Positions 1 to 64,000 of a stretch of DNA of 64,000 bases are shown one piece after another. The notes below the pieces were generated by a model. It was given only the letters and a program-made list of their open reading frames with translations. It searched no databases and was not told the DNA's origin. Location: contig JAWQUS010000017.1 in NCBI GenBank assembly GCA_036365455.1, positions 9,424,001 to 9,488,000 of the forward strand, written 5' to 3'. The stretch's first letter is position 1; each line of letters opens with the position of its first letter. The DNA comes from Macrosoma leucophasiata. Lineage: Eukaryota > Arthropoda > Insecta > Lepidoptera > Hedylidae. Both the position numbers and the translations under genes were made by a program.

Positions 1-757
1 CATCTTTATATCGTAAGTGCTTGCTTGTTTACAGTTAAAACAATAATTAGTCGTCAAACATTCGATGTGAAATAATAACATGGTTTATTCAGGTTAAGAC
101 AATAACGATGCGTACTCCTCAGCATCAGCACTATTTGAGACATGTATCACATATTTGACTATCGTAATCTCTCACATTTTAACTGAACAGCAAAAGAAGT
201 TATAACATAACTGTACTGTACATTTATTTTAGATATGAATGTTTAAAATTGTTGGTCTGCACTTTTCTTTAGAAAAAAGCAAAAAAAACATTGACAAGTT
301 TGACAACATTGAATTAACCATTGAGCTAAATACATGGAGGAGAAATACCTACAGAATTGGCGTGATTGCCTACAAAAATTTGGGCGATTACAATGGCCGC
401 CTTTCATAGGGTTGTTTTCGATAAATATCGATATCATCTTCTAATACATGAGCGGTTAATATCGATATTTTATCAACACGAATTCTGATTCTTTTAAAGT
501 ATGTATGCTTAGTCTTAGTTAAATCCACTCACTAAATTAGAGTTGAGTATAATTGTAATAATTATGATGTAGTAATAAAATGTATCCTGTGATTTGCATG
601 CAAATTAAATGGTGAAAATAATTTAGACTCGATCACCTTGTCAATGGGTCGCGATCGACCCGAATCCCGACGAAGAAGTGATCGACTCAGGTCTAGGTGA
701 AATATAAAAGAAAGCTATATTATATACTGAAGATCTTATGTACCTATTAGGGTTGTT
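1..757. other. AT-rich stretch without recognisable gene
   Basis: No ORF here has protein-like composition on either strand, and I see no tRNA-like or terminal-repeat structure. Probably intergenic or decayed repeat DNA. Confidence 0.5.
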
Positions 758-884
758 GAGGAAGTGATTATGAGGAAGAGGAGGAGGAAGAGGAATTGTG
801 ATGCGCCAATTTAGAGGATGCGGATGAGGAAGAGGATATTTTTATGAGGAAGAGGATGAGGAAGAGGAAGAGGAAGCAGATGAC
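758..884. repeat. Purine-rich GAGGAA low-complexity tract
   Basis: Imperfect repetition of GAGGAAGAGGA-type units on the plus strand. The same kind of sequence recurs at about 2,840-2,935, suggesting two pieces of one dispersed repeat. Confidence 0.7.
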
Positions 885-1254
885 ATAATAATAATAGCAA
901 CTCTCGAAACGTCCCACTGCTGGGCACTGGGCACGAGTCTCTCCCCTTCTTGAGGGGAGGTCTGGAGCTTACTCCACCACGCTGCTCCAATGCGGGTTGG
1001 TGGAGTTACTTGCAAGGGTTAGTGGCCAATCCGCTGTCGGATGTTTTCAAACCGCCCATAAAGCCTCCGACAAGGTTTAACAACTGCTATCTGTCGATAG
1101 CAACCGGGACCGTCGGCGTCCTGCTCTCCGAAGCACGAAAATGCGCATTTTAATTTGCCACTAGTGGTCACACGTCACACACCCGACCGCACCCGTATCG
1201 CTTAATCGAGTAGATCACTTGGGTCCTACACCAGCCGGGAGGCCTTGCGCGCTA
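885..1254 (-). mobile_element. tRNA-derived SINE, family SB, copy 1
   Basis: About 370 bp, closely similar to 5,747-6,105. An ATT-rich tail lies at the left end and a tRNA-like head at the right end, so the element reads on the minus strand. The internal 'cgtcccactgctgggca' segment and the 'tttgccactagtggtcac' segment are shared by both copies. No protein is encoded. Confidence 0.75.
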
Positions 1255-1370
1255 CAGAAAGATGAGAAGAGGATGATACGAAGATATAAATACTAGCGGA
1301 TCCAACCTAAAATCCGCTGTCCTGTCTCTATCTACTTAACTAAGTATATATATATACAAAAAAAAAAAAG

Positions 1371-1423
1371 AATTAAAAGAGCATTTTGTAGTGGTTGGTC
1401 CACTACAAAATGTTCTTTTAATT
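1371..1423. repeat. Hairpin, 24-bp arms
   Basis: Inverted repeat with 24-bp arms, one mismatch and a 5-nt loop, next to an A-rich run. Probably the relic of a small MITE. Confidence 0.75.
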
Positions 1424-1499
1424 ATTTTTACTATGAATCTAAAATCTAAACCATTCTCAAAACACATACGATAAAGAATCATCAAAATTGGTCCAGCAG

Positions 1500-2360
1500 T
1501 TAAGGGCGAGTTCAGTGACATATCTACACAACGACATTGCTAAGGCCTTTGACCGGGTCTGGCACAGGGCACTTCTCGCGAAACTTCCATCATACGGTCT
1601 TCCCGAGAGGCTATGCAACTGGACAGCCAGCTTTCTGTCTGAGTGTTATATACAAGTCTTAGTTGACTGTCAGCGCTCAGACAGACTACCTATCAACGCT
1701 GGTGTGCCGCAAGGCTCTGTGCTATCTCCCACGCTTTTTCTTCTACACATCAATGAAATGTTGGAGCAAAACTCCAATTTTCATTGCTAGACCGATGATA
1801 GTACGGGATATGCACACTAAACTAGCCGTGCAAATGCCTCTCGGACACGTATCGAGGAAAGAAGGACTAGACTTGTGTCTGAAATCGAGCACTCTCTGGA
1901 GCGGGTCTCGGATTGGGGTCGACTTAATTTAATGCAGTTCAACCCCTCGAGGACACAAGTCTGCACGTTCACCGCTAAAAAAACGCTATGCATTGTAGCA
2001 CCACAGTTCCAGGGCATTCCGATCGCCGTTGGTAAGAGTATCTGTATCCTGGGCGTTGACATATCGAACGAAGTGCAATTCGGGAGTCACATTGAGTGTA
2101 AGACCAAGTTGGCATCCAAAAAGCTAGGGGTGCTTAACAAAGCCAGGCACTTCCCTCTGAGGTGTTCCCTAGGTGCTACATTAAGAAGTTCTTCAAATAT
2201 GGCGTCAAAGGAGTCCTTCAGGGCTGGCAGCGCGTTGGCAACTCCCCTGGTGTTGCAAATGTTCATAGGCGACGGTGACCACTTTCCATCAAATGGCCCG
2301 TCTGCTTGTCTGTCAACCTACAGACATAAAAAAAACACACGCACACCAAAAAAAAAGATG
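1500..2360 (+). pseudogene. LINE reverse transcriptase fragment (CR1/Jockey-like), frameshifted
   Basis: Three plus-strand frames together carry a non-LTR reverse transcriptase. The first frame has motif A (AKAFDRVWH) and motif B (VPQGSVLSPTLF). The catalytic DD of motif C lies just after a frame change near 1,790. A third frame from 1,875 continues with the thumb-like part (ERVSDWGRLNLMQFNPSRT). Everything upstream of motif A is missing, so this is a 5'-truncated copy. It ends in an A-rich tail near 2,330-2,355. The clade is inferred only from motif style. Confidence 0.75.
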
Positions 2361-2739
2361 AGTGAATGACACAATTTCATTTAGGAATTGAAATGAAAAT
2401 AAGAATGCAGTCTTTATTTCTTTGTTAATTAGGTATTTAAGTCGAATATTATTAATCAAAATAAAAGAATTGAATACTATTAATCGAAATTTATTTTAAA
2501 CAGGGAGGTTAATTTTTATAAATAAAATATTTGGACGCTGTTTCCCCAACAACCGGTTTTATAGCTCATCATATACCAATACAGCATTGCTAAAAAGTCG
2601 TTTGCTGGTACATTTGATGGAAGAGAAGATAGGTATTGTAAAGAAACAGTTCTGTAAAGCCCCGAATATTTAGATTTTTTAAGTTGAGTACGCGTATAAA
2701 CAAAATAATGTATGTCAATAAAATTAAAACAAACAATCA
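2361..2739. other. AT-rich stretch, nothing recognised
   Basis: No convincing coding or repeat structure seen. Confidence 0.4.
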
Positions 2740-2940
2740 AGGAACAGCGCCGGTGGCGGGTGGGAAGGTCTCGCTCGCCTGTTCGGCCTGGCACCGTGCT
2801 GCGGCGTGTGCGTTGCCATCGATACGCGACGCGCATGCGCAACAAAATTCCTCATAAATTCCTCTTAAATTTTGAGGAAGCGGTAGCGGAAGAGGATTTT
2901 TATTTTAATTTTTGAGGATGCGGAAACGGTTGAGGATCCC
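2740..2940. repeat. Dispersed repeat piece, GC-rich core followed by GAGGA tract
   Basis: A GC-rich segment of about 95 bp is followed by TGAGGA-type purine repeats like those at 758-884. Confidence 0.45.
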
Positions 2941-3138
2941 AAAATATTCGATCCGAAAATTGATACTCTGCATACATCTTGTGTCTCGTTTTACACAGGG
3001 AGCTACTGGTTAGTTAGAAAGAGTCAAAACTGTTTTTGTCAGATATGTGTCGATTTTGCCCATTATTGTATAACTACTGTTTCTATAGTAGAATGCGCCT
3101 TCTCCATTCAATGTCAAATATGTCATTTTTCTTTCCAT

Positions 3139-4380
3139 ATAATGGCATCGCTATTACGCATATTGCCACTGTCAAGTAAAACGATATTTCGTATTCGTAC
3201 TAAGCACCGTAAAAGTCAAGTCAGTCAATTTATTAGTCCCTCAGTCAGTCACAGTCAGTAATTCGAGTAAAGCGATGGCTACTTTACCAGAACATTTACA
3301 ATGAAGTTTTGGAGGCAACCTGAAAGGTTGTGTTTTCGCACTGTTATTCTATTTCACTATACACGGGCACTGTAATAAGCCTATATCATACAAAATTCTA
3401 CCAACTTTGTTCAACTAGCTGTGCCCGCGACTTTGTCCACGTGAGAAAAAATATGATTATTCAGTATCTACCCAGACGAAGTCGTGGGCGCAGCTAGTAT
3501 AAAAGTAGCCTAAGTTACTCCTTATTACATCAGCTATCTGCCAGTGAAAGTCCTGTCAAAATCGGAGACACTCAAATTCTATTTATTTTTTTGTGGGTAT
3601 TTATGGTTGTATGGAGATAAAAGTAGCCTAAGTTACTCCTTATTACATCAGCTACCTACTCGTGGAAGTCCCGTCAAAGTCGGATACACTCCAATTCTAC
3701 TTATTTGTATGTAGGTATGTACTCGTATGTATGTATGGATGTATGGAGATAAAAGTCCCGTCAAAATCGGTAGAGCCGTTCCCAAGATTAGCCCCGCCAA
3801 ACAGACAGACAGACAAAAATCGTAAAAAATGTTTTGGTATATGTACCGTGTATACATACATGTTATATTCATTTAGTAAAAAGCGGTTATTTTAATATTA
3901 CGAACAGACACTCCGATTTTATTTATTTGTATAGATTTATTATTATGGAAGGTAATATACAACATAAGATCTGGGAGTTTTGGCGGGAACCTTGAAAGGG
4001 GCGTATGGTGCACTTATTTTATTTCATTTTCTTGGTGTATTTTTAAGTTATATTGAATAAAATTGGTGGCATTTTGTTTGATATAGGTTTATTACAGTGC
4101 CCGTGTATAGTGAAATAGAATAACAGTGCGAAAACACGACCTTACCTTTCAGGTTGCCTCCAAAACTTCATTGTAAATGTTCTGGTAAAGTAGCCATCGC
4201 TTTACTCGAATAACTTGATTGTAACTCACTTGACTGACATATTATACTTGATAACTTATATACTTGATACTTACATATTATACTTGATGACTATATTATA
4301 CTAACTTTTACGCTGCTTAAATAAATATGAAATATCGTTTTACTTGACACTGGCAATATTCGTAAAAGCGATGCCATAAT
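3139..4380. mobile_element. Non-autonomous element with long terminal inverted repeats (foldback)
   Basis: The left arm (3,139 to about 3,400) is the reverse complement of the right arm (about 4,072-4,380), with scattered differences. The outer ends read ATAATGGCATCGCT and its complement. The inner part of the arms shares the 'acccgtgtatagtgaaata'-type sequence. No transposase is encoded. The interior (about 3,410-3,900) is an inserted 'cccgcgactttgtccacg' repeat. An A-run lies outside the right arm. The transposon superfamily is not determined. Confidence 0.8.
3410..3900. repeat. Degenerate lepidopteran-type interspersed repeat (family LE), nested
   Basis: Contains 'gcccgcgactttgtccacgt', three spaced 'aaagtcc-gtcaaa-tcgg' modules and a 'cagacagacagacaaaaa' end. 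Related pieces occur at 8,600-8,815, 9,370-9,625, 20,760-20,935, 22,905-22,985 and 33,270-33,505. Confidence 0.6.
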
Positions 4381-4598
4381 AAAAAAAAAAACATAAGATC
4401 TAAAAATTCTGTGAAAATTTAGGAGTCTAGTACTTGCTACCGTTATTATCGAGCAAAAAATATACGAAAAAACGCGTAATCGAGCAAAAAATACGAAAAA
4501 TACATAATTTGTGAAAATATTTCTATCTATATTACCCAGTTTATGAGATACAGGCTGGTGAGCCAAAACTCCAGCCAGTCAATATGTTTGATATGAAG

Positions 4599-4700
4599 GG
4601 TACGTTCCACTAATCGACCACAACGACCGCTGAAATTGCCGTTCCACTAACGTTAAAATGCCGCGGGCGTTGTCGGCAAATATTATAAGTGGAACGCACA
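4599..4700. repeat. Short MITE-like inverted repeat
   Basis: The ends 'ggtacgttccact' and 'agtggaacgcac' are inverted relatives about 100 bp apart. No coding capacity. Confidence 0.55.
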
Positions 4701-4881
4701 TCTTGAGGCGCTGTGTGCTCTCTGTTTATTTATTTATTTATTGGTTATCCAACAGCGATACATAACTAATATAAGTACAGAACAAAAATGTAACAATATG
4801 GCCAATCAAGGATTACACTTAAAGTACAAACAATGATAAATAGGTACAGTGTTCAAGGATTAATTTTAGATTAATTAGCAG

Positions 4882-4884
<3 letters not shown>

Positions 4885-4936
<52 letters not shown>

Positions 4937-4976
4937 TGTGTGTGAGTGTGTGTGTGTGTGCGTGCGCGCGCGTGCG
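4885..4976. repeat. (TG)n microsatellite
   Basis: About 80 bp of TG dinucleotides with a few GAG interruptions, ending in GCGCGC. Confidence 0.95.
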
Positions 4977-5334
4977 CTAACATAGTGAAATCGTTCTTTT
5001 TTTCGATTTTTAGTGAAAGCTCACTCCGACCCATCAATATTTTGTGGGCGATGCGGTCGCAACATTTCACGGTACCTTCTAAACTAACGTAAGCTACAGC
5101 ACTGCTCTGTTTAGGAGTTAGAATAGAATACTGCAGTATGTTGACAGAACATAGACGTATACGTGTAAGTTACCTAGCAAGATTTTAACTTGAAATCGAA
5201 TAATAAAAAAAAATGAATATTAAGAAGGACACCAATGAGATCTTTGGCCTGACTTCTAAATATTCCAAATGTGTAATGTGTATTGCTCTTTGGGTTTATT
5301 GTTCTGTAATTTTAAATTTTTTTGTGGATTGTTT
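4977..5334. other. No recognisable gene
   Basis: AT-rich sequence with no coding or repeat signature that I can support. Confidence 0.4.
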
Positions 5335-5612
5335 TTGGACTTCGTAACTTCACGCCTGTAATCCCCGAAGGGGTAGGCAGAGGTAAATACATGCATTCAA
5401 GCATACATCCAAACACCCACGATTCGCCGGTTACGTTTTGGCCCATGAAACAGGTGGCGAGCCTGTTGACATCTCCGGGCATATTACCAAACTTCGAGGT
5501 ACTGGGAAATTTCCAGAAAATGGAAAAATCCCAATAGAGCCAGAGATAAAGGACTTTATACCATCATCTCTGATAACCTCCTACCCGGGAATCGAACCCA
5601 GGACCTCAGCGT
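5335..5612 (-). mobile_element. tRNA-derived SINE, family SC, copy 1
   Basis: The right end carries a tRNA-like B box (GGGTTCGATTCCCGGG on the minus strand). The body contains 'cgcctgtaatccccgaaggg'. A related copy in the opposite orientation is at 7,917-8,140. Confidence 0.7.
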
Positions 5613-5614
5613 AG

Positions 5615-5746
5615 TTTTTTTTTTAATGTGAAAGTGGCAAACAAGCATGCAGTTCACATTGACGTTAAGTGTTGACTGCAGCCTATAAACACCCACACAA
5701 AGACCAGAGGTCAAAATGCAGATGCGTTACCACTTCTGAGGCCTAA
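5615..5746 (-). repeat. Family RA repeat, part 1 of a copy split by two insertions
   Basis: Begins with a T run and 'aaagtggcaaacaagcatgc', the tail of the RA family in minus orientation. The copy continues at 6,106-6,125 and 6,695-6,868. Part 1 ends in CTTCTGAGGCCTAA, which is repeated at 6,106 after the SINE insertion. Confidence 0.8.
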
Positions 5747-6105
5747 TAATAAATAAATAATAATGGCAACCCATTATACGTCCCACTGCTGGGCACGAGT
5801 CTCTCCCCTTTTGGGGGAGGCCTGGAGCTTACTCCACCACGCTGCTCCGATGCGGATTGGTGGAGGTGGGTGAGTGGCCAACCCACTGTCGGATGTTTTC
5901 AAACCGCCCATAAGGCCTCCGAAAAGGTTTAACGACTGCTATCCATCGATAGCAACCGGGACCGACGGCTTAACGTGCCCTCCGAAGCACGGAAACGCGC
6001 ATTTAATTTGCCACTAGCGGTCACCCATCACACTACCCAACCGCGCCCGTAGTGCTTAACCGAGCAGATCGCTTACGATCTACACCAGCCGCTGGGCCAT
6101 GCGCG
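5747..6105 (-). mobile_element. tRNA-derived SINE, family SB, copy 2, with 14-bp TSD
   Basis: Flanked by the direct repeat CTTCTGAGGCCTAA (5,733-5,746 and 6,106-6,119), which proves retroposition into an older RA copy. The ATT-rich tail is at left and the tRNA-like head at right (CGCGCATGGCCCAGCGGC on the minus strand). Confidence 0.9.
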
Positions 6106-6125
6106 CTTCTGAGGCCTAAGGTATT

Positions 6126-6694
6126 TTTTATTTTTAAAGAAAAATGGAAAGAAAAATTTGACTTCAGGCGAGGCTCGAACTCGCGACCTACTGGGAATCT
6201 AGTCCAGCCGCTCTTCCAATTGAGCTACTGAAGCCCTGCCCGATTTGTCAAATCTTTCCTTCACATCTATTGCATTGCTTTATGGTAGCAGTAGCGCCAT
6301 CTATTACCAACTATGCTAGTTAGGCAACCGATATAATAGACTTTTCAGTTTATTGAATATCGTAAAGAAGTCGCTTTTACCCTTAATAATTGTTTGATAT
6401 TATTTCGCATTAACTAACACATGCTTGTGAAATATATTTTATTTTTAAAGAAAAATGGAAAGAAAAATTTGACTTCAGACGAGGCTCGAACTCGCGACCT
6501 ACTGGGAATCTAGTCCAGCCGCTCTTCCAATTGAGCTACTGAAGCCCTGCCCGATTTGTCAAATCTTTCCTTCACATCTATTGCATTGCTTTATGGTAGC
6601 AGTAGCGCCATCTATTACCAACTATGCTAGTTAGGCAACCGATATAATAGACTTTTCAGTTTATTGAATATCGTAAAGAAGTCGCTTTTACCCT
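6126..6694 (-). mobile_element. Tandem pair of tRNA-like SINE units (family SE) inserted in RA
   Basis: Two nearly identical units (6,131-6,386 and 6,442-6,697) lie 311 bp apart with a 55-bp spacer. The insertion is bracketed by TAAGGTATT (6,117-6,125 and 6,695-6,703). On the minus strand each unit holds a tRNA-like cloverleaf: acceptor GCTTCAG with CTGAAGT, D arm GCTC/GAGC and a perfect T arm GCGAG-TTCGAGC-CTCGC. The anticodon arm is imperfect. Both units end in a shared segment with 'gtagcgccatctatta'. Confidence 0.8.
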
Positions 6695-6868
6695 TAAGGT
6701 ATTGTGCCTCTGTGCCGGAAATTATAGAGAAATTATAGGACCGGAACACGATAGTGCTGAACTCTACCATTTAGCGGCAAGTATATTAGGTAATGCGGTG
6801 GTGCCTACGCCCGCGAGCTCCGTCACTGGAGCTCTACTACCAGTAGTGGCCTGCTACCACTAGGCTAC
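6695..6868 (-). repeat. Family RA repeat, remaining part
   Basis: Continues the RA copy begun at 5,615. It contains 'tagcggcaagtatattagg' and 'gcccgcgagctccgtcactg', shared with the other RA copies. Confidence 0.8.
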
Positions 6869-7394
6869 CGAGGCGGTTGAGTTTTTGGATGTCAGAGAAT
6901 ATGTAATAATACTACGTATAAAATGATTAGAATGGCACTTCGGCGTCCCGCCCCGCCCGATTTACCCGCCTCACCCATTAGTCCCCCTCGAGAGGCAGTT
7001 GAATAAACTTCACAATGAGACTGCGAGCGGGGCAGCGAGCGGTCTATTTTTAGTTAATTTCGTCCGTAGTCAGTGCGACGACTTATTTCACGATTGTTTA
7101 ATGTCATACCCTACGTGCTTCATTATGCATAAACTCATGTTGCGTTCGTCACTGTAAACTTCCGCAGGTCGTAATGTGTGAGGTCGGCATAAATCGACAC
7201 GCACTCATCAGATTGTTTAGTGACCGAGACCACAAGTTTCCTTAGCAGCTGGATCTACGCCTGTCCTACAACAGCCATTTATAACGTTCTCGATGCGTAA
7301 ACTGTTCGTAAACCCGCTCGATTTCGTCTATAAGCTCAGTGTTAGTCAATACGATTCTGTCATCCTGTCTTCTGTTAGTAAGATGGCAAACAAG
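6869..7394. other. No recognisable gene
   Basis: Mixed-composition sequence. No ORF of note and no repeat boundary identified. Confidence 0.4.
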
Positions 7395-7560
7395 TATGCT
7401 TCGGTGGCATGGAGGTAACGGGCACTTTTTGCTACGATTAGATCCTGGGTGTGATTCCCGGTTTAGACAGGTGTGTGTATTGGTGACTCGGTGGCTTCTG
7501 CCGCGCCCGGAACCTGCGACTGGATATTGGGCCCGGGACCAAATGGCCGAATAGTCAAAC
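7395..7560 (+). repeat. tRNA-like SINE fragment (family SD)
   Basis: Contains 'agatcctgggtgtgattccc', which resembles a tRNA T-arm and B box, in a context similar to but distinct from family SC. Confidence 0.4.
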
Positions 7561-7916
7561 GTGACTTCAATGCCATTTTAAGCAATCCTCAAAAAACTTA
7601 CCTTTGTCGTTTACACGTGTTTTATAGAGACAACTAGGATTGTTAGATCACAATTTACAGAAAGAATAGATATATTATTAAGATCCATTTGGGTTGCCAA
7701 ACTTACGATTGCTCTGGTTTCGTTCCAAGTAATGTGTTAAATAACGATTCGTCTATTATTTTGAATGGAGGCTGGGGCCCTTTGTGTCCACGGGAACCTA
7801 GGCTGAAGCCCAAAAAGCCCTTAGGTAGATCCGCCCCTGAACAGACCCGTGAAACCTGTCCCAATGGCAAACTCTGTCTTGACTAATCCACTAATCTGTC
7901 TTGGCCAATCCGACGC
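7561..7916. other. No recognisable gene
   Basis: Short ORFs only; nothing supported. Confidence 0.4.
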
Positions 7917-8140
7917 TGCTAACTACTACGCCGAGATCCTGGGTTTGATCTCCGGGTTGGTGAAGTAAGTACTATTGGAAATCATTAGAATATTCCCAGT
8001 GCCACCTCTCGGAGTTTGGTAATGTGTCCGGTGAACGCAATAGGTTTGTCACAACCGTGAAACACTCGTGAGTGATTTGCATGGATGCATGAACGTATGC
8101 ATTTGTTTCTGTCAACCCCTTCTAGAATACAGGCGTGACC
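7917..8140 (+). mobile_element. tRNA-derived SINE, family SC, copy 2
   Basis: Reverse complement of the arrangement at 5,335-5,612. B-box-like 'gggtttgatctccgg' lies near the left and 'aatacaggcgtga' at the right. Confidence 0.6.
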
Positions 8141-8599
8141 ATAGATTTATTACACTACTTCGGCGTGACGATAACCTGTAATGACTGTGTGTAATGTGCC
8201 TACGACATTAAAAAACATATAGTTTATAAAACATAATAATTATATTATTAATATAGGTAGGTAAGTATTAAATTACATGGGAGATTTGATTTTATTATTA
8301 ATAAAAATAATCTTCAGTCTTTCCATTTTCTTGACAGATTCAATATTTTAATAATTAGAGAGGTAGGTGAGTAATCTTTTCGGCGTAGCAGGTGGTGTTG
8401 TTTGCGTCTTCTGTTCATTATGTTACCCCTTTTTACAGCGCCGCTTATGGACTTCCCAGTCTTGCTCCTGAAAACAAACAGGTAACTACTTAGTTCAGGA
8501 CGTCTACTCAATTTCAAATCACAGAAAAAATTATAAAAATTCAATTTCATTAAAAACTGTGCCTATTACAATATTCAAGAGAAAAGGGACACGGTACAT

Positions 8600-8815
8600 A
8601 TACCAAAACCTTTTTTTAGCATTTTTGTCTGCCTGTCTGTTTGGCGGGGCTGATCTTGAGATCGGCTGGATCAATTTTGACGGGACTTTCACTGGCAGAT
8701 AGCTGATGTAATTAGGCTTCTTTCATATTAGCTGCGCCCATGACTTCGTCCGGGTAGATACTAAACAATCATAAATTCTCATGCGGGCGAAGTCGCGGGC
8801 ACATCTAGTGTAAAA
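8600..8815 (-). repeat. Family LE repeat
   Basis: Reverse-complement relatives of the modules at 3,410-3,835: 'ttgacgggactttcactggc' and 'gacttcgtccggg'. Confidence 0.55.
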
Positions 8816-9369
8816 TAAAGGTAAGTAGGTAACTGCGATTTTGCAATCGGGACCGGAATCGGTGACTTTCAGGTTCAAAGTACAATGGGGGGTTAGGTAG
8901 GCGGAGCCACCCCATAGATACATAGACAAATGTTAGTAGCTAACTACGTCTTTCTATTCAGGACCCGAATCGATGTGGTACAGGTTCTAAAGTGTAGTAG
9001 TATCTTTGGACGCTTGCATGCCTTGATATCTCTTTTGTATATTATAATATAAAGTATAAAATTTATATGAAATATATAATTTTAGAGAGGCTTTTATTTA
9101 CCCGGCATCTATTACTGCAGTAGTACGTTTTTAAGCACCTTAAGCACAAAGAATTCGTTATGTAACCGCATGATTTACAAAATCCATACAAAACGTTGGA
9201 TGTGTTTATTTGTCCGTTATCTTGAGGGATTTCCTGAAATTAGAATAATCATTAAGTTATATCTTTGTTAATTGATTATGAATGTAAAACACCGAAATGT
9301 GACGTATGTCCTCTTATTTTCCCCGAATTGTACGGCCTCTTTATCTATAGATACCTAAAAAAAATATAC

Positions 9370-9625
9370 ATATACATGTATGTTTGTTTGTAACATTTTT
9401 ACACAAAAACTACTGGATCGATTCAGAAATTCTTTAATCATTATTTATAAAGATACATCTTCATTGAGTGACATAGGCTTCTATTACAACGCTCATTGTA
9501 CGCGCGTTGTCAAAACTTTGTTTCTTCAAAAGTTTACTTCAATCACTGCTTCAAATTAACCATTTATAGGATTATAGTTTCCACAGGTTAAAAAGAAAAG
9601 GACCTAGATGCAGGCGGAGCCGTGA
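9370..9625. repeat. Family LE repeat
   Basis: 'tgtttgtttgtaacattttt', 'aaaactactggatcgattca' and a terminal 'caggcggagccgtgagcaat' are typical of this degenerate family. Confidence 0.5.
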
Positions 9626-9665
9626 GCAATAGCTAGTTACTTAAAAATACGTAAAGCATACTTAC

Positions 9666-11386
9666 AAAGGATAGAGTGATATTATCATTTAAAGGAGTCG
9701 CAAATCCACTGTCTCGAGAAATGGATGATCTGCTCGAATCTATTTCTCCAGTGACTGATGTGTCGGAAATATTAGAAAATGTGGGTAAAGCCGACACTTT
9801 ATCGATACGGGCAACAGGTTGGCAAGAATAATTCTGAAACTCATTACTGTTCTGGTTATTTTTATGACGAACAGTAGTTAGTGATGACCGAGACAGATCT
9901 TCATTTCCAAATACGTTATATTCTATACTAGAGTATGTATTATACACCTCTCTTTGGTTTCCCTGATTAGATACAATGTTTTGATTGACACTTGCATTAT
10001 TAATTTGCTCAATTCTATGCCCTATGCTCATTGACTCGTTGTTAGTTAAGTTATTGTTATTTTTAAGATGTACAGATGATGCTTCATGTGATATATCTTC
10101 ATTTGGAAATATGTTGCATGTCGTATCAATCCGTGAATCATACAATTTCTTACTCATTCCTGCTGCAGTTACAATATTTTGGTTACTCGAATGATTTATT
10201 CGCTCAATTTTCTTTTCTGTTTGCATCTTCAATGTACTGTTTGTTAACTTATTATTAAATTCATGTGTAGTAACTGATGGCTGCGACATATAATTACTTC
10301 CATATACATTGCATCCCATATTATGCGATCTATCATATATTTCTCGTCGCATTCCTGTGTTGGTTGCAAAGCTTTGGTTATTTGAATTTATTATTTGTTC
10401 ATGTCTATTTCGTGTATTCATCATAGAGGTACTGTTTGGCAAATCATTATTATAATTATGATATATAGTGTCTAATGGCTGCGATTCTCTTCTTCCAAAT
10501 ATGTTACATCCCATGTTATTGAGTTTATTGTAATTTTCTTGTATTCCAGGTTCGGTTCTAATGTTTTGACTATTTGTATTCATTATTTGATCTACTCTAT
10601 TGTTATTATTCATCGTTAGTGTACCGTTTGCTAAGTTGTTATTATTTGTATGAAGCATAGTGAGTGATGACTGCGACATGCCTTCTCTCCCATGTCCATA
10701 ACGTTCCATATTATAGCAGAAATTATATAATTCGCCTAAGACGCCAGGTACAGTTACAGTTTTTTGATGATTACTTAAACGTTCAATTCTTCTTTTTGCG
10801 TCCATCATTATTTCAGTATATATCATCGCTATATCTTCATATGTGAAGTGCAATAATTGCTCATCACTAATTTTTTTAGTTGCGTAAATCAAAGTCTGCA
10901 TAAAATCGTTGTTGTTTTTGTTATGCAACAACGTATTTGTAATTACTTTGTATAATATATTGTAGTTAATCGATACTCGATTCTGAGGATTTTGTTTATT
11001 CTTGAGAATATTTATAACGTTTACGGCTGCATAATAATACAAGCTTCGCGAATTTTTATTTTTTTCGCCGTGGGGCATGCTAGTGTTAACTCCATTCCTT
11101 TCGTGTATGAAATTATTATTTTGCTTTGTATGACTATTGCCATGTTGCGATTGTGCAATTTGATATCCATTACAATAGCAAGTATTTCTTAAAGTTTCAT
11201 TACATGTATTTTCTTGATTACATATATTTGTTACGGATTGTGTACATTGGTTTGAAACGAACAATGATGGTCTATTTTCAATTGAGGCAGTTTGTTTAAA
11301 AGAATTTTCGGTACAATCATCAATTATTGTAGTAACTGCAGTAGGTGCTGCCGGATCAAATTCTGCCAGCTGTTTCATGATAGTAT
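9666..11386 (-). CDS. Exon of an Asn-rich protein with internal repeats (unknown function)
   Basis: The minus strand is open for 573 codons. The frame has a good acceptor upstream (TAATTACAG, exon starting at 11,386) and a strong donor downstream (GTAAGTATG, exon ending at 9,666). The exon ends in phase 0, so coding should continue into an exon to the left that I cannot find. The start is most likely in the upstream exon at 11,891, because the reading frame joins exactly. The protein is rich in Asn, Ser, Ile and Met. An N-terminal third (about residues 100-210) looks helical and less repetitive. Then come about four and a half imperfect units of about 65 residues. Each unit carries a run of Asn (NNNNL), a 'R-EQI' core and a 'CN-FG' end. 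No signal peptide or known domain recognised. The splice signals and open frame in AT-rich sequence support a real host gene; its function is unknown. Confidence 0.65.
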
Positions 11387-11854
11387 CTGTAATTATAAAA
11401 CACAGGATCAGATACTTAATTGTTTTATACGTATAAAATTAAATAAACATACAGCATCACACTAAATACAAGCGTTCACTATGTCTGGATTCTATTTTAA
11501 TTTAATTTCTATTTAATATGTATTAAATCTAAGGCTTTGACAAAAGAGCAACACGCTGAGTTTGTTCGGTAGCGGAGTTCTTCTCAGTAGTGCCTGCACT
11601 TGAAACTCTGCTAAGAGAATGACTATGATTATGACGAACAGATTTCCTTTTTTTTTCTATGAAGGAATTGAAAAATTGGATGATTGGTATTCATTAATAC
11701 CTATTGGATTATTATTATAAGTCATTCACTATAGGTAGCTTGTAAGCCGACAATGCAAGTGTCCTTGTAGACCAATTTAAAATAAATGATTTGATTTTGT
11801 TTGTAACATTTAAATACGTATAATAGACTATTTATTTACTTCCGGACGCTTTAC
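11387..11854 (-). other. Intron between the two exons of the Asn-rich gene
   Basis: Bounded on the minus strand by GTAAAG at 11,854 and an AG at 11,387-11,388. AT-rich and without coding signal. Confidence 0.55.
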
Positions 11855-11908
11855 CTGTTTGTGTTCCATACACGTTTCGTCGTCGATCCATCTCTGGAGC
11901 AGTGATTC
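11855..11908 (-). CDS. First coding exon of the Asn-rich gene
   Basis: A 54-nt exon with acceptor TTTTTAG at 11,909-11,910 and donor GTAAAG after 11,855. ATG at 11,889-11,891 opens a basic start (MDRRRNVYGTQT). It leaves one nucleotide that pairs with two at the next exon, so the frame continues into 9,666-11,386. An untranslated upstream exon must exist because the exon starts with an acceptor. Confidence 0.55.
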
Positions 11909-11989
11909 CTAAAAATAAGGAATACAATGATTAATTGTGACATCAATCGCGATGCTTTCGTTACATTTAATCAGTTGTTGGAAAGCGGA

Positions 11990-12185
11990 TTTACGACACG
12001 CGGGTCTGGCTAGGGCTGAGGCGGGAAGCGGATATGACGCACGCAGTACGCGGCGGCGCATAAGTCGGGTGCTTGTACATGTACAGTGTTGTAAGACGTG
12101 TAAGTATTCGTTCATCGCGGCGATGATCAAAGTGACCTCATCATCGGGATCTTTGACGGTGTGCTTTGGTCGTTGTAAATCGCTG
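11990..12185 (-). pseudogene. Jockey-type LINE 3' fragment
   Basis: The minus-strand translation around IIAAMNEYLHVLQ and TRLMRRRVLRA matches the C-terminus of the larger Jockey fragment at 26,431-27,312 (AIAAMNNHLQ, TRRRVSCRA). Only the last few dozen codons are present. Confidence 0.6.
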
Positions 12186-12364
12186 ACATGCTAGCTACAT
12201 ACATTAAGCTTATAACTAAACACATCTTAAGGAGTGAATAGGGACTCAACAACAGCCACTCGATTGAGTTCAAACATCGACGGTCGAGAGGACCGGAAGG
12301 TAAATTACTATACTAGCTTCTGACATTGCGTAATGTTCGGGTAAGCAAAACGCTAATTAGAAAA

Positions 12365-12420
12365 ACCGGTCAAGTGCGTGTCGGGCCACGCACAGTGTAG
12401 GGTTCCGTTGTTATTCATTA
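12365..12420. repeat. Fragment of a common insect repeat ('ggttccg' family)
   Basis: 'tcgggccacgcacagtgtag' and 'ggttccgttg' recur in form with 13,790-13,900, where 'gttccgtagtaaacaagga' is followed by CTGTCTGTC-type sequence. Confidence 0.45.
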
Positions 12421-12507
12421 GGTTTTACATCAGTATCAGTAGTCACAAAAGTGTCCGCTAGTCCGCTTCTAACGCCAAAAGACACTTCTTCACCTCTTAC
12501 TCCCTTA

Positions 12508-12674
12508 TTTATTTTAAAGAAAAATGAAAAGAAAATTTTGACTTCAGGCGAGACTCGAACTCGCGGCCACTGGGAATCTAGTCCAGCCGCTCTTCCAACT
12601 GAGCTACCGAAGTATGTATCTTTAGAATAAATATATTTCACAAGCATGTGTTAATGCGAAATAATATAAAACAA
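12508..12674 (-). mobile_element. Solitary tRNA-like SINE (family SE) with 14-bp TSD
   Basis: Flanked by CTCTTACTCCCTTA at 12,494-12,507 and 12,675-12,688. The tRNA-like body matches the units at 6,131-6,697. A leader segment ('cgcattaacacatgcttgtg' on the minus strand) precedes it and an A/T-rich trailer follows. The clean duplication shows target-primed insertion. Confidence 0.85.
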
Positions 12675-12815
12675 CTCTTACTCCCTTACCTCAACGTCAA
12701 GTCGTCAAGTAATCAATCTGGTAAAATTTCGTAGACGAAAGACGAAGTGAACATCTAACTTTTAGTTCTAGCCGTACTAGGACTTAGTTATAAGGACTTA
12801 CTATAGATCTATTTT

Positions 12816-13103
12816 TTTTTTTTTCTGTAATAAAAGTGGCAAACAAGCATGCAGTTCAAATTGATGTTAAGTGATGACTGCAGCCTATAGACACCCACAC
12901 AATGACCAGAGGTCAAAATGCAGATGCGCTGCCACTCCTGAGGCATTAGGTGATATGCCTCTGTGCCTGAAATTACAGGGCCGTACATTACCACCTGACC
13001 GGAACACGATAGTGCTGAACACTACCATTTAGCGGCAAGTATATTAGGTAATGCGGTGGTGCCTACGCCCGCGAGCTCCGTCACTGGAACTCTACCACCA
13101 GTA
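12816..13103 (-). mobile_element. Family RA repeat, complete copy
   Basis: About 288 bp, starting with a T run (an A tail on the minus strand) and ending in 'ctctaccaccagtat'. Contains all RA landmarks: 'gaccagaggtcaaaatgcag', 'ggaacacgatagtgctgaac', 'gcggtggtgcctacgcccg'. Non-coding, with an A-type tail, so probably a SINE or a LINE-dependent 3' unit. Confidence 0.75.
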
Positions 13104-13247
13104 TAGAACCATATCTATGAACCAAATGAACTAAATATCTTTAATTTCGAAACATTAACAACAAAGCGCGATGTAAATGACGCCTGGCGCCATCTATTGC
13201 AGCATTTCTTTGGAGTTGTCCAACAACATTCGAGTCATTATCTTATA

Positions 13248-13540
13248 GGTGCGTCTACGCTAGGAGAGCCGAGCCCGAGCGGAGCACGAGCCGAACACAA
13301 TTCGTCTAGTGTGGACCAACTTACAAGCCTCGAACGAGCGCGCTGCGAGCATTTCGTTCGTACTCGGCTGCGTTCCGCCTGTTGTCGGTTTCTTGACGAA
13401 CACAAAGGAATTTAATTCGCGCTCGCAGTGCGCTCGTGGACGTGTTTAGTTTACGTCCACACTTGACGCCGCGAACGACGAAGCCGAGAACGGCTCCGCT
13501 TGTGCTTCGCTCGTGCTTGATTCGTCTAGCGTAGACCCGC
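13248..13540. mobile_element. MITE with inverted ends
   Basis: The left end 'gtgcgtctacgctagg' and the right end 'tagcgtagacccgcc' are inverted relatives. The interior is rich in 'cgagc' and 'gaacga' words. A non-autonomous DNA transposon about 290 bp long. Confidence 0.7.
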
Positions 13541-14280
13541 CTTTACAATAGCCGAAAGGTGTGCTTTAAAATGTAAACAACCTAATTCCAGTTACCTACG
13601 CACCTGTTTTACCATCTGTTTCACATGAATAAATAAATTTCTGATTCTGTCAAACACGAAGAAATTACGTTTTGAACACTTCGAAATACACGAAACCCGA
13701 ACTTTGCATACCCCGAAACGGCCGGGTTAGGTTGAAGGGGGTGGCGGGCAAGCTTGTTGTCTCGCTCACCGCTCCTTCTTTTTTAGAGTTCCGTAGTAAA
13801 CAAGGAACCCTTATAGTTTCGCCATGTCCATCTGTCTGTCTATCTGTCTTACCGTCCGCGGTTTAGCGCAAAAACTATTGGTACTAGAGAGTTGAAATTT
13901 GTCACAAGTATACAGCTTAATCACGCCGATAAAGTGGTAGAATAATAACATAACATAAGTAAGATTCAGGTTCATTTTTATCAAAATAATCTAAAAATGT
14001 ATTATTTGCCTTTGCATTAGATACGATTACTGCATTGAGATATATCCCCTCTAATACCCACCTTGATAAAATCTGTCTGATCAATGTCTTTAAGGAATTC
14101 TAATTTTACTATAGTTTTTTTAAGCATAGCATCCCAACTCAAAATTTCCTTTATATAGCGAACAATACATTTTTTAATTCAACGCTGATAAAGTTGCGGG
14201 CATAGATAGTCTAAATTAAACCAGTTTATGAAAAAAAAAATCCGGACGAATTGAGAACCTCCTCCTTTTTTTCAAGTCGG
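13541..14280. other. No gene; contains repeat scraps
   Basis: Nothing coding is supported. 13,790-13,900 is a piece of the common 'gttccg / ctgtctgtc' repeat. Confidence 0.4.
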
Positions 14281-14620
14281 TTAAAAACCGCATTCAAATC
14301 TGTTTAAAAAATTTGAAGCAGTGCTTGAAGTAAATTTTGATGATAACTTCTTTTTCCCTAAACCGATTTTGACGAAACAAAGTTTTGACGACGCTCCTAA
14401 TTAGGTAAACATGTAATCCACCTGTGAGAACAGCGTTCAAATCCATTGAGTAGATTCGAAGTTACCTATAAGGTACCAGACAGACAGACAGACAAACAGA
14501 CAGAGTAACAAAAATTCCAAAAATCGTTTTTTTTGGTTTCTGTTACTCTTTTCTGAATCATCCCCTATCAGTTTTATAGAAATATGTTTAATGTACAGAC
14601 ACTTGATTTTTACTTGTCTT
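14281..14620. repeat. Family LE-like repeat with CAGACAGA tract
   Basis: 'accgattttgacgaaacaaa', 'accagacagacagacagaca' and 'gtttctgttactcttttctg' mark a degenerate interspersed repeat. Confidence 0.45.
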
Positions 14621-14748
14621 ATTATATGTATAGATAATTAAGTACGCGCTTGTACAGAGCGCATATACAGGGATTAAATAACGAGTTTTCTTTCCGGCTT
14701 GACAGGGAAGTATTTATAAAATGTCGGTTTTAGGAGAACATAATACTA

Positions 14749-17700
14749 CTATTATTGTATTAGCTCTAAACTACATCATTATTTAACATTAAAGCTGGGT
14801 AATAAAATTGAACGATATTGATTAGCCTGCTTACTGATTAGCTATAAGTACAAAAGCTAGGTCAGCATCCTACACAGATAATAAAATTATGCTATGTTGT
14901 TATCTTTACCTATGTGCGGATCAGTCAAAGATACGTTTTATTTAAGTTACATTAAAAAAAAGGGTAAACAAGGGAGCTTTGTGTTTTCTTATCAGTAACT
15001 AAAGTTTCAAGGAATAAGTTAAAAGTCAAATTGACAATGGTATTGAAGTTCCAGTACGGAGCTCTCGGACATAGGGACCACCGCATACCGAATCTACTGC
15101 CCGCTAAATGTGTTCAGCGCTATTGTGTTCCGTAAGGAGGTAATACACCTTATTTTAATTATTTGTTTTTGAAGTGAATATAGTATAACTAAATATTCTG
15201 TGGATATTTCAGCAGGTACACTGTTACTGTGTTTAAAATCGAACAAAAAAGTCACGGTGTTGTATTGTGAGTCCCTCTTAAACGTTTATTTTGTTCTGTT
15301 TCTATTATTTGTTGTTATAGCAACAACAGAAATACATCATCTGTGAAAATTTCAACTCTCTAGTTATCACAGTTCATGAGATACAGCCTGGTGACAGATA
15401 GATCGATAGACAGACGAATGTACAGACAGAAAGACAAACGGACAGACTGACAGGTAGCGGAGTCTTATGAGTTCCCCACGCCTTTGTACATTAATATAAA
15501 ATTTTCAATTGTTTACTACTGCTTTATTTATAATTTTTTAGTTTAGTTTTAAAGGCGTATTTTTCAGTTTTTTTTAACTATAATTTATTACCTATCTACA
15601 CTTCTTCGCGATTGCGTGGCTATTGATGATGTTATGGATCTGGAAGTTGCGTTAGCCATTATGTATTGTTTTCTTAATTATGCATTGTTCAATGCTAAGA
15701 GCTGATTCATCGAAGCTGAAGGTGTTTATATATTTATGTTCTAAGAACGGACCACCTCAGATTTGTATCTAATATAGGTAGGTACCTATTTCATATTTGA
15801 TTTGGAGCGCTTCGAACTATAAATCGTATTCACGGTAGACGGTGTGGAGTACTTCTCTCACGGATCAGGAGGCCAATATTGGCAGAGGCGGAGACACAAT
15901 TGAAACCAATTGTCATATTGTAATGTTTGGGTTTTCAGACGAGGGTTTTTAACATCAATACGAAGAGCTTCATTACTATAACTTTATCTTTTATATGTTT
16001 TAAACTTGATGAGTTTAACAACAATAAATTGTACTGCACTCTGAGTCTCCACTGTCTGTCTGTCCATTCGCCTGTCAGTCTGTCCGTTTGTCTTTCTGTC
16101 TGTATATTCGTCTGTCTGTCGATCTGTCTGTCACCAGGCTGTATCTCATGAACCGTGATAACTAGAGAGTTGAAATGTTTCACAGGGGTTGCTGCTACAA
16201 CAACAAATAATAGAAACAGAATAAAATAAACGTTTAAGAGGTACTCCCATTACAACAACGTGACTTTTTTGTTCGAATCACAGTAACAGTCTACCAGTCT
16301 TTGATTCACTGGAACACAGCAAGATGCCGATGCTATGGGAAGCACTTCTGAATCAAGGGGTAGAAAAGAAATAAATAAGGATTCTCAAAAACATGATTCT
16401 AGCTTTACTGCAACAAAGCAGTAAAGCTGGAAAAGGAAGGAGAACAAATACGAATAGAAAGAGGGGTTCGCCAAGGAGATCCAGTATCGCCCAAGTTATT
16501 CACAGCTGTGCTGGAAGAAATATTTCGCCAGCTTGACTGGGACAAATACGGCCTAACAATCAATGGCGAGAACCTGTCTTACCTGAGGTTCGCAGATGAC
16601 CTAGTCGTAATCTCAACATCAAAAGAAGAACCTCAAACAATGTTAAATTACCGAGAAAGAGAGAGGAAGGAAGGACTAAGTATGAACACGGAAAAGACCA
16701 AAGCCATTACTAATGGGGAACTAGAACCTATTCATGTAAACAACAACGAAATTGAATATGTAAACGAATATGTTTATCTAGGCCAAATAATTTCCACTAC
16801 AGATGTAATACAAAAGAAATTGATAAACGCATAGCAAACGTCTGGAAACAGTTCTGGGGCCTGAAAGAGGTGTTTAAAAATAAAGAAATGAGCATTAGCA
16901 TAAAGCGTAAACTGATTAACACATGTGTACTACCCGTACTCACATATGGATGCCAGACCTGGGCACGCAACATACGCACTATATGAAACTCGAGACATGT
17001 CAAAACGCTATGCTGAGAAGTATGATGGGGAAAAGACTGAAAGACAAAATAAGAACTACAACAATTAGGAAACACACAAGAACAAAATATGTCACAATAA
17101 CCATCAAAAAGCTGAAGTGGAAATGGGCAGGACATACTATCAGGGGAATAGATAAGTGGTCGAAATTAGTGATGAACTGGTACACAGGCAACAGGAAAAA
17201 AAAAACGAGGCAGACCTCTCAGGCGATGGGTTGACGAAATTAAAGCAGTGGCAGGCGGTAATTGGACATCGCTAGCCAGAGAAAGAGAAACGTGGAGTCA
17301 GTTGGAGGAGGCCTTTGCTATAAAAAGCACACAGATATGACAACTAATAAAACAACGAAATAACTAAACCGATTGTGAAATTATCTTATAGAAGGCAAAA
17401 AAAAAAGAAACAACAGTCTACCTGTTAAAATATTCTAGCGGTAAGTAAATTCGGTATATGGTGGTGCCTACGTCCGCGAGCTCCGTACTGGAGTTCCAAT
17501 ACAATTGTCAATTTGACTGTTAATTTATTCCATGAAACTTTATCTATTGATAAGAAAATACAAAGCTCCCTTGTTTACCCTTTTTTAAATGTAACTTAAA
17601 TATAACTCATCTTTGACTGTTCGGCACATAAAGATAACAACAAAGCATAATTTTATTATCCATGTCGGATACTGACCTAGCTTTTGTACTTATAGCTAAT

Positions 17701-17789
17701 CAGTAAGCAGGCTTATCATTATCGTTCAATTTTATTACCCAGCTTTCATGTCCAATAATGACGTAGTTTAGAGCCATTACAATAATAAA
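14749..17789. mobile_element. Long foldback element, arms of roughly 700 bp, right arm interrupted by a LINE
   Basis: The left arm (14,749 to about 15,470) pairs with the right arm (about 16,063-17,789). Matching landmarks include 'gctctaaactac', 'aagctgggtaataaaattga', 'acaaaagctaggtcag' and 'cttatcagtaac', each present as its complement on the other side, plus mirrored CTGTC/GACAG tracts near the loop. A 1,116-bp LINE sits inside the right arm (16,296-17,411). The arms also carry an internal RA fragment. No transposase is visible. An unbroken transcript would fold into a long dsRNA. Confidence 0.75.
16296..17411 (+). pseudogene. 5'-truncated RTE-type LINE with 11-bp TSD
   Basis: Flanked by AACAGTCTACC (16,285-16,295 and 17,412-17,422). 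The plus frames show motif B (GVRQGDPVSPKLF), motif C (LRFADDLVVIS), a YLGQ core and a C-terminal LKWKWAGH / LEEAFA end typical of RTE-like 'endonuclease-reverse transcriptase' proteins. Endonuclease and motif A are missing. Several frame changes and stops follow 16,834. Confidence 0.8.
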
Positions 17790-17811
17790 ATTAATATCTT
17801 CTACTAAAGCC

Positions 17812-18760
17812 TAAAGTCAGGGTGAATGAGATGGTGTCAGCTCCATTCAAACCAGAAAAGGGGTTGCGCCAAGGATGTATCCTATCGCCTATCCTATTTA
17901 ATATTTACGGCGAGTACATAATAAGGATAGCATTAGAAGATTGAGAGTGGCATATAGGCGGCACAAAGATCAGCAACTTAAGATACGCAGACGACACCAC
18001 ACTCTTCGGTTCGTTTGAGAAAGAACTGGCTGTCCTATTCGGAAGAGTTGAGTATGAGAGTGAGTTGGTGGGTCTCTTGGGCTCAACAAAGTGAAGACCA
18101 AGGTCATGGTTGTAGACAGAGCCGCCTTACTCTCTCGAACAGGAGAGTTCTCTGATTTACAATTTGTTAGCAACTTTGTCTATCTTGGATCTCTACTTAC
18201 AGAGCAAGGCGAGAAGCGAGAAAGAAGTCAAAGAATCCAAATGGCCAAGTCTGCTGTGAGCAAGCACACGCGAATCTGGCAGAGAAGGCTAGTCTAACAC
18301 CAAAGCGAGGATAATGAGAACCCAGGTCTTCTCGATTCTATTGTACGGATCTGATTCGTGGACAATTAGATCGGTAGAGTGCAAGAAAAAATGATGCTTC
18401 CTTGGACGGCCAAAAGAACAAATGTGTCGATTCACAAACAGCTCAGAATCAAAACAAGACTCTTCACCATGTGCTACCAGAGAGTCCTAAGCTACTTTGG
18501 GCATATAGCACGCAGGAATCCAAATAATCTGCAAAAAATATAGTTGTTGGTATGGTAGAAGGTGAACAACCTCGGGGCTGATCTCCTGCCAGATGGACTG
18601 ACCAAGTCACCAAATTCACTGGCCTCCCCATAACAAAAGCCATGAAAAAGGCTAGATTGGAAGAATCTTTTGACCAAAGCCACCAAGACACTTCAGGACG
18701 GGCATGACTTTCAGTAATGAAGAGTTCGACATTGATGATGATAATGATGACCAAGTTGGC
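17812..18760 (+). pseudogene. Second RTE-like LINE reverse transcriptase fragment, heavily decayed
   Basis: Motif B (KGLRQGCILSPILFN), motif C (LRYADDTTLFG) and FVYLGSLL follow each other in different plus-strand frames with stops between. The end carries 'atgatgataatgatga', like RTE 3' tails. Confidence 0.7.
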
Positions 18761-19779
18761 GACCATCCGTTATCTCGATTAGAAGGGAAACAATCCGGTT
18801 GAGGTTTATAATTAGGTGTAGTGGTGTGGCGTTAAAGCTATGAATAGTATGAATAGGCCCCAGTGTGTACATCTAGTGTTGTGAATTTTAAAACGATGGA
18901 ACGGCGGAAGACATTAAAATTGTAAAAGACGAAATGGTGGAAAAAAATTGAGAATGCGCTCTGCGTCGGTCCATAAACCTCCAGATTTTTACTGCACGAA
19001 ACCTACACAATAACCTTTGGATATGAAAATGTCTGCGAGGTGGGGTTTAAAACAGTGGACAGACCAATAGAAATTGAATCGAAATCAAATTTTATTGAAG
19101 GAGATCCTGCCTCTTCCATTCTCATAATGGTGAACCATTTCTCCTTGGATTTTATTGTTTCATTCGCTTCAGATGGACGGCACATGTTCATGACGCTCCG
19201 TTAGGGCGATTTTAACAATGGACACCATAAAATTCGTTTATCACGTGGTGTGTAGTTTCAAAGACAGAGCTACCCTAAACTGTGCCGCGCTATCCGAGTA
19301 AAAACAGACAAGTGTACAAGCCATTGGTCTGAGGTATAAGCTAATCATACGTTTTTTTCATGCCACATAGAGCCATAGAATATTGGACTGACTTGCAGTA
19401 AAATTCCTAGTAGGGTACAATCGCTTTCGCTAATCCTTCCAAAGAGGGCCAACGAATACAAGCCATTACTTGGTTTTCGTTGTTGTGGTAGTTAATGTTT
19501 TAACAATGACAACAATTACTGTTCTGCAAGTATCCTAGAGATTTAAAACGCATCCAACTGCGAGTCGGCATCGACCATGAACAGTTTTGAAGTAGCAAGT
19601 AACATTTGACTGAATGTTCACCACTGTAATTTTTATCAAAACCGCCAACATAATTTTGTCATTGACAATTGACACCAGACAGCTAGCAAGAAATATTGCA
19701 CATTGCTCATGGAGCCTACGAAAGAGACAATCGGTTAGATTCGACTTCGTAGAGCATTATGGGAGATCAGAGTGGGTGC
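18761..19779. other. No supported gene
   Basis: Short ORFs on both strands without recognisable features. Confidence 0.4.
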
Positions 19780-19950
19780 AAAGGATGGTTTCAGAACTGA
19801 AACAGAATGTATGGATCTAGTTTTCTCCCTTCGCTACATCGTAGAGAAGTATTTTACTGTGAGCCAGAAAGTTATCTATGGTTTTGTGGGTTTGGAGAAA
19901 GCGTTTGATACAGTAATACGAAAGGAACAGAACATGCTGCCAGAGGTATT
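19780..19950 (+). pseudogene. RTE-like reverse transcriptase scrap (motif A region)
   Basis: CMDLVFSLRYIVEKY followed by GFVGLEKAFDTV resembles the RTE motif A neighbourhood. The catalytic Asp of motif A appears to be Gly here (VGLEKAFD rather than VDLEKA). Confidence 0.6.
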
Positions 19951-20759
19951 GACTGCAGTCTCGTTTCGTGCTAAACAGTCCACGAACGAGGACATAAATA
20001 GCATAATAGAATACAAAAATAGCCTAAATTACTTATTATTTTAATTATAGTGAGTTTTATTTATACTTATCAGTCAATAATACGAGTATATCAACCTACC
20101 CTCCCCCAGAACTAATCTGCTCCCTTTAGATAGGCTGGCAACGTCCTTGATCGCGCGACCATAAAACTAGTTCCCACTTCTCACTCAGTTGTTCATGTTT
20201 ACATTAACGCAAATGTGTCATAATAATTTATAGGTATTTCTTTGCCGCCAGCAAGTCTCTGTTTACATCAAAACAATGGTACAATAAATTCTAGGTCTTA
20301 CGAAATTGTCTGATCTTAAAATAAAGGGATACCTATCCACTGCATTAAACTAGGTACCTATATTTTACTTTAATGTATTAAAAACCGAAGTAATTAACTA
20401 TATCCTATGTGTTGCGCCATATTTTGTCTGTCTACAAACAGCTTAAAAAAACTATTGTAGTAAATCTCTGGACAGGATTACCATCTGCTAAAACAAAAAA
20501 GCCTGATTCTATGCTCAATTAGGCAGGAGTTTTTGCACAAAAAGCCGGACATTGTCAACTAGCGACTTGCCACGCCTTGGCGCGGGTACAATGTACGAGA
20601 AAGTTGTTCATGTTGTTACTGATAATTTGATGTTTTATTCAATTATCAGCTGCTAGAGATTAATTTGTTTAAATTATTACACACTTTCTAGTATCTATCG
20701 CGTCAACTGTCAATCGAGTGACCGATATGTGAAGTGCCGTAACGTTTACAATTTAAAAG
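19951..20759. other. No recognisable gene
   Basis: AT-rich, nothing supported. Confidence 0.4.
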
Positions 20760-20935
20760 TAACTAGCTGTTGCCCGCGGCTTCGCCCGCGTGGATGTCGT
20801 TTAATAAATATTTTTTCCAGATTTGCTATAAACCTCACGGAGCCCGAGACCTTTCCAACGAGTACAAAACCGTGGAAATCGGTTCGTGCGTTCAGGAGTT
20901 ATAGCGTCCGGAAGGAAAACCCGACTTATTTTTTT
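20760..20935. repeat. Family LE repeat
   Basis: Begins 'gttgcccgcggcttcgcccg' and contains 'cggttcgtgcgttcaggagt'. Confidence 0.55.
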
Positions 20936-21869
20936 AACATAGAAAGGGTCGTTCAGTCTTTTTTTAAAATTTTCTTTAATATTACGTCCGTTCTCGAGTT
21001 TTAAATATAAATAAATTTTAATGTTCCTTTTTTGTCCGACATAAGTATTTGTACACAAACATTTAAATCGAAAGCCGGACAAGCCGAACACGATCCAGTA
21101 AAGCTAAACATGCCTGGCTGAAGCAGGAGAGATGGCAACCATAATTTAGAAAAATCCTGAGCTTACGCCTGTTCAAGTTAGAAGCTTATGGTTTCAAATA
21201 AGCATATTTTATAAAGAAGGTTACTGTTATTTAGGAAACACAATGAACATTTATTATAATAGGCAATCGGACAGCTATCGAAAATCGAAAATAAATGTAA
21301 ACTATGATAAGAATTAATGTTTGTAAAATAATACGATGACTCATTAAATATTTTCGTGAAATATTTATGACATATATATTTTTAAATTACAAAATAAAAT
21401 GTAATAATTTTAATATTTTTTATCCGTGCTCCATGTTGAACGAAACATCAATCACAGGACGTGACGTCATATGTTCGTACAACAAATAATTATCACCATT
21501 AATTGATACCTACTTTGATTTATTAACTCTTTTTTTGGATATTTTCTACGTTATTTAGTACACGAAAAATAAGTTATACGAAATTCAACAAAATAAATTT
21601 GCACTTGGTTAGTCGTATGTCGTATGGAATAATAATAAGCTTCACTTTGATTGCGAACAGTTGACGTCACATTGTTTAGTGTCATTCGACACCGTTTACG
21701 CGGCATATTTGAAATTATAAAAAGAGATGTTCCGAGCTCGGCTCTGGTTCGTAGGTACATGTCCTGAAAAAATGGGTTAATTAAAGAAGAATCCCAAAAA
21801 AATACAATAAATTTATCCAAGAAGGGCGAAGGGCGGCGATGCAGCCGACGCTTGGGATAGTACATATCG
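20936..21869. other. AT-rich, no recognisable gene
   Basis: No ORF with protein-like composition. Confidence 0.4.
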
Positions 21870-22012
21870 CCTCTTTACAAGAATAATGTGACATTTCATC
21901 TAAATCGTTCTTTATGAAATGCAACATTATTCTTACAAGAATAACGTGAAATTTCATCTAAATCGTTCTATATGAAATGTCACATTATTCTTGTAAAGAA
22001 CCGATATGTAGA
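21870..22012. repeat. Hairpin MITE built from two inverted repeats of one module
   Basis: The module 'tttacaagaataatgtgaca' appears at the left, an internal second copy follows, and its complement closes the right side. The shared 'catctaaatcgttct' unit occurs twice. Confidence 0.75.
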
Positions 22013-23495
22013 TAAAACAAAACTAATGCTATCTGTATCTTTGTAGCGCATCACATATTGTCAAAAACAAAAACGATGTATCGAATCGATCAATTTAAAG
22101 AAGTTCCGATGAATTTTTTAAAATTGGAAATCGATTAGTGTAGCATTAACACATGAAATCGGTTTCAATAGTATTTAGAAAATATTACTTTTTTGTCCAA
22201 ACAATTTAAAAAATGGAAAATGTCAAAATGACATCTCCTGCCATGTTCGCCATGTTGGTTTTAAGTTGCAATTCTAACTTCAAATAATGTTTTGTAACTG
22301 CAAACAAAGCTAAACAAGTGAAAATATGAAGTAAAAAAACGTTTTTATATTGATTTTGCCTGTTATTGGTATTTTGTACAATACATGGCCGGAGGTCCAT
22401 ACATTCTTGCAACATCTCCTTTATGTGTAGTTTGTGGTACTGTAATATGTTTAAGTGTTTAAATAATAAAAATAATATTTTTTATGGTTACATAAACGTA
22501 TAAAGAATAATTTTAGACACATTCTCAAAAGTTGTCCGATTCCCTTTTAAGATTAATCACACGTAGGTACGAAGTCTATCGCATTATTTAATATTCTTAT
22601 ATTCTAATTAAAAAGATATATTTGTGAAAACACCTAAACACAATATTAACACGTTCAATGCCCTCAAGCAGACACAATAGTTAAAACAACGCAAATGGAC
22701 ACATGTGGTACATGGGACATGGAATGGGTTAATATTAATAATATTAATTATTATCAAACATTATATTAGTAGGTACCTACGTAGTTTTAAACAAAAGGGA
22801 AGAGAATATCTATGTCAATTTATTTTATTTTGTCGTTTTATAAATAACTAAGTAGTCTATGTTCTTTTTCAAAGCCAGCTCTATCTCTGTACCAAATTTC
22901 ATTAAAATCGGTTTAGTCGTTTAGACGTGAAAAAGTAACAGACAGACAGACAGAGTTACTTTCGCTTTATAATATTAGTAGGGATATAAGATACCTCTAC
23001 GAAAAACTAAATAACGAAAAATACTAACCGTAAAGGTACCTATTCTATAATCCATATAAACTGCATTCCATCAAAAATCCCACAATACACATGAATGTTA
23101 CAATTTTGTACACATTTAATTATAGTATCCACACGTGACACTGGGTATTTAATTTAAAAAATAATAGCTTTGTCGCACAACCACCGGCACACGCGCGCTC
23201 CACTCAACCACTGGGAAACTACAAAACTAAACAAGGAATGAACTAATAATAACAAAGCTTGTTTACGCGGTAACGATGCCAGCGATGCGAAGTTGGCCGC
23301 GAACGAACTTCACTGAATTCTGTATTAGATATAAATATTTAAAAAAATAGGTAAAAGAATTAAATGGAATCAAATTATTAACACTAGAAACACGTCTAGA
23401 GCTTAATAAGTATCAGAGCGCAATCATACTACCTATACGTACTTGCACCGAAACTTTTTTCTGTTTATTACACACTTGCGGCCCGCCCCGGCTTC
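22013..23495. other. No recognisable gene; one LE scrap
   Basis: AT-rich. 22,905-22,985 contains 'aaaatcggtttagtcgttta' and 'cagacagacagacagag', a family LE end. The GC-richer part at 23,170-23,320 has no coding support. Confidence 0.4.
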
Positions 23496-23551
23496 GCTAA
23501 TATGAATAGGATAGTGTTAACATAGGTTAACACTATCCTATTCATATTAGC
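23496..23551. repeat. Perfect 26-bp hairpin
   Basis: Arms at 23,496-23,521 and 23,526-23,551 are exact complements with loop ATAG. Confidence 0.95.
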
Positions 23552-23687
23552 ATGGTGTTATGTAGCTAAAGCCTTCCTCGATTAATGGGCTATCTAATAC
23601 TGAAAGAAATTTTCAAATCGGACCAGTAGTTCCCGAGATTAGTGTTCAAGCAAACAAACAAACTCTTCAGCTTTATAATATTAAATA

Positions 23688-23883
23688 CGCTTACACTCAC
23701 AGCCCCACGATAGGTATAAACCTGCGTCGTGGGTGCTGTTGTACACAAACAACACATACACAAACACTCAAACCCGAAACAAATATCTGTAGGCCATACA
23801 AATATTTATCCCGGAGCGGAGATCGAACCCGCGACCCTTCGAATCAAACGGTCATCTCACACCGCTGGACTAACCGGGTCGTC
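23688..23883 (-). mobile_element. tRNA-derived SINE, family SF, copy 1
   Basis: The minus strand has an A-box-like 'ggttagtccagcgg' and a B-box-like 'gcgggttcgatctccgc'. The same element occurs on the plus strand at 33,546-33,744. Confidence 0.8.
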
Positions 23884-24149
23884 AAATTAATATTTATAGA
23901 TTACGATTTCGACGCACAAAAATGAAACATAATAGGTAGATAAATATCTACAAAGTAAGACGTAGGTATACCTAATGATTTTAGGATCAGTGCCAAAAAA
24001 AATCGACTGACAAAAGCAAATGCGACGTTACTTCTTTAATTTTTAGTAGGTATTTTCCTCATATAGGTAATTGATTTAATTTAAAGTAGAAGCTGGTAGC
24101 TATTTCTTAAAATTAAATGATGAAAACACAGACTGAAAAAAATTGTAAG

Positions 24150-24345
24150 CTCCATATTTGTATTGTAAGTCCACTGTTGGACAAAATCCAACGTCAAAGA
24201 TTGCCATAACGAACGGTTTTGTGTCGCTCTCATACAGCGATTGCCAGATACCTCACCTAGGTCATCGTTCTCGTGGAGGGCTTCCCTACGCTTTGTTTTC
24301 GGTACGCGGTTAAAAATCAAAGGCCAAAATGCAGGCACGTAGCCG
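24150..24345 (-). pseudogene. RTE-type LINE C-terminal fragment
   Basis: The minus frame ends NRSLWQSLTLDFVQQWT, like the C-terminal end of RTE-family ORFs, preceded by KTKRREALHENDDLG. Only this last part is present. Confidence 0.55.
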
Positions 24346-24505
24346 CCGCTAAACCCTAAGTTGTTCTATCCCTATGAAAGTGATCGTTAGGTACCTCTAT
24401 GTTACTGGAACACGATAGTTCTGAACACTTCTACCATTTGTTACAGCTCTTAAACTGCAACTCTACCACCAGTAAAAATACTGTACGTAGCTTAGCTTTT
24501 ATTTT

Positions 24506-24788
24506 ACTGGTGGTAGAGCTCCAGTGACGGAACTCGCGGGCGTAGGCACCACCGCATTACCTAATATACCTACTTACCGCTAAATGGTAGTGTTCAGCAC
24601 TATCGTGTTCAATTCAGGTGGTAATGTACGGCCCTGAAATTTTCGGCACAGAGGCATAACACCTTAGGCCTCAGGAGTGGTAACGCATCTGCATTTTGAC
24701 CTCTGGTCAATGTGTGGGTGTCTATAGGCTGCAGTCATCACTTAACATCAATGTGAACTGCATGCTTGTTTGCTACTTTTAATACATA
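24506..24788 (+). mobile_element. Family RA repeat, complete plus-strand copy
   Basis: Starts 'ttactggtggtagagctcca' and ends 'catgcttgtttgctactttt' followed by an A-rich tail. Confidence 0.8.
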
Positions 24789-24794
24789 AAAAAA

Positions 24795-25377
24795 ACTAGC
24801 CTATAAATATAAAGGTACCTACTCAAAACTTTCTTTTTTCTTATACATACTCATATAATATACAATACTTTTATATAGAGCAAACATTTATATTTTTGTA
24901 ACTACTAGCCTCAAAAGCTTCCGGACCGATTTCAATTACTTCACCAATTAAATGCTACGTTATCGTCAAGCGGTGTTATTGGAGATAAATTAGGGACATA
25001 AAAAATAGTATGCTTGTTTGCTACTTCAATTACAATATTGCCTATAACATGCAACACACCTAGAATCCGCCTATTCCAGAATGACACAATAAATTTCCAT
25101 ACAAATTGATTCGACGTATAAATACGTAGTGGTGCACGTTTTATAACGTTATCGTTTGCATACGTTTTGTCAATATAAGTAGAACTAAGGCAATGTGTTA
25201 TGAATACAACGCATAATCACCTCCGACGTGTATATAATATAATATTAAAACATTATCAAAAATATAAGAATGCTCAATATTACAGTATGAAATAAATGTA
25301 AAAATATAGTAAGTACGTATTTGAATATTTAAATATAGTTTTATTTAGCATTAACAGAATAAATATAATAAAATATA
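24795..25377. other. AT-rich, no gene seen
   Basis: Probably 3' UTR and flank of the small gene that ends at 25,378, though no polyadenylation site can be fixed. Confidence 0.35.
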
Positions 25378-25516
25378 TTATGATTTGAAAAACATGTGAA
25401 AGTGTCTGGAACGGGTGTTTTCTTCTGGGTCGAAATATTTATCCAAAGCAAAGTCTCCATCAGCATCTGGGAAAGGGTACGGATAAGGTTGAATTATCGG
25501 AATTACCAAAAATGCT
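25378..25516 (-). CDS. Terminal exon of a small host gene, unknown function
   Basis: The minus strand reads from acceptor ATTGTAG at 25,517-25,518 to TAA at 25,378-25,380. It encodes about 45 residues with a Pro/Tyr-rich start (IIQPYPYPFPDADGD), a central DKYFDPEENTRS and a basic hydrophobic end (HFHMFFKS). The first nucleotide completes the codon left by the exon at 25,670-25,733, so the splice phases agree. Protein-like composition in AT-rich surroundings and matching phases support a real gene. I do not recognise the family. Confidence 0.5.
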
Positions 25517-25669
25517 CTACAATTTTCTTTTGTGCTTATTCATCTTAAACATATAAAATAGTCCAAAAGATTCTGTTTGCATACAATATTATGATTACTT
25601 CGTAGTAAGTATTAAAATACAATTTACAGCCAAAAAACTATAAAATTTTAACGTAAATTCAATACTTAC

Positions 25670-25733
25670 GATGTTTTCGTACCAACAAATTTATTCCTTG
25701 CCGCTGCCACGCCCTGCTGGTACGCGTTTGTAA
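25670..25733 (-). CDS. Internal exon of the small host gene
   Basis: 64 nt, with acceptor GGTTTTACCTTCAG and donor GTAAGTATTG on the minus strand. Frame: two entering nucleotides, 20 codons (TNAYQQGVAAARNKFVGTKT), two leaving nucleotides, which fit the next exon at 25,516. A diverged copy of the 3' half lies 188 bp upstream. Confidence 0.5.
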
Positions 25734-25857
25734 CTGAAGGTAAAACCAACTAACCCAAGAGTTTCCATTTGCATACAATATAATGATTATTTCGTAGTAT
25801 GACAATACTATTTACAGCCAAAAATCTTTAAAATTTTAACATAAACTCAATACTTAC

Positions 25858-25935
25858 GATGTTTTTGTATCAACAAATATATTCCTTGCCGCTCCTACGC
25901 CCCGGTGAAGCGTGTGTATACCTTCAGTTACACAG
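25858..25935 (-). CDS. Duplicated copy of the internal exon
   Basis: Minus-strand GVGAARNIFVDTKT followed by donor GTAAGTATTG at 25,857 parallels the exon at 25,670, including the intron start. The upstream edge is uncertain: the frame stays open to at least 25,990 with no clear acceptor, so this may be the end of a longer exon, an alternative exon or an inactive duplicate. Flanking intron sequence is duplicated as well (about 25,571-25,745 versus 25,761-25,930). Confidence 0.4.
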
Positions 25936-26415
25936 TCGGACTGAATGTAGAATGTACGTGTATGTAGGAACAGGAACGCGAGAGGCGCGTGGAACGTATA
26001 TTGACGTGCGTCTGTGCGCTGCGGCTATGACAAATTTTCTGAAATAGTTAAAAACATAGTCTACGTGACAGTAAATTATTTTATATGTCGTGAAGTTACA
26101 TTCTACCAGATTTTTCCTCGAAAGTTCATCGGAAATGAACGCCGTGTGAGTAATATTTTGTATTTGAACGTCATCGTAGGTTGTGCCATATTAAAATCGT
26201 AGATTTCGACGTACAATAACGCTCTGTCCGCGAACGTGATAAAGACCTCCAGAATAATTAAGCACTGGAGCGCACACTCTCTCAACACTCTCTGCTTGCC
26301 CCGTAAGGGACTGGGCGTGAAGATAATACATACATATATAGGCGCAGGAGCCGACATTGTCCAAAATAACAACACTTGATTTAGTTGAACTAATTTTATT
26401 CTTCACACAATAACG
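25936..26415. other. No further gene supported
   Basis: May include upstream exons of the small gene on the minus strand, but none can be fixed. Confidence 0.3.
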
Positions 26416-26430
26416 ATTTACTTATGATAT

Positions 26431-27312
26431 TTAAATTAAACAATGGGCGCGGCACGAAACGCGTCGGCGCGTTGTATTGTTAGCGGTTTGTGCAGTGTGA
26501 TTCTGTAAATGATTATTCATAGCGGCGATGGCCAACGTGGTCTCATCGTCCGGATCTTTTAAGACGTGCCTTGAAAGTCTCCTTTTGGCGCGATCAAAAG
26601 GAGTGTAAATCGCGGCCGCTCTGACCAGCGGATTCGGGTGGTGACTCGCCCGATCGAAATAGCGAGCTGAAGCTCGCTTCATAAACTGCCGGATGGTAGG
26701 CAGATTTGCGTCAATGTGCAAGTTTTTATTACGTACGTACCAAGGCGCGCCTACGGCTCTACGTAAGAATCGGTTCTGCAAGGTTTGAAGTTTGCGTAAT
26801 ATTGTCGTTTTCGCGTGGGCGAATACCGGGGACGCGTAACATAAAATGGGCCTTATGCAGGACGTATAGGCACGGAGTTTGTTCCGGGCCGATAGCTTGC
26901 TCTTTTTGTTTAATAGACAATGTAGTTGGGACAACACGAATGCAGCCTTTGCGCGCGCTGCTTTTACATGTGCAGCGAAGGACAGATGCCGATCAAGCGT
27001 CACTCCTAAGTATTTGATTTTGTCCGTCCAGGGGATGGGCTCGTCAAACATAAGGACTGGGGCTACGTTGGGTCTGGGAGCGCGGTCCCGTATAAAGAGT
27101 ATGGCAGCGCTCTTGCTAGGATTTACCTCTATACGCCAGCGGCGGAACCAAGACTCAAGGTCTTTGGCCGCCGCTTGCAGGGCTTTCCTTATGATCTCTG
27201 GCTTTCTGCCAGAGACGTAAATAGCGGTGTCGTCAGCGTACATTGCCACCTGAACGCCGTGGCGGACAGGGATATCGCTAGTGTATAGCGTGAACAGGAG
27301 GGGGATCCCCTA
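26431..27312 (-). pseudogene. Jockey-clade LINE, C-terminal half of ORF2 (5'-truncated)
   Basis: An open minus frame of about 290 codons from the junction at about 27,312 to the stop at 26,431. It starts just before reverse transcriptase motif C (AMYADDTAIYVSG) and includes the thumb (WRIEVNPSKSAAILF, IKYLGVTLDRHLSF) and a complete Jockey C-terminus. Endonuclease and motifs A and B are absent, so it cannot work alone. Few disabling changes remain in the retained part, implying a fairly recent insertion. Confidence 0.85.
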
Positions 27313-27640
27313 TCAGGACATGATTTGCCTTTATATAGTATTTCGGTGGTGGGAGGTGTTTACGAGGTTGCTTGCTGCACCTGGTGTTTACGATGTAATT
27401 CGATGCACCTGTTGTTTATGAGTTTGCTTGTCGCACTGCACCTGGTGTTTACGATGTAATTCGATGCACCTGTTGTTTACAGATAACGGGCGCGGCGCCG
27501 TCACATATATACCTTCAGAATAATAGTATATTGGACCCATGCGAATCGTTAATCTAAAATAAACATTTGCTGTAATATAGCATCAGCCAGTAAAATTCTC
27601 CTCTAAATCATTTTGGACATTAGCCGAATTGAACTAAAAT
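27313..27640. repeat. Region with a tandem duplication, possible LTR remnant
   Basis: Two copies of 'gtttacgatgtaattcgatg' with flanking 'gcacctg-tgttta' lie about 70 bp apart (27,387-27,480). A TATATAG-like box at 27,333 and AATAAAC near 27,560 suggest an LTR, but no partner LTR or primer-binding site was identified. Confidence 0.35.
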
Positions 27641-27997
27641 TTTATAAACTGGATTTGTTGATAGACATAGATATAGATTAACAAAAATGCATTTAAAGAT
27701 TTTATTAACTTTAAAAATAACTACGTTAAGAAAAACCGACTTCAAAACTGAAAAGTAAAAAATAATAAAGATTTAATTGTAATTATATACTACCTATTAT
27801 TTATATGTGCTATTTACTAATAGGTTTGAAGTCGTCAGTATACATGTTGTATACATATGTAAGCGATTCATAAGTAGCATACAGTTCAAAATACATTTAT
27901 CATAAGTCCTTAGACTCTTAGACAGTAGCCTTTAGACATCTACGTGATAAAAAATTAAATCAGTTGTCTTAAGGTCTTATGATGCCCTTAAACGTTA

Positions 27998-29292
27998 TAG
28001 TTGGGGAAAAAGTTTCTTCGCATTTTTTAAGATAATTCAAAACATTTTTTAATATTGTTTATTTAAATTTAACTAAAGTATGTATGTACCATTTTGTTCG
28101 ATAACCTTTTGCCATCTTGTAGGTAGGGACATGATCCCATTGCTATAAAAATTTTGGGACTTCTCATCAAAATACCGCGACAAGTGGATTTGGCAGTCCT
28201 CCCGTGATGTTAACCTAACATTGCATAAAGAATTCTGAAGAGCCCGAAACAGGTGGAAATCTGAAGGTGCAAGGTCAGGACTATACGGCGGATGCATTAA
28301 CACCTCCCAGCCAAACTCTCTTAATTTTTGCTGAGTGGCTATAGATGTGTGAGGTCTAGCGTTATCATGATGAAACACCACACCCCTTCTGTTGATCAAT
28401 TCCGGCCGCTTTCTCTCAACTTCTTGCTTTAATCTCATCAGTTGTTCGCAGTAGAGTTCAGAATCGATAGTCCTGCCTGGTGGTAATAGCTCATAATGAA
28501 TAATGCCCTTCCAATCCCACCACACACACAACATCACCTTATTGCGAGTTAACCCGGGTTTCGCCACAGTCTGTGAAGCCTGACCGGCCTTTGACCACGA
28601 CCTTTTTCACACGTTCTTGTCGTACGTGATTCACTTTTCATCACCAGTTATCAGCTTCTTCAAAAATGATTCGGTTTCAATACGTCGTAAAGAATCATAA
28701 GTGAGTACACGGTTCATTTTTCGAATTTCTTCATTAGGTTTCTTTCAGTGAGCTCGTGAGGTACCCAAATATCGAGCTTTTTTTTGTACCCACCTTTTTT
28801 TAAATGCGCCAAAACTGTTTTGTGATCAATTCTCAGTTCTTCAGCTACGTCGTAACAACTGATATGTCGATCTTGCTCCACTTTTTCAAAAATGGCATCC
28901 ATTTTATCCGTAATAGGGCGACCAGAGCGAGGTGCATCTTTGACATCAAAATTTCCGGATTGAAAACGCTTAAACCAAATTTGTGCTACTCTCACAGACA
29001 CTGCACTAGGTCCATAAATATCGCAAATTTTTTTCGCGGCTTGCGTTGCATTTTTACCTTTTTTGTAGTAAAATTTTAAAATGTATCGAATTTCTTCATT
29101 AGATTCACTCATCTTGACAGTACGAAAAACAAATGAAAATCACACATTTGCCTAATTTGAATTTCGAATTATGTTCTTTAAAATTTTAACTTTCAATGAT
29201 ACCAAAACCAGCCAGATACAAATACTACAGCCAAAGAGATTTTATAACAAGTTCATACATACCATAATGCGAAAAGACTTTTTCCCCAACCA
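27998..29292 (-). mobile_element. mariner element with terminal inverted repeats
   Basis: The ends are inverted: TAGTTGGGGAAAAAGTTTCT at left and the complement of TGGTTGGGGAAAAAGTCTTT at right. TA lies outside both ends (27,996-27,997 and 29,293-29,294). The length of 1,295 bp is normal for mariner. It contains the broken transposase described separately. Confidence 0.9.
28073..29112 (-). pseudogene. mariner transposase, disabled
   Basis: ATG at 29,112. The N-terminal part (29,112-28,714) carries the two helix-turn-helix regions (EIRYILKFYYKKGKNATQAA; GNFDVKDAPRSGRP). The frame is then lost. The stretch 28,570-28,700 contains the first catalytic Asp context (ITGDEK) but has in-frame stops. 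The C-terminal part from 28,567 has the second Asp (FHHDNARPHTS) and the third (HPPYSPDLAPSDFHLF), as in D,D34D mariners. Total length equals a normal transposase of about 345 residues, so loss was by point changes and small indels. Confidence 0.9.
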
Positions 29293-29294
29293 TA

Positions 29295-30115
29295 TTGTAT
29301 TTAAAATTATATTGCGGATATGTCGTGGTCCTATCGTAAAATAGCTTACATCATCATATCATTATATTCGAAAATTTTAAGTAATGCGACCATTTCATAA
29401 CATAGTCAATGAAAGTTGCCCAGGTTATTGGATACGTTTAATGACATAAACAACCACGATTAGCCATATCTTGCAATTAGGATGTCCATATTATAATCAA
29501 AATCAATAATTGGTTACAATCATATCTATTGTTTTTCAACATTAATTTAACGAAAACTTTATGGAACTTTAGGGAATTATCAAACGTTTTTCTTAGAGTT
29601 CAGAGTAATGTACGACGTAACACGATTTTGAATATAAAACTAGAAACATTATCATGTAGTGAACATTTTATAATACGTGTAATTTTAAGATATAGCTACA
29701 ACGTAGGCTACGAGATACCTACACGTAAAATTTTCATAATTATTTTCTTATAAATTTTTCCATAAATAACGAAATTTGAAAAACATTAGAATAAAACAAA
29801 GGCAGTATTGAATGGCGAATGATTTTTCGACGCTGGTTTTGTATAAAAGATATTGATTTAATGCCACAATGTCCGTACATATTTCTATAAAAAATATTAA
29901 TTTACTAATATAATATATATTGTATTACTGGACTAACTATCGGCATTTAGTTCTGGTAAGTATAACAGTAGGTAAGAAACCTGTACTTCAATTAATTAAT
30001 TAACTGCGATGTGAGTCATAAACCTATCCGAATGAGCCACGTATGTGATAATGACGTCAGCATACACGTTGTTTTCATATGTAAGCGATACATTGATCGT
30101 AAGTGCTTTTTTTAG
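29295..30115. other. AT-rich, no recognisable gene
   Basis: A segment at 30,050-30,110 ('gtcagcatacacgttg') resembles 27,830-27,870, so part of it is dispersed repeat. Confidence 0.4.
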
Positions 30116-30119
30116 GTCA

Positions 30120-30303
30120 TGAAGTGGCAAACGTTAAAAAGTTAATGCTAGTTAAAACGTTAAAAACTAAATTACAGGGCCGTAGATAACCACCTGGCCG
30201 GAATACGATAGTGCTGAACATGGTAGTGTTTAGCGACAAGTAGATGAGGTAATGCGGTGGTGTCTACGCCCGCGAGCTACATCACTGGATCTCTACCACC
30301 AGT
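30120..30303 (-). repeat. Family RA repeat, diverged partial copy
   Basis: 'attacagggccgtagataac' and 'gcccgcgagctacatcactg' identify it. The middle part of RA is missing. Confidence 0.65.
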
Positions 30304-30404
30304 AAATACTGCAGACCATTAGATGTCTATTGACATATTAAAAATAAGTTGTCCATCTTAAGACATTATTTAACCAATTTTGGAAATTAAAAAAAAATAA
30401 ATAA

Positions 30405-30490
30405 AAATTTGATTCCGGGCAGGAATAGAACCTGCGACCTCAGGATAAGCAGTCTAGCTGCTTTCTCACTAAGCTACCGAAGTTTCTAAC
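30405..30490 (-). repeat. tRNA-like SINE head (family SG)
   Basis: The minus strand has a T-arm 'gcaggttctattcctgc' (5-bp stem, 7-nt loop) and a D-arm-like 'tagcttagtgagaaagc'. The left flank is A-rich. Confidence 0.5.
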
Positions 30491-30599
30491 CCGAACGTCG
30501 ATTTTTCTTTCCGTTGTTGATTTTAACCTATTTAAGATCGGTGAACGACATCCATTGTTAACTAATTAACAGTTAAAAAAAGTCTTGTTGCAATAAAAG

Positions 30600-32520
30600 A
30601 TCATTGAAAATCCTTGTAACCCTGTAAAAATCTTGAAAACTCATTTTAATTTATATAAAAAAATACTTAAAAAACTTGTAAAAACATCAAAAAAAAAATA
30701 TTATACTAAATCGATGAAAAACGCTAAAAATAAAACAAAATACATGTGGAATATAATAAATACTGTTACCGGGAAAAATAACAAATTCCAAAAAGAGAAT
30801 CTAAAATTACACATAGAAGATTTTGAATGTAGCGACCCCGTACGTAACGCAAATAAACTAAATGAATATTTCGCGTCTGTGGGAGATCCGGCTCGATCGT
30901 GTACTACAACGAATTCGCCAGTAGGTAAATGGTCGCCTACAAGCTCACTTAACTCAATGTACTTGAGTACTACCACAAATCGAGAGGTACAGAAGGCGAT
31001 TCGTGAGCTGCCAAATAAATATAGCTACGGCGTAGACGAAATTCCCCCAGTTTTAATAAAAACTTGCTGTAGCGAATTAACGCGCCCACTTGTAACGCTT
31101 ATAAACCAATCTTTTGATAATGAGAGATTTCCTGAGAATCTTAAAATAGAAAAAAAAAGACCAATATTAAAAAAGGGCGGTAAGGCTCATGATATAACGC
31201 AATATAGACCTATAGCTTTACTTCCATCGATATCCAAAATTATAGAAAAAATAATGGCGAGACGACAGCCTAGGCATCCGCGGCAAAGCTCACAACTGGT
31301 TCCGGTCGTACCTTGAAAACAGAAAACAATTCGTCGAAATCGAATACTACGACGAGATAACAGGAGAAGTAATAAGGGTGCCCTCGAATATTATAGTCAC
31401 AAACTGGTCTTTACCTCAAGGTAGCGTCCTCGGGTGTATACTATTCTTAGCGTATATCAATGATTTACCGAGTATCATTGATTCACTTTGTGTATTATTC
31501 GCAGATGATGTATCTTTACTTTTCAGTTGTCAAAACTCGTCTAACTTCAACGAAATGATACAGGCGTTTCACAAAATTCAAAACTCTCTTTTAGAAAATA
31601 ATCTTGAAATAAACGTTAAAAAAAACAAAATGATCCAATTCCGACCTTACCAGAAATGTACACTTAATCTAAATCAGATATCAATACAATTAAACATTCT
31701 AGAAACAAATGAATTTACTCTTTTAGGAATCAACATAGACATAAATTTAAATTGGAAAAGTCACATCGGAAAATTGAGATCTAAATTATCACAGTTTATA
31801 TATGCGCTCGCAATTTTGAAAATAAACACAAATTTAGATTCTGCTCTATCAGCCTATTACGCTTATGCATTTTCCTGGATTAGGTATGGTGTCTTTCTGT
31901 GGGGGCACAGTACAGAGGATATTTTTATCCTTCAGAAAAAATGTCTACGTATCATATACAATCTAAAATCGAGAACAAGTTGTAAACCTCATTTTATATC
32001 AAATAAAATCTTATACATTCCCATCCATATATATTCTTGAAACTGCAATATTTAGAAGAAAAATTTAGAAAAAATCGAGTTCTGTTCCAACATAAGACGT
32101 AACGATAAGCTTAAACTCCCGACACCATTGATGCAAATATATATTACAAAACAAGTCCACATTATAGAGCAATAACTATTTACAACGCTTTACCAAAAAA
32201 CTTAGGAAAGAGAGAGAGAAAAGAACCCAATCCTAAATGTTTTATTTAGCAAAAAATCAAAAGAGTTTCTCATACATAAGTGTTATTATATATAAAAATG
32301 AATATCTAACGGACAAATCAAATTAAAAAAATATAGTTAAAACCACAATACAAAGATTTTACGAAAAATGTTACTTAATATTGTACGAAAAATTTAAATT
32401 AAAATAATAAAACCTCACGATCCGCTCCTAATTTGCAATGCCCTAACAGGGCCCTGTACCATACTAACCCATACCCCTAACACCTTTCACTAATTGTACA
32501 AAAGAATTATGAATTATGAA
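30600..32520 (+). pseudogene. LINE (CR1/Jockey superfamily) with motif A deleted
   Basis: The first frame (30,633-31,260) covers the end of a linker and the reverse transcriptase N-terminus (YSYGVDEIPPVLIK, ITQYRPIALLPSISKIIEKI). After a jump near 31,255 the frames resume with the region before motif B and then LPQGSVLGCILF (motif B) and CVLFADDVSLLF (motif C), followed by a thumb to 32,040. The whole motif A segment between KIIEKIMA and the later region is missing, so the copy cannot be catalytic. The 5' end is truncated and the 3' end lies near 32,520. Confidence 0.8.
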
Positions 32521-32900
32521 TAAACCGATATGATAGACATCGCAGTTTATACAGTATCGTTAAGATGTCCTGTCTCTGTAAGATCGGTACCTTTAATAAT
32601 TGTAATATTTTTTCTATTTTTTGCAATAACACATGTAAAAATAACCTATCTGACGCCAAACCAAAGCTTGATAGTAATGTAATTTCCAGCACAGAGCCTA
32701 TTTTAAGCAAATGTACATCCTGTATCCACCTTAGAGGAAGCTTTATATTTCTTTGGTATACTTGTACTGTGACAGATATTACGAAGTGGTATCGGTTTTA
32801 TTGACGGTAGAGGTAATTAAGTTCACGACAGCAAAACTTTATAAAAAATATATTCATTTTTCAATCAAACGGATAGAGTAAAAGCTGATAAAAGTGTATA
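32041..32900. other. LINE 3' remainder and AT-rich sequence
   Basis: Up to about 32,520 this continues the LINE with stops. Beyond that nothing is recognised. Confidence 0.4.
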
Positions 32901-32954
32901 TATAGGTAGTAAAAAATGGAAATAATTCCAATTTCCATTTTTGCACTACCTATA
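32901..32954. repeat. Hairpin, about 23-bp arms
   Basis: 'tataggtagt' at the left and 'actacctata' at the right, with inner 'aaatggaaat' and 'atttccattt', form an imperfect stem. Confidence 0.8.
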
Positions 32955-33269
32955 GATATTACTTATTATAATGAAAACAACAATCTTTTTATAGATTTTA
33001 AATTCTTAGTTACCCCATAACTAGAAAAAAAAATCTTTTGGTATATGTACCGTGTATACATACGAGTACATATTGCATTTAGTGAAAAGCGGTTATTTTT
33101 ATATTTCAAATAGACACTCCAATTTTATTTATTTGTATAGATAGATGTATAGATGGAAGTCGATACGACCATGGTGGTTCATCATTTCAGGCGAAAGACG
33201 TCCACTGCGCCGTGACAAAATGCCAAAGATGATCACAGCAAGGAGAGAATCCTACTTCCTACTAATAAA

Positions 33270-33505
33270 ATAAATCCGAATGTTTGTATGTTTTTTTGTT
33301 TGTTTGTTACTCCTTAACGCAAAAACTCCTGAACTGATCTTCATGAAATTTGGCACACACATAGAGGGTCCCTTGTATTAACACATAGGATAGTTTTAAT
33401 CCAGAAAAATGTTCCTGTGGGATGCCACGGGATGATTTGATGAGTTTCCACGGGGTACGCGAAAAACGACCTACATGCGGGCGGAGCCGCGGGCAACAGC
33501 TATTA
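33270..33505. repeat. Family LE repeat
   Basis: Contains 'gaactgatcttcatgaaatt', 'gtttccacggggtacgcgaa' and terminal 'ggcggagccgcgggcaacag'. Confidence 0.6.
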
Positions 33506-33545
33506 TACCATAAGCGTCATCGCCACCGAGCTATCTGGGTTCTTT

Positions 33546-33744
33546 GACGACCTGGTTAGTCCAGCGGTGTGAGATGACCGTTTGATTCGAAGGGTCGCGG
33601 GTTCGATCCCCGCACCGGAACAAATATTTGTATGGCCTACAGATATTTGTTTCGGGATGGGTGTTTGTGTATGTATTGTATGTGTACAACGGCACCCACG
33701 ACACAGGTTTACCTATACCTACTGTGGGGCTGTGAGTGTAAGCG
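33546..33744 (+). mobile_element. tRNA-derived SINE, family SF, copy 2
   Basis: A-box-like 'ggttagtccagcggtg' and B-box-like 'gcgggttcgatccccgc', followed by a body shared with 23,688-23,883. Confidence 0.85.
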
Positions 33745-33825
33745 TTATTTTTTTTTTCTTCCGGTCGAGTGCCACTCTGGTGCAAGATTATGCGGCGACT
33801 ATTGTATGTTAAATGACATTTTTAT

Positions 33826-34110
33826 TACTGGTGGTAGAGCTCCAGTGACGGAGCTCCCGGGGGTAGGCAAGGCACCACCGCATTACCTAATATACTTGCC
33901 GCTAAATGGTAGTGTTCAGCACTATCGTGTTCCGGTCAGGTGGTAATATACGGCTCTGTAATTTCCGGCACAAAGGCTTAACACCTTAGGCCTCAGGAGT
34001 GGCAACGCATCTGCATTTTGATCTTGGTCTTTGTGTGGGTGTCTATAAGCTGCAGTCTTCACTTAACATCAATGTGAACTGTATGCTTGTTAGCCACTTC
34101 CATTATTATA
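33826..34110 (+). mobile_element. Family RA repeat, complete plus-strand copy
   Basis: Starts 'ttactggtggtagagctcca' and ends in 'gttagccacttccattatta' plus an A run. Confidence 0.8.
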
Positions 34111-34366
34111 AAAAAAATATCGACGTATAAAATTTGTTGCTACTGCTTTGAATTTTTAATATCACACGGGGCAAAGAAGAATATAAGTGCAATGGACACC
34201 TGAAGCTTACGATGCATTCGTGTAATATGACACACACAATGGCTTGCAAAATGCAATGACGTGTTGCTGACTGTTGATATCTGATATTCGTCAACCATAG
34301 AGCAACACGGGCCACCAGGCATAGCGTTTAGGCATTACCGATGCAAAACAGTCTGTCATTTTTTGC

Positions 34367-34385
34367 GCGGGGGGGGGGGGGGGGA
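34367..34385. repeat. Poly-G run
   Basis: A run of about 16-18 G. Its length is likely to be unreliable in sequencing. Confidence 0.85.
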
Positions 34386-34561
34386 GTGTGATATAATCGT
34401 CTATAACTACGAAACTCACACCTTGACTTTAACAAAATACCTATACAATTTCATGCACACATTTAAACATCTGGGCGACAGGCTTAGGAACACTACTTGT
34501 TGCACTTGTGCACAGAGGCACAGGTAGCCATATGCAGGCTTTCCTTCAGGCTTCTGTCAAA

Positions 34562-34726
34562 GTGCCTCTGTGCCGGAAATTACAGGGCCGTACATTACCA
34601 CTGCCGTACATTACCACCTGACCGGAACACGATAGTGTTGAACACTACCATTTGCCGGCAAGTATATAAGGTAATGCGGGGGTGCTTTCGCCCGCGAGCT
34701 CCGTCACTGGAGCTCTACCACCAGTA
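34562..34726 (-). repeat. Family RA repeat, partial copy
   Basis: Contains an internal duplication of 'ccgtacattaccac'. Ends 'gagctctaccaccagtaaaa'. Confidence 0.75.
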
Positions 34727-34809
34727 AAAAGATTGGTCCCTGTCATCTGCTTGACTAATTTACTGACTAAATGATATCCCCATCTCGGCTCCCACATGTA
34801 GGTTTGTAA

Positions 34810-35290
34810 AATTAAGCTGTAGGCTAAGTAATTGTATTTTTAATATTTGAATGCATCTTTTTAGTTTATGGCGGTAAGAGTTTTTGGGGTTGTAAAGATT
34901 AGATATTGTTGACCATGTAATGAAGGATTGTAAAAGAAGCTGTAGGCTAAGTAATTGTATTTTTAATATTTGAATGCATCTTTTTATTTTATGACGTTAA
35001 GGGTTTTTGGGGTTGTAAATGATAAGATTAGATATCTTTGACCATGTTGTGTACAGATGTCCCGAATCTACATTCGGATTGTAAAAATTGAAATTGTGTG
35101 GGAACGTAGAGGACTGTGCGCATTGTTTTAGAAGTATGAAGCAGTGGGGGGAGAAACTCAGAGGTAGTGAAGAAGTTATGATAAAAAGGGTCGAAGGGAG
35201 TCGATCTCTGTTCGAATCTTGAATAAACCTGCACTTATAATTTTACTTGACCAGTGATTCTTTTTAATTAGATGTTCCCAACATCCTATA
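34810..35290 (+). repeat. Tandem 125-bp repeat and possible solo LTR
   Basis: 'agctgtaggctaagtaattg' begins two units at about 34,813 and 34,938 that continue in parallel for about 110 bp. Further right, AATAAAC at 35,222 followed by 'ttttacttgaccagtgattc' and 'cccaaca' looks like the end of an LTR. No polyprotein is adjacent. Confidence 0.45.
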
Positions 35291-35344
35291 TCGACCGTGG
35301 TAATAATAATAATAAGCCTCTTATCCTGAACGGCTTTCTTCTTT

Positions 35345-35825
35345 CTTTTGTGTTGTGGTTGTCTCTTTAGTTATAAAATATCTCTGAGTTCAGTGTGCCT
35401 CTTGGCAAAGGCCTCCTCTAACAATTTCCATTGTACTCTGTCTCTAGCAACCCTTCTCCATTTTGGGCCTGCGGTCAGTTTTAGTTCATCTTCCCATCTT
35501 TTGCTTTGTCTTCCTCTGTTTCTTCTCCCATCTCTAGGGTACCAGTCTGTTATGATCTTGCTCCACTTATCCTGTGTACCGCGCAGCATGTGCCCAGTCC
35601 ATCTCCACTTCAAACTATCTATTCTAGTAAGTACGTCTGTGACTTTTGTCTTACTTCTTATGACGTTGTTTCGTATCTTATCTTGTTTCTTAGTACCTAT
35701 CATACTTCGTTCCATAGCTCTTTGGCAGTGTTCCAGCATGTTTCTGTGATGTTTCGTAAGAGCCCAGGTTTCACATATGTAATACATGGGAGAACGCAGG
35801 TATTGAAGACTTTCCTTTTGATACC
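35345..35825 (-). pseudogene. RTE-type LINE, 3' end only, inserted in viral DNA
   Basis: The minus frames read KVFNTCVLPCITY, then ICETWALTKHHRNMLEHCQR, LKWRWTGHMLRG, RWEDELKL and LLEEAFAKRH, the C-terminal third of an RTE-like ORF with one frame change near 35,785. An ATAAT tract lies just left of the 3' end (about 35,303-35,315). The right edge abuts the coding sequence of the RPB6-like ORF, so it is a 5'-truncated insertion or a rearrangement joint. Confidence 0.8.
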
Positions 35826-36058
35826 TTGTTGCGGCGTGATCGAATCCGTCGCTCCGGCGGCGGCGAATACCGATTTTGGAAAGTACGCCTTGTTGGTGGC
35901 CACGTACAGCGGGCCGTCTAGGTACGGGTGGGTCGCAAACAGCGTTCTGGAGCGCGCCGCGTCCTGCACAACTTGACGATGCGCGCCATTTCGTACGACG
36001 ATATGAGCCGTTTTCCTTCGAGGTCAGACCGCGTTATCGGCTCGATCCTGTACTCCAT
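35826..36058 (-). pseudogene. RPB6-like RNA polymerase subunit fragment (virus-like)
   Basis: ATG at 36,056-36,058 on the minus strand opens EYRIEPITRSDLEGKRLISS and YEMARIV. A single frameshift near 35,970-35,985 moves the reading to the frame containing DAARSRTLFATHPYLDGPLY and VATNKAYFPK. The order 'YE-AR-(hydrophobic)' followed by 'PL-VA' and a hydrophobic end is reminiscent of the RPB6/omega family, small subunits of multisubunit RNA polymerases also found in several large DNA viruses. The LINE at 35,345-35,825 cuts off the C-terminus. The start lies directly beside promoter cassette A. The family assignment rests on short similarity and could be wrong. Confidence 0.4.
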
Positions 36059-36085
36059 GATGATGAGGATGATGATGATGATGAT

Positions 36086-36360
36086 GATGACGTCATATGA
36101 TTAGCAATGCGTGTGTCGCTCTTCGCAGTTGACGAGCGACTGAGCCGTTTTCGCACCCCCCACTCTGAAATTGTGAAAATGTATGGAAGGTGGGGATAAC
36201 CTTGAAATTTCCTATATAAAGAGCGATAGCTTCGCGCGCGACTCACTTCTAATACGGCAGTTGTCCATGTTTAAGGTATTAGAATTAACTGAGCCCTGAC
36301 GCTTGCCAGTAAGAATTTATAAATAATATATAATGTATTATATTTTATGATTCCCAATTT
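36086..36360. promoter_or_regulatory. Promoter cassette, copy A (divergent)
   Basis: 275 bp, nearly identical to 39,675-39,950 (copy B); its left 110 bp match 38,638-38,749 (copy C). Contains GATGACGTCATATGATTA at the left edge, a TATATAAAG box at 36,213-36,221 pointing right, and 'ctaatacggcagttgtcc' downstream of it. The minus-strand RPB6-like ORF starts 28 bp to the left and the plus-strand acidic ORF starts 42 bp to the right, so it fits a shared divergent promoter. Confidence 0.6.
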
Positions 36361-36401
36361 CTGCGCCCCAGCGCCACTGCCTGCACCCCTCATATGTTTT
36401 A

Positions 36402-36882
36402 ATGTCCTTTTGCGTCACCGATTTCGACGTGTGCACCAGTCTAAATCTTGCCGGCTCGCGAACCTGGCGCACCAAAATAAGCCGTCCCCTCGGCTCTATC
36501 AGCTCACACAAATGGTGTTCTATGTGTGATAATGTTTGTTGGAGCTTGGAGGAAACACGGCAACTGGCTTCAACATCACACCACCGTTCCGTTCCTCGGC
36601 GACAACAACCACAACAACGACAACGACCCAAAGGTGACGCTCGCTGATCTCTGTTCGGCGATAGAATATTGGATCAAGTTGGAACCCATCTACGCGAAAC
36701 ACCCTCGCCTCGCGCTCACGAATGACGACGAGGACGATGAGGATGAGGACGACGACGACGACGACCAAGATAGTGTCGATGGGGACGAGAAATCTTGGAT
36801 TTTAGTCAACGAAGCACCAGTAAAAGTACGCTTCGATAGGTGGTTGCGAATGCCACCGGGGATCGACAGTATAACTATTTAG
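36402..36882 (+). pseudogene. Small acidic ORF, frameshifted (virus-like)
   Basis: ATG at 36,402 starts one plus frame (SFCVTDFDVCTSL, ISRPLGSI). The second plus frame ends at 36,882 and carries KVTLADLCSAIEYWIKLEPI, a run of Asp/Glu (about 36,720-36,775) and WILVNEAPVKVRFDRWLRM. A frame change is needed somewhere in 36,530-36,630. It lies downstream of the TATA box in cassette A and converges with the 553-aa gene, whose end is 91 bp away. An ORF on the opposite strand (36,338-36,631) overlaps but fits the layout less well. Function unknown. Confidence 0.45.
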
Positions 36883-36972
36883 GTGCTGTTGTCGTTGTAC
36901 AAGAGTCAAACAAGTTTTCAAACATTCCCGCTCACCGCATGAGCCGTGCCGTATTTTTTACATTCGAGTCTT

Positions 36973-38634
36973 TCATTTTAAACTCTTGAATTTTTTTGCC
37001 CGCGGGCTGTGAGTGTCCGTCGAATCACTCGCGTCGTCATGATCGTCACTTTCTACATCATCACCATCACCATTGTCGACGACGGAGAGACGCGCCGACG
37101 CCGCCAAGCGGTCTCGGCGCTCCCGCTGCTCCTCCTCCTTGTCGTCGTCGTCGTTGTCGTCGTTGTCGTCGGTGCCGGTCTTTGATCCGTTGCACCAGAC
37201 GTACCGCACCCGCAGCGTTCGGTACAGATCAAAGATGAAGCGCGCCCGGTGCGCACCCAGAAACGGAACGGGTTCCGATTCTTGCGATTTGAGGTACACG
37301 GTCACGTTCAGGTCGTTGAGCATCATGATTATGCGCGTCAACTTGTCGAGTTTCATATAACAGTGGGTTTTGAACTCGCTCGACTGGTTCTTCAAAAGGT
37401 AATAGGTGCACTCGCCGATGCGAGCTCGGCCGTCGGACGACTGCGCCACCGTGTTGGCGGACCACTCCTTGAGTTGTATCAGCGGTCGCCGCGACAGCAC
37501 GCTGAAAGCCGACACGAGCACGTCGGGTACGACGCCCTCCACTTTGTACTTGTCCAAGTTGGCGAACACGCACAGCCCCTTTTGACCGCTCAAATTGCTC
37601 AGTTTCATGCCATCGTAGCGAGGCACGCGATACTCCAACTCCAGCAGCATGTACACGTGCGAATTCACGCGCGAGATTCGCACTCGAGTCGTGATTGCGT
37701 CCAAACTCACGTCCAAGAGGCTGGCGTGCGCTAACGATTTGTACACCACGTACACGTTCTTGTCGACCTCCATCAGGGACAGCTTGCAGCCCCAGGGGAG
37801 GACGATCGGCCGCGGCGAATAGACGGTCGCCAGGGTGACGATCAGAAGGTCGCGCCGACGACCCGCTTCGCCGGCGTCGACGGTTTGGCGCATCTTGTTG
37901 TGCGGCGGGCGGTGGCGGATCACGACTTGCCCCTCGTGGTGTGGCATTGTGAGGTCGTACTTGTTCTTGATGAGCAAGTTGAAATTGAGCCGTTCGTTCA
38001 CCGCGTACGCGTCCTCGTTGAGCATGGGCGAGGTGCAGAAGAGCGTCTTGAGACGGAACGTCTCGCCGTCGAACGGCACGAGCTCGTCGCACCGCGCCGC
38101 ACCGCACTCAAACTGCGGCAGCTGGCCGTCTTGGCACACGTACACTGCGCTCGTCGCCCGCGATCGCAGCTGTGTCATGGCGCTGATGCTCTTGGACACC
38201 TCCTCGTATCGGTGGTGCGGTTCGAGAGGGGCCGCCAACAGGCTCAGGCAGGCGAGCGACCGCGAAGCGTACACCGACGGGAACAGTACGCGGAGCTCCC
38301 AATGCGTCAGATGCAGCGGTCGCTGGGCGCCGCCGAACGACGCGAGGTCGACGCGTTTCAAAGGAGTACCGTTGATGCTGGCGACGGACACGCGGCTCAG
38401 ACGCTCGTCGAACCGCACCTCGAGTATCTCGTCGGCCGGGTGGCAGTCATTCTGGCCGTCACCGTCTCCGTCACCGTCACCGTCCTCGGATTCGGCAATG
38501 TACGGCGTCTCGCAGTGCACGTCGTTCGAGGGACACGCGGAGAAACCAAAGCGATCGATTTCCATCAAAGAGTCAACCACGGCGTCGTAGTCGTCGATGT
38601 AATTGATCAAGTACGCCTCGGACGCTGCGTCCAT
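36973..38634 (-). CDS. Intact 553-residue acidic orphan protein (virus-like)
   Basis: A full minus-strand ORF with ATG at 38,632-38,634, directly beside promoter cassette C. Residues 1-60 include an alternating Asp-Gly stretch (about 51-60). The middle (about 70-480) looks globular, with beta-type patches such as MYHxx-free hydrophobic runs and EGVVPDVLVSAFSVLSRRPL. About 490-512 is an Asp/Glu-rich linker. The C-terminus is again acidic and ends in a basic RAKKFKSLK that could be a nuclear localisation signal. No catalytic motif recognised. An acidic tail plus a nuclear signal would suit a DNA- or chromatin-associated viral protein, but that is inference. Unlike most neighbours it has no stop or frameshift. 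Confidence 0.7.
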   Translation of the reverse strand: MDAASEAYLINYIDDYDAVVDSLMEIDRFGFSACPSNDVHCETPYIAESEDGDGDGDGDGQNDCHPADEILEVRFDERLSRVSVASINGTPLKRVDLASFGGAQRPLHLTHWELRVLFPSVYASRSLACLSLLAAPLEPHHRYEEVSKSISAMTQLRSRATSAVYVCQDGQLPQFECGAARCDELVPFDGETFRLKTLFCTSPMLNEDAYAVNERLNFNLLIKNKYDLTMPHHEGQVVIRHRPPHNKMRQTVDAGEAGRRRDLLIVTLATVYSPRPIVLPWGCKLSLMEVDKNVYVVYKSLAHASLLDVSLDAITTRVRISRVNSHVYMLLELEYRVPRYDGMKLSNLSGQKGLCVFANLDKYKVEGVVPDVLVSAFSVLSRRPLIQLKEWSANTVAQSSDGRARIGECTYYLLKNQSSEFKTHCYMKLDKLTRIIMMLNDLNVTVYLKSQESEPVPFLGAHRARFIFDLYRTLRVRYVWCNGSKTGTDDNDDNDDDDKEEEQRERRDRLAASARLSVVDNGDGDDVESDDHDDASDSTDTHSPRAKKFKSLK

Positions 38635-38637
38635 GTT

Positions 38638-38749
38638 GATGACGTTATATGATTAACAATTTGTGTGTCGCTCTTCGTAGTCCACGACCGACTGAACCGT
38701 TTTCGCACCTCCCACTCCGAAATTGTGAAAATGTATGGAAGGTGGGGAT
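38638..38749 (-). promoter_or_regulatory. Promoter cassette, copy C (short)
   Basis: Matches the left 110 bp of cassettes A and B but lacks the right half with the TATATAAAG box. It begins 3 bp upstream of the ATG of the 553-aa gene, so the sequence 'gacgttatatgattaac' sits immediately before that start. Confidence 0.6.
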
Positions 38750-38984
38750 TTGCAAAAAGATCTATCACAGTTGAGTGGTTGAAAAACTAAAACGAAACAT
38801 CTTTACCGTATGATATGAGCAAGCACGCTTCGATTTCACATTTTCTATTGTAATGTAAAATATTATATGTACATGAAATGTTCTCATAATTTTGCGGTGC
38901 CCCTACGGGGTGTTACATGTAACTACAAAATATTTAATTGTAATTGTACTGTGGTCATCTCTTCGAAAGTCAAGTGTGTGGTCA

Positions 38985-40225
38985 GAATCCTTTTGAGATG
39001 GTGCCCGGAAAGGACCGTCCGCGTCACCGAGTAGGGTACGGTGGTGCAAAACTCTCGCGACTCAGTTTGTGAGACATGGGATGGAATGCGGATTCGCCGC
39101 GAGAGTAGGCGAGACGAAGGATCGCGGCGAGACCGGCTTTGATCCTGCTCGCGAGTATGGCGCGATGGGCGTGACTGACATTGCGGGCCGAAAGACAAAC
39201 ATTTTTTTTGTAATAAACATGAATTAAAGACTCTACTTCCTTAAATAATCTTACCCGTACTCACACATGCAACAGTTTGGACACTTACCTGAAACAAACA
39301 AACAACAATAATTAATCATATGACTTGTATTTAGTTCTTGCGCGCGAGTCGTAAAGTCGATTCAGGCAAGACGAGGATCGCAGCGCGAGACTAGGGGAAC
39401 TATAGGATGGAACGTGGGTGCGCAGCGAGAGTAGGCGAAACGACGATTGCGGCGAGACCGGCTCCGATCCTGCTCGCGAGTACGTTGCATGGATGCGACT
39501 CGTTTCTCTCGCGACACCCGTATTTGCAGCGAGAGTAGGCGAAACGAGTCATCTCTAGACGTGTAGGCTAGACGAGGATCGTAGCGAGACCGAGTTTGAT
39601 CCCGTTCGCGAGCATGTCGCATGGGCGTGATTCACCCGCCGTCATATCAGAGACTTGTGACTCTTGTACATTGTGATGACGTCATATGATTAGCAATGCG
39701 TGTGTCGCACTTGGGAGTCGACGAGCGACTGAGCTGTTTTCGCACCCCCCACTCCAAAATCGTGAAAATGTATGGAAGGTGGGGATAACCTTGAAATTTC
39801 CTATATAAAGAGCGATAGCTTCGCGCGCGATTCACTTCTAATACGGCAGTTGTCCATGTTTAAGGTATTAGAATTAACCGAGCCCTGACGCCTGCCAGTA
39901 AGAATTTATAAATAATATATAATATATTATATTTTATGATTCCCAATTTCCAGTTTCTGTCAGAAAAATCTGAATAACACTTTTTATTTTGGGCCCGAAT
40001 CTGAGACCGTCGGTCTGTAGGGAAAGATCGAGCGACCACTAGACCAGAGACAACAAAAGTAAGCAGTGTACGCTTCACAACTCATCGAATGACTAGATGC
40101 CGGCGCGCGCTGTGCGAGGCATAGGATGGTACGTGGGTGGGAACGCGGACAGTCCGCGTTGCCGCATAGGGTACGGGCGAAAGTCAAAGTCAGTGCAAGG
40201 TATGGGATGGAACGTCGAATTGCTC
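38985..40225. repeat. Homologous-region-like interspersed repeats in the viral block
   Basis: The motif GCGAGAGTAGGCGARACG occurs at 39,099-39,116, 39,425-39,442 and 39,529-39,546, with an inverted relative near 39,497-39,512. 'gcgagaccgg-t--gatcctg' followed by 'ctcgcgagta' recurs at about 39,126, 39,450 and (diverged) 39,580. 'atgggatggaa' or 'ataggatggaacgtgggtg' recurs at about 39,076, 39,399, 40,122 and 40,203. Promoter cassette B lies inside this tract. There are no long ORFs. Tracts like this serve as enhancers or replication origins in baculoviruses and relatives; here that role is inference. Confidence 0.65.
39675..39950. promoter_or_regulatory. Promoter cassette, copy B
   Basis: Nearly identical to cassette A over its whole length, including TATATAAAG at 39,802-39,810 and the 3' 'ttatgattcccaatttc'. 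No intact ORF begins right beside it on either side; the next plus-strand ORF starts at 40,435. Confidence 0.6.
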
Positions 40226-40434
40226 GAGCACGGTGGCAAAAAAATGTACAAAATAAAATAATACTAATATCAATCGTTGAACTTGTTTCATTTTCACCTC
40301 CATCCTCACCCATCCGAGGCGTAGAAACGAGGCGATCGTTCCTTGGGTATTCCTCACGCGCCGCCACCTTCGAGCCGAGGATTGGAGGCGCGAGTAGACG
40401 GTCACGGTCTGTTTAGGCGCGAGCCACGTTCACG

Positions 40435-40927
40435 ATGGGAAATTGTTGCAGTTTAATTACAAATCCACCAAACCGTCATCCGTCCAACTTTTTTGTCGCT
40501 CGTCCGGCCGCGTTTAAAGTTCTTGGATATGAGCCGGGCCCTATATTGAGGAAGGTGCGGAACTCGATCGGGACGTCGACAAAAAGTAACACACACACCG
40601 GTGGCGGTCACTTTGCGGGATTTCCTACTTGGCTACTACGTGAACGCTGCTCGTGGCCGCTACGACGAGGTAGCACCCGGAGCCGGCGCAGTTGAGCGAA
40701 CCGAGCGCTTTCCCGTCTTGCGCTGTCAGCTGAAGCTGGTTGTTGGCGGCGGGCTTGATGTTCGATGTTTGTGGGGAAACATCACGAATCCGTGCGTCAT
40801 CGGTCTGTCGCCGTCGATAGCGCACTCTAACACGTTCACGGCTTTTAAAATCATCGGCTGCCCTTTGAACGTGAAACCCTGGACGTCTATAATAAAGTCG
40901 CCCATTATTGTATCGTGTCGATTCTGA
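40435..40927 (+). pseudogene. MGNCCS-type lipidated protein ORF, frameshifted (virus-like)
   Basis: ATG at 40,435 opens MGNCCSLITNPP. Gly2 with Ser6 fits the N-myristoylation consensus, and the adjacent Cys pair fits dual acylation as in peripheral membrane proteins. The first frame stays sensible to about 40,590. Between about 40,590 and 40,625 the reading must shift to a second frame carrying VTLRDFLLGYYVNAARGRYD and CQLKLVVGGGLDVRCLWGNI, ending at 40,927. Expected intact length is about 160 residues. Several DNA viruses carry small acylated proteins for envelopment, but homology is not claimed. Confidence 0.5.
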
Positions 40928-41011
40928 TGAATACTCTTACTACGTCCGCTGCAGATCCTACTTACTTATAGATTAATCTATTTGAATAAAATGCCCTTCG
41001 CGGAACGTTGA

Positions 41012-41594
41012 CTACGACATGAAGGCGTTTTGACTAATATCGTTAACGTCCTCGTTGTCCTTCTTCAAAACTAGCGACGGATATTTTCCCTTACTTTCTC
41101 TGGTCTCTGCCGGCGTCACGGTCGTCGGGGTCGTTGGGGCCGATGAGTGATCTACTTTTACCCGTTTACCGTACAACATGTCGTAAATGCTGCTTATCGG
41201 TCGTTTTTCTGGAATGCGAGAATTGAGATCGTCGCTTCGCAAGGCGGGTAGCATGCGCGGTAGCTTCTTTGTAGCCATATTCAGTTCGGGCACGTACAAT
41301 GACTCGCTGTTGAGATTGGGGTGGCTCATCCTCGTCACCACGGGATACATTTTCGCGACGTCCGCCGAATTGAGCCACGCTTCTTTAGCTTGCATAAGAA
41401 ATATATTCAAGTGCGGCACCAACATGTGTCTCCCCACTGTGACGGGTAGAAACGTGTACGTTTCCAAGATGGTCTGTGTGTAGGACGGCAGTAGGTTGCA
41501 ACACCCCGGTACCAGCTTTATGTCCGCGTTCGGCGGCGGGATCGTCTCGAACGCAAAGTATTGATTCAGTATAGTATTCAGTACACTTCCACCT
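41012..41594 (-). pseudogene. Virus-like ORF, about 194 codons, 5' end missing or shifted
   Basis: The minus frame is open from just inside a stop near 41,595 to the stop at 41,012, but has no ATG at its start. It contains YFAFETIPPPNADIKLVPG, HMLVPHLNIFLMQAKEAW and a Lys/Ser-rich tail. A second minus frame (41,690-41,385) with an ATG at 41,690 could hold the true start if a frameshift lies near 41,560-41,600. A TTATAAAA box at 41,670-41,677 lies between this gene and the plus-strand gene at 41,690. Function unknown. Confidence 0.45.
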
Positions 41595-41689
41595 TAATCT
41601 AGACATACGGCGCAGTATATGCCTGAGCCAATACCGCCCGCCGCTCCCCTCCCCACTCCTCTCCCTCGAGTTATAAAATGACCCGCGCA

Positions 41690-42159
41690 TGGTGACCGAC
41701 TTTCATTCGATGTGTGTCATGCGGTGGATCGACTTGGAGGACGCTGTAGCGCTCAATTTTATATTGGACTCGAAATCGCATCTGCAAGCGCTATACGCCT
41801 CTTCAAATTTTCGTATTCATCATACGTTCGATATGCGATCGCTTTGGATAAAAATCACCAGAGCCCGCGAGTACAACTTTCGGTTCTGCGACCGGCTGCA
41901 AAAGTGTTCCAGACGGTTAGTCTTGTCGCCGATACCATCGACTCTGTTTGCGCGTCAATTGGAAATCTTTCTGTGGTTCCAGCACGACGATCGGGGCCGG
42001 AAACGTCTGACGGGCTGTTTGCGCGTAACGGGCAAGTCACCTGAACTTGTGAAATATTTGAATCTGACCGAACACACCCGAGATACTGACGATGGCCGAG
42101 TCGAACGTCGAAGCGGTGAACTCGAATGGTGCGACCAATGGGCAACCGGCGTATCTTAG
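41690..42159 (+). CDS. Small virus-like protein, 156 residues, unknown function
   Basis: ATG at 41,690 and an open frame to 42,159. The last 68 bp overlap the start of the helicase ORF at 42,092, typical of compact viral genomes. Middle residues (ALYASSNFRIHHTFDMRSLW, IKITRAREYNFRFC) look protein-like. The C-terminal part beyond the overlap is hydrophilic and may not be conserved. No domain recognised. Confidence 0.45.
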
Positions 42160-43927
42160 ACAGACCGATACGTGGGAGAGTTTGCTGATGCCCTATCAGA
42201 TGGAAGTGGTGTATTACCAAAAACCGGCGAGCCGCGGCGTGTCCAAATCCATCTACGACTACGTGGTCAACGGTGAGCTGCATTGCGCGCCGCACACCCT
42301 TTCGCTGGAGTCTCTCAACCAGTACACACCCCCGGTGACGCGGACCGCGAAGCGGCAAATGGTCGCGGGTTCGAGCCAATATCTTCTTTCTCTACGCAAA
42401 TTCTCGGAGCCGGCGACGACGAATCCACCTCGGCTTAAAGCACCGAGATTGATAGCTTTAATGAAAAGGGCGAACACTAAAGCCGTAAAGGAGTACCAGG
42501 AGGCCGCGCAAGACGGATTCCCGGCTCGATACCGACCGACCGCGACGCTACTGAACGACTACGATCTGAACGCACCGCGTCCGTGGCGCAAGTCCGGCGA
42601 CATGAAACCGACCGAGACGCAAGCGGTGATACTCGAGCACCTTGCGCGATCGACCGCGCACTCATCCACGTACGGAACTACGATCCTCGTCGAAGGCCCG
42701 GGAGGTTCCGGCAAATCGCAGATGATTGGATTTTTGCAAGACGCGGGCCGTCACGTTTTGTATTGCACCGTGAAAAATTCCCTGTGCACATGTCCAACAC
42801 GTTCGACTGCAGGAGCGTGACGTTCGCCTCGCTGTTTTTAAGTCTATTTCGGCTGCGCGTTGAAGAGGGCTTGTATGACTTTCAATCGACCGTCAACGGT
42901 CTCGAATTGGACACCGTCCAGGCGTTGTTCGACGCGGCCCGTGAAACGCAACTGACGGCAAAGTGGTGTTTCCACCCGGACATTGACACTCTGATCATAG
43001 ACGAGTACTCAACGTTGGCCGTGTCCATGCTCAAATTGGTGCTGCTCAGCTTGCAACACGGACGAATGGCGACCAAGAGGCGATTGGACATTGTGCTCTT
43101 GGGTGATCCGTACCAGCTGCCTCCCATTCAATACCGATACGAGGAAAACAACTTTCTGGTGCGCAATCTGGTCGATCGTGTTTTTCAACTGAGAATTGGT
43201 TTCGTACATGCCGAATCAAGTGTGGGCGGACCGTAGCGTCGTCCAATTGACTTATCCGTTCGACGATCCCATGCCGGAGTGCCGTTTCACCGATAACGGA
43301 ACGGACGTGTCGCCGTTTTCCGGAGAGATATTTGCAAATTTTGCGCTCGTCAACAAGGCGGAGATTAACGAGTGGCTGGCGCGTTGGCACACCACCATCA
43401 ACGACACGCTCTTATTGGCGCGGCGCAATATTAGCGTACACCGACTCTGCATGACCTACTCCCATCTGATCCACACGCACTCGCCGGATAGCGTCGAGTT
43501 TGTGCCCATTCGATTCGTGGCGCAAAATCAACGGGGCGAACGATTCACCATCGTTTCGTTGTTCAAAAAGGACTGTGCGCCTCTGTTGCCGTTGATACGC
43601 GGCGCCGATTACGTTTTCATACAAAACGACAAGGCCTGCAAGAGAGGCGAGATCTTGACGTACTTGTGGCGAAACCACAAGCGGCTGGTGATGCGGGACG
43701 CGCGCGGTCTTTTGGTCAGCGTGCAACCTCAGCTATTCCAGATGCGACTGTTTTGCGCCAACAAACATGTATATTTGAACGCTCTGGATCCGGTAACGAG
43801 AAAAAAGTACGGGCCGAAAATGACGTCGCGCGAGCTGTACGATTACCCGCTTCAGTTGGCCGTCGCACAAAACATATATCAGTGTCAGGGACGCACTTTT
43901 ACTAATAAAAAATTGTCAATTAATTAA
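42092..43927 (+). pseudogene. SF1 (Pif1/RecD-like) helicase, two frameshifts and lost C-terminus
   Basis: Three consecutive plus frames make one helicase. Frame 1 (ATG 42,092 to about 42,780) has a basic linker and Walker A (VEGPGGSGKSQMIGF) at about 42,690-42,720. Frame 2 (about 42,780-43,200) has Walker B (TLIIDEYSTL, 42,988-43,016) and motif III (LLGDPYQLPPI, 43,099-43,128). Frame 3 (about 43,200-43,927) has a long insert and a motif V-like AQNIYQCQGRTF (43,868-43,903). The stop comes right after, so the arginine-finger motif VI is absent. The family unwinds DNA 5'-3' and occurs in cellular Pif1 and in several large DNA virus replication systems. The breaks make this copy non-functional. 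Confidence 0.75.
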
Positions 43928-44003
43928 AAAATATACTCAAGTTATAATGCTAAAACAAAAAAAAAGACAGGTTAAAATTTTCAACAAACTAAAAAAACAG
44001 ACA

Positions 44004-47000
44004 CTATTTGTTGGTGCACGTGCCTGTGCGGTGGCAGCGTACGGTGCACAGGACGCCGCTTCTTCGGCACGAGCATCTGGCGGTAGCGCACTGCTGTTTG
44101 CAGTAGCACCGAGTCATCCCTTGCCCACCGAACTGGGAATGCTCGAAGACGGCCTGTCGGAGATTTAGCTTTCTGTCCCGGCGCACCGACTCGGGCGGCA
44201 CCATTGGGTGCTCGACGCACTCGAACTGGTTCGGCGATAACCAACGGTCGAGCTCTCCGTGCGGTGTGGCCACGCGGATCTGCAGTGTCGCCGCGCTCAC
44301 GTCGCCCTCCTCGCCGTTGCTCGCGTGTCGCACTTCGAGCACGCACGCCAGTAGGTTGCGCGCGTCCAACGGGCCTCGGTCCAGCGCCGGCACGAACACG
44401 CACACTGTATCATTCACTGCGGGTGGCGGGAAGGCTGCTTGTGTTTTGCGCAACATTCGCGCCGCCTGTCTCGTCAGGCATCGCCGAGCCAGAGCGTGCG
44501 CACGTCTTCTATCGTCCTCCGCGTTCACGTTGTCGTCGTCATCATCATCGTCGTCGGCGTCCACTTCCATTGGCTCCTCGTCCCCCGCACCGTCATAGTT
44601 CTCCTCCGCAGCACCCGATTCGGCGGCGGCCGTATCGTTAAACGCGACCAGCTGCTCCTCGGTCTCGACGCCCGAGATGTCGTCGATTCTCGACAACGTT
44701 GCAAGTCCCCGCTTCGCTGTCATGCCGAACACGCACTCGTACGGAGATTGACCGATGCTGGAGTGTAACGCCGTGTTGTAATTGAATTGTACCGTAGAGA
44801 GACCGGCGCTCCAGCTTTGCTGTTCTCGTATGGCCACCCAAGTCGCGAGCATCTGTTTAATGTCACGGTTGGCCCTCTCCACGGAGCCCTGGCTTTGGCT
44901 GTGGCGCGGCGCACCGTGTACGATGCGAACGTGCGGCCATTGCGCCACCAGCGTCTCGATTACCGCGTTGCAAAATTCACGCCCATTGTCAGACTGGAGA
45001 ATGCACGGCGCGCCAAAGGTGTGGAAGACGTCCGATAGCGCGACGGCCACTTCCTCCGCTTGCTTGGTCTTCAACGGCCTTATCTGCACAAATTTCGTGA
45101 GATGGTCTTGGTAGACGAATATGAATCTCCAGTCGCCATCGGGGCAAGACTGCATGTCGATCAGATCCACCTGACACCGATCGTTGAACGTCCTCTCGAC
45201 GATGGGTTTCACGACGCGACCTTTGTGCTTGTTAGTCTTCTTTGCGGCGCAGATGCAACACAATTTCAAATAAATGTTGATGGCTTCGTAGGTGACGTTT
45301 TTGTAGTGTTTTTTCAGCTCGTACATCATGCGATTTCGTCCCAAGTGGCCCATCGTGTGAGTGGCGTGAATGGTGTAGAACAAGAAAAATAGGTAGGTAG
45401 GTTGGTGATCGATAGTACGTAACGTGATAAGTGAATAGTAAAGTTGATTAAATAAAAAACGTACAAAAAAGAATATGGGTAAGGAAACTTGCTTCATTTC
45501 ATGTAGGTAGTACCCGAATCCTAAGTTTGCGACGGCGAGCTAGGTGCTGACTCGCCAACTCTGATTGGCGGACTGCCCATAAGCAGTCAGCTTCGTCGGT
45601 TATCACTGCATAACATCCTGGAGACCTGGAAAGTTATATAAACGATCGTCAAATATGACTACATCGTCGACAGCAGTTGAAGTATTTTTGAACGTTAATA
45701 CCTACCTACCTCCCAACAGCAATGGTATTACAATTTTCTTTAGGCTGTGGTATTCATATTTTTGCATTGGCAAATTATTTTATATATTATTTTTCCTCTT
45801 ATACAATATTAAATTATATCATTATGAAAAAAAATATAAATATAATAAATTTCTAATTAACCATTAGCAGTTTTTAATTTAAAAAAAAGTTACCTTGTAT
45901 TTGCGGCCTTCAAACATATAATGCAGTAGTAGGTATATAACAAGGACGTTCTCCATTTTGTTTATATCTTTGTTTATTTTTTCTTTCGCCCTTTCCATAT
46001 GAATATCATTAACTGCCATAGCGTTCCTCTGTAAATTACATAATAAGGATATATGTATAGGTACATAGTGATCATAAGGAGAATTGTTCTCATAAATAAT
46101 TCATACAAGATGAGTCCACAAACCTTTGTAACGTTGTATACACGTACTACGCCGTATCACTTGTATGGATTGGTACCATGAGTGAAGTATTAAATACTTA
46201 ATATGCCCACAAATATCGGACGTAAGTTACCTTAACGCGGTTTCACGTACGCGACACCGGCGCATCGGCATCGCAATAAGGCCTGCTGCGCTCGGCCGGT
46301 TGTTATCGCGCTGTGGTGCCTGAGGTGGGGATGACGCACCACTCCCGGTGACTCCCGGCTCCCGGCGATCGACGCGCCATCGCACAATTGCGTTATAATT
46401 CTTTGATTGCATATTATTATTATGATATTTAATAAGATGTTTTTAATCTACTTATATTTTATTTACTTTGGTATTAATCTATTTATTATTGTTTGTACCT
46501 ACTAGTATGTATTACATTTATCGTTTAATTAAGTATGTTATTTTAATGGCTTATTATCTGTTTTAAATCCGTATGTATGTACCTTGTATAAGTATTAGTA
46601 CAATTATCCTTTATTATAAATTTGACATCCGTGGTTCACTCACTAAGGGTCCTGTTGAAAACCAGCGTCAGGTACCTTTTATATGAAGGTACCTGACATT
46701 TGCTGAACAGGACACCTTTTTGGCAGCCGTGAGACACATATTACGTGTATAGTTATGTATTAATTTTTAGAAAATGTGTTGTTTTTTCTCTGTTACCTGT
46801 TACGTTTTATGTCTGTTTTATGTGTCTCGCTGTGTGTCAAATAAATGTTTCTTATCTTATCTTATCTAACAGTTCTTCTACGGCGACAAAAAACAATCGT
46901 GAGTCATCGTGGGCGGTACACAACCGGCTGCCGCATATGTCGTACCGCCGCAGACGCCTCTGCCTGGTCTTGGCCGAAAGCTTCATGATGGTGCTGCCGG

Positions 47001-47169
47001 GCGACTTGGCTTCTCGCACTTCGGTCATCAGACGGCTATATCGGTCGCGGTGCAGATACGACAAATTTGACAAATTCTTCTTAGCTCTCAACGCATTATT
47101 TAAAACTTCATAGAACGCTCGCTGTGTTTCGTTCGATGCAGATTCGGATGCTGATGGTGGAGAATCCAT
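44004..47169 (-). pseudogene. Retroviral-type integrase (KRBA2/SCAND3-like) with CXC-like tail, split by an insertion
   Basis: The N-terminal part (47,169 to about 46,872) has FYEVLNNALRAKKN and KSPGSTIMKLSAKTRQRRLR, as in KRBA2-like integrases. The rest (45,382-44,004) has an H2C2 zinc finger (HTMGH...C-x2-C), then the catalytic triad: Asp in CQVDLIDMQ, Asp in LQSDNGREF and Glu in GSVERANRD, about 36 residues apart. After it come an acidic linker with eight Asp, a beta-rich segment (NDTVCVFVPALDRGPLDA) and a cysteine-rich end starting CYCKQQCATARCSC that resembles CXC DNA-binding domains. The 1,485-bp insert (45,383-46,867) has a 4-bp AACA duplication. Without it the two pieces total 1,677 nt, exactly 559 codons, in one frame. 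Such enzymes insert linear DNA into chromosomes. Confidence 0.8.
45383..46867 (+). mobile_element. Insertion inside the integrase gene, with TTATC tail
   Basis: Bounded by AACA at 45,379-45,382 and 46,868-46,871. The right end is 'cttatcttatcttatct', a short tandem tail as in some non-LTR retroelements, so it reads on the plus strand. It contains a GC-rich patch at 46,220-46,390 and otherwise AT-rich, non-coding sequence. It could be one non-autonomous element or two nested ones. No protein recognised. Confidence 0.65.
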
Positions 47170-47380
47170 GACGGTGCGGAGGGGTTTCGTACTTGGTTAG
47201 TTGTGGAACACGGTAGACAGTGGAGTATTTGATGCGTCACTGAACGGTGTTCTTCATTATATATATTTCGTGAGTCTTAGTCAGTGGGGCGTTATAGATA
47301 GTGAAATATACGATCCACCAATGAACGACGTTTTACGTTAGGTATATTCATTTCGTGAGTTCTTTCAACTTGTGGTCGGT

Positions 47381-47630
47381 TTAACTCGTAGCCGGCGCGC
47401 CGACCGTAGCAGGCAGCGGGCGCTCCTCGACTTTGCAAGCGGTCACGTTCATTATGGAAATGTACAATTGGTACACGACGAGCGCCAGGGACGTTAAATT
47501 CAAAAACACGTACAAGTGTTTACACTCGCCGCTGCTTTGCGTGCACGAAAATATCAATAGCACCCCTACTACTAAGCTACACACAAGCAGATACTGGGGG
47601 TGTTTGTGACACGGTATCGGAAACTGACCG
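47381..47630 (-). CDS. Small membrane-protein ORF (virus-like)
   Basis: The minus frame is open from about 47,630 to TAA at 47,381-47,383. It has no ATG; a GTG lies at 47,582-47,584. Two hydrophobic stretches (YLLVCSLVVGVLLIFSC and LTSLALVVYQLYISI) predict two membrane passes, separated by a Cys-containing loop. The plus strand opposite is also open, so the coding strand is not certain. Start not resolved. Confidence 0.35.
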
Positions 47631-47643
47631 TAAGATCATCTTA

Positions 47644-48033
47644 GTGTTATCAGTGGCGCTTTTGATGTGGGGTTTGCGCCGATCACGGAAACTGCCCAGC
47701 AAAAAGATATTACCACCGGCCATCTCATCGACGATGACCGCGACAGATTTTCGGCTCAAACTTCAGCCTGCCGCGACGAAAGTAGTGGACGCTAGGCCGA
47801 CGACGGCCGGAGGGACAAAGACGGGAACGGTCGTGGACGGTTTCGTGTATCCGTGTGTTAAATCTTACGCACCCTTATTCGGTTACTCAAAGTTGACCGG
47901 CTACACCACCTTCATACCGGCCCCTAATGGTGACTACATCACCGGCACTATAGCCTGCCTCAAAGATAACGAGCTGTACACACCCGCCGCCGCGCTTGTG
48001 GACAGCATACAAGCAGAGCATACAAGCACCTAA
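47644..48033 (+). CDS. Single-pass membrane protein ORF (virus-like)
   Basis: A plus frame ending at 48,033. A hydrophobic segment (IILVLSVALLMWGL, about 47,635-47,676) is followed by basic residues RRSRK and a soluble domain (DGFVYPCVKSYAPLFGY, PNGDYITGTIACLKD). The frame stays open to the left beyond the listed start without an ATG, so the start may be upstream or lost. The topology suits a type II or signal-anchor protein. Function unknown. Confidence 0.4.
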   Translation: MLSVALLMWGLRRSRKLPSKKILPPAISSTMTATDFRLKLQPAATKVVDARPTTAGGTKTGTVVDGFVYPCVKSYAPLFGYSKLTGYTTFIPAPNGDYITGTIACLKDNELYTPAAALVDSIQAEHTST

Positions 48034-48046
48034 TGAGATGTGACAA

Positions 48047-48185
48047 ATGAATTATACAGTAACGTCGTCGACACGAACCGATGACGACGCTCGAGAGCTT
48101 GCTGGCGACAACGACTCGAATGGACGCTGCTACGCCTTAGCCGTGTCTCGGGTCGCGATGAATATTAAACCAAACTTTTTTATTC
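48047..48185 (+). pseudogene. Virus-like ORF truncated by a BEL element
   Basis: ATG at 48,047 opens an acidic start (TRTDDDARELAGDND). Near 48,185 the same frame runs into BEL gag sequence, so the original C-terminus is lost. Confidence 0.35.
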
Positions 48186-49700
48186 GCCGCTCGGTCATAT
48201 TTAAAACCGTTTTAAGAAATCCACGCGCTTTAACCACTTTGCAAGAGCCGACTGAATCGTGGGGATCGATAATGATTTACCTAATTACTTCGAAATTAAA
48301 TTTAGAAACAGAAGTCGATTGGAAAAATACCAAAGGTCCCTACAGGCCGATAGAAAAATACTGTTAAACGATTTGCTTACGTTTCTCGATAATAAAGCTG
48401 ATACATTAGACATGATTAACGCGAACCATAATAAATCGTTAAATAAATCTCCTAATAATCTAAACTCAGTTAAAAATCCGCAAAAATCCGAACAGTTCCG
48501 AATACTCAGTTGCGTTTCCACTACAAACACCGGTTCAAAAAGCAAATGCGTTAACAATCATCAAACTAAACGCTTTGCTAGTTGTCTTGCATGTAACGAG
48601 AATCATGCACTATATATAGGTCGCGCCAGGTAAAAAGAACGCTGGCGGTCAAGCTGCGCATCATGTGTTTTTATTTCATTTTATGTTATTCTATGTAATA
48701 TAGTTTTCAATCTGCCTACCAATACACGAAACCGCAAGCGAAAGCTAGATCAAAAATAAACCAATAGGGCTAGTACTTTCGTGCGCGAGTGTACCGATGC
48801 GCGAACACATCCATTCTACTTTCTTCCAGCGTTCTTTTTACGTGGCGCGACCTATACGTGTCATAAGTTTTTAAATGTATCTATCAAGGACCGAACTAAA
48901 TTTGTAGACAATAAACACATATGTCTTAACTGTTTACGCGCGGATCATGCACTTTCCGATTGTTTATTCGGACCATGTAAGCAATGTCATAAGAAACATA
49001 ACACTCTTAACCGCGTATGGGCTTATGTACACCGCTTTATAATAAATCCACGTAGCTGTGTCATTCGCAAGGACGAACTGACGATGCAAACCGGTCCTCT
49101 CACAGCGGACGAGCTCGTACATTGCTAGTCAGAATGGCACAGCGTGAATCTTTTCCGCATTTATACGAATGTCTTGTTAACAATCAGCCTATGAAATCAA
49201 ATGCTAAGGAAATTAGTCTTGTTGCTGATTTAAATGTGTCTTTTAGATGGTAAAAGTCTTATTCGTATCGGTGATAGACTTGGTAATTTCTGTAGTTATA
49301 CGTATCATAAGAAGCACCCGTTGTTATTGTAATTAAACATTAATTATTCGTCTTATTAGTCAGGCGTGAACACTAGCGTTTATTTCTCGTTGGTTCAGTT
49401 AGTTTTATCTACTTACGTGAATCTTTCTGGTTATTGAATTCAAGGAACCTAGCTAGAAAAGTAGTGCGTGAATGTATTACTTGTACGCGTATGAGAGGCA
49501 AGACGTTGGTTGGAATATATGTCTTTTTTATATTATATGTTTACCACGAAGGCTATTTACTTGGAATTATTCACTGGTCTGTCTTCTGAAGACTATATTT
49601 TAGCATTAAAACAATTCATTATTCGACGAGGTAAATCAAGCGCTATTTACTTCGATAGTGGTAAAAATTTATTGGAGCTGCCAAAGAAAGCCTAGGTATA
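48186..49700 (+). pseudogene. Decayed BEL/Pao retrotransposon, plus strand
   Basis: Pieces in order: gag (VLRNPRALTTLQEPTESWG, then LLNDLLTFLDNKADTL), zinc knuckles (NKHICLNCLRADH, CKQCHKKHNTL, 48,900-49,010), then a jump to the integrase region with the zinc-binding part (49,440-49,510) and an AIYFDSGKN version of the second Asp motif (49,640-49,672). Protease, reverse transcriptase and RNase H are missing. Each piece aligns in order with the polyprotein at 50,151-55,097. Confidence 0.8.
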
Positions 49701-49719
49701 TGTATAAGGACCTTCAATG

Positions 49720-50103
49720 GGCGAGCGCGACTACTACCGAATATAATTACCGGATCTTTGTTGTATTCATTTTGTATTACATTGTTAAATCAAGTAGGTA
49801 ATAAACGCTGTGTATGTGTTTGCGTTAAATTGACGATACGCGGTTGTCGTTACGATATGGGATAATTAATTATATGCGAAAAAATACGAAATAAAAGATC
49901 TGCTGCGTTCAACATCAAAAAGTGTCTATTCATTCCATTACATGATTCGAGGAACGTAAGGGGTCGGAACAAAACTAGTGAACCAATGCGATTGTAGAGC
50001 GTCACCACTACGTCATAGTGTCATCGCTGCGATTGACCAAGCCGATGCTCCCACCAACTCGTGCGAACAACCGGTTCAAGCACGCAAAGTGTAAGCGCGA
50101 ACA
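49720..50103 (-). repeat. Candidate 3' LTR of the minus-strand BEL element
   Basis: Lies just after the polyprotein stop. On the minus strand it would begin TGTTCGCGCTTACAC at 50,103. The other LTR is absent, so the limits cannot be confirmed. Confidence 0.35.
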
Positions 50104-50150
50104 TGCCGCCGGCCTTGAAAGCAGTAGCTTTCAACCTTCTCGATAGCTCT

Positions 50151-53100
50151 TCATGCATCTTCTTGAAGAAGCGGGCAGATCTTGGCGAAACTTCGCCGAA
50201 CGACGCCCGAAGCTGTTTTTATGTCAGCCACTCTCGCGATACCATCCTTGCCCGGGATTGTAGCTAACACTCGCCCCATGCTCCATCTTAGGGGTGGAAT
50301 ATTGTCCTCCTTTATTAATACAAGCGAGTCTGTCTTCAACTCCCTCGAATCTTTGGTCCATTTCTTTCGCATCTGCAACTCAGTCACGTACCCTTTGGAC
50401 CACCGTGTCCAAAAGTGCTGGCGTAATTGCTCCGTCCTCTGATACCGGTTCAGCCGATGCGCGGATATGTCGCTGTAGTCTTCACAGGCTGGTGCAGTAA
50501 GTGGTCGACCAACCAAAAAGTGACCAGGGGTAAGAGGGCAAAGGACATTGGGATCTGAAGAAAGAGGAGATAGCGGACGGGAATTTAGGATAGATTCAAT
50601 TTGTGACAACAATGTATATAATTCCTCGAACGTGAGGCGTGCGTCTCCCATCACACGACGCAAATGATGTTTGCAAGACTTTATGCCTGCCTCCCACAGA
50701 CCACCAAAATGCGGAGAATACGGGGGAATAAATTTAAATTTTATTTGTAAACAAGATGCGAATTCAATCAAATTTGGACTACATTTGCGCAAAAAATTAG
50801 AAAAGTCATTCATCAGCCCAACAAAATTTCGTCCATTATCTGAATATATCTCTGTCGATTTACCACGGCGAGATATAAACCTTTTCAGCGCTGAATAATA
50901 TGCCTCTGTAGTAAGATCACTGACTGGTTCCAAATGTATAGCACGCGTTGCAAAACAGACAAATAGGCAAATGTATGCCTTAGACATTTTAGCGCCCCTA
51001 CCCTTACGGTTTATAATGAATACTGGCCCACAATAATCCACTCCGCATGTGTTGAAGGGAAAACTGGGAGTTATCCTTTCTTTGGGTAAGTTTCCCATAT
51101 AAGGTGTAAGAATTTTACCCTTCATACGCGTACATACAACACAAGCGTTTACTATTCGCCGAGCTAAATTTCTACCACTTAAAGGCCACCACTTTTCGCG
51201 TAAGTGGCATAGTAATGCCTGAGCTCCTGCGTGTAGCAGCTGTAAATGCTCATGTCGGAACAATAATAGAGTAAAATCATGTTTACCAGATAACAATATA
51301 GGGTGCATTTTATCATAGCTAAATTCGTTGGAATTTCTTAATCGTCCACCTACTCGTATAATTTTATTTTTGTCTAAAAATACATTTAATTTTATTAAAT
51401 TGCTATTATTTTTAACATTTGAACTATTAAGTAATAATTTGTATTCATTCGGATAACTTTCTAATTGTGACCACCTAACCAATGTCATCTCTGCTTCATG
51501 TAACTCATCAACACTAAAAACACCCGTGCGGTATTCCATTTTGTAGCGAATATTGTGTATGAAACGTAACATGTAAGCTACCGTGCGCTGTATACGTTTA
51601 TATTGCGAAAATCTATCAAACGGAAACAGTGATGAATCAGATGAATCGTGAGTTAGAAACGATGAGATAGGCGATCTTAGTTCGGGTATGTCTTCGCATG
51701 TCTCTTTTACAGTAAAATCGTTAAGTGAGTAACTATGACATCGCAAAAAACCTGGACCTTCCCACCATAAAGTGGAAGAGGCCAGTTCGTCTAAGTTCAA
51801 TCCTCGCGATGCGAGATCTGCGGGATTCTCTTTAGTACTCACATGACGCCATAAAACACCTTTAGTTATGTCATGGATTTCTGAAACTCTATTTTGCACA
51901 AATGTTTTCAATTTATTTGGTGACATGTTCAACCAGCCTAGCACTATAGTTGAATCAGTCCAAAAAACTACATTATTAAATTTGCAAAACAACGAACTAC
52001 GTACCTTATCATATAGCTTACAGCCTAATAACGCACCACACAGCTCAAGTCGCGGTATACTCGTAGGCTTCAGCGGTGCGACCTTAGCTTTAGACATGAG
52101 TAATCTAACTGATATTGTTTGGTCTGTATTTACTGTGCGTATATAAACGCAGGCACCGTATGCAGTCTGCGATGCGTCACTAAAAATATGCATTTCTATA
52201 TAACTAGGTTGACTACCTACAATGTGGCGGGGAACCCGAATACTATTGAGCTTCTTTAATGAAAAAACAAACCGGTTCCACGTTTTTGCAACATTAGATG
52301 GCACTACGTCATCCCAATCTATTTTAAGCAGCCATAACTGCTGCAACAGTACCTTTGCCATTATAATCGTAGGGCTGAGTAAACCCAGAGGATCGAAGAT
52401 TTGAGATATATTCGATAGTATAAACCTTTTCGTGATTGGTTTATTATCATTATTAAATTGCGTGTTAAAATAAAATTCATCATTGACATTATTCCAGAAT
52501 AATCCCAAAGTCTTTGTGCTTAAATTTTCATTGTTTTTAAATTCTATAAATTGATTAGGCAAATTATTGTTATCATTGCATGGAAAATTATACATCCACT
52601 TTTGAAGTGGAAAGCAACCTGAAAGTAATGCGTCTTTAACGTCGGCACATAGTTTTAAGAGAGTAGATTTATCATCATGGCCTGTTAAAAGATCGTCAAC
52701 GTAAAAATCATCCCTGATTACCCTCTGCACTTCGGGGTTAGTAGATTCGACACCCAACTGCTTCAAACATCTGACGCTCAAGAACGGCGCAGATGCGGTG
52801 CCGTAGGTAACCGTATTTAACTGATAAATACCTAATTGTTTCGAGGGATCATCACGCCATATTACCAATTGCAAATTACGTTGCGATTTATTTACCATAC
52901 AATTTCTAAACATTTTGACAACGTCTGCGCATACAACGAATGTATGTTGCCTAAACCTTAATAAAATGGAAAGTAAATCACCCTGAATCGGTGCGCCGAC
53001 TAACTGTAAATCATTAAGTGACCTTCCAGATGAAGAAGGGGCACTCGCATCAAAAACTACGCGTAACTTGATCGTAGTGTTATGTTCACGGTAAACACCG

Positions 53101-55097
53101 TGATGCGGCATGACATAACATGGGTTTTCATAACTACTAACTCGAGTCATATGACCCAAGCTTTCATATTCTCTCATAAAATTTACGTACATCTGCTTAT
53201 ATTCAGGTACAGCTTGTAACCGTTTTTCTAGCGCTAAAAATCGGCGTTCAGCTTTAGAATAGGATTCGCCCAATGCGGTAGGGGTCTCCTTAAAAGGAAT
53301 ACTGACAGTAAACCTACCTTCACTATCACGCGTAGTAGTACGAAGGAAATGCTCCTCACATGCGCGTTCAGAGTCTGTCAGTTCGTCTTTACGTTTGGGA
53401 GGCTCTTCGATTTCCCAAAACATACGCAACTGCGCGTCTAAAGTGCTACTAATGTTACAATTTATGCGTGTAACATTTCGTTGTGAATACACAACAGGGC
53501 CAGAAATAATCCACCCTAGTTTGGTGTTCTGTAGATAAGGGCCGCTAGGTAGTCTAAATTTGCCGTCACCTAAGAGGTCCCAAAACCTATCAGCACCTAT
53601 TAAGATGTCTATGTTTGTAGATTCATAAAAATGCGGATCTGCCAACCTTATGTTTGCTGGTATATTCAGCTGCGCGTTTATATTACATAAGGTTGGAATT
53701 GTAGACGTTATTTGTGATAATACAAAACACTCAATGCGCGTAGTGAATGTACTATCAATATGCGATCTAATTTCGATGCTACAAGTTTCTGAACACTGTA
53801 GCACCGAATCTCCTACACCTCTAATTTCGTGAATGGACTGTATTAATGTTGCGTTAATAAGATTAGAAAATGATTTAGTTATAAAACACCGCTGACTTCC
53901 ATTGTCTAGGAGCGCGCGCGCCTTGTGATAGGTACCGTTAGAACCGAGTACCTCGATCACAGCTGTTGATAATATAACCGTGTGCATATCTATAGATTTA
54001 TTGCGATCATTTTGCATGTGTGCCTTATTTACCTGAATCAGGGACGTATCAGTGGCGGTCAAGGACGCGTGCTCAGTATTCGCTTGCGCTCCTTCCGCAT
54101 TGCCGTGTGATTGTGACGTCTCCGCTACGATATTAGAATGAAATGCAAGCGCATGATTAATATTATCGTCGTGAAGTAATGTATTGTGTTTTTGGTTACA
54201 TTTTCTACACGGTCCATTCCTACAAGTGGTGGGTGTATGACCCGATCGTAAACAATTTTCGCATAGTTTGTGATCGCGTACTAATTTCATTTTTGATTCT
54301 AAATCACTTGTAAGAAAGGATTGACAAGAATAAAGTGGATGCGATGCATCGCATTTCAAACAGGTTTTAGTGAATCGAGATGGACGATCGTGTGGTTTAT
54401 TACTCGAAACATTGCAATGTGAGGTATAATGCGAATATGAATGTTGTTTTTTGTGATCAAATGAATGTGATTGTGAATGCCCTTTATTTTGTGAAAGTTG
54501 TAAAGTTTCAAGCATCTCCGCCCTATCTTTTAAGAATGCAAGCAAATCTGTAAGTTTAATAATTCGTTTATTCGAACTATTATCACTCGCATACAAGGTA
54601 CACTTAAAAGTCTCCCACTCGCGTTCAGTGGTTTTATCTAACTTAGACACAATTATGTAATTAATAAGCGTGTCCCATTGGTCAGTGGGTTCGCCTAGGA
54701 TTTTTAACGCACGTAAATTCTTTAATACTGTGTCAATTAATTTGCGAATACATACGGGAGATTCTCTGGTTAACGCATTAATATTAAATAAGGCTTTTAC
54801 ATGTTTGTGCACCAGAAGTCTACTATTATTGTACCTGTTTAATAATAACTCCCATGCAACGGCATAATTATCAGACGAAAACTCCAACGAATCTATTACC
54901 AACATCGCATTACCTTTTAATGCTGATTTGAGGTAATGGAACTTTTGAATATTGGTTATTCGTTTTGAATTGTGCACTAATGATGAAAAGGTATCCCTAA
55001 ACTCAAGCCAGTGTTCATAAGCACCGTCAAAGGATGGCATAGAAATAACAGGCAACTTGTAACGACATCCATATGCCGTCACATAGAATTTAATCAA
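50151..55097 (-). CDS. BEL/Pao retrotransposon polyprotein, 5'-truncated but open for 1,648 codons
   Basis: One unbroken minus-strand frame. Domains by approximate residue: gag with MPSFDGAYEHWLEF near the start; zinc knuckles 242-302; aspartic protease (ALLDNGSQRCFI) near 397; reverse transcriptase with YVDDLLTG near 798; RNase H-like FSDASQTAYGAC near 975; integrase zinc region 1280-1325; integrase Asp in YSDNGRNF near 1417 and the Glu-containing FGGLWEAGIK soon after; BEL-type C-terminal domain to the end. The usual first hundred or so residues of BEL gag and the 5' LTR are absent, with the breakpoint near 55,070. The element copies via RNA in virus-like particles when complete; this copy cannot start its own normal transcript. 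Confidence 0.9.
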   Translation of the reverse strand: MIKFYVTAYGCRYKLPVISMPSFDGAYEHWLEFRDTFSSLVHNSKRITNIQKFHYLKSALKGNAMLVIDSLEFSSDNYAVAWELLLNRYNNSRLLVHKHVKALFNINALTRESPVCIRKLIDTVLKNLRALKILGEPTDQWDTLINYIIVSKLDKTTEREWETFKCTLYASDNSSNKRIIKLTDLLAFLKDRAEMLETLQLSQNKGHSQSHSFDHKKQHSYSHYTSHCNVSSNKPHDRPSRFTKTCLKCDASHPLYSCQSFLTSDLESKMKLVRDHKLCENCLRSGHTPTTCRNGPCRKCNQKHNTLLHDDNINHALAFHSNIVAETSQSHGNAEGAQANTEHASLTATDTSLIQVNKAHMQNDRNKSIDMHTVILSTAVIEVLGSNGTYHKARALLDNGSQRCFITKSFSNLINATLIQSIHEIRGVGDSVLQCSETCSIEIRSHIDSTFTTRIECFVLSQITSTIPTLCNINAQLNIPANIRLADPHFYESTNIDILIGADRFWDLLGDGKFRLPSGPYLQNTKLGWIISGPVVYSQRNVTRINCNISSTLDAQLRMFWEIEEPPKRKDELTDSERACEEHFLRTTTRDSEGRFTVSIPFKETPTALGESYSKAERRFLALEKRLQAVPEYKQMYVNFMREYESLGHMTRVSSYENPCYVMPHHGVYREHNTTIKLRVVFDASAPSSSGRSLNDLQLVGAPIQGDLLSILLRFRQHTFVVCADVVKMFRNCMVNKSQRNLQLVIWRDDPSKQLGIYQLNTVTYGTASAPFLSVRCLKQLGVESTNPEVQRVIRDDFYVDDLLTGHDDKSTLLKLCADVKDALLSGCFPLQKWMYNFPCNDNNNLPNQFIEFKNNENLSTKTLGLFWNNVNDEFYFNTQFNNDNKPITKRFILSNISQIFDPLGLLSPTIIMAKVLLQQLWLLKIDWDDVVPSNVAKTWNRFVFSLKKLNSIRVPRHIVGSQPSYIEMHIFSDASQTAYGACVYIRTVNTDQTISVRLLMSKAKVAPLKPTSIPRLELCGALLGCKLYDKVRSSLFCKFNNVVFWTDSTIVLGWLNMSPNKLKTFVQNRVSEIHDITKGVLWRHVSTKENPADLASRGLNLDELASSTLWWEGPGFLRCHSYSLNDFTVKETCEDIPELRSPISSFLTHDSSDSSLFPFDRFSQYKRIQRTVAYMLRFIHNIRYKMEYRTGVFSVDELHEAEMTLVRWSQLESYPNEYKLLLNSSNVKNNSNLIKLNVFLDKNKIIRVGGRLRNSNEFSYDKMHPILLSGKHDFTLLLFRHEHLQLLHAGAQALLCHLREKWWPLSGRNLARRIVNACVVCTRMKGKILTPYMGNLPKERITPSFPFNTCGVDYCGPVFIINRKGRGAKMSKAYICLFVCFATRAIHLEPVSDLTTEAYYSALKRFISRRGKSTEIYSDNGRNFVGLMNDFSNFLRKCSPNLIEFASCLQIKFKFIPPYSPHFGGLWEAGIKSCKHHLRRVMGDARLTFEELYTLLSQIESILNSRPLSPLSSDPNVLCPLTPGHFLVGRPLTAPACEDYSDISAHRLNRYQRTEQLRQHFWTRWSKGYVTELQMRKKWTKDSRELKTDSLVLIKEDNIPPLRWSMGRVLATIPGKDGIARVADIKTASGVVRRSFAKICPLLQEDA

Positions 55098-55447
55098 AGC
55101 ACGATAGATATTTTTTTTTGCATATAACTATATGAATATATATCTATGTTTTATAGGTATCATAACTAAATAGTTGAGATACACTATTGGTAAGGTATGT
55201 TGAGAACCATAGGACGCTCATAAAAAATGCGAGCATAGCCACATCCCCACCGTATCCCAAATTCAGAAAAAAGGATGGATATATAAAGGGAACTAGAACT
55301 AGATGAGTCCTCGTGGCTGCGCGCGCGAGCGCGCAGCCGCGGAAAGGGTCGAGGTGAAGCCTCCTTACCCTGGCTTTCTGCCCTTGCTTGCCAAGGGCGT
55401 GATCTGAGTTAAGGGGTGGGTGTCGTGCGTGCTAGGAATCACCGGGG

Positions 55448-55448
<1 letters not shown>
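55098..55448. other. No gene; contains a GC hairpin
   Basis: 55,315-55,338 forms a perfect 10-bp stem (GGCTGCGCGC) with loop GCGA. A TATATAAAGGG box occurs at 55,280. Otherwise no supported feature. Confidence 0.5.
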
Positions 55449-55481
<33 letters not shown>

Positions 55482-55527
55482 TTTTATTTTTATTTTTTTT
55501 TATTTTTATATTATTTATTTGTTTTGT

Positions 55528-55572
<45 letters not shown>
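55449..55572 (-). repeat. Poly-A-type tail of the minus-strand Jockey LINE
   Basis: A long T run with ATTTTT interruptions on the plus strand. It marks the 3' end of the LINE to its right. Confidence 0.85.
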
Positions 55573-55573
<1 letters not shown>

Positions 55574-55782
55574 TGAGCTTTTTAACCATTCTGGCATATT
55601 CTTTTCTCGCCCCGGCTATCTTCGCACGCACAACTTACAAGGGACTTGGTGGATCTCGGAAAGTGGCGGTCGGACATAGGCTGGCGGCCTCACCGGGCGT
55701 CCAGGCTGTTAGCCAGGCGTTAGACGCATCCGGGGGGTCGCCGCTTAGTCGGGGGTCGAACCCGACTGACCGGGTTACCCGA

Positions 55783-58680
55783 TCAAGGGGTGGGGGTTGA
55801 ACCCTCCCCCAATACAACCGTCGAGGTGAGGCGATCACGGCGGTCCGCCAGTGATCGAACGGCGTCTTGGAAGGGGGTTGCACTACGGAAGTCAACGGGT
55901 GGCAGGACTCGTATCAGCGGAACTGGAATCGAGGCCCCGTCGTTGCTGCATGGAACGACGGCGTCCCGTGATGGCCCAGGCGAGGGCGGGGGAAGTATCT
56001 CCCGAGGGAGGCCACAGCCCTCCGGCGGTCGACCATGTAGCGGTGCAAATCCGCGGAGGTGCTCGTGGGGCCCGTTGTCTGCGCGATCGAACATATTACG
56101 CGCCAACCGCCCCACGAACTCCTCCACGGACTCGACCCCCAGGTCGCGGGCTATGACATCATTCCGGACATACCTCCCCGCGCCTGTAATAAGGCGGAGC
56201 GTTTTATTTTGCTGGACCTGAAGTCGGTTTCGCTGCCCGGCGGAGCATAAGGCATACCATGCCGGGGCAGCGTACGTCAACCTCGAGCGGATGTAGGTTT
56301 TGTAGATGCGGGTTTTAACCCGCATGGGCAGCCTAGAACGCAGTACCGGGCGCAACATCGACCGCGCGGCTGCCGACTGTGTAACCATATGGTTCACTGT
56401 CGGCACCATGTGCAATGCGCGGTCGATGTGGCACCCGAGGTACTTGACCGTTGGCTGCCACTCTACATCCCGGCCTCGCAGCCGGAGCGGTGGTAACGCG
56501 CGACGGACGCGCATCGCGATCGCGGCAGTTTTGTCAACGTTAACGGACATCCGCCACGCGTCAAGCCACTCCGGCAGCAGGTCCAGCAAACGTTGCATTT
56601 TGTTTATGGCCATGTTAACACGGGACGACGACGTTATGTAGGCACTGTCGTCGGCAAACAGAGAAAGCATGACATCCTCCTCTCCCTCTCGCAGATGTTC
56701 GCGAAGGGTGGGGATGTCATCCGTGTATGCCGCGTAAAGCGCAGGCGATACACAGCTTCCCTGTGGTACTCCGGCCCGGATGGGACGGTGGCGAGAATCA
56801 ACGCCCTCTACCGAGACGTAGAACCGCCTGTCCCTTAAAAAATCGGCCACCACCCTATAGTGCCCTGGCGGAAGAAAGTTTGCCAGTTTAGCCAACAGGC
56901 CCGTGTGCCACACCCGGTCGAAGGCCTTCTCTATATCGAGAAAGACTCCGACCGAGTAGCGGCCCCTGTTGGCTTCACTGGCAAGGTGGTGAAGTACTCG
57001 TGTTAATTGCAAAGTTGTCGAGTGACCGGCGCGGAAGCCGAACTGTTCCTCCCGACATGGGAGCAGCGGCCTCAGCCTCCGCAGCCACAGCCGCTCAAAC
57101 AACTTTGCAATGTGAGAAAGTAGGGTTATAGGGCGGTAGCTCGAGGGATGGCGGCGGTCTTTTCCCGGTTTGGGGAGGACGATGATTTTCCCCAGCTTCC
57201 ACTCACTGGGGAAGTGTCCGGATCGGAGTATGCCGTTGAAGAGCTTGGTGAGGGTCACCAAGCTCCTCCACGGCAGATGGTGGAGGGCCGCGCATGGGAT
57301 GCCGTCCGGCCCCGCCGCCTTGCGCTTAGGCAGGCGGGTAATCGCTCTACGCACCTCCGAGGGAGAGATGAAGTCTTTCCCCGGTAGGGGCGGAGCTGGG
57401 GCCGACAATAGGTCCCTCACGCGGCCCTCACACGCATCGTAATGCTCGACAACAGATGCGTCGGGGGAGGGAGGGTTGGGGGTAAATACCCCCTCTAAGT
57501 GCGTGGCCAGGATTTCGGCCCGGTCGACGGGCCGGTAGCACCGGTTACCCGCGCCATCAAGGAGCGGGTAAATGGGGGCAGGGTCCCGAGTCAATGCTCT
57601 GTTGAGGGCATGTAGGTTAGTGTCGTGTTCGGCCGCCCGGTCAATCGTGTCGTCCCAGGCGGCCCCGCGATGTGCCTCAACCAACAGATGCACAGACTCG
57701 GTGATCCTGTTTAGGTCGCGCTTGACTGACGGGCAACGAGTGCGCGCCCACAGTTGACGGAGGGCACGCTTTTGACGAAGCTTGGCTTGGAGCGAGGCAG
57801 GCAGGGCGTCCCGTCGCTTAGATGGTGGTCGTAGTGAGGTGGCCGCTTCGGCGGCGGTCGTGATGTCTGCGGTGATTTGGCGGACCGCCGCCTCCACCTC
57901 TCCCGGAGTGGAGATTGCGCCCACCGGTCCTGCCTCGCTCATAGCACGCTCAAAAGCGTCCCAATCCGTCCGGCGGCGTGGCGGGCGCGCGACGGTAAAG
58001 TCGGACGTCAGTGCAAGCACGACCAATATGGGGAGGTGCTGTGTGTCTACGTCATACAGCACCTCCACATGGATAGGCCAGGGCACGCACTTAGAAACTA
58101 CTATGTCCAGGACGTCCGGTTGATGTCTGGGGTCCACGGGTACGTGGGACGGGGCATCCGGCCCTAACACCTCGTATCCGTGGGCCTGACTGTCATCGTA
58201 GAGGCGCCTGCCTGGCGATGTAATTACTCGCGACCCCCAACTGGGGTGCTTCGCATTAAGGTCGCCACAGATTAGGGCAGGCCCCTCCGCGAGGACAGAG
58301 CGGACGTCTCTGGGGTCGAAAACCTCCCCCGGCGGCCGGTATGCAGCATGAATCAGGAGCTCCGTCCCGTCCGCGTTCACTCGCACTCCCTTAGTGCGCA
58401 TGGACGTGAACGGGGGCACGGCCAACTCGTCGTGTACAACGTCGCGACGCACGAGAGCAGCGGTCCCCCTAAAGGGTCTACCGCTCGGCGCCACTTCGTC
58501 GTACCTATAGACGAAGTAATTGGCCAGCCGGAGGTCCTGACTCGGGCGGAGCTTCGTCTCGCCCAGCAGGACAATGTGAATGTCCTGGGACTGGACGAGG
58601 GTCCTAAGCTCGCTAATATGGCCGCTAATACCACCCGGATTCCAATACAGAACCCGGAGGTCCGAATGTCTATAGGCCAT
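55783..58680 (-). CDS. Jockey-clade LINE ORF2: endonuclease and reverse transcriptase, 965 residues
   Basis: ATG at 58,678-58,680, 17 nt after the end of ORF1. The endonuclease (residues 1-220) shows WNPGGISG, LGETKL, GDLNAKHPSWGS and HQPDVLDIVV. The final 'SDH' motif reads DTQHLPI, with Gln where Asp is usual. The reverse transcriptase has FGFRAGHSTT, motif A (VFLDIEKAFDRVWH, about 580), motif B (GVPQGSCVSPALY), motif C (LFADDSAYIT, about 673) and KYLGCHID. The C-terminal domain is complete. The frame is open throughout, so the insertion is recent. It nicks target DNA and copies its own RNA there. Confidence 0.92.
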   Translation of the reverse strand: MAYRHSDLRVLYWNPGGISGHISELRTLVQSQDIHIVLLGETKLRPSQDLRLANYFVYRYDEVAPSGRPFRGTAALVRRDVVHDELAVPPFTSMRTKGVRVNADGTELLIHAAYRPPGEVFDPRDVRSVLAEGPALICGDLNAKHPSWGSRVITSPGRRLYDDSQAHGYEVLGPDAPSHVPVDPRHQPDVLDIVVSKCVPWPIHVEVLYDVDTQHLPILVVLALTSDFTVARPPRRRTDWDAFERAMSEAGPVGAISTPGEVEAAVRQITADITTAAEAATSLRPPSKRRDALPASLQAKLRQKRALRQLWARTRCPSVKRDLNRITESVHLLVEAHRGAAWDDTIDRAAEHDTNLHALNRALTRDPAPIYPLLDGAGNRCYRPVDRAEILATHLEGVFTPNPPSPDASVVEHYDACEGRVRDLLSAPAPPLPGKDFISPSEVRRAITRLPKRKAAGPDGIPCAALHHLPWRSLVTLTKLFNGILRSGHFPSEWKLGKIIVLPKPGKDRRHPSSYRPITLLSHIAKLFERLWLRRLRPLLPCREEQFGFRAGHSTTLQLTRVLHHLASEANRGRYSVGVFLDIEKAFDRVWHTGLLAKLANFLPPGHYRVVADFLRDRRFYVSVEGVDSRHRPIRAGVPQGSCVSPALYAAYTDDIPTLREHLREGEEDVMLSLFADDSAYITSSSRVNMAINKMQRLLDLLPEWLDAWRMSVNVDKTAAIAMRVRRALPPLRLRGRDVEWQPTVKYLGCHIDRALHMVPTVNHMVTQSAAARSMLRPVLRSRLPMRVKTRIYKTYIRSRLTYAAPAWYALCSAGQRNRLQVQQNKTLRLITGAGRYVRNDVIARDLGVESVEEFVGRLARNMFDRADNGPHEHLRGFAPLHGRPPEGCGLPREILPPPSPGPSRDAVVPCSNDGASIPVPLIRVLPPVDFRSATPFQDAVRSLADRRDRLTSTVVLGEGSTPTP

Positions 58681-58697
58681 CTAACCTTGGTATATGT

Positions 58698-59057
58698 TTA
58701 TAGGCTCGCAGGCCAGTTTTGGATCCGGGTCAGCTCTGCCAACCCCCTAACAAGGGCGGGTACAATGTCCCGTCCGGCCGTATACGCCGTCAGTATCTCC
58801 GTCAGTGTGGCAATAAAAATCCCCACTAACGTGGACACCGACGGGTCACCTCTGGTTGTATTGACGTAACTGTTGGCGGAAACTCCCCGAGACGCGGCAG
58901 CGTGCCCGGCTTGCGGGCCTGTGTACGCATGCCTGGCAGTCCCGGCGGACCACTCACCATTGTCCAACCTCCACGCGGGCTGTAGGCTGGATGCAGGGGC
59001 GACGGCGGGTGCGGCGGGGGAGGCGGGGGCGGTGGAGGCGGGGGCCGCCGGCGGGGC

Positions 59058-59089
<32 letters not shown>

Positions 59090-61103
59090 GGGCGGCGGGG
59101 GCCGCGCGGGCGGCGGGTGCCGCGCGGGCGGCGGGCGCCGCGCGGCGGGCGACGACGGCGGCGGCGGTGGCGGCGGCGGGCGGGGGGGCGCGGTGCACGG
59201 CGAGTCCGCCTCCGACGACCTCTTCCTCCGGCTGTCGGGGCGCGACTGGCCCGGCGGGCGCGAGGCGCGCGCTGTTATATTGCGTACGCGGGTCGCGCTG
59301 CCGTTGTGGTTGCGGCGCGTATAGCTCGGGCCGTGCGCCAATGGTGGGCGCCGTAGCCCGCTCTGGGAAAACGGTGTATGGGGCCCTCGCCGCCTGAGGT
59401 ATGGCGGCGACGGGCCACATAGTATCGGCGGCGGTGCGTGTAGGGTGCATGATTGCACCCTGCGGTGCGCCCAGGGCCGGAAAATCGCTAATACTTCCTT
59501 TTTTACGACCTTTCCGGCCTCTGGGCCTCCTCCTCTTCGGTGGACGACTGTTTGAGGGCGGTGCCAACGTGCTCGGCAGGGGCTGCTGGGTTGCCCCGCC
59601 GTGCCATGCTGCTGGTGCTACTGCCGGCCGCGAATGCGCTATTTGCGGCGCGGCCGGCAGTATCTCGAAGTGGTGCTCTGGCGGGTGGTGCTGTGAAGGG
59701 GCGTTGGGTGGCACGCCCGGGAGGGGCGGGGGGATCCTCTCGTTCCTCCGCCTCGCTTCCCGAACAAATACGGGGCACTGCCTATTACAAGCGATGTGTG
59801 GCCCCTCGCAATTTGCACATCGCGGCTGGTCCCGTGGGGTGGCACACTCCGCGACCGGGTGGTCGCCGCCACACCGGACGCACCTCATTCTGCGGTGGCA
59901 GTTGTAGGACGCGTGGTTGAACCCTTGGCATCGGTGGCATTGTGCTGGGCCCACGCGTCCACGCCATGCCTTAATGGTTACGCCCCTCATGAAGAGGAGC
60001 GTGTCAATGGCGTACAATCTTTGGAGAGCCGCCTCATCCATATGTCCCAACTGGACGTAAATAGAGCGGCTCTCCCGGCCTCTCTTGCCTACTATGGGCT
60101 TTATCGCGGTGGGTTGAAATCCCTTCTTCCTTAGGGCCTCCTCAATATCTTCTGGCGGAGTGTCCATGGGCAGCCCCCTCAGGCATACCTTGGTCGGCCG
60201 CTCGCTTTCCAGGGCGTAGCTGAACCACGTCAATTCCTTGTCTATGGAGGACGCGGTCACTAGGTAAGCTTGTACCGCCCTGTATTCATCGGCCGACCTG
60301 GGGATGAATCGCACCCCTTGGCCGTAGGTACGCGCGTGTGGTGGGTAGCCCAACTTGGCAGTTATAAAGGCAAAATGTTTATGCCAGTTGGGCATCCGCT
60401 CTACCACGATGGGTGGGTACGATGCTCTTACTTGGTCGGTAGGTGCTGGTGGTGGTGATTTCGGCGGTGTCCCGGGTGCAGCGGCCGCCGCGGCGTAGCT
60501 ACCGGGCGGCGGCGTGCTTTCTCTAGCCGGCGACGCCGGGGGATTCGGGCGGAGGGGGGTGGAAGAGGCAGCGGCCTGCGATTCCACCTCCATGGTTGGG
60601 GTCGACCGGCGCGGTGACTCGATGGCCACGTAGCTCGTCGATGGGCTGGGTGAGGCGGGGGAGGTGGGCTGTGAATCTGGTGGGGAGCGGCTCTCCTCTT
60701 CCTCTGCCTGCTCATAGTCCTCATCGGATGACGTAACATGTCGCGGGCGTTTGTCATCCCGCGACATGGTTTCGGAGGCGCCCGAAGATTCCGCCTCGCT
60801 GCGGCGCCTCTTCGCACTATCGGCGGCCGCAAACTCAGTTGCGAGCGCCGGATAGTGAAGGGCGGCTGCGTCAGCCGGAGTCTCCGTTCCAGCGTACGTT
60901 GTTTCGCTTTCTCTTGGGCGGGCGATAGGCGATACCGCTGGCACCTTAGGGGTGGCGGTGGCCGAGGTGGAAGGAGCGGCGGGGGCCAGTGGGCCCACTG
61001 CTGTCCGCTCGTGTGTAAAAAGGTTGCGCGCTACCACCTGCCTCGCGGGAATTCTAGATTCCCTGCGCTGGCCGGGGCGCGACGCATCTCCGTCTTTATC
61101 CAT
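58698..61103 (-). CDS. Jockey-clade LINE ORF1: gag-like nucleic-acid-binding protein, 801 residues
   Basis: ATG at 61,101-61,103. The N-terminal 280 residues are Ser/Pro/Ala-rich and basic-acidic mixed. A PRE_C2HC-type domain lies at about 290-385 (RPTKVCLRGLPMDTPPEDIE), followed by three CCHC zinc knuckles at 386-444 (CHRCQGFNHASYNC, CVRCGGDHPVAEC, CANCEGPHIAC). The rest is low-complexity Pro/Ala-rich, with an almost pure Pro-Ala stretch at about 625-740 encoded by GGCGGGCGC-type repeats, then a short ordered C-terminus. It binds LINE RNA and forms the RNP. Confidence 0.9.
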
Positions 61104-61410
61104 GGCACTGATTTTAACCCGGCATAAGTGTCACAAGGGTATTACAGTTAAAAAGAAATTAATAGTCCGGTTGGCTGACGTCTCTTTCCTGTACAAGGTA
61201 ATCTTGTACCGTGAAAGAGGGACAGCACAACTTCGCTTACACTTCACTTCGCGTCTCTTTCGCACAACTGCCGAGTCCTATCTCCTGTCACTCTCACACA
61301 CACTGCCGCGGAACACTAGGCTCGACGCGGCGAGCGGGGGTAGCGGGGGGGGGGCGCGTGACGCGGCGCGCTATCAGCCAGGGGATATAATACCCGCACC
61401 CGACTGATAG
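61104..61410 (-). promoter_or_regulatory. 5' UTR of the minus-strand Jockey LINE
   Basis: Runs from ORF1 to about 61,408, where the minus strand reads CTATCAGTCGGGTGCGGGT, an initiator-like start of the kind used by Jockey internal promoters. No target-site duplication could be matched, so the edge is approximate. Confidence 0.45.
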
Positions 61411-61474
61411 CACTTAGTGTGTCTAGAAACAGCGAACGGCACTAGCGCGCACTAAGGGTACTAGTCACGAAAAA

Positions 61475-62399
61475 AAACGGATATATAAAGGGGATGTTGA
61501 CGGGGGGAGAGGAGCACATGTCATTCCGGTTCGTGCGCTCGTCTCGAACGCACGCTTCCTTTGTTCTCGCTCTCCCTTCTGGTAGAGCGTTATCGCGAGT
61601 GTCTTTGTTCGCGTGTTTCGGCGAATCGCCGCCCTAATCTCCGATAACGACGGTTAGTCCTTGACCGACCGCCCGTTTCGTGGAATTGGGGCTTAAGCCC
61701 TAATTGCCGATAACGACGATTAGTCTTTGACTGATCGCTGTTTCGTGGAATTGGGTTTAAGTCCTAATTGCCGATAACGACAGTCAGTCTTTTGACCGAC
61801 CGCCGTGTTTCGAGGAATTAGGGTTTATCCTGTTTCGGTCTATACCGACGTGTCAATCAATCAAGTTGGCCCCCTCAGGGCAAGTCGGCTGAAACTTAAC
61901 AGTGCCAACGAAACCGACTGAACGAAGACCCGTGACGTTGCTGCGCCCTTCAGGCTAAAGCGAAATCGGAAGTGTACGGTTAGAACAGAGGCATTTGGAG
62001 TGACCCCATAGTCTCTGCCGTACAAGTACTGACTGATAGACGTTACCTTAGGGCCCCTCGGCACATTAAGATTGGCCGAGGGCGATACAAGCTTAGGGTT
62101 CACCAATAGGACACACCCTCCTCGCCTATCCCGGCGAGGAGGTAATTTCACCTCACTCACTCCCGGGTTGTCCCACCCGGGAGGTAGGGATAATACCCCG
62201 CGTGTAAGTGTAGGCGCGTCAAAACACACGATTGCCCCGGGTTTGTTGTGGGTTCTTCCCGGGGAACGTGTTCGTTTAATCGAACCCTCTTGTTTCGTGC
62301 GCATTAGGTCGAAATAGGGATAAATACCACCAAGTCCGCAAACAGGCGCGACCATTTCCATTTCTTTCCCTAGCGTCAATCGACTCCTCTCCAGACATC
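61475..62399 (+). promoter_or_regulatory. 5' UTR and promoter region of the plus-strand LINE
   Basis: Contains TATATAAAGGGG at 61,482 and TCATTCCGGTTCGTGCG at about 61,518 as possible TATA and initiator elements. About 880 bp of leader precede the ORF1 ATG. The leader includes a threefold tandem repeat (61,632-61,829). Confidence 0.5.
61632..61829 (+). repeat. Three tandem 64-68-bp repeats in a LINE 5' UTR
   Basis: Units begin CCTAAT-TCCGATAACGAC or CCTAATTGCCGATAACGAC at 61,633, 61,699 and 61,763. Each contains 'gaccgac' or 'gactgat' and TTTCGTGGAATT-type sequence. Confidence 0.8.
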
Positions 62400-64000
62400 A
62401 TGTCTGAGAAGAAAAAGTACGAGGCAGCTTTTGCCATCCTCCTCAAAAATACCAAAATCAATTCAAAGTTCGCCCGCATTATGCAGGAGTTGCCAGACCC
62501 CCTGCCCGATGGATTCCTTGAATCCATTTGTAATAACTCAGCAAAGCTCCCGAGGTCCCGCTCGCGCTCCCCACGCTCGAACCATCCCCCACGCGATCAT
62601 TCGCAGTCTCGCTCGCCCATCCAGGCCCGCTATACCCCGGACCATACTGAGTCCGCTTGTTCCCCGGACGCATCTCAGTCCGCAGCCCCCCAACCCTCGG
62701 ACCGAGCAGAGTCCGCCACCCCCTCTACCACTCCCGGCCAGGAACGCTCCACAGACTCTGACGCAATGTCCGTAGGACAAGCGTCCAACGAAGAGTCCGC
62801 CTCCGACTCCGACGACTTCACACTCGTCAAAGGAGGCAAGCGAAAGCGGAAGACCCGCAAAACCCAGGCCGAGGAGCCCTCCGTTCCCGCCAAAGCTGTG
62901 AGAGTCACAGCCTCTTCCACCGCCCCCGCGGTCACCTCTCAAGGTAGCGCATCGCCCGCGCACCTCACCCAAGCCGGCACGCCCTCAGCGAGCTCGCAGG
63001 CTAGCGCCCCAGGAGCGCCAAAAGCCAAACGCCCCCCACCACTCAAACTCCTTGGGTCCGATAAATTCACCTGGACCGACCTCTCAGCATCGCTGAAGGT
63101 CAAAGGGGTCATCCCCCTTCACACCAGGTGGAATCCAAAGGAAGGATGTTATCACATCCAACTTGAGACATCCGCCCACCACCGTACGGCCACTGCGCTC
63201 TTTGACGCAAGGGGCCTACAATACTTCACATACGCCCTCCCCGAGGAGAAGCGTCGTCGCGTAGTAATACGCAACATCCCCATCTTCCTCTCTCCCGAGG
63301 AAATTATGGCCGACCTTAAAGAGGTCAAAGCCCTCCCAGTTCTGCAGGTGCACAGGATGCATCGAGGGCATAAGGGACAAAACGGCCACCTAAACATGGT
63401 GTTAGTCGTGCTCGAGCACACCAAAGAGGCCAACGGCGTCTTTAACATTAAAGAAGTCGCGGGCCTCAGCGGCATCCGTGTCGAGCCTCCCAACAAGAAG
63501 GGACACATAGGGCAGTGCCATAACTGCCAGAGATACGGTCATGCCTCTGGTCGGTGCAGGATGCGCCCCAGGTGCGTCAAGTGCCTGGAAGACCATGCTA
63601 CGGCCGAATGCTCGCGCCCAAAAGACAGGGCTGCATGCACGGAACCCCCGAGCTGCATTCTCTGTGGGCAGGCAGGTCATCCCGCCAACTATAGGGGGTG
63701 CAAAGAGGCACCCAAAGCGGCACGAATCCCATCCAGGGGTCGTCGCCCAATCCCACCAAGAGCGGCCCCTCAATTCGAGAGGACCCCCAACCCCATCCTG
63801 GCCCCCGCATGGAGGACCGGTCCTCCGCCCTCTCTAATGAGTACCACTTATTACCCCCCTCTTAAGGGAGTAATCCCGCCGCCCACGACCTTCCCGGTCG
63901 CTCAGGCACCCGCGGTGGCCCCTCAGGCCGCCCCTACACCGGCCCCAGCCCCGGCCCCGGCTCGCGCCCCGGCCCCGGCCCCGGCTCTGGCCCCCGCCCC
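62400..64000 (+). CDS. Second Jockey-type LINE ORF1, runs off the window
   Basis: ATG at 62,400-62,402 and open to the last base, 533 codons without a stop. The N-terminus (SEKKKYEAAFAILLKNTKIN) is helical. A Ser/Arg/Pro-rich region follows, with tandem 'PD-ESA / SPDASQSA' spacing, then a basic KGGKRKRKTRK. A PRE_C2HC-type domain (YALPEEKRRRVVIRNIPIF onward) spans about 280-365 and three zinc knuckles lie at 371-437 (CHNCQRYGHASGRC, CVKCLEDHATAEC, CILCGQAGHPANYRGC). The end is Pro/Ala-rich with AP repeats. It encodes the RNA-binding ORF1 protein; ORF2 would lie beyond the window. Confidence 0.88.
   Translation, partial: MSEKKKYEAAFAILLKNTKINSKFARIMQELPDPLPDGFLESICNNSAKLPRSRSRSPRSNHPPRDHSQSRSPIQARYTPDHTESACSPDASQSAAPQPSDRAESATPSTTPGQERSTDSDAMSVGQASNEESASDSDDFTLVKGGKRKRKTRKTQAEEPSVPAKAVRVTASSTAPAVTSQGSASPAHLTQAGTPSASSQASAPGAPKAKRPPPLKLLGSDKFTWTDLSASLKVKGVIPLHTRWNPKEGCYHIQLETSAHHRTATALFDARGLQYFTYALPEEKRRRVVIRNIPIFLSPEEIMADLKEVKALPVLQVHRMHRGHKGQNGHLNMVLVVLEHTKEANGVFNIKEVAGLSGIRVEPPNKKGHIGQCHNCQRYGHASGRCRMRPRCVKCLEDHATAECSRPKDRAACTEPPSCILCGQAGHPANYRGCKEAPKAARIPSRGRRPIPPRAAPQFERTPNPILAPAWRTGPPPSLMSTTYYPPLKGVIPPPTTFPVAQAPAVAPQAAPTPAPAPAPARAPAPAPALAPA

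What the first reader, a model, noticed from the sequence alone, without database searches (positions are those of the whole stretch)
35826..48185. A 12-kb gene-dense virus-like block embedded in moth-type repeat DNA
GC-rich, densely packed and divergently arranged ORFs stand out from AT-rich surroundings. The block combines an SF1 helicase, a KRBA2-like integrase with a cysteine tail, an RPB6-like fragment, an intact acidic 553-aa orphan, an MGNCCS protein, small membrane proteins, repeated promoter cassettes and homologous-region-like repeats. I know of no named insect virus or Polinton/Maverick element with this set: no PolB, capsid, packaging ATPase or cysteine protease of Polinton type is visible. 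It is bounded by younger LINE and BEL insertions, so it is a fragment of something larger.
Basis: partly seen in the sequence, partly recalled or inferred. Interest (0 to 1): 0.92.

Follow-up and report, generated by a model that had tools for sequence, protein, structure and literature searches.

The report
Virus-derived giant jumping element in moth
The block is a decayed copy of a roughly 115,000-base virus-derived mobile element that carries its own DNA polymerase, RNA-polymerase genes and an integrase, and that also sits in the same insect genome in three nearly identical long copies, so it shows a large insect virus living like a transposon.

Summary
The gene-dense block is real and is a truncated, rearranged copy of a much larger element. 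The genome holds three near-identical long copies of 114.5-118.2 kb (0.20-0.45 % substitutions over the pieces compared). Each has inverted terminal repeats (TGTTACGG..., perfect over 28 bp) with TATA on both outer sides; two of four TIR-bounded copies limit the duplication to 4 bp. In the 101.7 kb of one copy that I read, in pieces, lie genes for family B DNA polymerase, Ac81 (66 bits, cut-off 25), an RNA-polymerase largest-subunit relative, SF1 helicase, ribonucleotide reductase, AAA+ ATPase, PD-(D/E)XK nuclease and a DDE integrase. The 553-aa 'orphan' is an in-frame-deleted form of a gene of about 1001 codons that most likely encodes the second RNA-polymerase subunit: LEF-8 E 0.02, Rpb2 domain E 0.15. 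All eight PolB relatives found among 5.8 billion proteins are unnamed. Pfam PIF and PIF2 found nothing (inconclusive). Best reading: a Lefavirales-related virus that captured a transposon-type integrase and spreads as a giant transposon, an insect counterpart of crab endogenous nimaviruses. My paper searches listed no such report in moths.

The parts
35826..36058 (-). N-terminal fragment (about aa 1-81 of 630, frame broken) of the RNA-polymerase largest-subunit relative
   Evidence: the genome search with the C14 protein and tblastn
36085..36361 (.). 277-nt repeat cassette; 24 copies of at least 250 nt in the pieces of one long copy, all in one orientation; this copy lies just upstream of the RNA-polymerase fragment
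36356..36547 (-). fragment (aa 15-78) of a 227-aa element protein of unknown function
36973..38634 (-). 553-aa ORF, an in-frame-deleted form (about 1.27 kb missing near window 38422) of a gene of about 1001 codons in the long copies; most likely the RNA-polymerase second-largest (LEF-8/Rpb2) subunit
   Evidence: residues 230-490: only PDB hits up to E 10 are two archaeal Rpo2 chains, E 0.21 and 0.28, only Pfam hit RNA_pol_Rpb2_6 E 0.15; N-terminal half of the C14 gene: only Pfam hit LEF-8, E 0.02, 13.6 bits under a cut-off of 27; size; Ka/Ks 0.24 against C14 over 401 codons
38633..38749 (.). 117-nt part of the repeat cassette, directly upstream of the 553-aa ORF
39674..39950 (.). 277-nt repeat cassette
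40628..40905 (-). fragments of two small element genes (160-aa protein C-end; 155-aa protein N-end), joined by a deletion relative to C14
41015..41581 (-). 189-aa element protein of unknown function, matched over its whole length
   Evidence: 96 % to the C14 copy
42092..43969 (+). SF1 helicase (695 aa in C14a) broken into three frames here
   Evidence: Pfam AAA_30 35.0 bits, Viral_helicase1 28.6 bits on the C14a protein
43917..44003 (.). approximate place of a deletion of about 3.1 kb that removed the Ac81, 220-aa and 200-aa genes present in the long copies
44004..45407 (-). DDE integrase, residues 87-572 of 572, with the cysteine-rich tail
   Evidence: rve and Integrase_H2C2, tblastn
45383..46864 (.). 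1.48-kb insertion inside the integrase gene, absent from C14a and C4
46858..47127 (-). DDE integrase, residues 15-104
47635..48033 (+). 134-aa element protein (membrane-protein-like N-end by eye)
   Evidence: 98 % to the C14 copy
48200..49473 (.). left-terminal side of the element; matches C14a in pieces up to 48709 and C4 up to 49473. The terminal 1.5 kb with the inverted repeat probably lies outside the window at C17:9499721-9501168, pushed away by later insertions (inferred)
35371..35787 (-). ORF adjoining the left break, LINE-type by eye; not part of the element
50151..55127 (-). BEL/Pao retrotransposon, later insertion; not part of the element
   Evidence: Pfam Peptidase_A17 E 5e-53

Best explanation
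The block is a decayed, internally deleted copy of a virus-derived giant mobile element of about 115 kb. Shown: the long copies are bounded by inverted repeats that begin TG and end CA, sit between TATA and TATA, and encode a DDE integrase, a family B DNA polymerase, Ac81 and RNA-polymerase-subunit relatives. Inferred: the element descends from a virus close to the order Lefavirales that captured a TE-type (KRBA2-like/Ginger-like) integrase; its own polymerase replicates it in the nucleus; the integrase binds the inverted repeats and joins the linear DNA to TATA or (TA)n targets with a 4-bp staggered cut; its RNA polymerase transcribes late genes, perhaps from the 277-nt cassettes. Whether it still makes particles or now moves only within the genome is open. 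The window copy lost most of this through deletions and later transposon insertions.
For: Copies and ends: the terminus pattern gives 16 places, 0 in the reversed control; three pairs lie 114.5-118.2 kb apart and one pair 14.4 kb apart. Five left ends share the terminus with different flanks; all four TIR-bounded copies have TATA on both sides, and C26 and C16 limit a duplication to 4 bp. Integrase: rve 26.2 and H2C2 22.8 bits, both under their cut-offs, E 1e-5 and 1e-4; D, D and E kept in 117, 118 and 118 of 119 aligned sequences; of 537 relatives the 120 listed that carry names are mostly 'KRAB-A domain-containing protein 2(-like)' of arthropods. Viral genes: PolB 75.1 bits, catalytic columns invariant in 9 of 9, stop-free over 1201 residues in all three long copies; Ac81 66.1 bits, cut-off 25, 0 of 14 control genomes; Rpb1 domain 2 E 1e-3, under its cut-off, best PDB chain vaccinia rpo147 E 0.25; LEF-8 E 0.02 and Rpb2 domain 6 E 0.15 on the two halves of the other subunit; RNR 81.0, AAA 88.8, PDDEXK_1 33.8 bits. 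17 of 40 element proteins had a match of over 70 % length and 80 % identity in the C14b or C26 pieces held (30 matches), none with an internal stop. Ka/Ks of relic against C14a is low for several genes: 0.24 (553-aa gene), 0.15 (Ac81), 0.14 and 0.19 (200-aa).
Against: The Pfam models PIF (recalled as PIF-1) and PIF2 found nothing in the whole genome, though pif genes are the signature of Naldaviricetes (PMC10271883, passages). The LEF-8 hit is under its cut-off (13.6 of 27 bits) and covers 53 residues; no LEF-9 hit came up for the largest-subunit protein. The PDB search with the N-terminal half of the LEF-8-like gene gave no RNA-polymerase chain among those listed (60 of 146; mostly glycine-linker matches). 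Ka/Ks is not low everywhere: helicase 0.49, 0.78 and 0.90 in window, C17b and C4; pooled 0.42, 0.67 and 0.48, partly inflated by alignments running past frame breaks. For the two C14 copies the duplication length is ambiguous because of TA runs. 16.5 kb of C14a was not read, and more of C14b and C26. No expression, particle or activity data.
Confidence: 0.82

Rival explanations
1. The three long copies are passive endogenisations or segmental duplications of an ordinary free virus, and the integrase gene has nothing to do with their integration.
For: Ant genomes hold many copies of genes of related viruses with rather conserved flanks, read by the authors as endogenisation followed by duplication (PMC12548425, section 12 read). 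The integrase relatives include plain insect TE/host genes.
Against: Flanks of the copies differ right up to the same terminal base, ends are inverted repeats with TG...CA, and TATA flanks both sides of all four TIR-bounded copies; duplication would carry flanks along.
Confidence: 0.08
2. A large exogenous virus of the moth inserts now and then by its own integrase, and the three copies are independent recent infections rather than copies made from an integrated element.
For: Open genes across the pieces compared, low Ka/Ks in several genes, and relatives in other data sets at 77-89 %.
Against: All three copies share a stretch with reverse-transcriptase-like ORFs (C14a about 5631.6-5635.2 kb) that is missing in the window and C4 copies, which suggests descent from one integrated copy; but viruses can pick up host transposons, so this is not decisive.
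Confidence: 0.3
3. A composite transposon in which a Ginger-type element simply swallowed viral genes that are now inert cargo.
For: The integrase branches inside the KRBA2-like family (supports 0.69, 0.95 and 0.98 on the enclosing clades); helicase Ka/Ks is not low (0.49-0.90).
Against: Replication and transcription genes stay open in the pieces compared, and PolB relatives at 31-88 % identity keep the catalytic columns, so PolB at least is maintained.
Confidence: 0.07
4. Assembly contamination by a virus genome.
For: GC and gene density differ from the host.
Against: Copies of different ages, 0.2 % to several per cent apart and some broken by retrotransposons, with termini on eight contigs; the six of these whose length I saw are 10-26 Mb.
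Confidence: 0.02

Closest known systems
Endogenous nimaviruses of sesarmid crabs (PMC10871703; abstract and passages read)
   Same: Large arthropod virus genome living as a giant transposable element, retroviral/Ginger2-like DDE integrase, inverted terminal repeats, insertion into (AT/TA)n
   Different: Crustacean hosts; nimavirids have PIFs but no lef RNA-polymerase genes (PMC10271883, passages); 46-bp terminal repeat of another sequence; intron-containing integrase gene. The moth element has Ac81 and RNA-polymerase genes and no PIF or PIF2 hit
Lefavirales and unclassified relatives: nudiviruses, filamentoviruses, AmFV, ant LGDVs (PMC10271883, PMC10259472, PMC4517127 passages; PMC12548425 sections 8 and 12 and passages)
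   Same: PolB, Ac81, virus-encoded RNA polymerase, sulfhydryl oxidase, ribonucleotide reductase (AmFV), endogenous copies in insects
   Different: pif genes; circular genomes; nudiviral integrases are tyrosine recombinases (recalled, and from a passage of PMC10871703); no inverted terminal repeats or TATA targets in the passages I read
Teratorn of medaka (PMC10175614, PMC5822658; search listing and abstract starts only)
   Same: Large DNA virus fused to a cut-and-paste enzyme, making a giant mobile element
   Different: Herpesvirus with piggyBac-like transposase, fish host, about 180 kb
KRBA2-like/Ginger-type integrase elements (names; Ginger recalled and from PMC10871703)
   Same: Integrase domains and, in the relative that I looked at (P0006), a similar cysteine-rich tail
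   Different: No viral replication genes are known to me in such elements (recalled); the distant integrase locus on C15 has none within 30 kb

Membership tests
Class Naldaviricetes | pif genes (signature genes) | tested here: inconclusive
   Pfam PIF2 and PIF (recalled as PIF-1): 0 matches in the whole genome, but nothing rang in the control genomes either; pif0 (PF04583, recalled) could not be run, tool busy; pif3 and pif5 not run as genome searches
Class Naldaviricetes | family B DNA polymerase | tested here: met
   Pfam DNA_pol_B 75.1 bits; three stop-free copies; not specific to the class
Class Naldaviricetes | p33 sulfhydryl oxidase | tested here: inconclusive
   227-aa protein hits Evr1_Alr at 24.0 bits, cut-off 27.6, E 5e-5; no baculovirus p33 hit was listed
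Order Lefavirales | Ac81 (listed for baculo-, nudi- and hytrosaviruses in PMC10271883) | tested here: met
   66.1 bits, cut-off 25; 6 places in the genome, 0 of 14 control genomes
Order Lefavirales | lef-8 | tested here: inconclusive
   Pfam LEF-8 is the only hit of the N-terminal half (E 0.02, 13.6 bits, cut-off 27); Rpb2 domain 6 the only hit of a C-terminal segment (E 0.15)
Order Lefavirales | lef-9 | tested here: inconclusive
   630-aa protein hits RNA_pol_Rpb1_2 at E 1e-3 under its cut-off; no LEF-9 hit listed
Order Lefavirales | lef-4 | not tested
   no lef-4 hit among the ORFs scanned, but 16.5 kb of C14a unread and no genome search run
DDE (retroviral/Ginger-type) integrase elements | D-D-E catalytic triad with zinc-binding N-domain | tested here: met
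   (domains under cut-off, E 1e-5 and 1e-4)
DDE (retroviral/Ginger-type) integrase elements | inverted terminal repeats TG...CA and short target duplication | tested here: met
   4-bp limit from 2 of 4 TIR-bounded copies
Polinton/Maverick or adintovirus | small size (tens of kb), capsid, protease and packaging-ATPase genes, 6-bp duplications (list recalled) | tested here: not met
   114-118 kb and at most 4-bp duplication in two copies; no such capsid, protease or packaging-ATPase family among hits of the ORFs scanned, 16.5 kb unread

The most novel reading that the evidence does not exclude
A new, possibly PIF-less lineage related to Lefavirales lives as an integrase-driven giant transposon in moths, still copying itself within the genome, with its own DNA polymerase and RNA polymerase; it stands between a large DNA virus and a transposable element and shows that capture of a TE integrase by arthropod nuclear DNA viruses happened independently in insects and crustaceans.
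Probability: 0.45. Interest if true: 0.9.

Novelty: new variant of a known kind. Interest (0 to 1): 0.82.

Why it matters
Giant transposons made from whole large DNA viruses are known from fish (herpesvirus plus piggyBac) and crustaceans (nimaviruses). A moth element of 115 kb with complete ends, open replication and transcription genes and copies only 0.2-0.45 % apart would extend this to insects, to another branch of arthropod DNA viruses, and to recent activity. It offers a direct test of how such viruses become genome residents, and a polymerase clade that the protein collection searched holds only as unnamed assemblies.

Tried and rejected
Polinton/Maverick: rejected by size, ends and gene set. 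C15 integrase locus (30-32 % identity): tblastn with 40 element proteins on the 30 kb around it found only the integrase, so it is an unrelated TE or host gene. IMG/VR: no PolB relative with the single protein or with alignment A1. AlphaFold2 of the 553-aa ORF alone failed (mean pLDDT 29.8), so no fold search was run. The 821-aa protein looked to me like an SF3 helicase by eye; Pfam and PDB gave no support, so I do not claim it. Rfam on 55-64 kb: nothing. Whole-genome searches with the 553-aa ORF and with pif0 never got an answer. Paper searches (the lists of 60, 61, 67, 105 and 106 were cut at 15 or 20 rows) listed no report of such an element in Lepidoptera; preprints are not held there.

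Full report
What is in the window. The block reported at 35826-48185 is real. It is richer in GC than the 35 kb to its left, dense in ORFs, and 35827-48524 aligns in pieces at 92-99 % identity to three other places in the same 616-Mb genome. The window is C17:9424001-9488000.

The full element. Comparing the other copies with each other showed homology far beyond the window's 12 kb. Five copies share one left terminus with different flanks. A search of the genome with that terminus (21 nt, up to 2 mismatches) gave 16 places against 0 for the reversed control: C14 5628300(+) with 5746494-5746514(-), C14 15177389(+) with 15291917-15291937(-), C26 2082121(+) with 2196781-2196801(-), C16 4345867(+) with 4360291-4360311(-), and eight single ends on C4 (two), C15, C17 (two), C20 and C28 (two). 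So three long elements measure 118.2, 114.5 and 114.7 kb and one deleted form 14.4 kb. The inverted repeat is perfect over the 28 bp visible at both ends of these four and begins TGTTACGGTGAATCTGAAGCC. All four have TATA on both sides; in C26 and C16 the matching flank stops at 4 bp, in the two C14 copies it lies in longer TA runs and is ambiguous.

Age and openness. Substitutions between the three long copies are 100 in 31,404 (0.32 %), 189 in 42,144 (0.45 %) and 66 in 32,975 (0.20 %) over the pieces held, repeat matches of 700 bases or more included. Of 40 element proteins compared, 17 had a match of over 70 % length and 80 % identity in the C14b or C26 pieces (30 matches), none with an internal stop; most of the other 23 lie in stretches that I do not hold for those copies. 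PolB is stop-free over 1201 residues in all three, the RNA-polymerase largest-subunit relative and the Ac81 stretch too. The window copy differs from C14a by Ks 0.061 and Ka 0.026 (pooled), so it is much older. With a rate of about 3e-9 per site and generation (recalled, from butterflies) the long copies would be under a million generations apart and the window copy around ten million; this is a rough guide only.

Gene content (about 101.7 kb of C14a, read in pieces). A greedy set of 62 ORFs of 120 aa or more covers 56 % of the 100 kb from 5630001 to 5730000, 35 on the plus strand (it includes reverse-transcriptase-like ORFs of an inserted element, and genes cut at piece borders). Above Pfam cut-offs: DNA_pol_B (75.1 bits), ribonucleotide reductase small chain (81.0), AAA (88.8), PDDEXK_1 (33.8), AAA_30 and Viral_helicase1 for the SF1 helicase (35.0 and 28.6), Ac81 (66.1). 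Below cut-off: rve 26.2, Integrase_H2C2 22.8, RNA_pol_Rpb1_2 19.8, DNA_pol_B_exo1 20.5, Evr1_Alr 24.0, Histone 22.1. Three members of a multigene family resemble MSV199 weakly (E 0.09-0.10). Most of the rest had no convincing hit.

RNA polymerase. The 630-aa protein carries an NADVDGD motif (my reading; the NADFDGD motif of largest subunits is recalled) and its only PDB match up to E 1 is the vaccinia largest subunit (E 0.25). The 553-aa 'orphan' of the window corresponds to a gene of about 1001 codons in C14a (5648456-5651461; open in both pieces that hold it, 515 and 486 codons); the window copy lacks about 1.27 kb of it in frame. The N-terminal half in C14a has one Pfam hit up to E 10: LEF-8, the baculovirus RNA-polymerase subunit, E 0.02, 13.6 bits under a cut-off of 27, residues 62-114 on profile 23-72 of 730. 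Residues 230-490 of the window ORF match only archaeal second-largest subunits in the PDB set up to E 10 (0.21 and 0.28), across G-K...GQKG...GVVPDV, and the only Pfam hit of that segment is RNA_pol_Rpb2_6 (E 0.15). Against: the scan of the whole 553-aa ORF and of the C-terminal part of the C14a gene did not show it, and the PDB search with the N-terminal half listed no RNA-polymerase chain (60 of 146 shown, mostly glycine-linker matches). Each value alone is weak; two RNA-polymerase second-subunit models hitting the two halves in the right order, with the partner subunit nearby in the element, make the reading likely (I would say 0.9, raised from 0.8).

Integrase. The C14a gene encodes H2C2 and rve domains and a cysteine-rich tail. 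Its two closest relatives (77 %) are unnamed; the other 118 listed of 537 are 34-53 % identical, and those with names are mostly 'KRAB-A domain-containing protein 2(-like)' of arthropods. In a tree of 119 sequences the element and its two relatives form a clade (support 1.0) inside that family. The D, D and E positions are kept in 117, 118 and 118 of 119 sequences.

Placement. PolB finds 8 proteins in 5.8 billion: two at 84 and 89 %, six at 34-40 %, none with a given name (a first search, limited to 7989 candidates, found only the two). IMG/VR gave none. Ac81 is listed for the lefaviral families in PMC10271883 (passages), which is the best placement evidence, now with the weak LEF-8 hit. Pfam PIF and PIF2 matched nothing in the genome, and pif0 could not be run. 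I therefore call the element related to Lefavirales, not a member of Naldaviricetes.

How it probably works. Integrase acts on the inverted repeats of a linear form and inserts it into TATA; PolB copies the DNA in the nucleus; the viral RNA polymerase transcribes part of the genes. The 277-nt cassettes, 24 of 250 nt or more in the C14a pieces and all in one orientation, directly precede both RNA-polymerase subunit genes and may be promoters or hr-like origins. Shown: ends, targets, genes, copies. Inferred: every activity. The three long copies share an inserted stretch with reverse-transcriptase-like ORFs (C14a about 5631.6-5635.2 kb) that the window and C4 copies lack, which favours multiplication from an integrated copy. 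Ka/Ks between relics and C14a ranges from 0.14 to 0.90 by gene (one 47-codon piece has no replacement change), low for Ac81 in C17b, the 200-aa gene and the 553-aa gene, higher for the helicase: a mixture of selection in a replicating lineage and decay after insertion is my reading.

The window copy. Relative to C14a it keeps the RNA-polymerase fragment (35826-36058), the deleted 553-aa gene, small genes, the broken helicase, an integrase split by a 1.48-kb insertion, and part of the left end; it lost about 3.1 kb with Ac81 between helicase and integrase. Its own terminus is probably C17:9499721-9501168, 93 % to C14a and in the right orientation, about 26 kb further right, behind a BEL/Pao element and a non-LTR element; this link is inferred. 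A second relic lies at C17 about 9519.9-9541.1 kb.

Against what is known. The nearest described case is the endogenous nimaviruses of sesarmid crabs, with a Ginger2-like integrase, 46-bp inverted repeats and (AT/TA)n targets (PMC10871703, abstract and passages). Ant genomes contain very many copies of genes of related viruses, integrase included (PMC12548425 sections 8 and 12; PMC10259472 passages). Eight paper searches listed nothing equivalent in Lepidoptera in the rows shown; the library holds no preprints and few subscription papers.

Noticed in passing
window 9633-11438 (-): 601-aa Asn-rich open frame without a convincing Pfam family (best E 0.12); nature unknown
   Followed up: partly
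window 55783-61130 (-): Non-LTR retrotransposon (reverse transcriptase and endonuclease in one ORF, a second ORF without Pfam hit) with GC up to 0.72, unrelated to the viral block
   Followed up: partly
C16:4345867-4360311: 14.4-kb form with both terminal repeats and a fragment of the RNA-polymerase gene: an internally deleted, possibly non-autonomous copy
   Followed up: partly
L009:8692-9076 (C14 5628692-5629076): About 385-nt stretch near the element's left end that matches more than 20 other genome places at 81-84 %: a small dispersed repeat inside the element
   Followed up: no
L030 (C14 5680001-5690000): Locally duplicated short ORFs and a 578-aa Thr/Ala-rich ORF; no family found for the latter
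   Followed up: no
L035:2808-3188: 126-aa histone-fold-like protein (Pfam Histone 22.1 bits, below cut-off) next to the 821-aa protein
   Followed up: no
L031:5075-6166: 363-aa lipase-like protein (by eye; Ser_hydrolase E 0.003, below cut-off)
   Followed up: no
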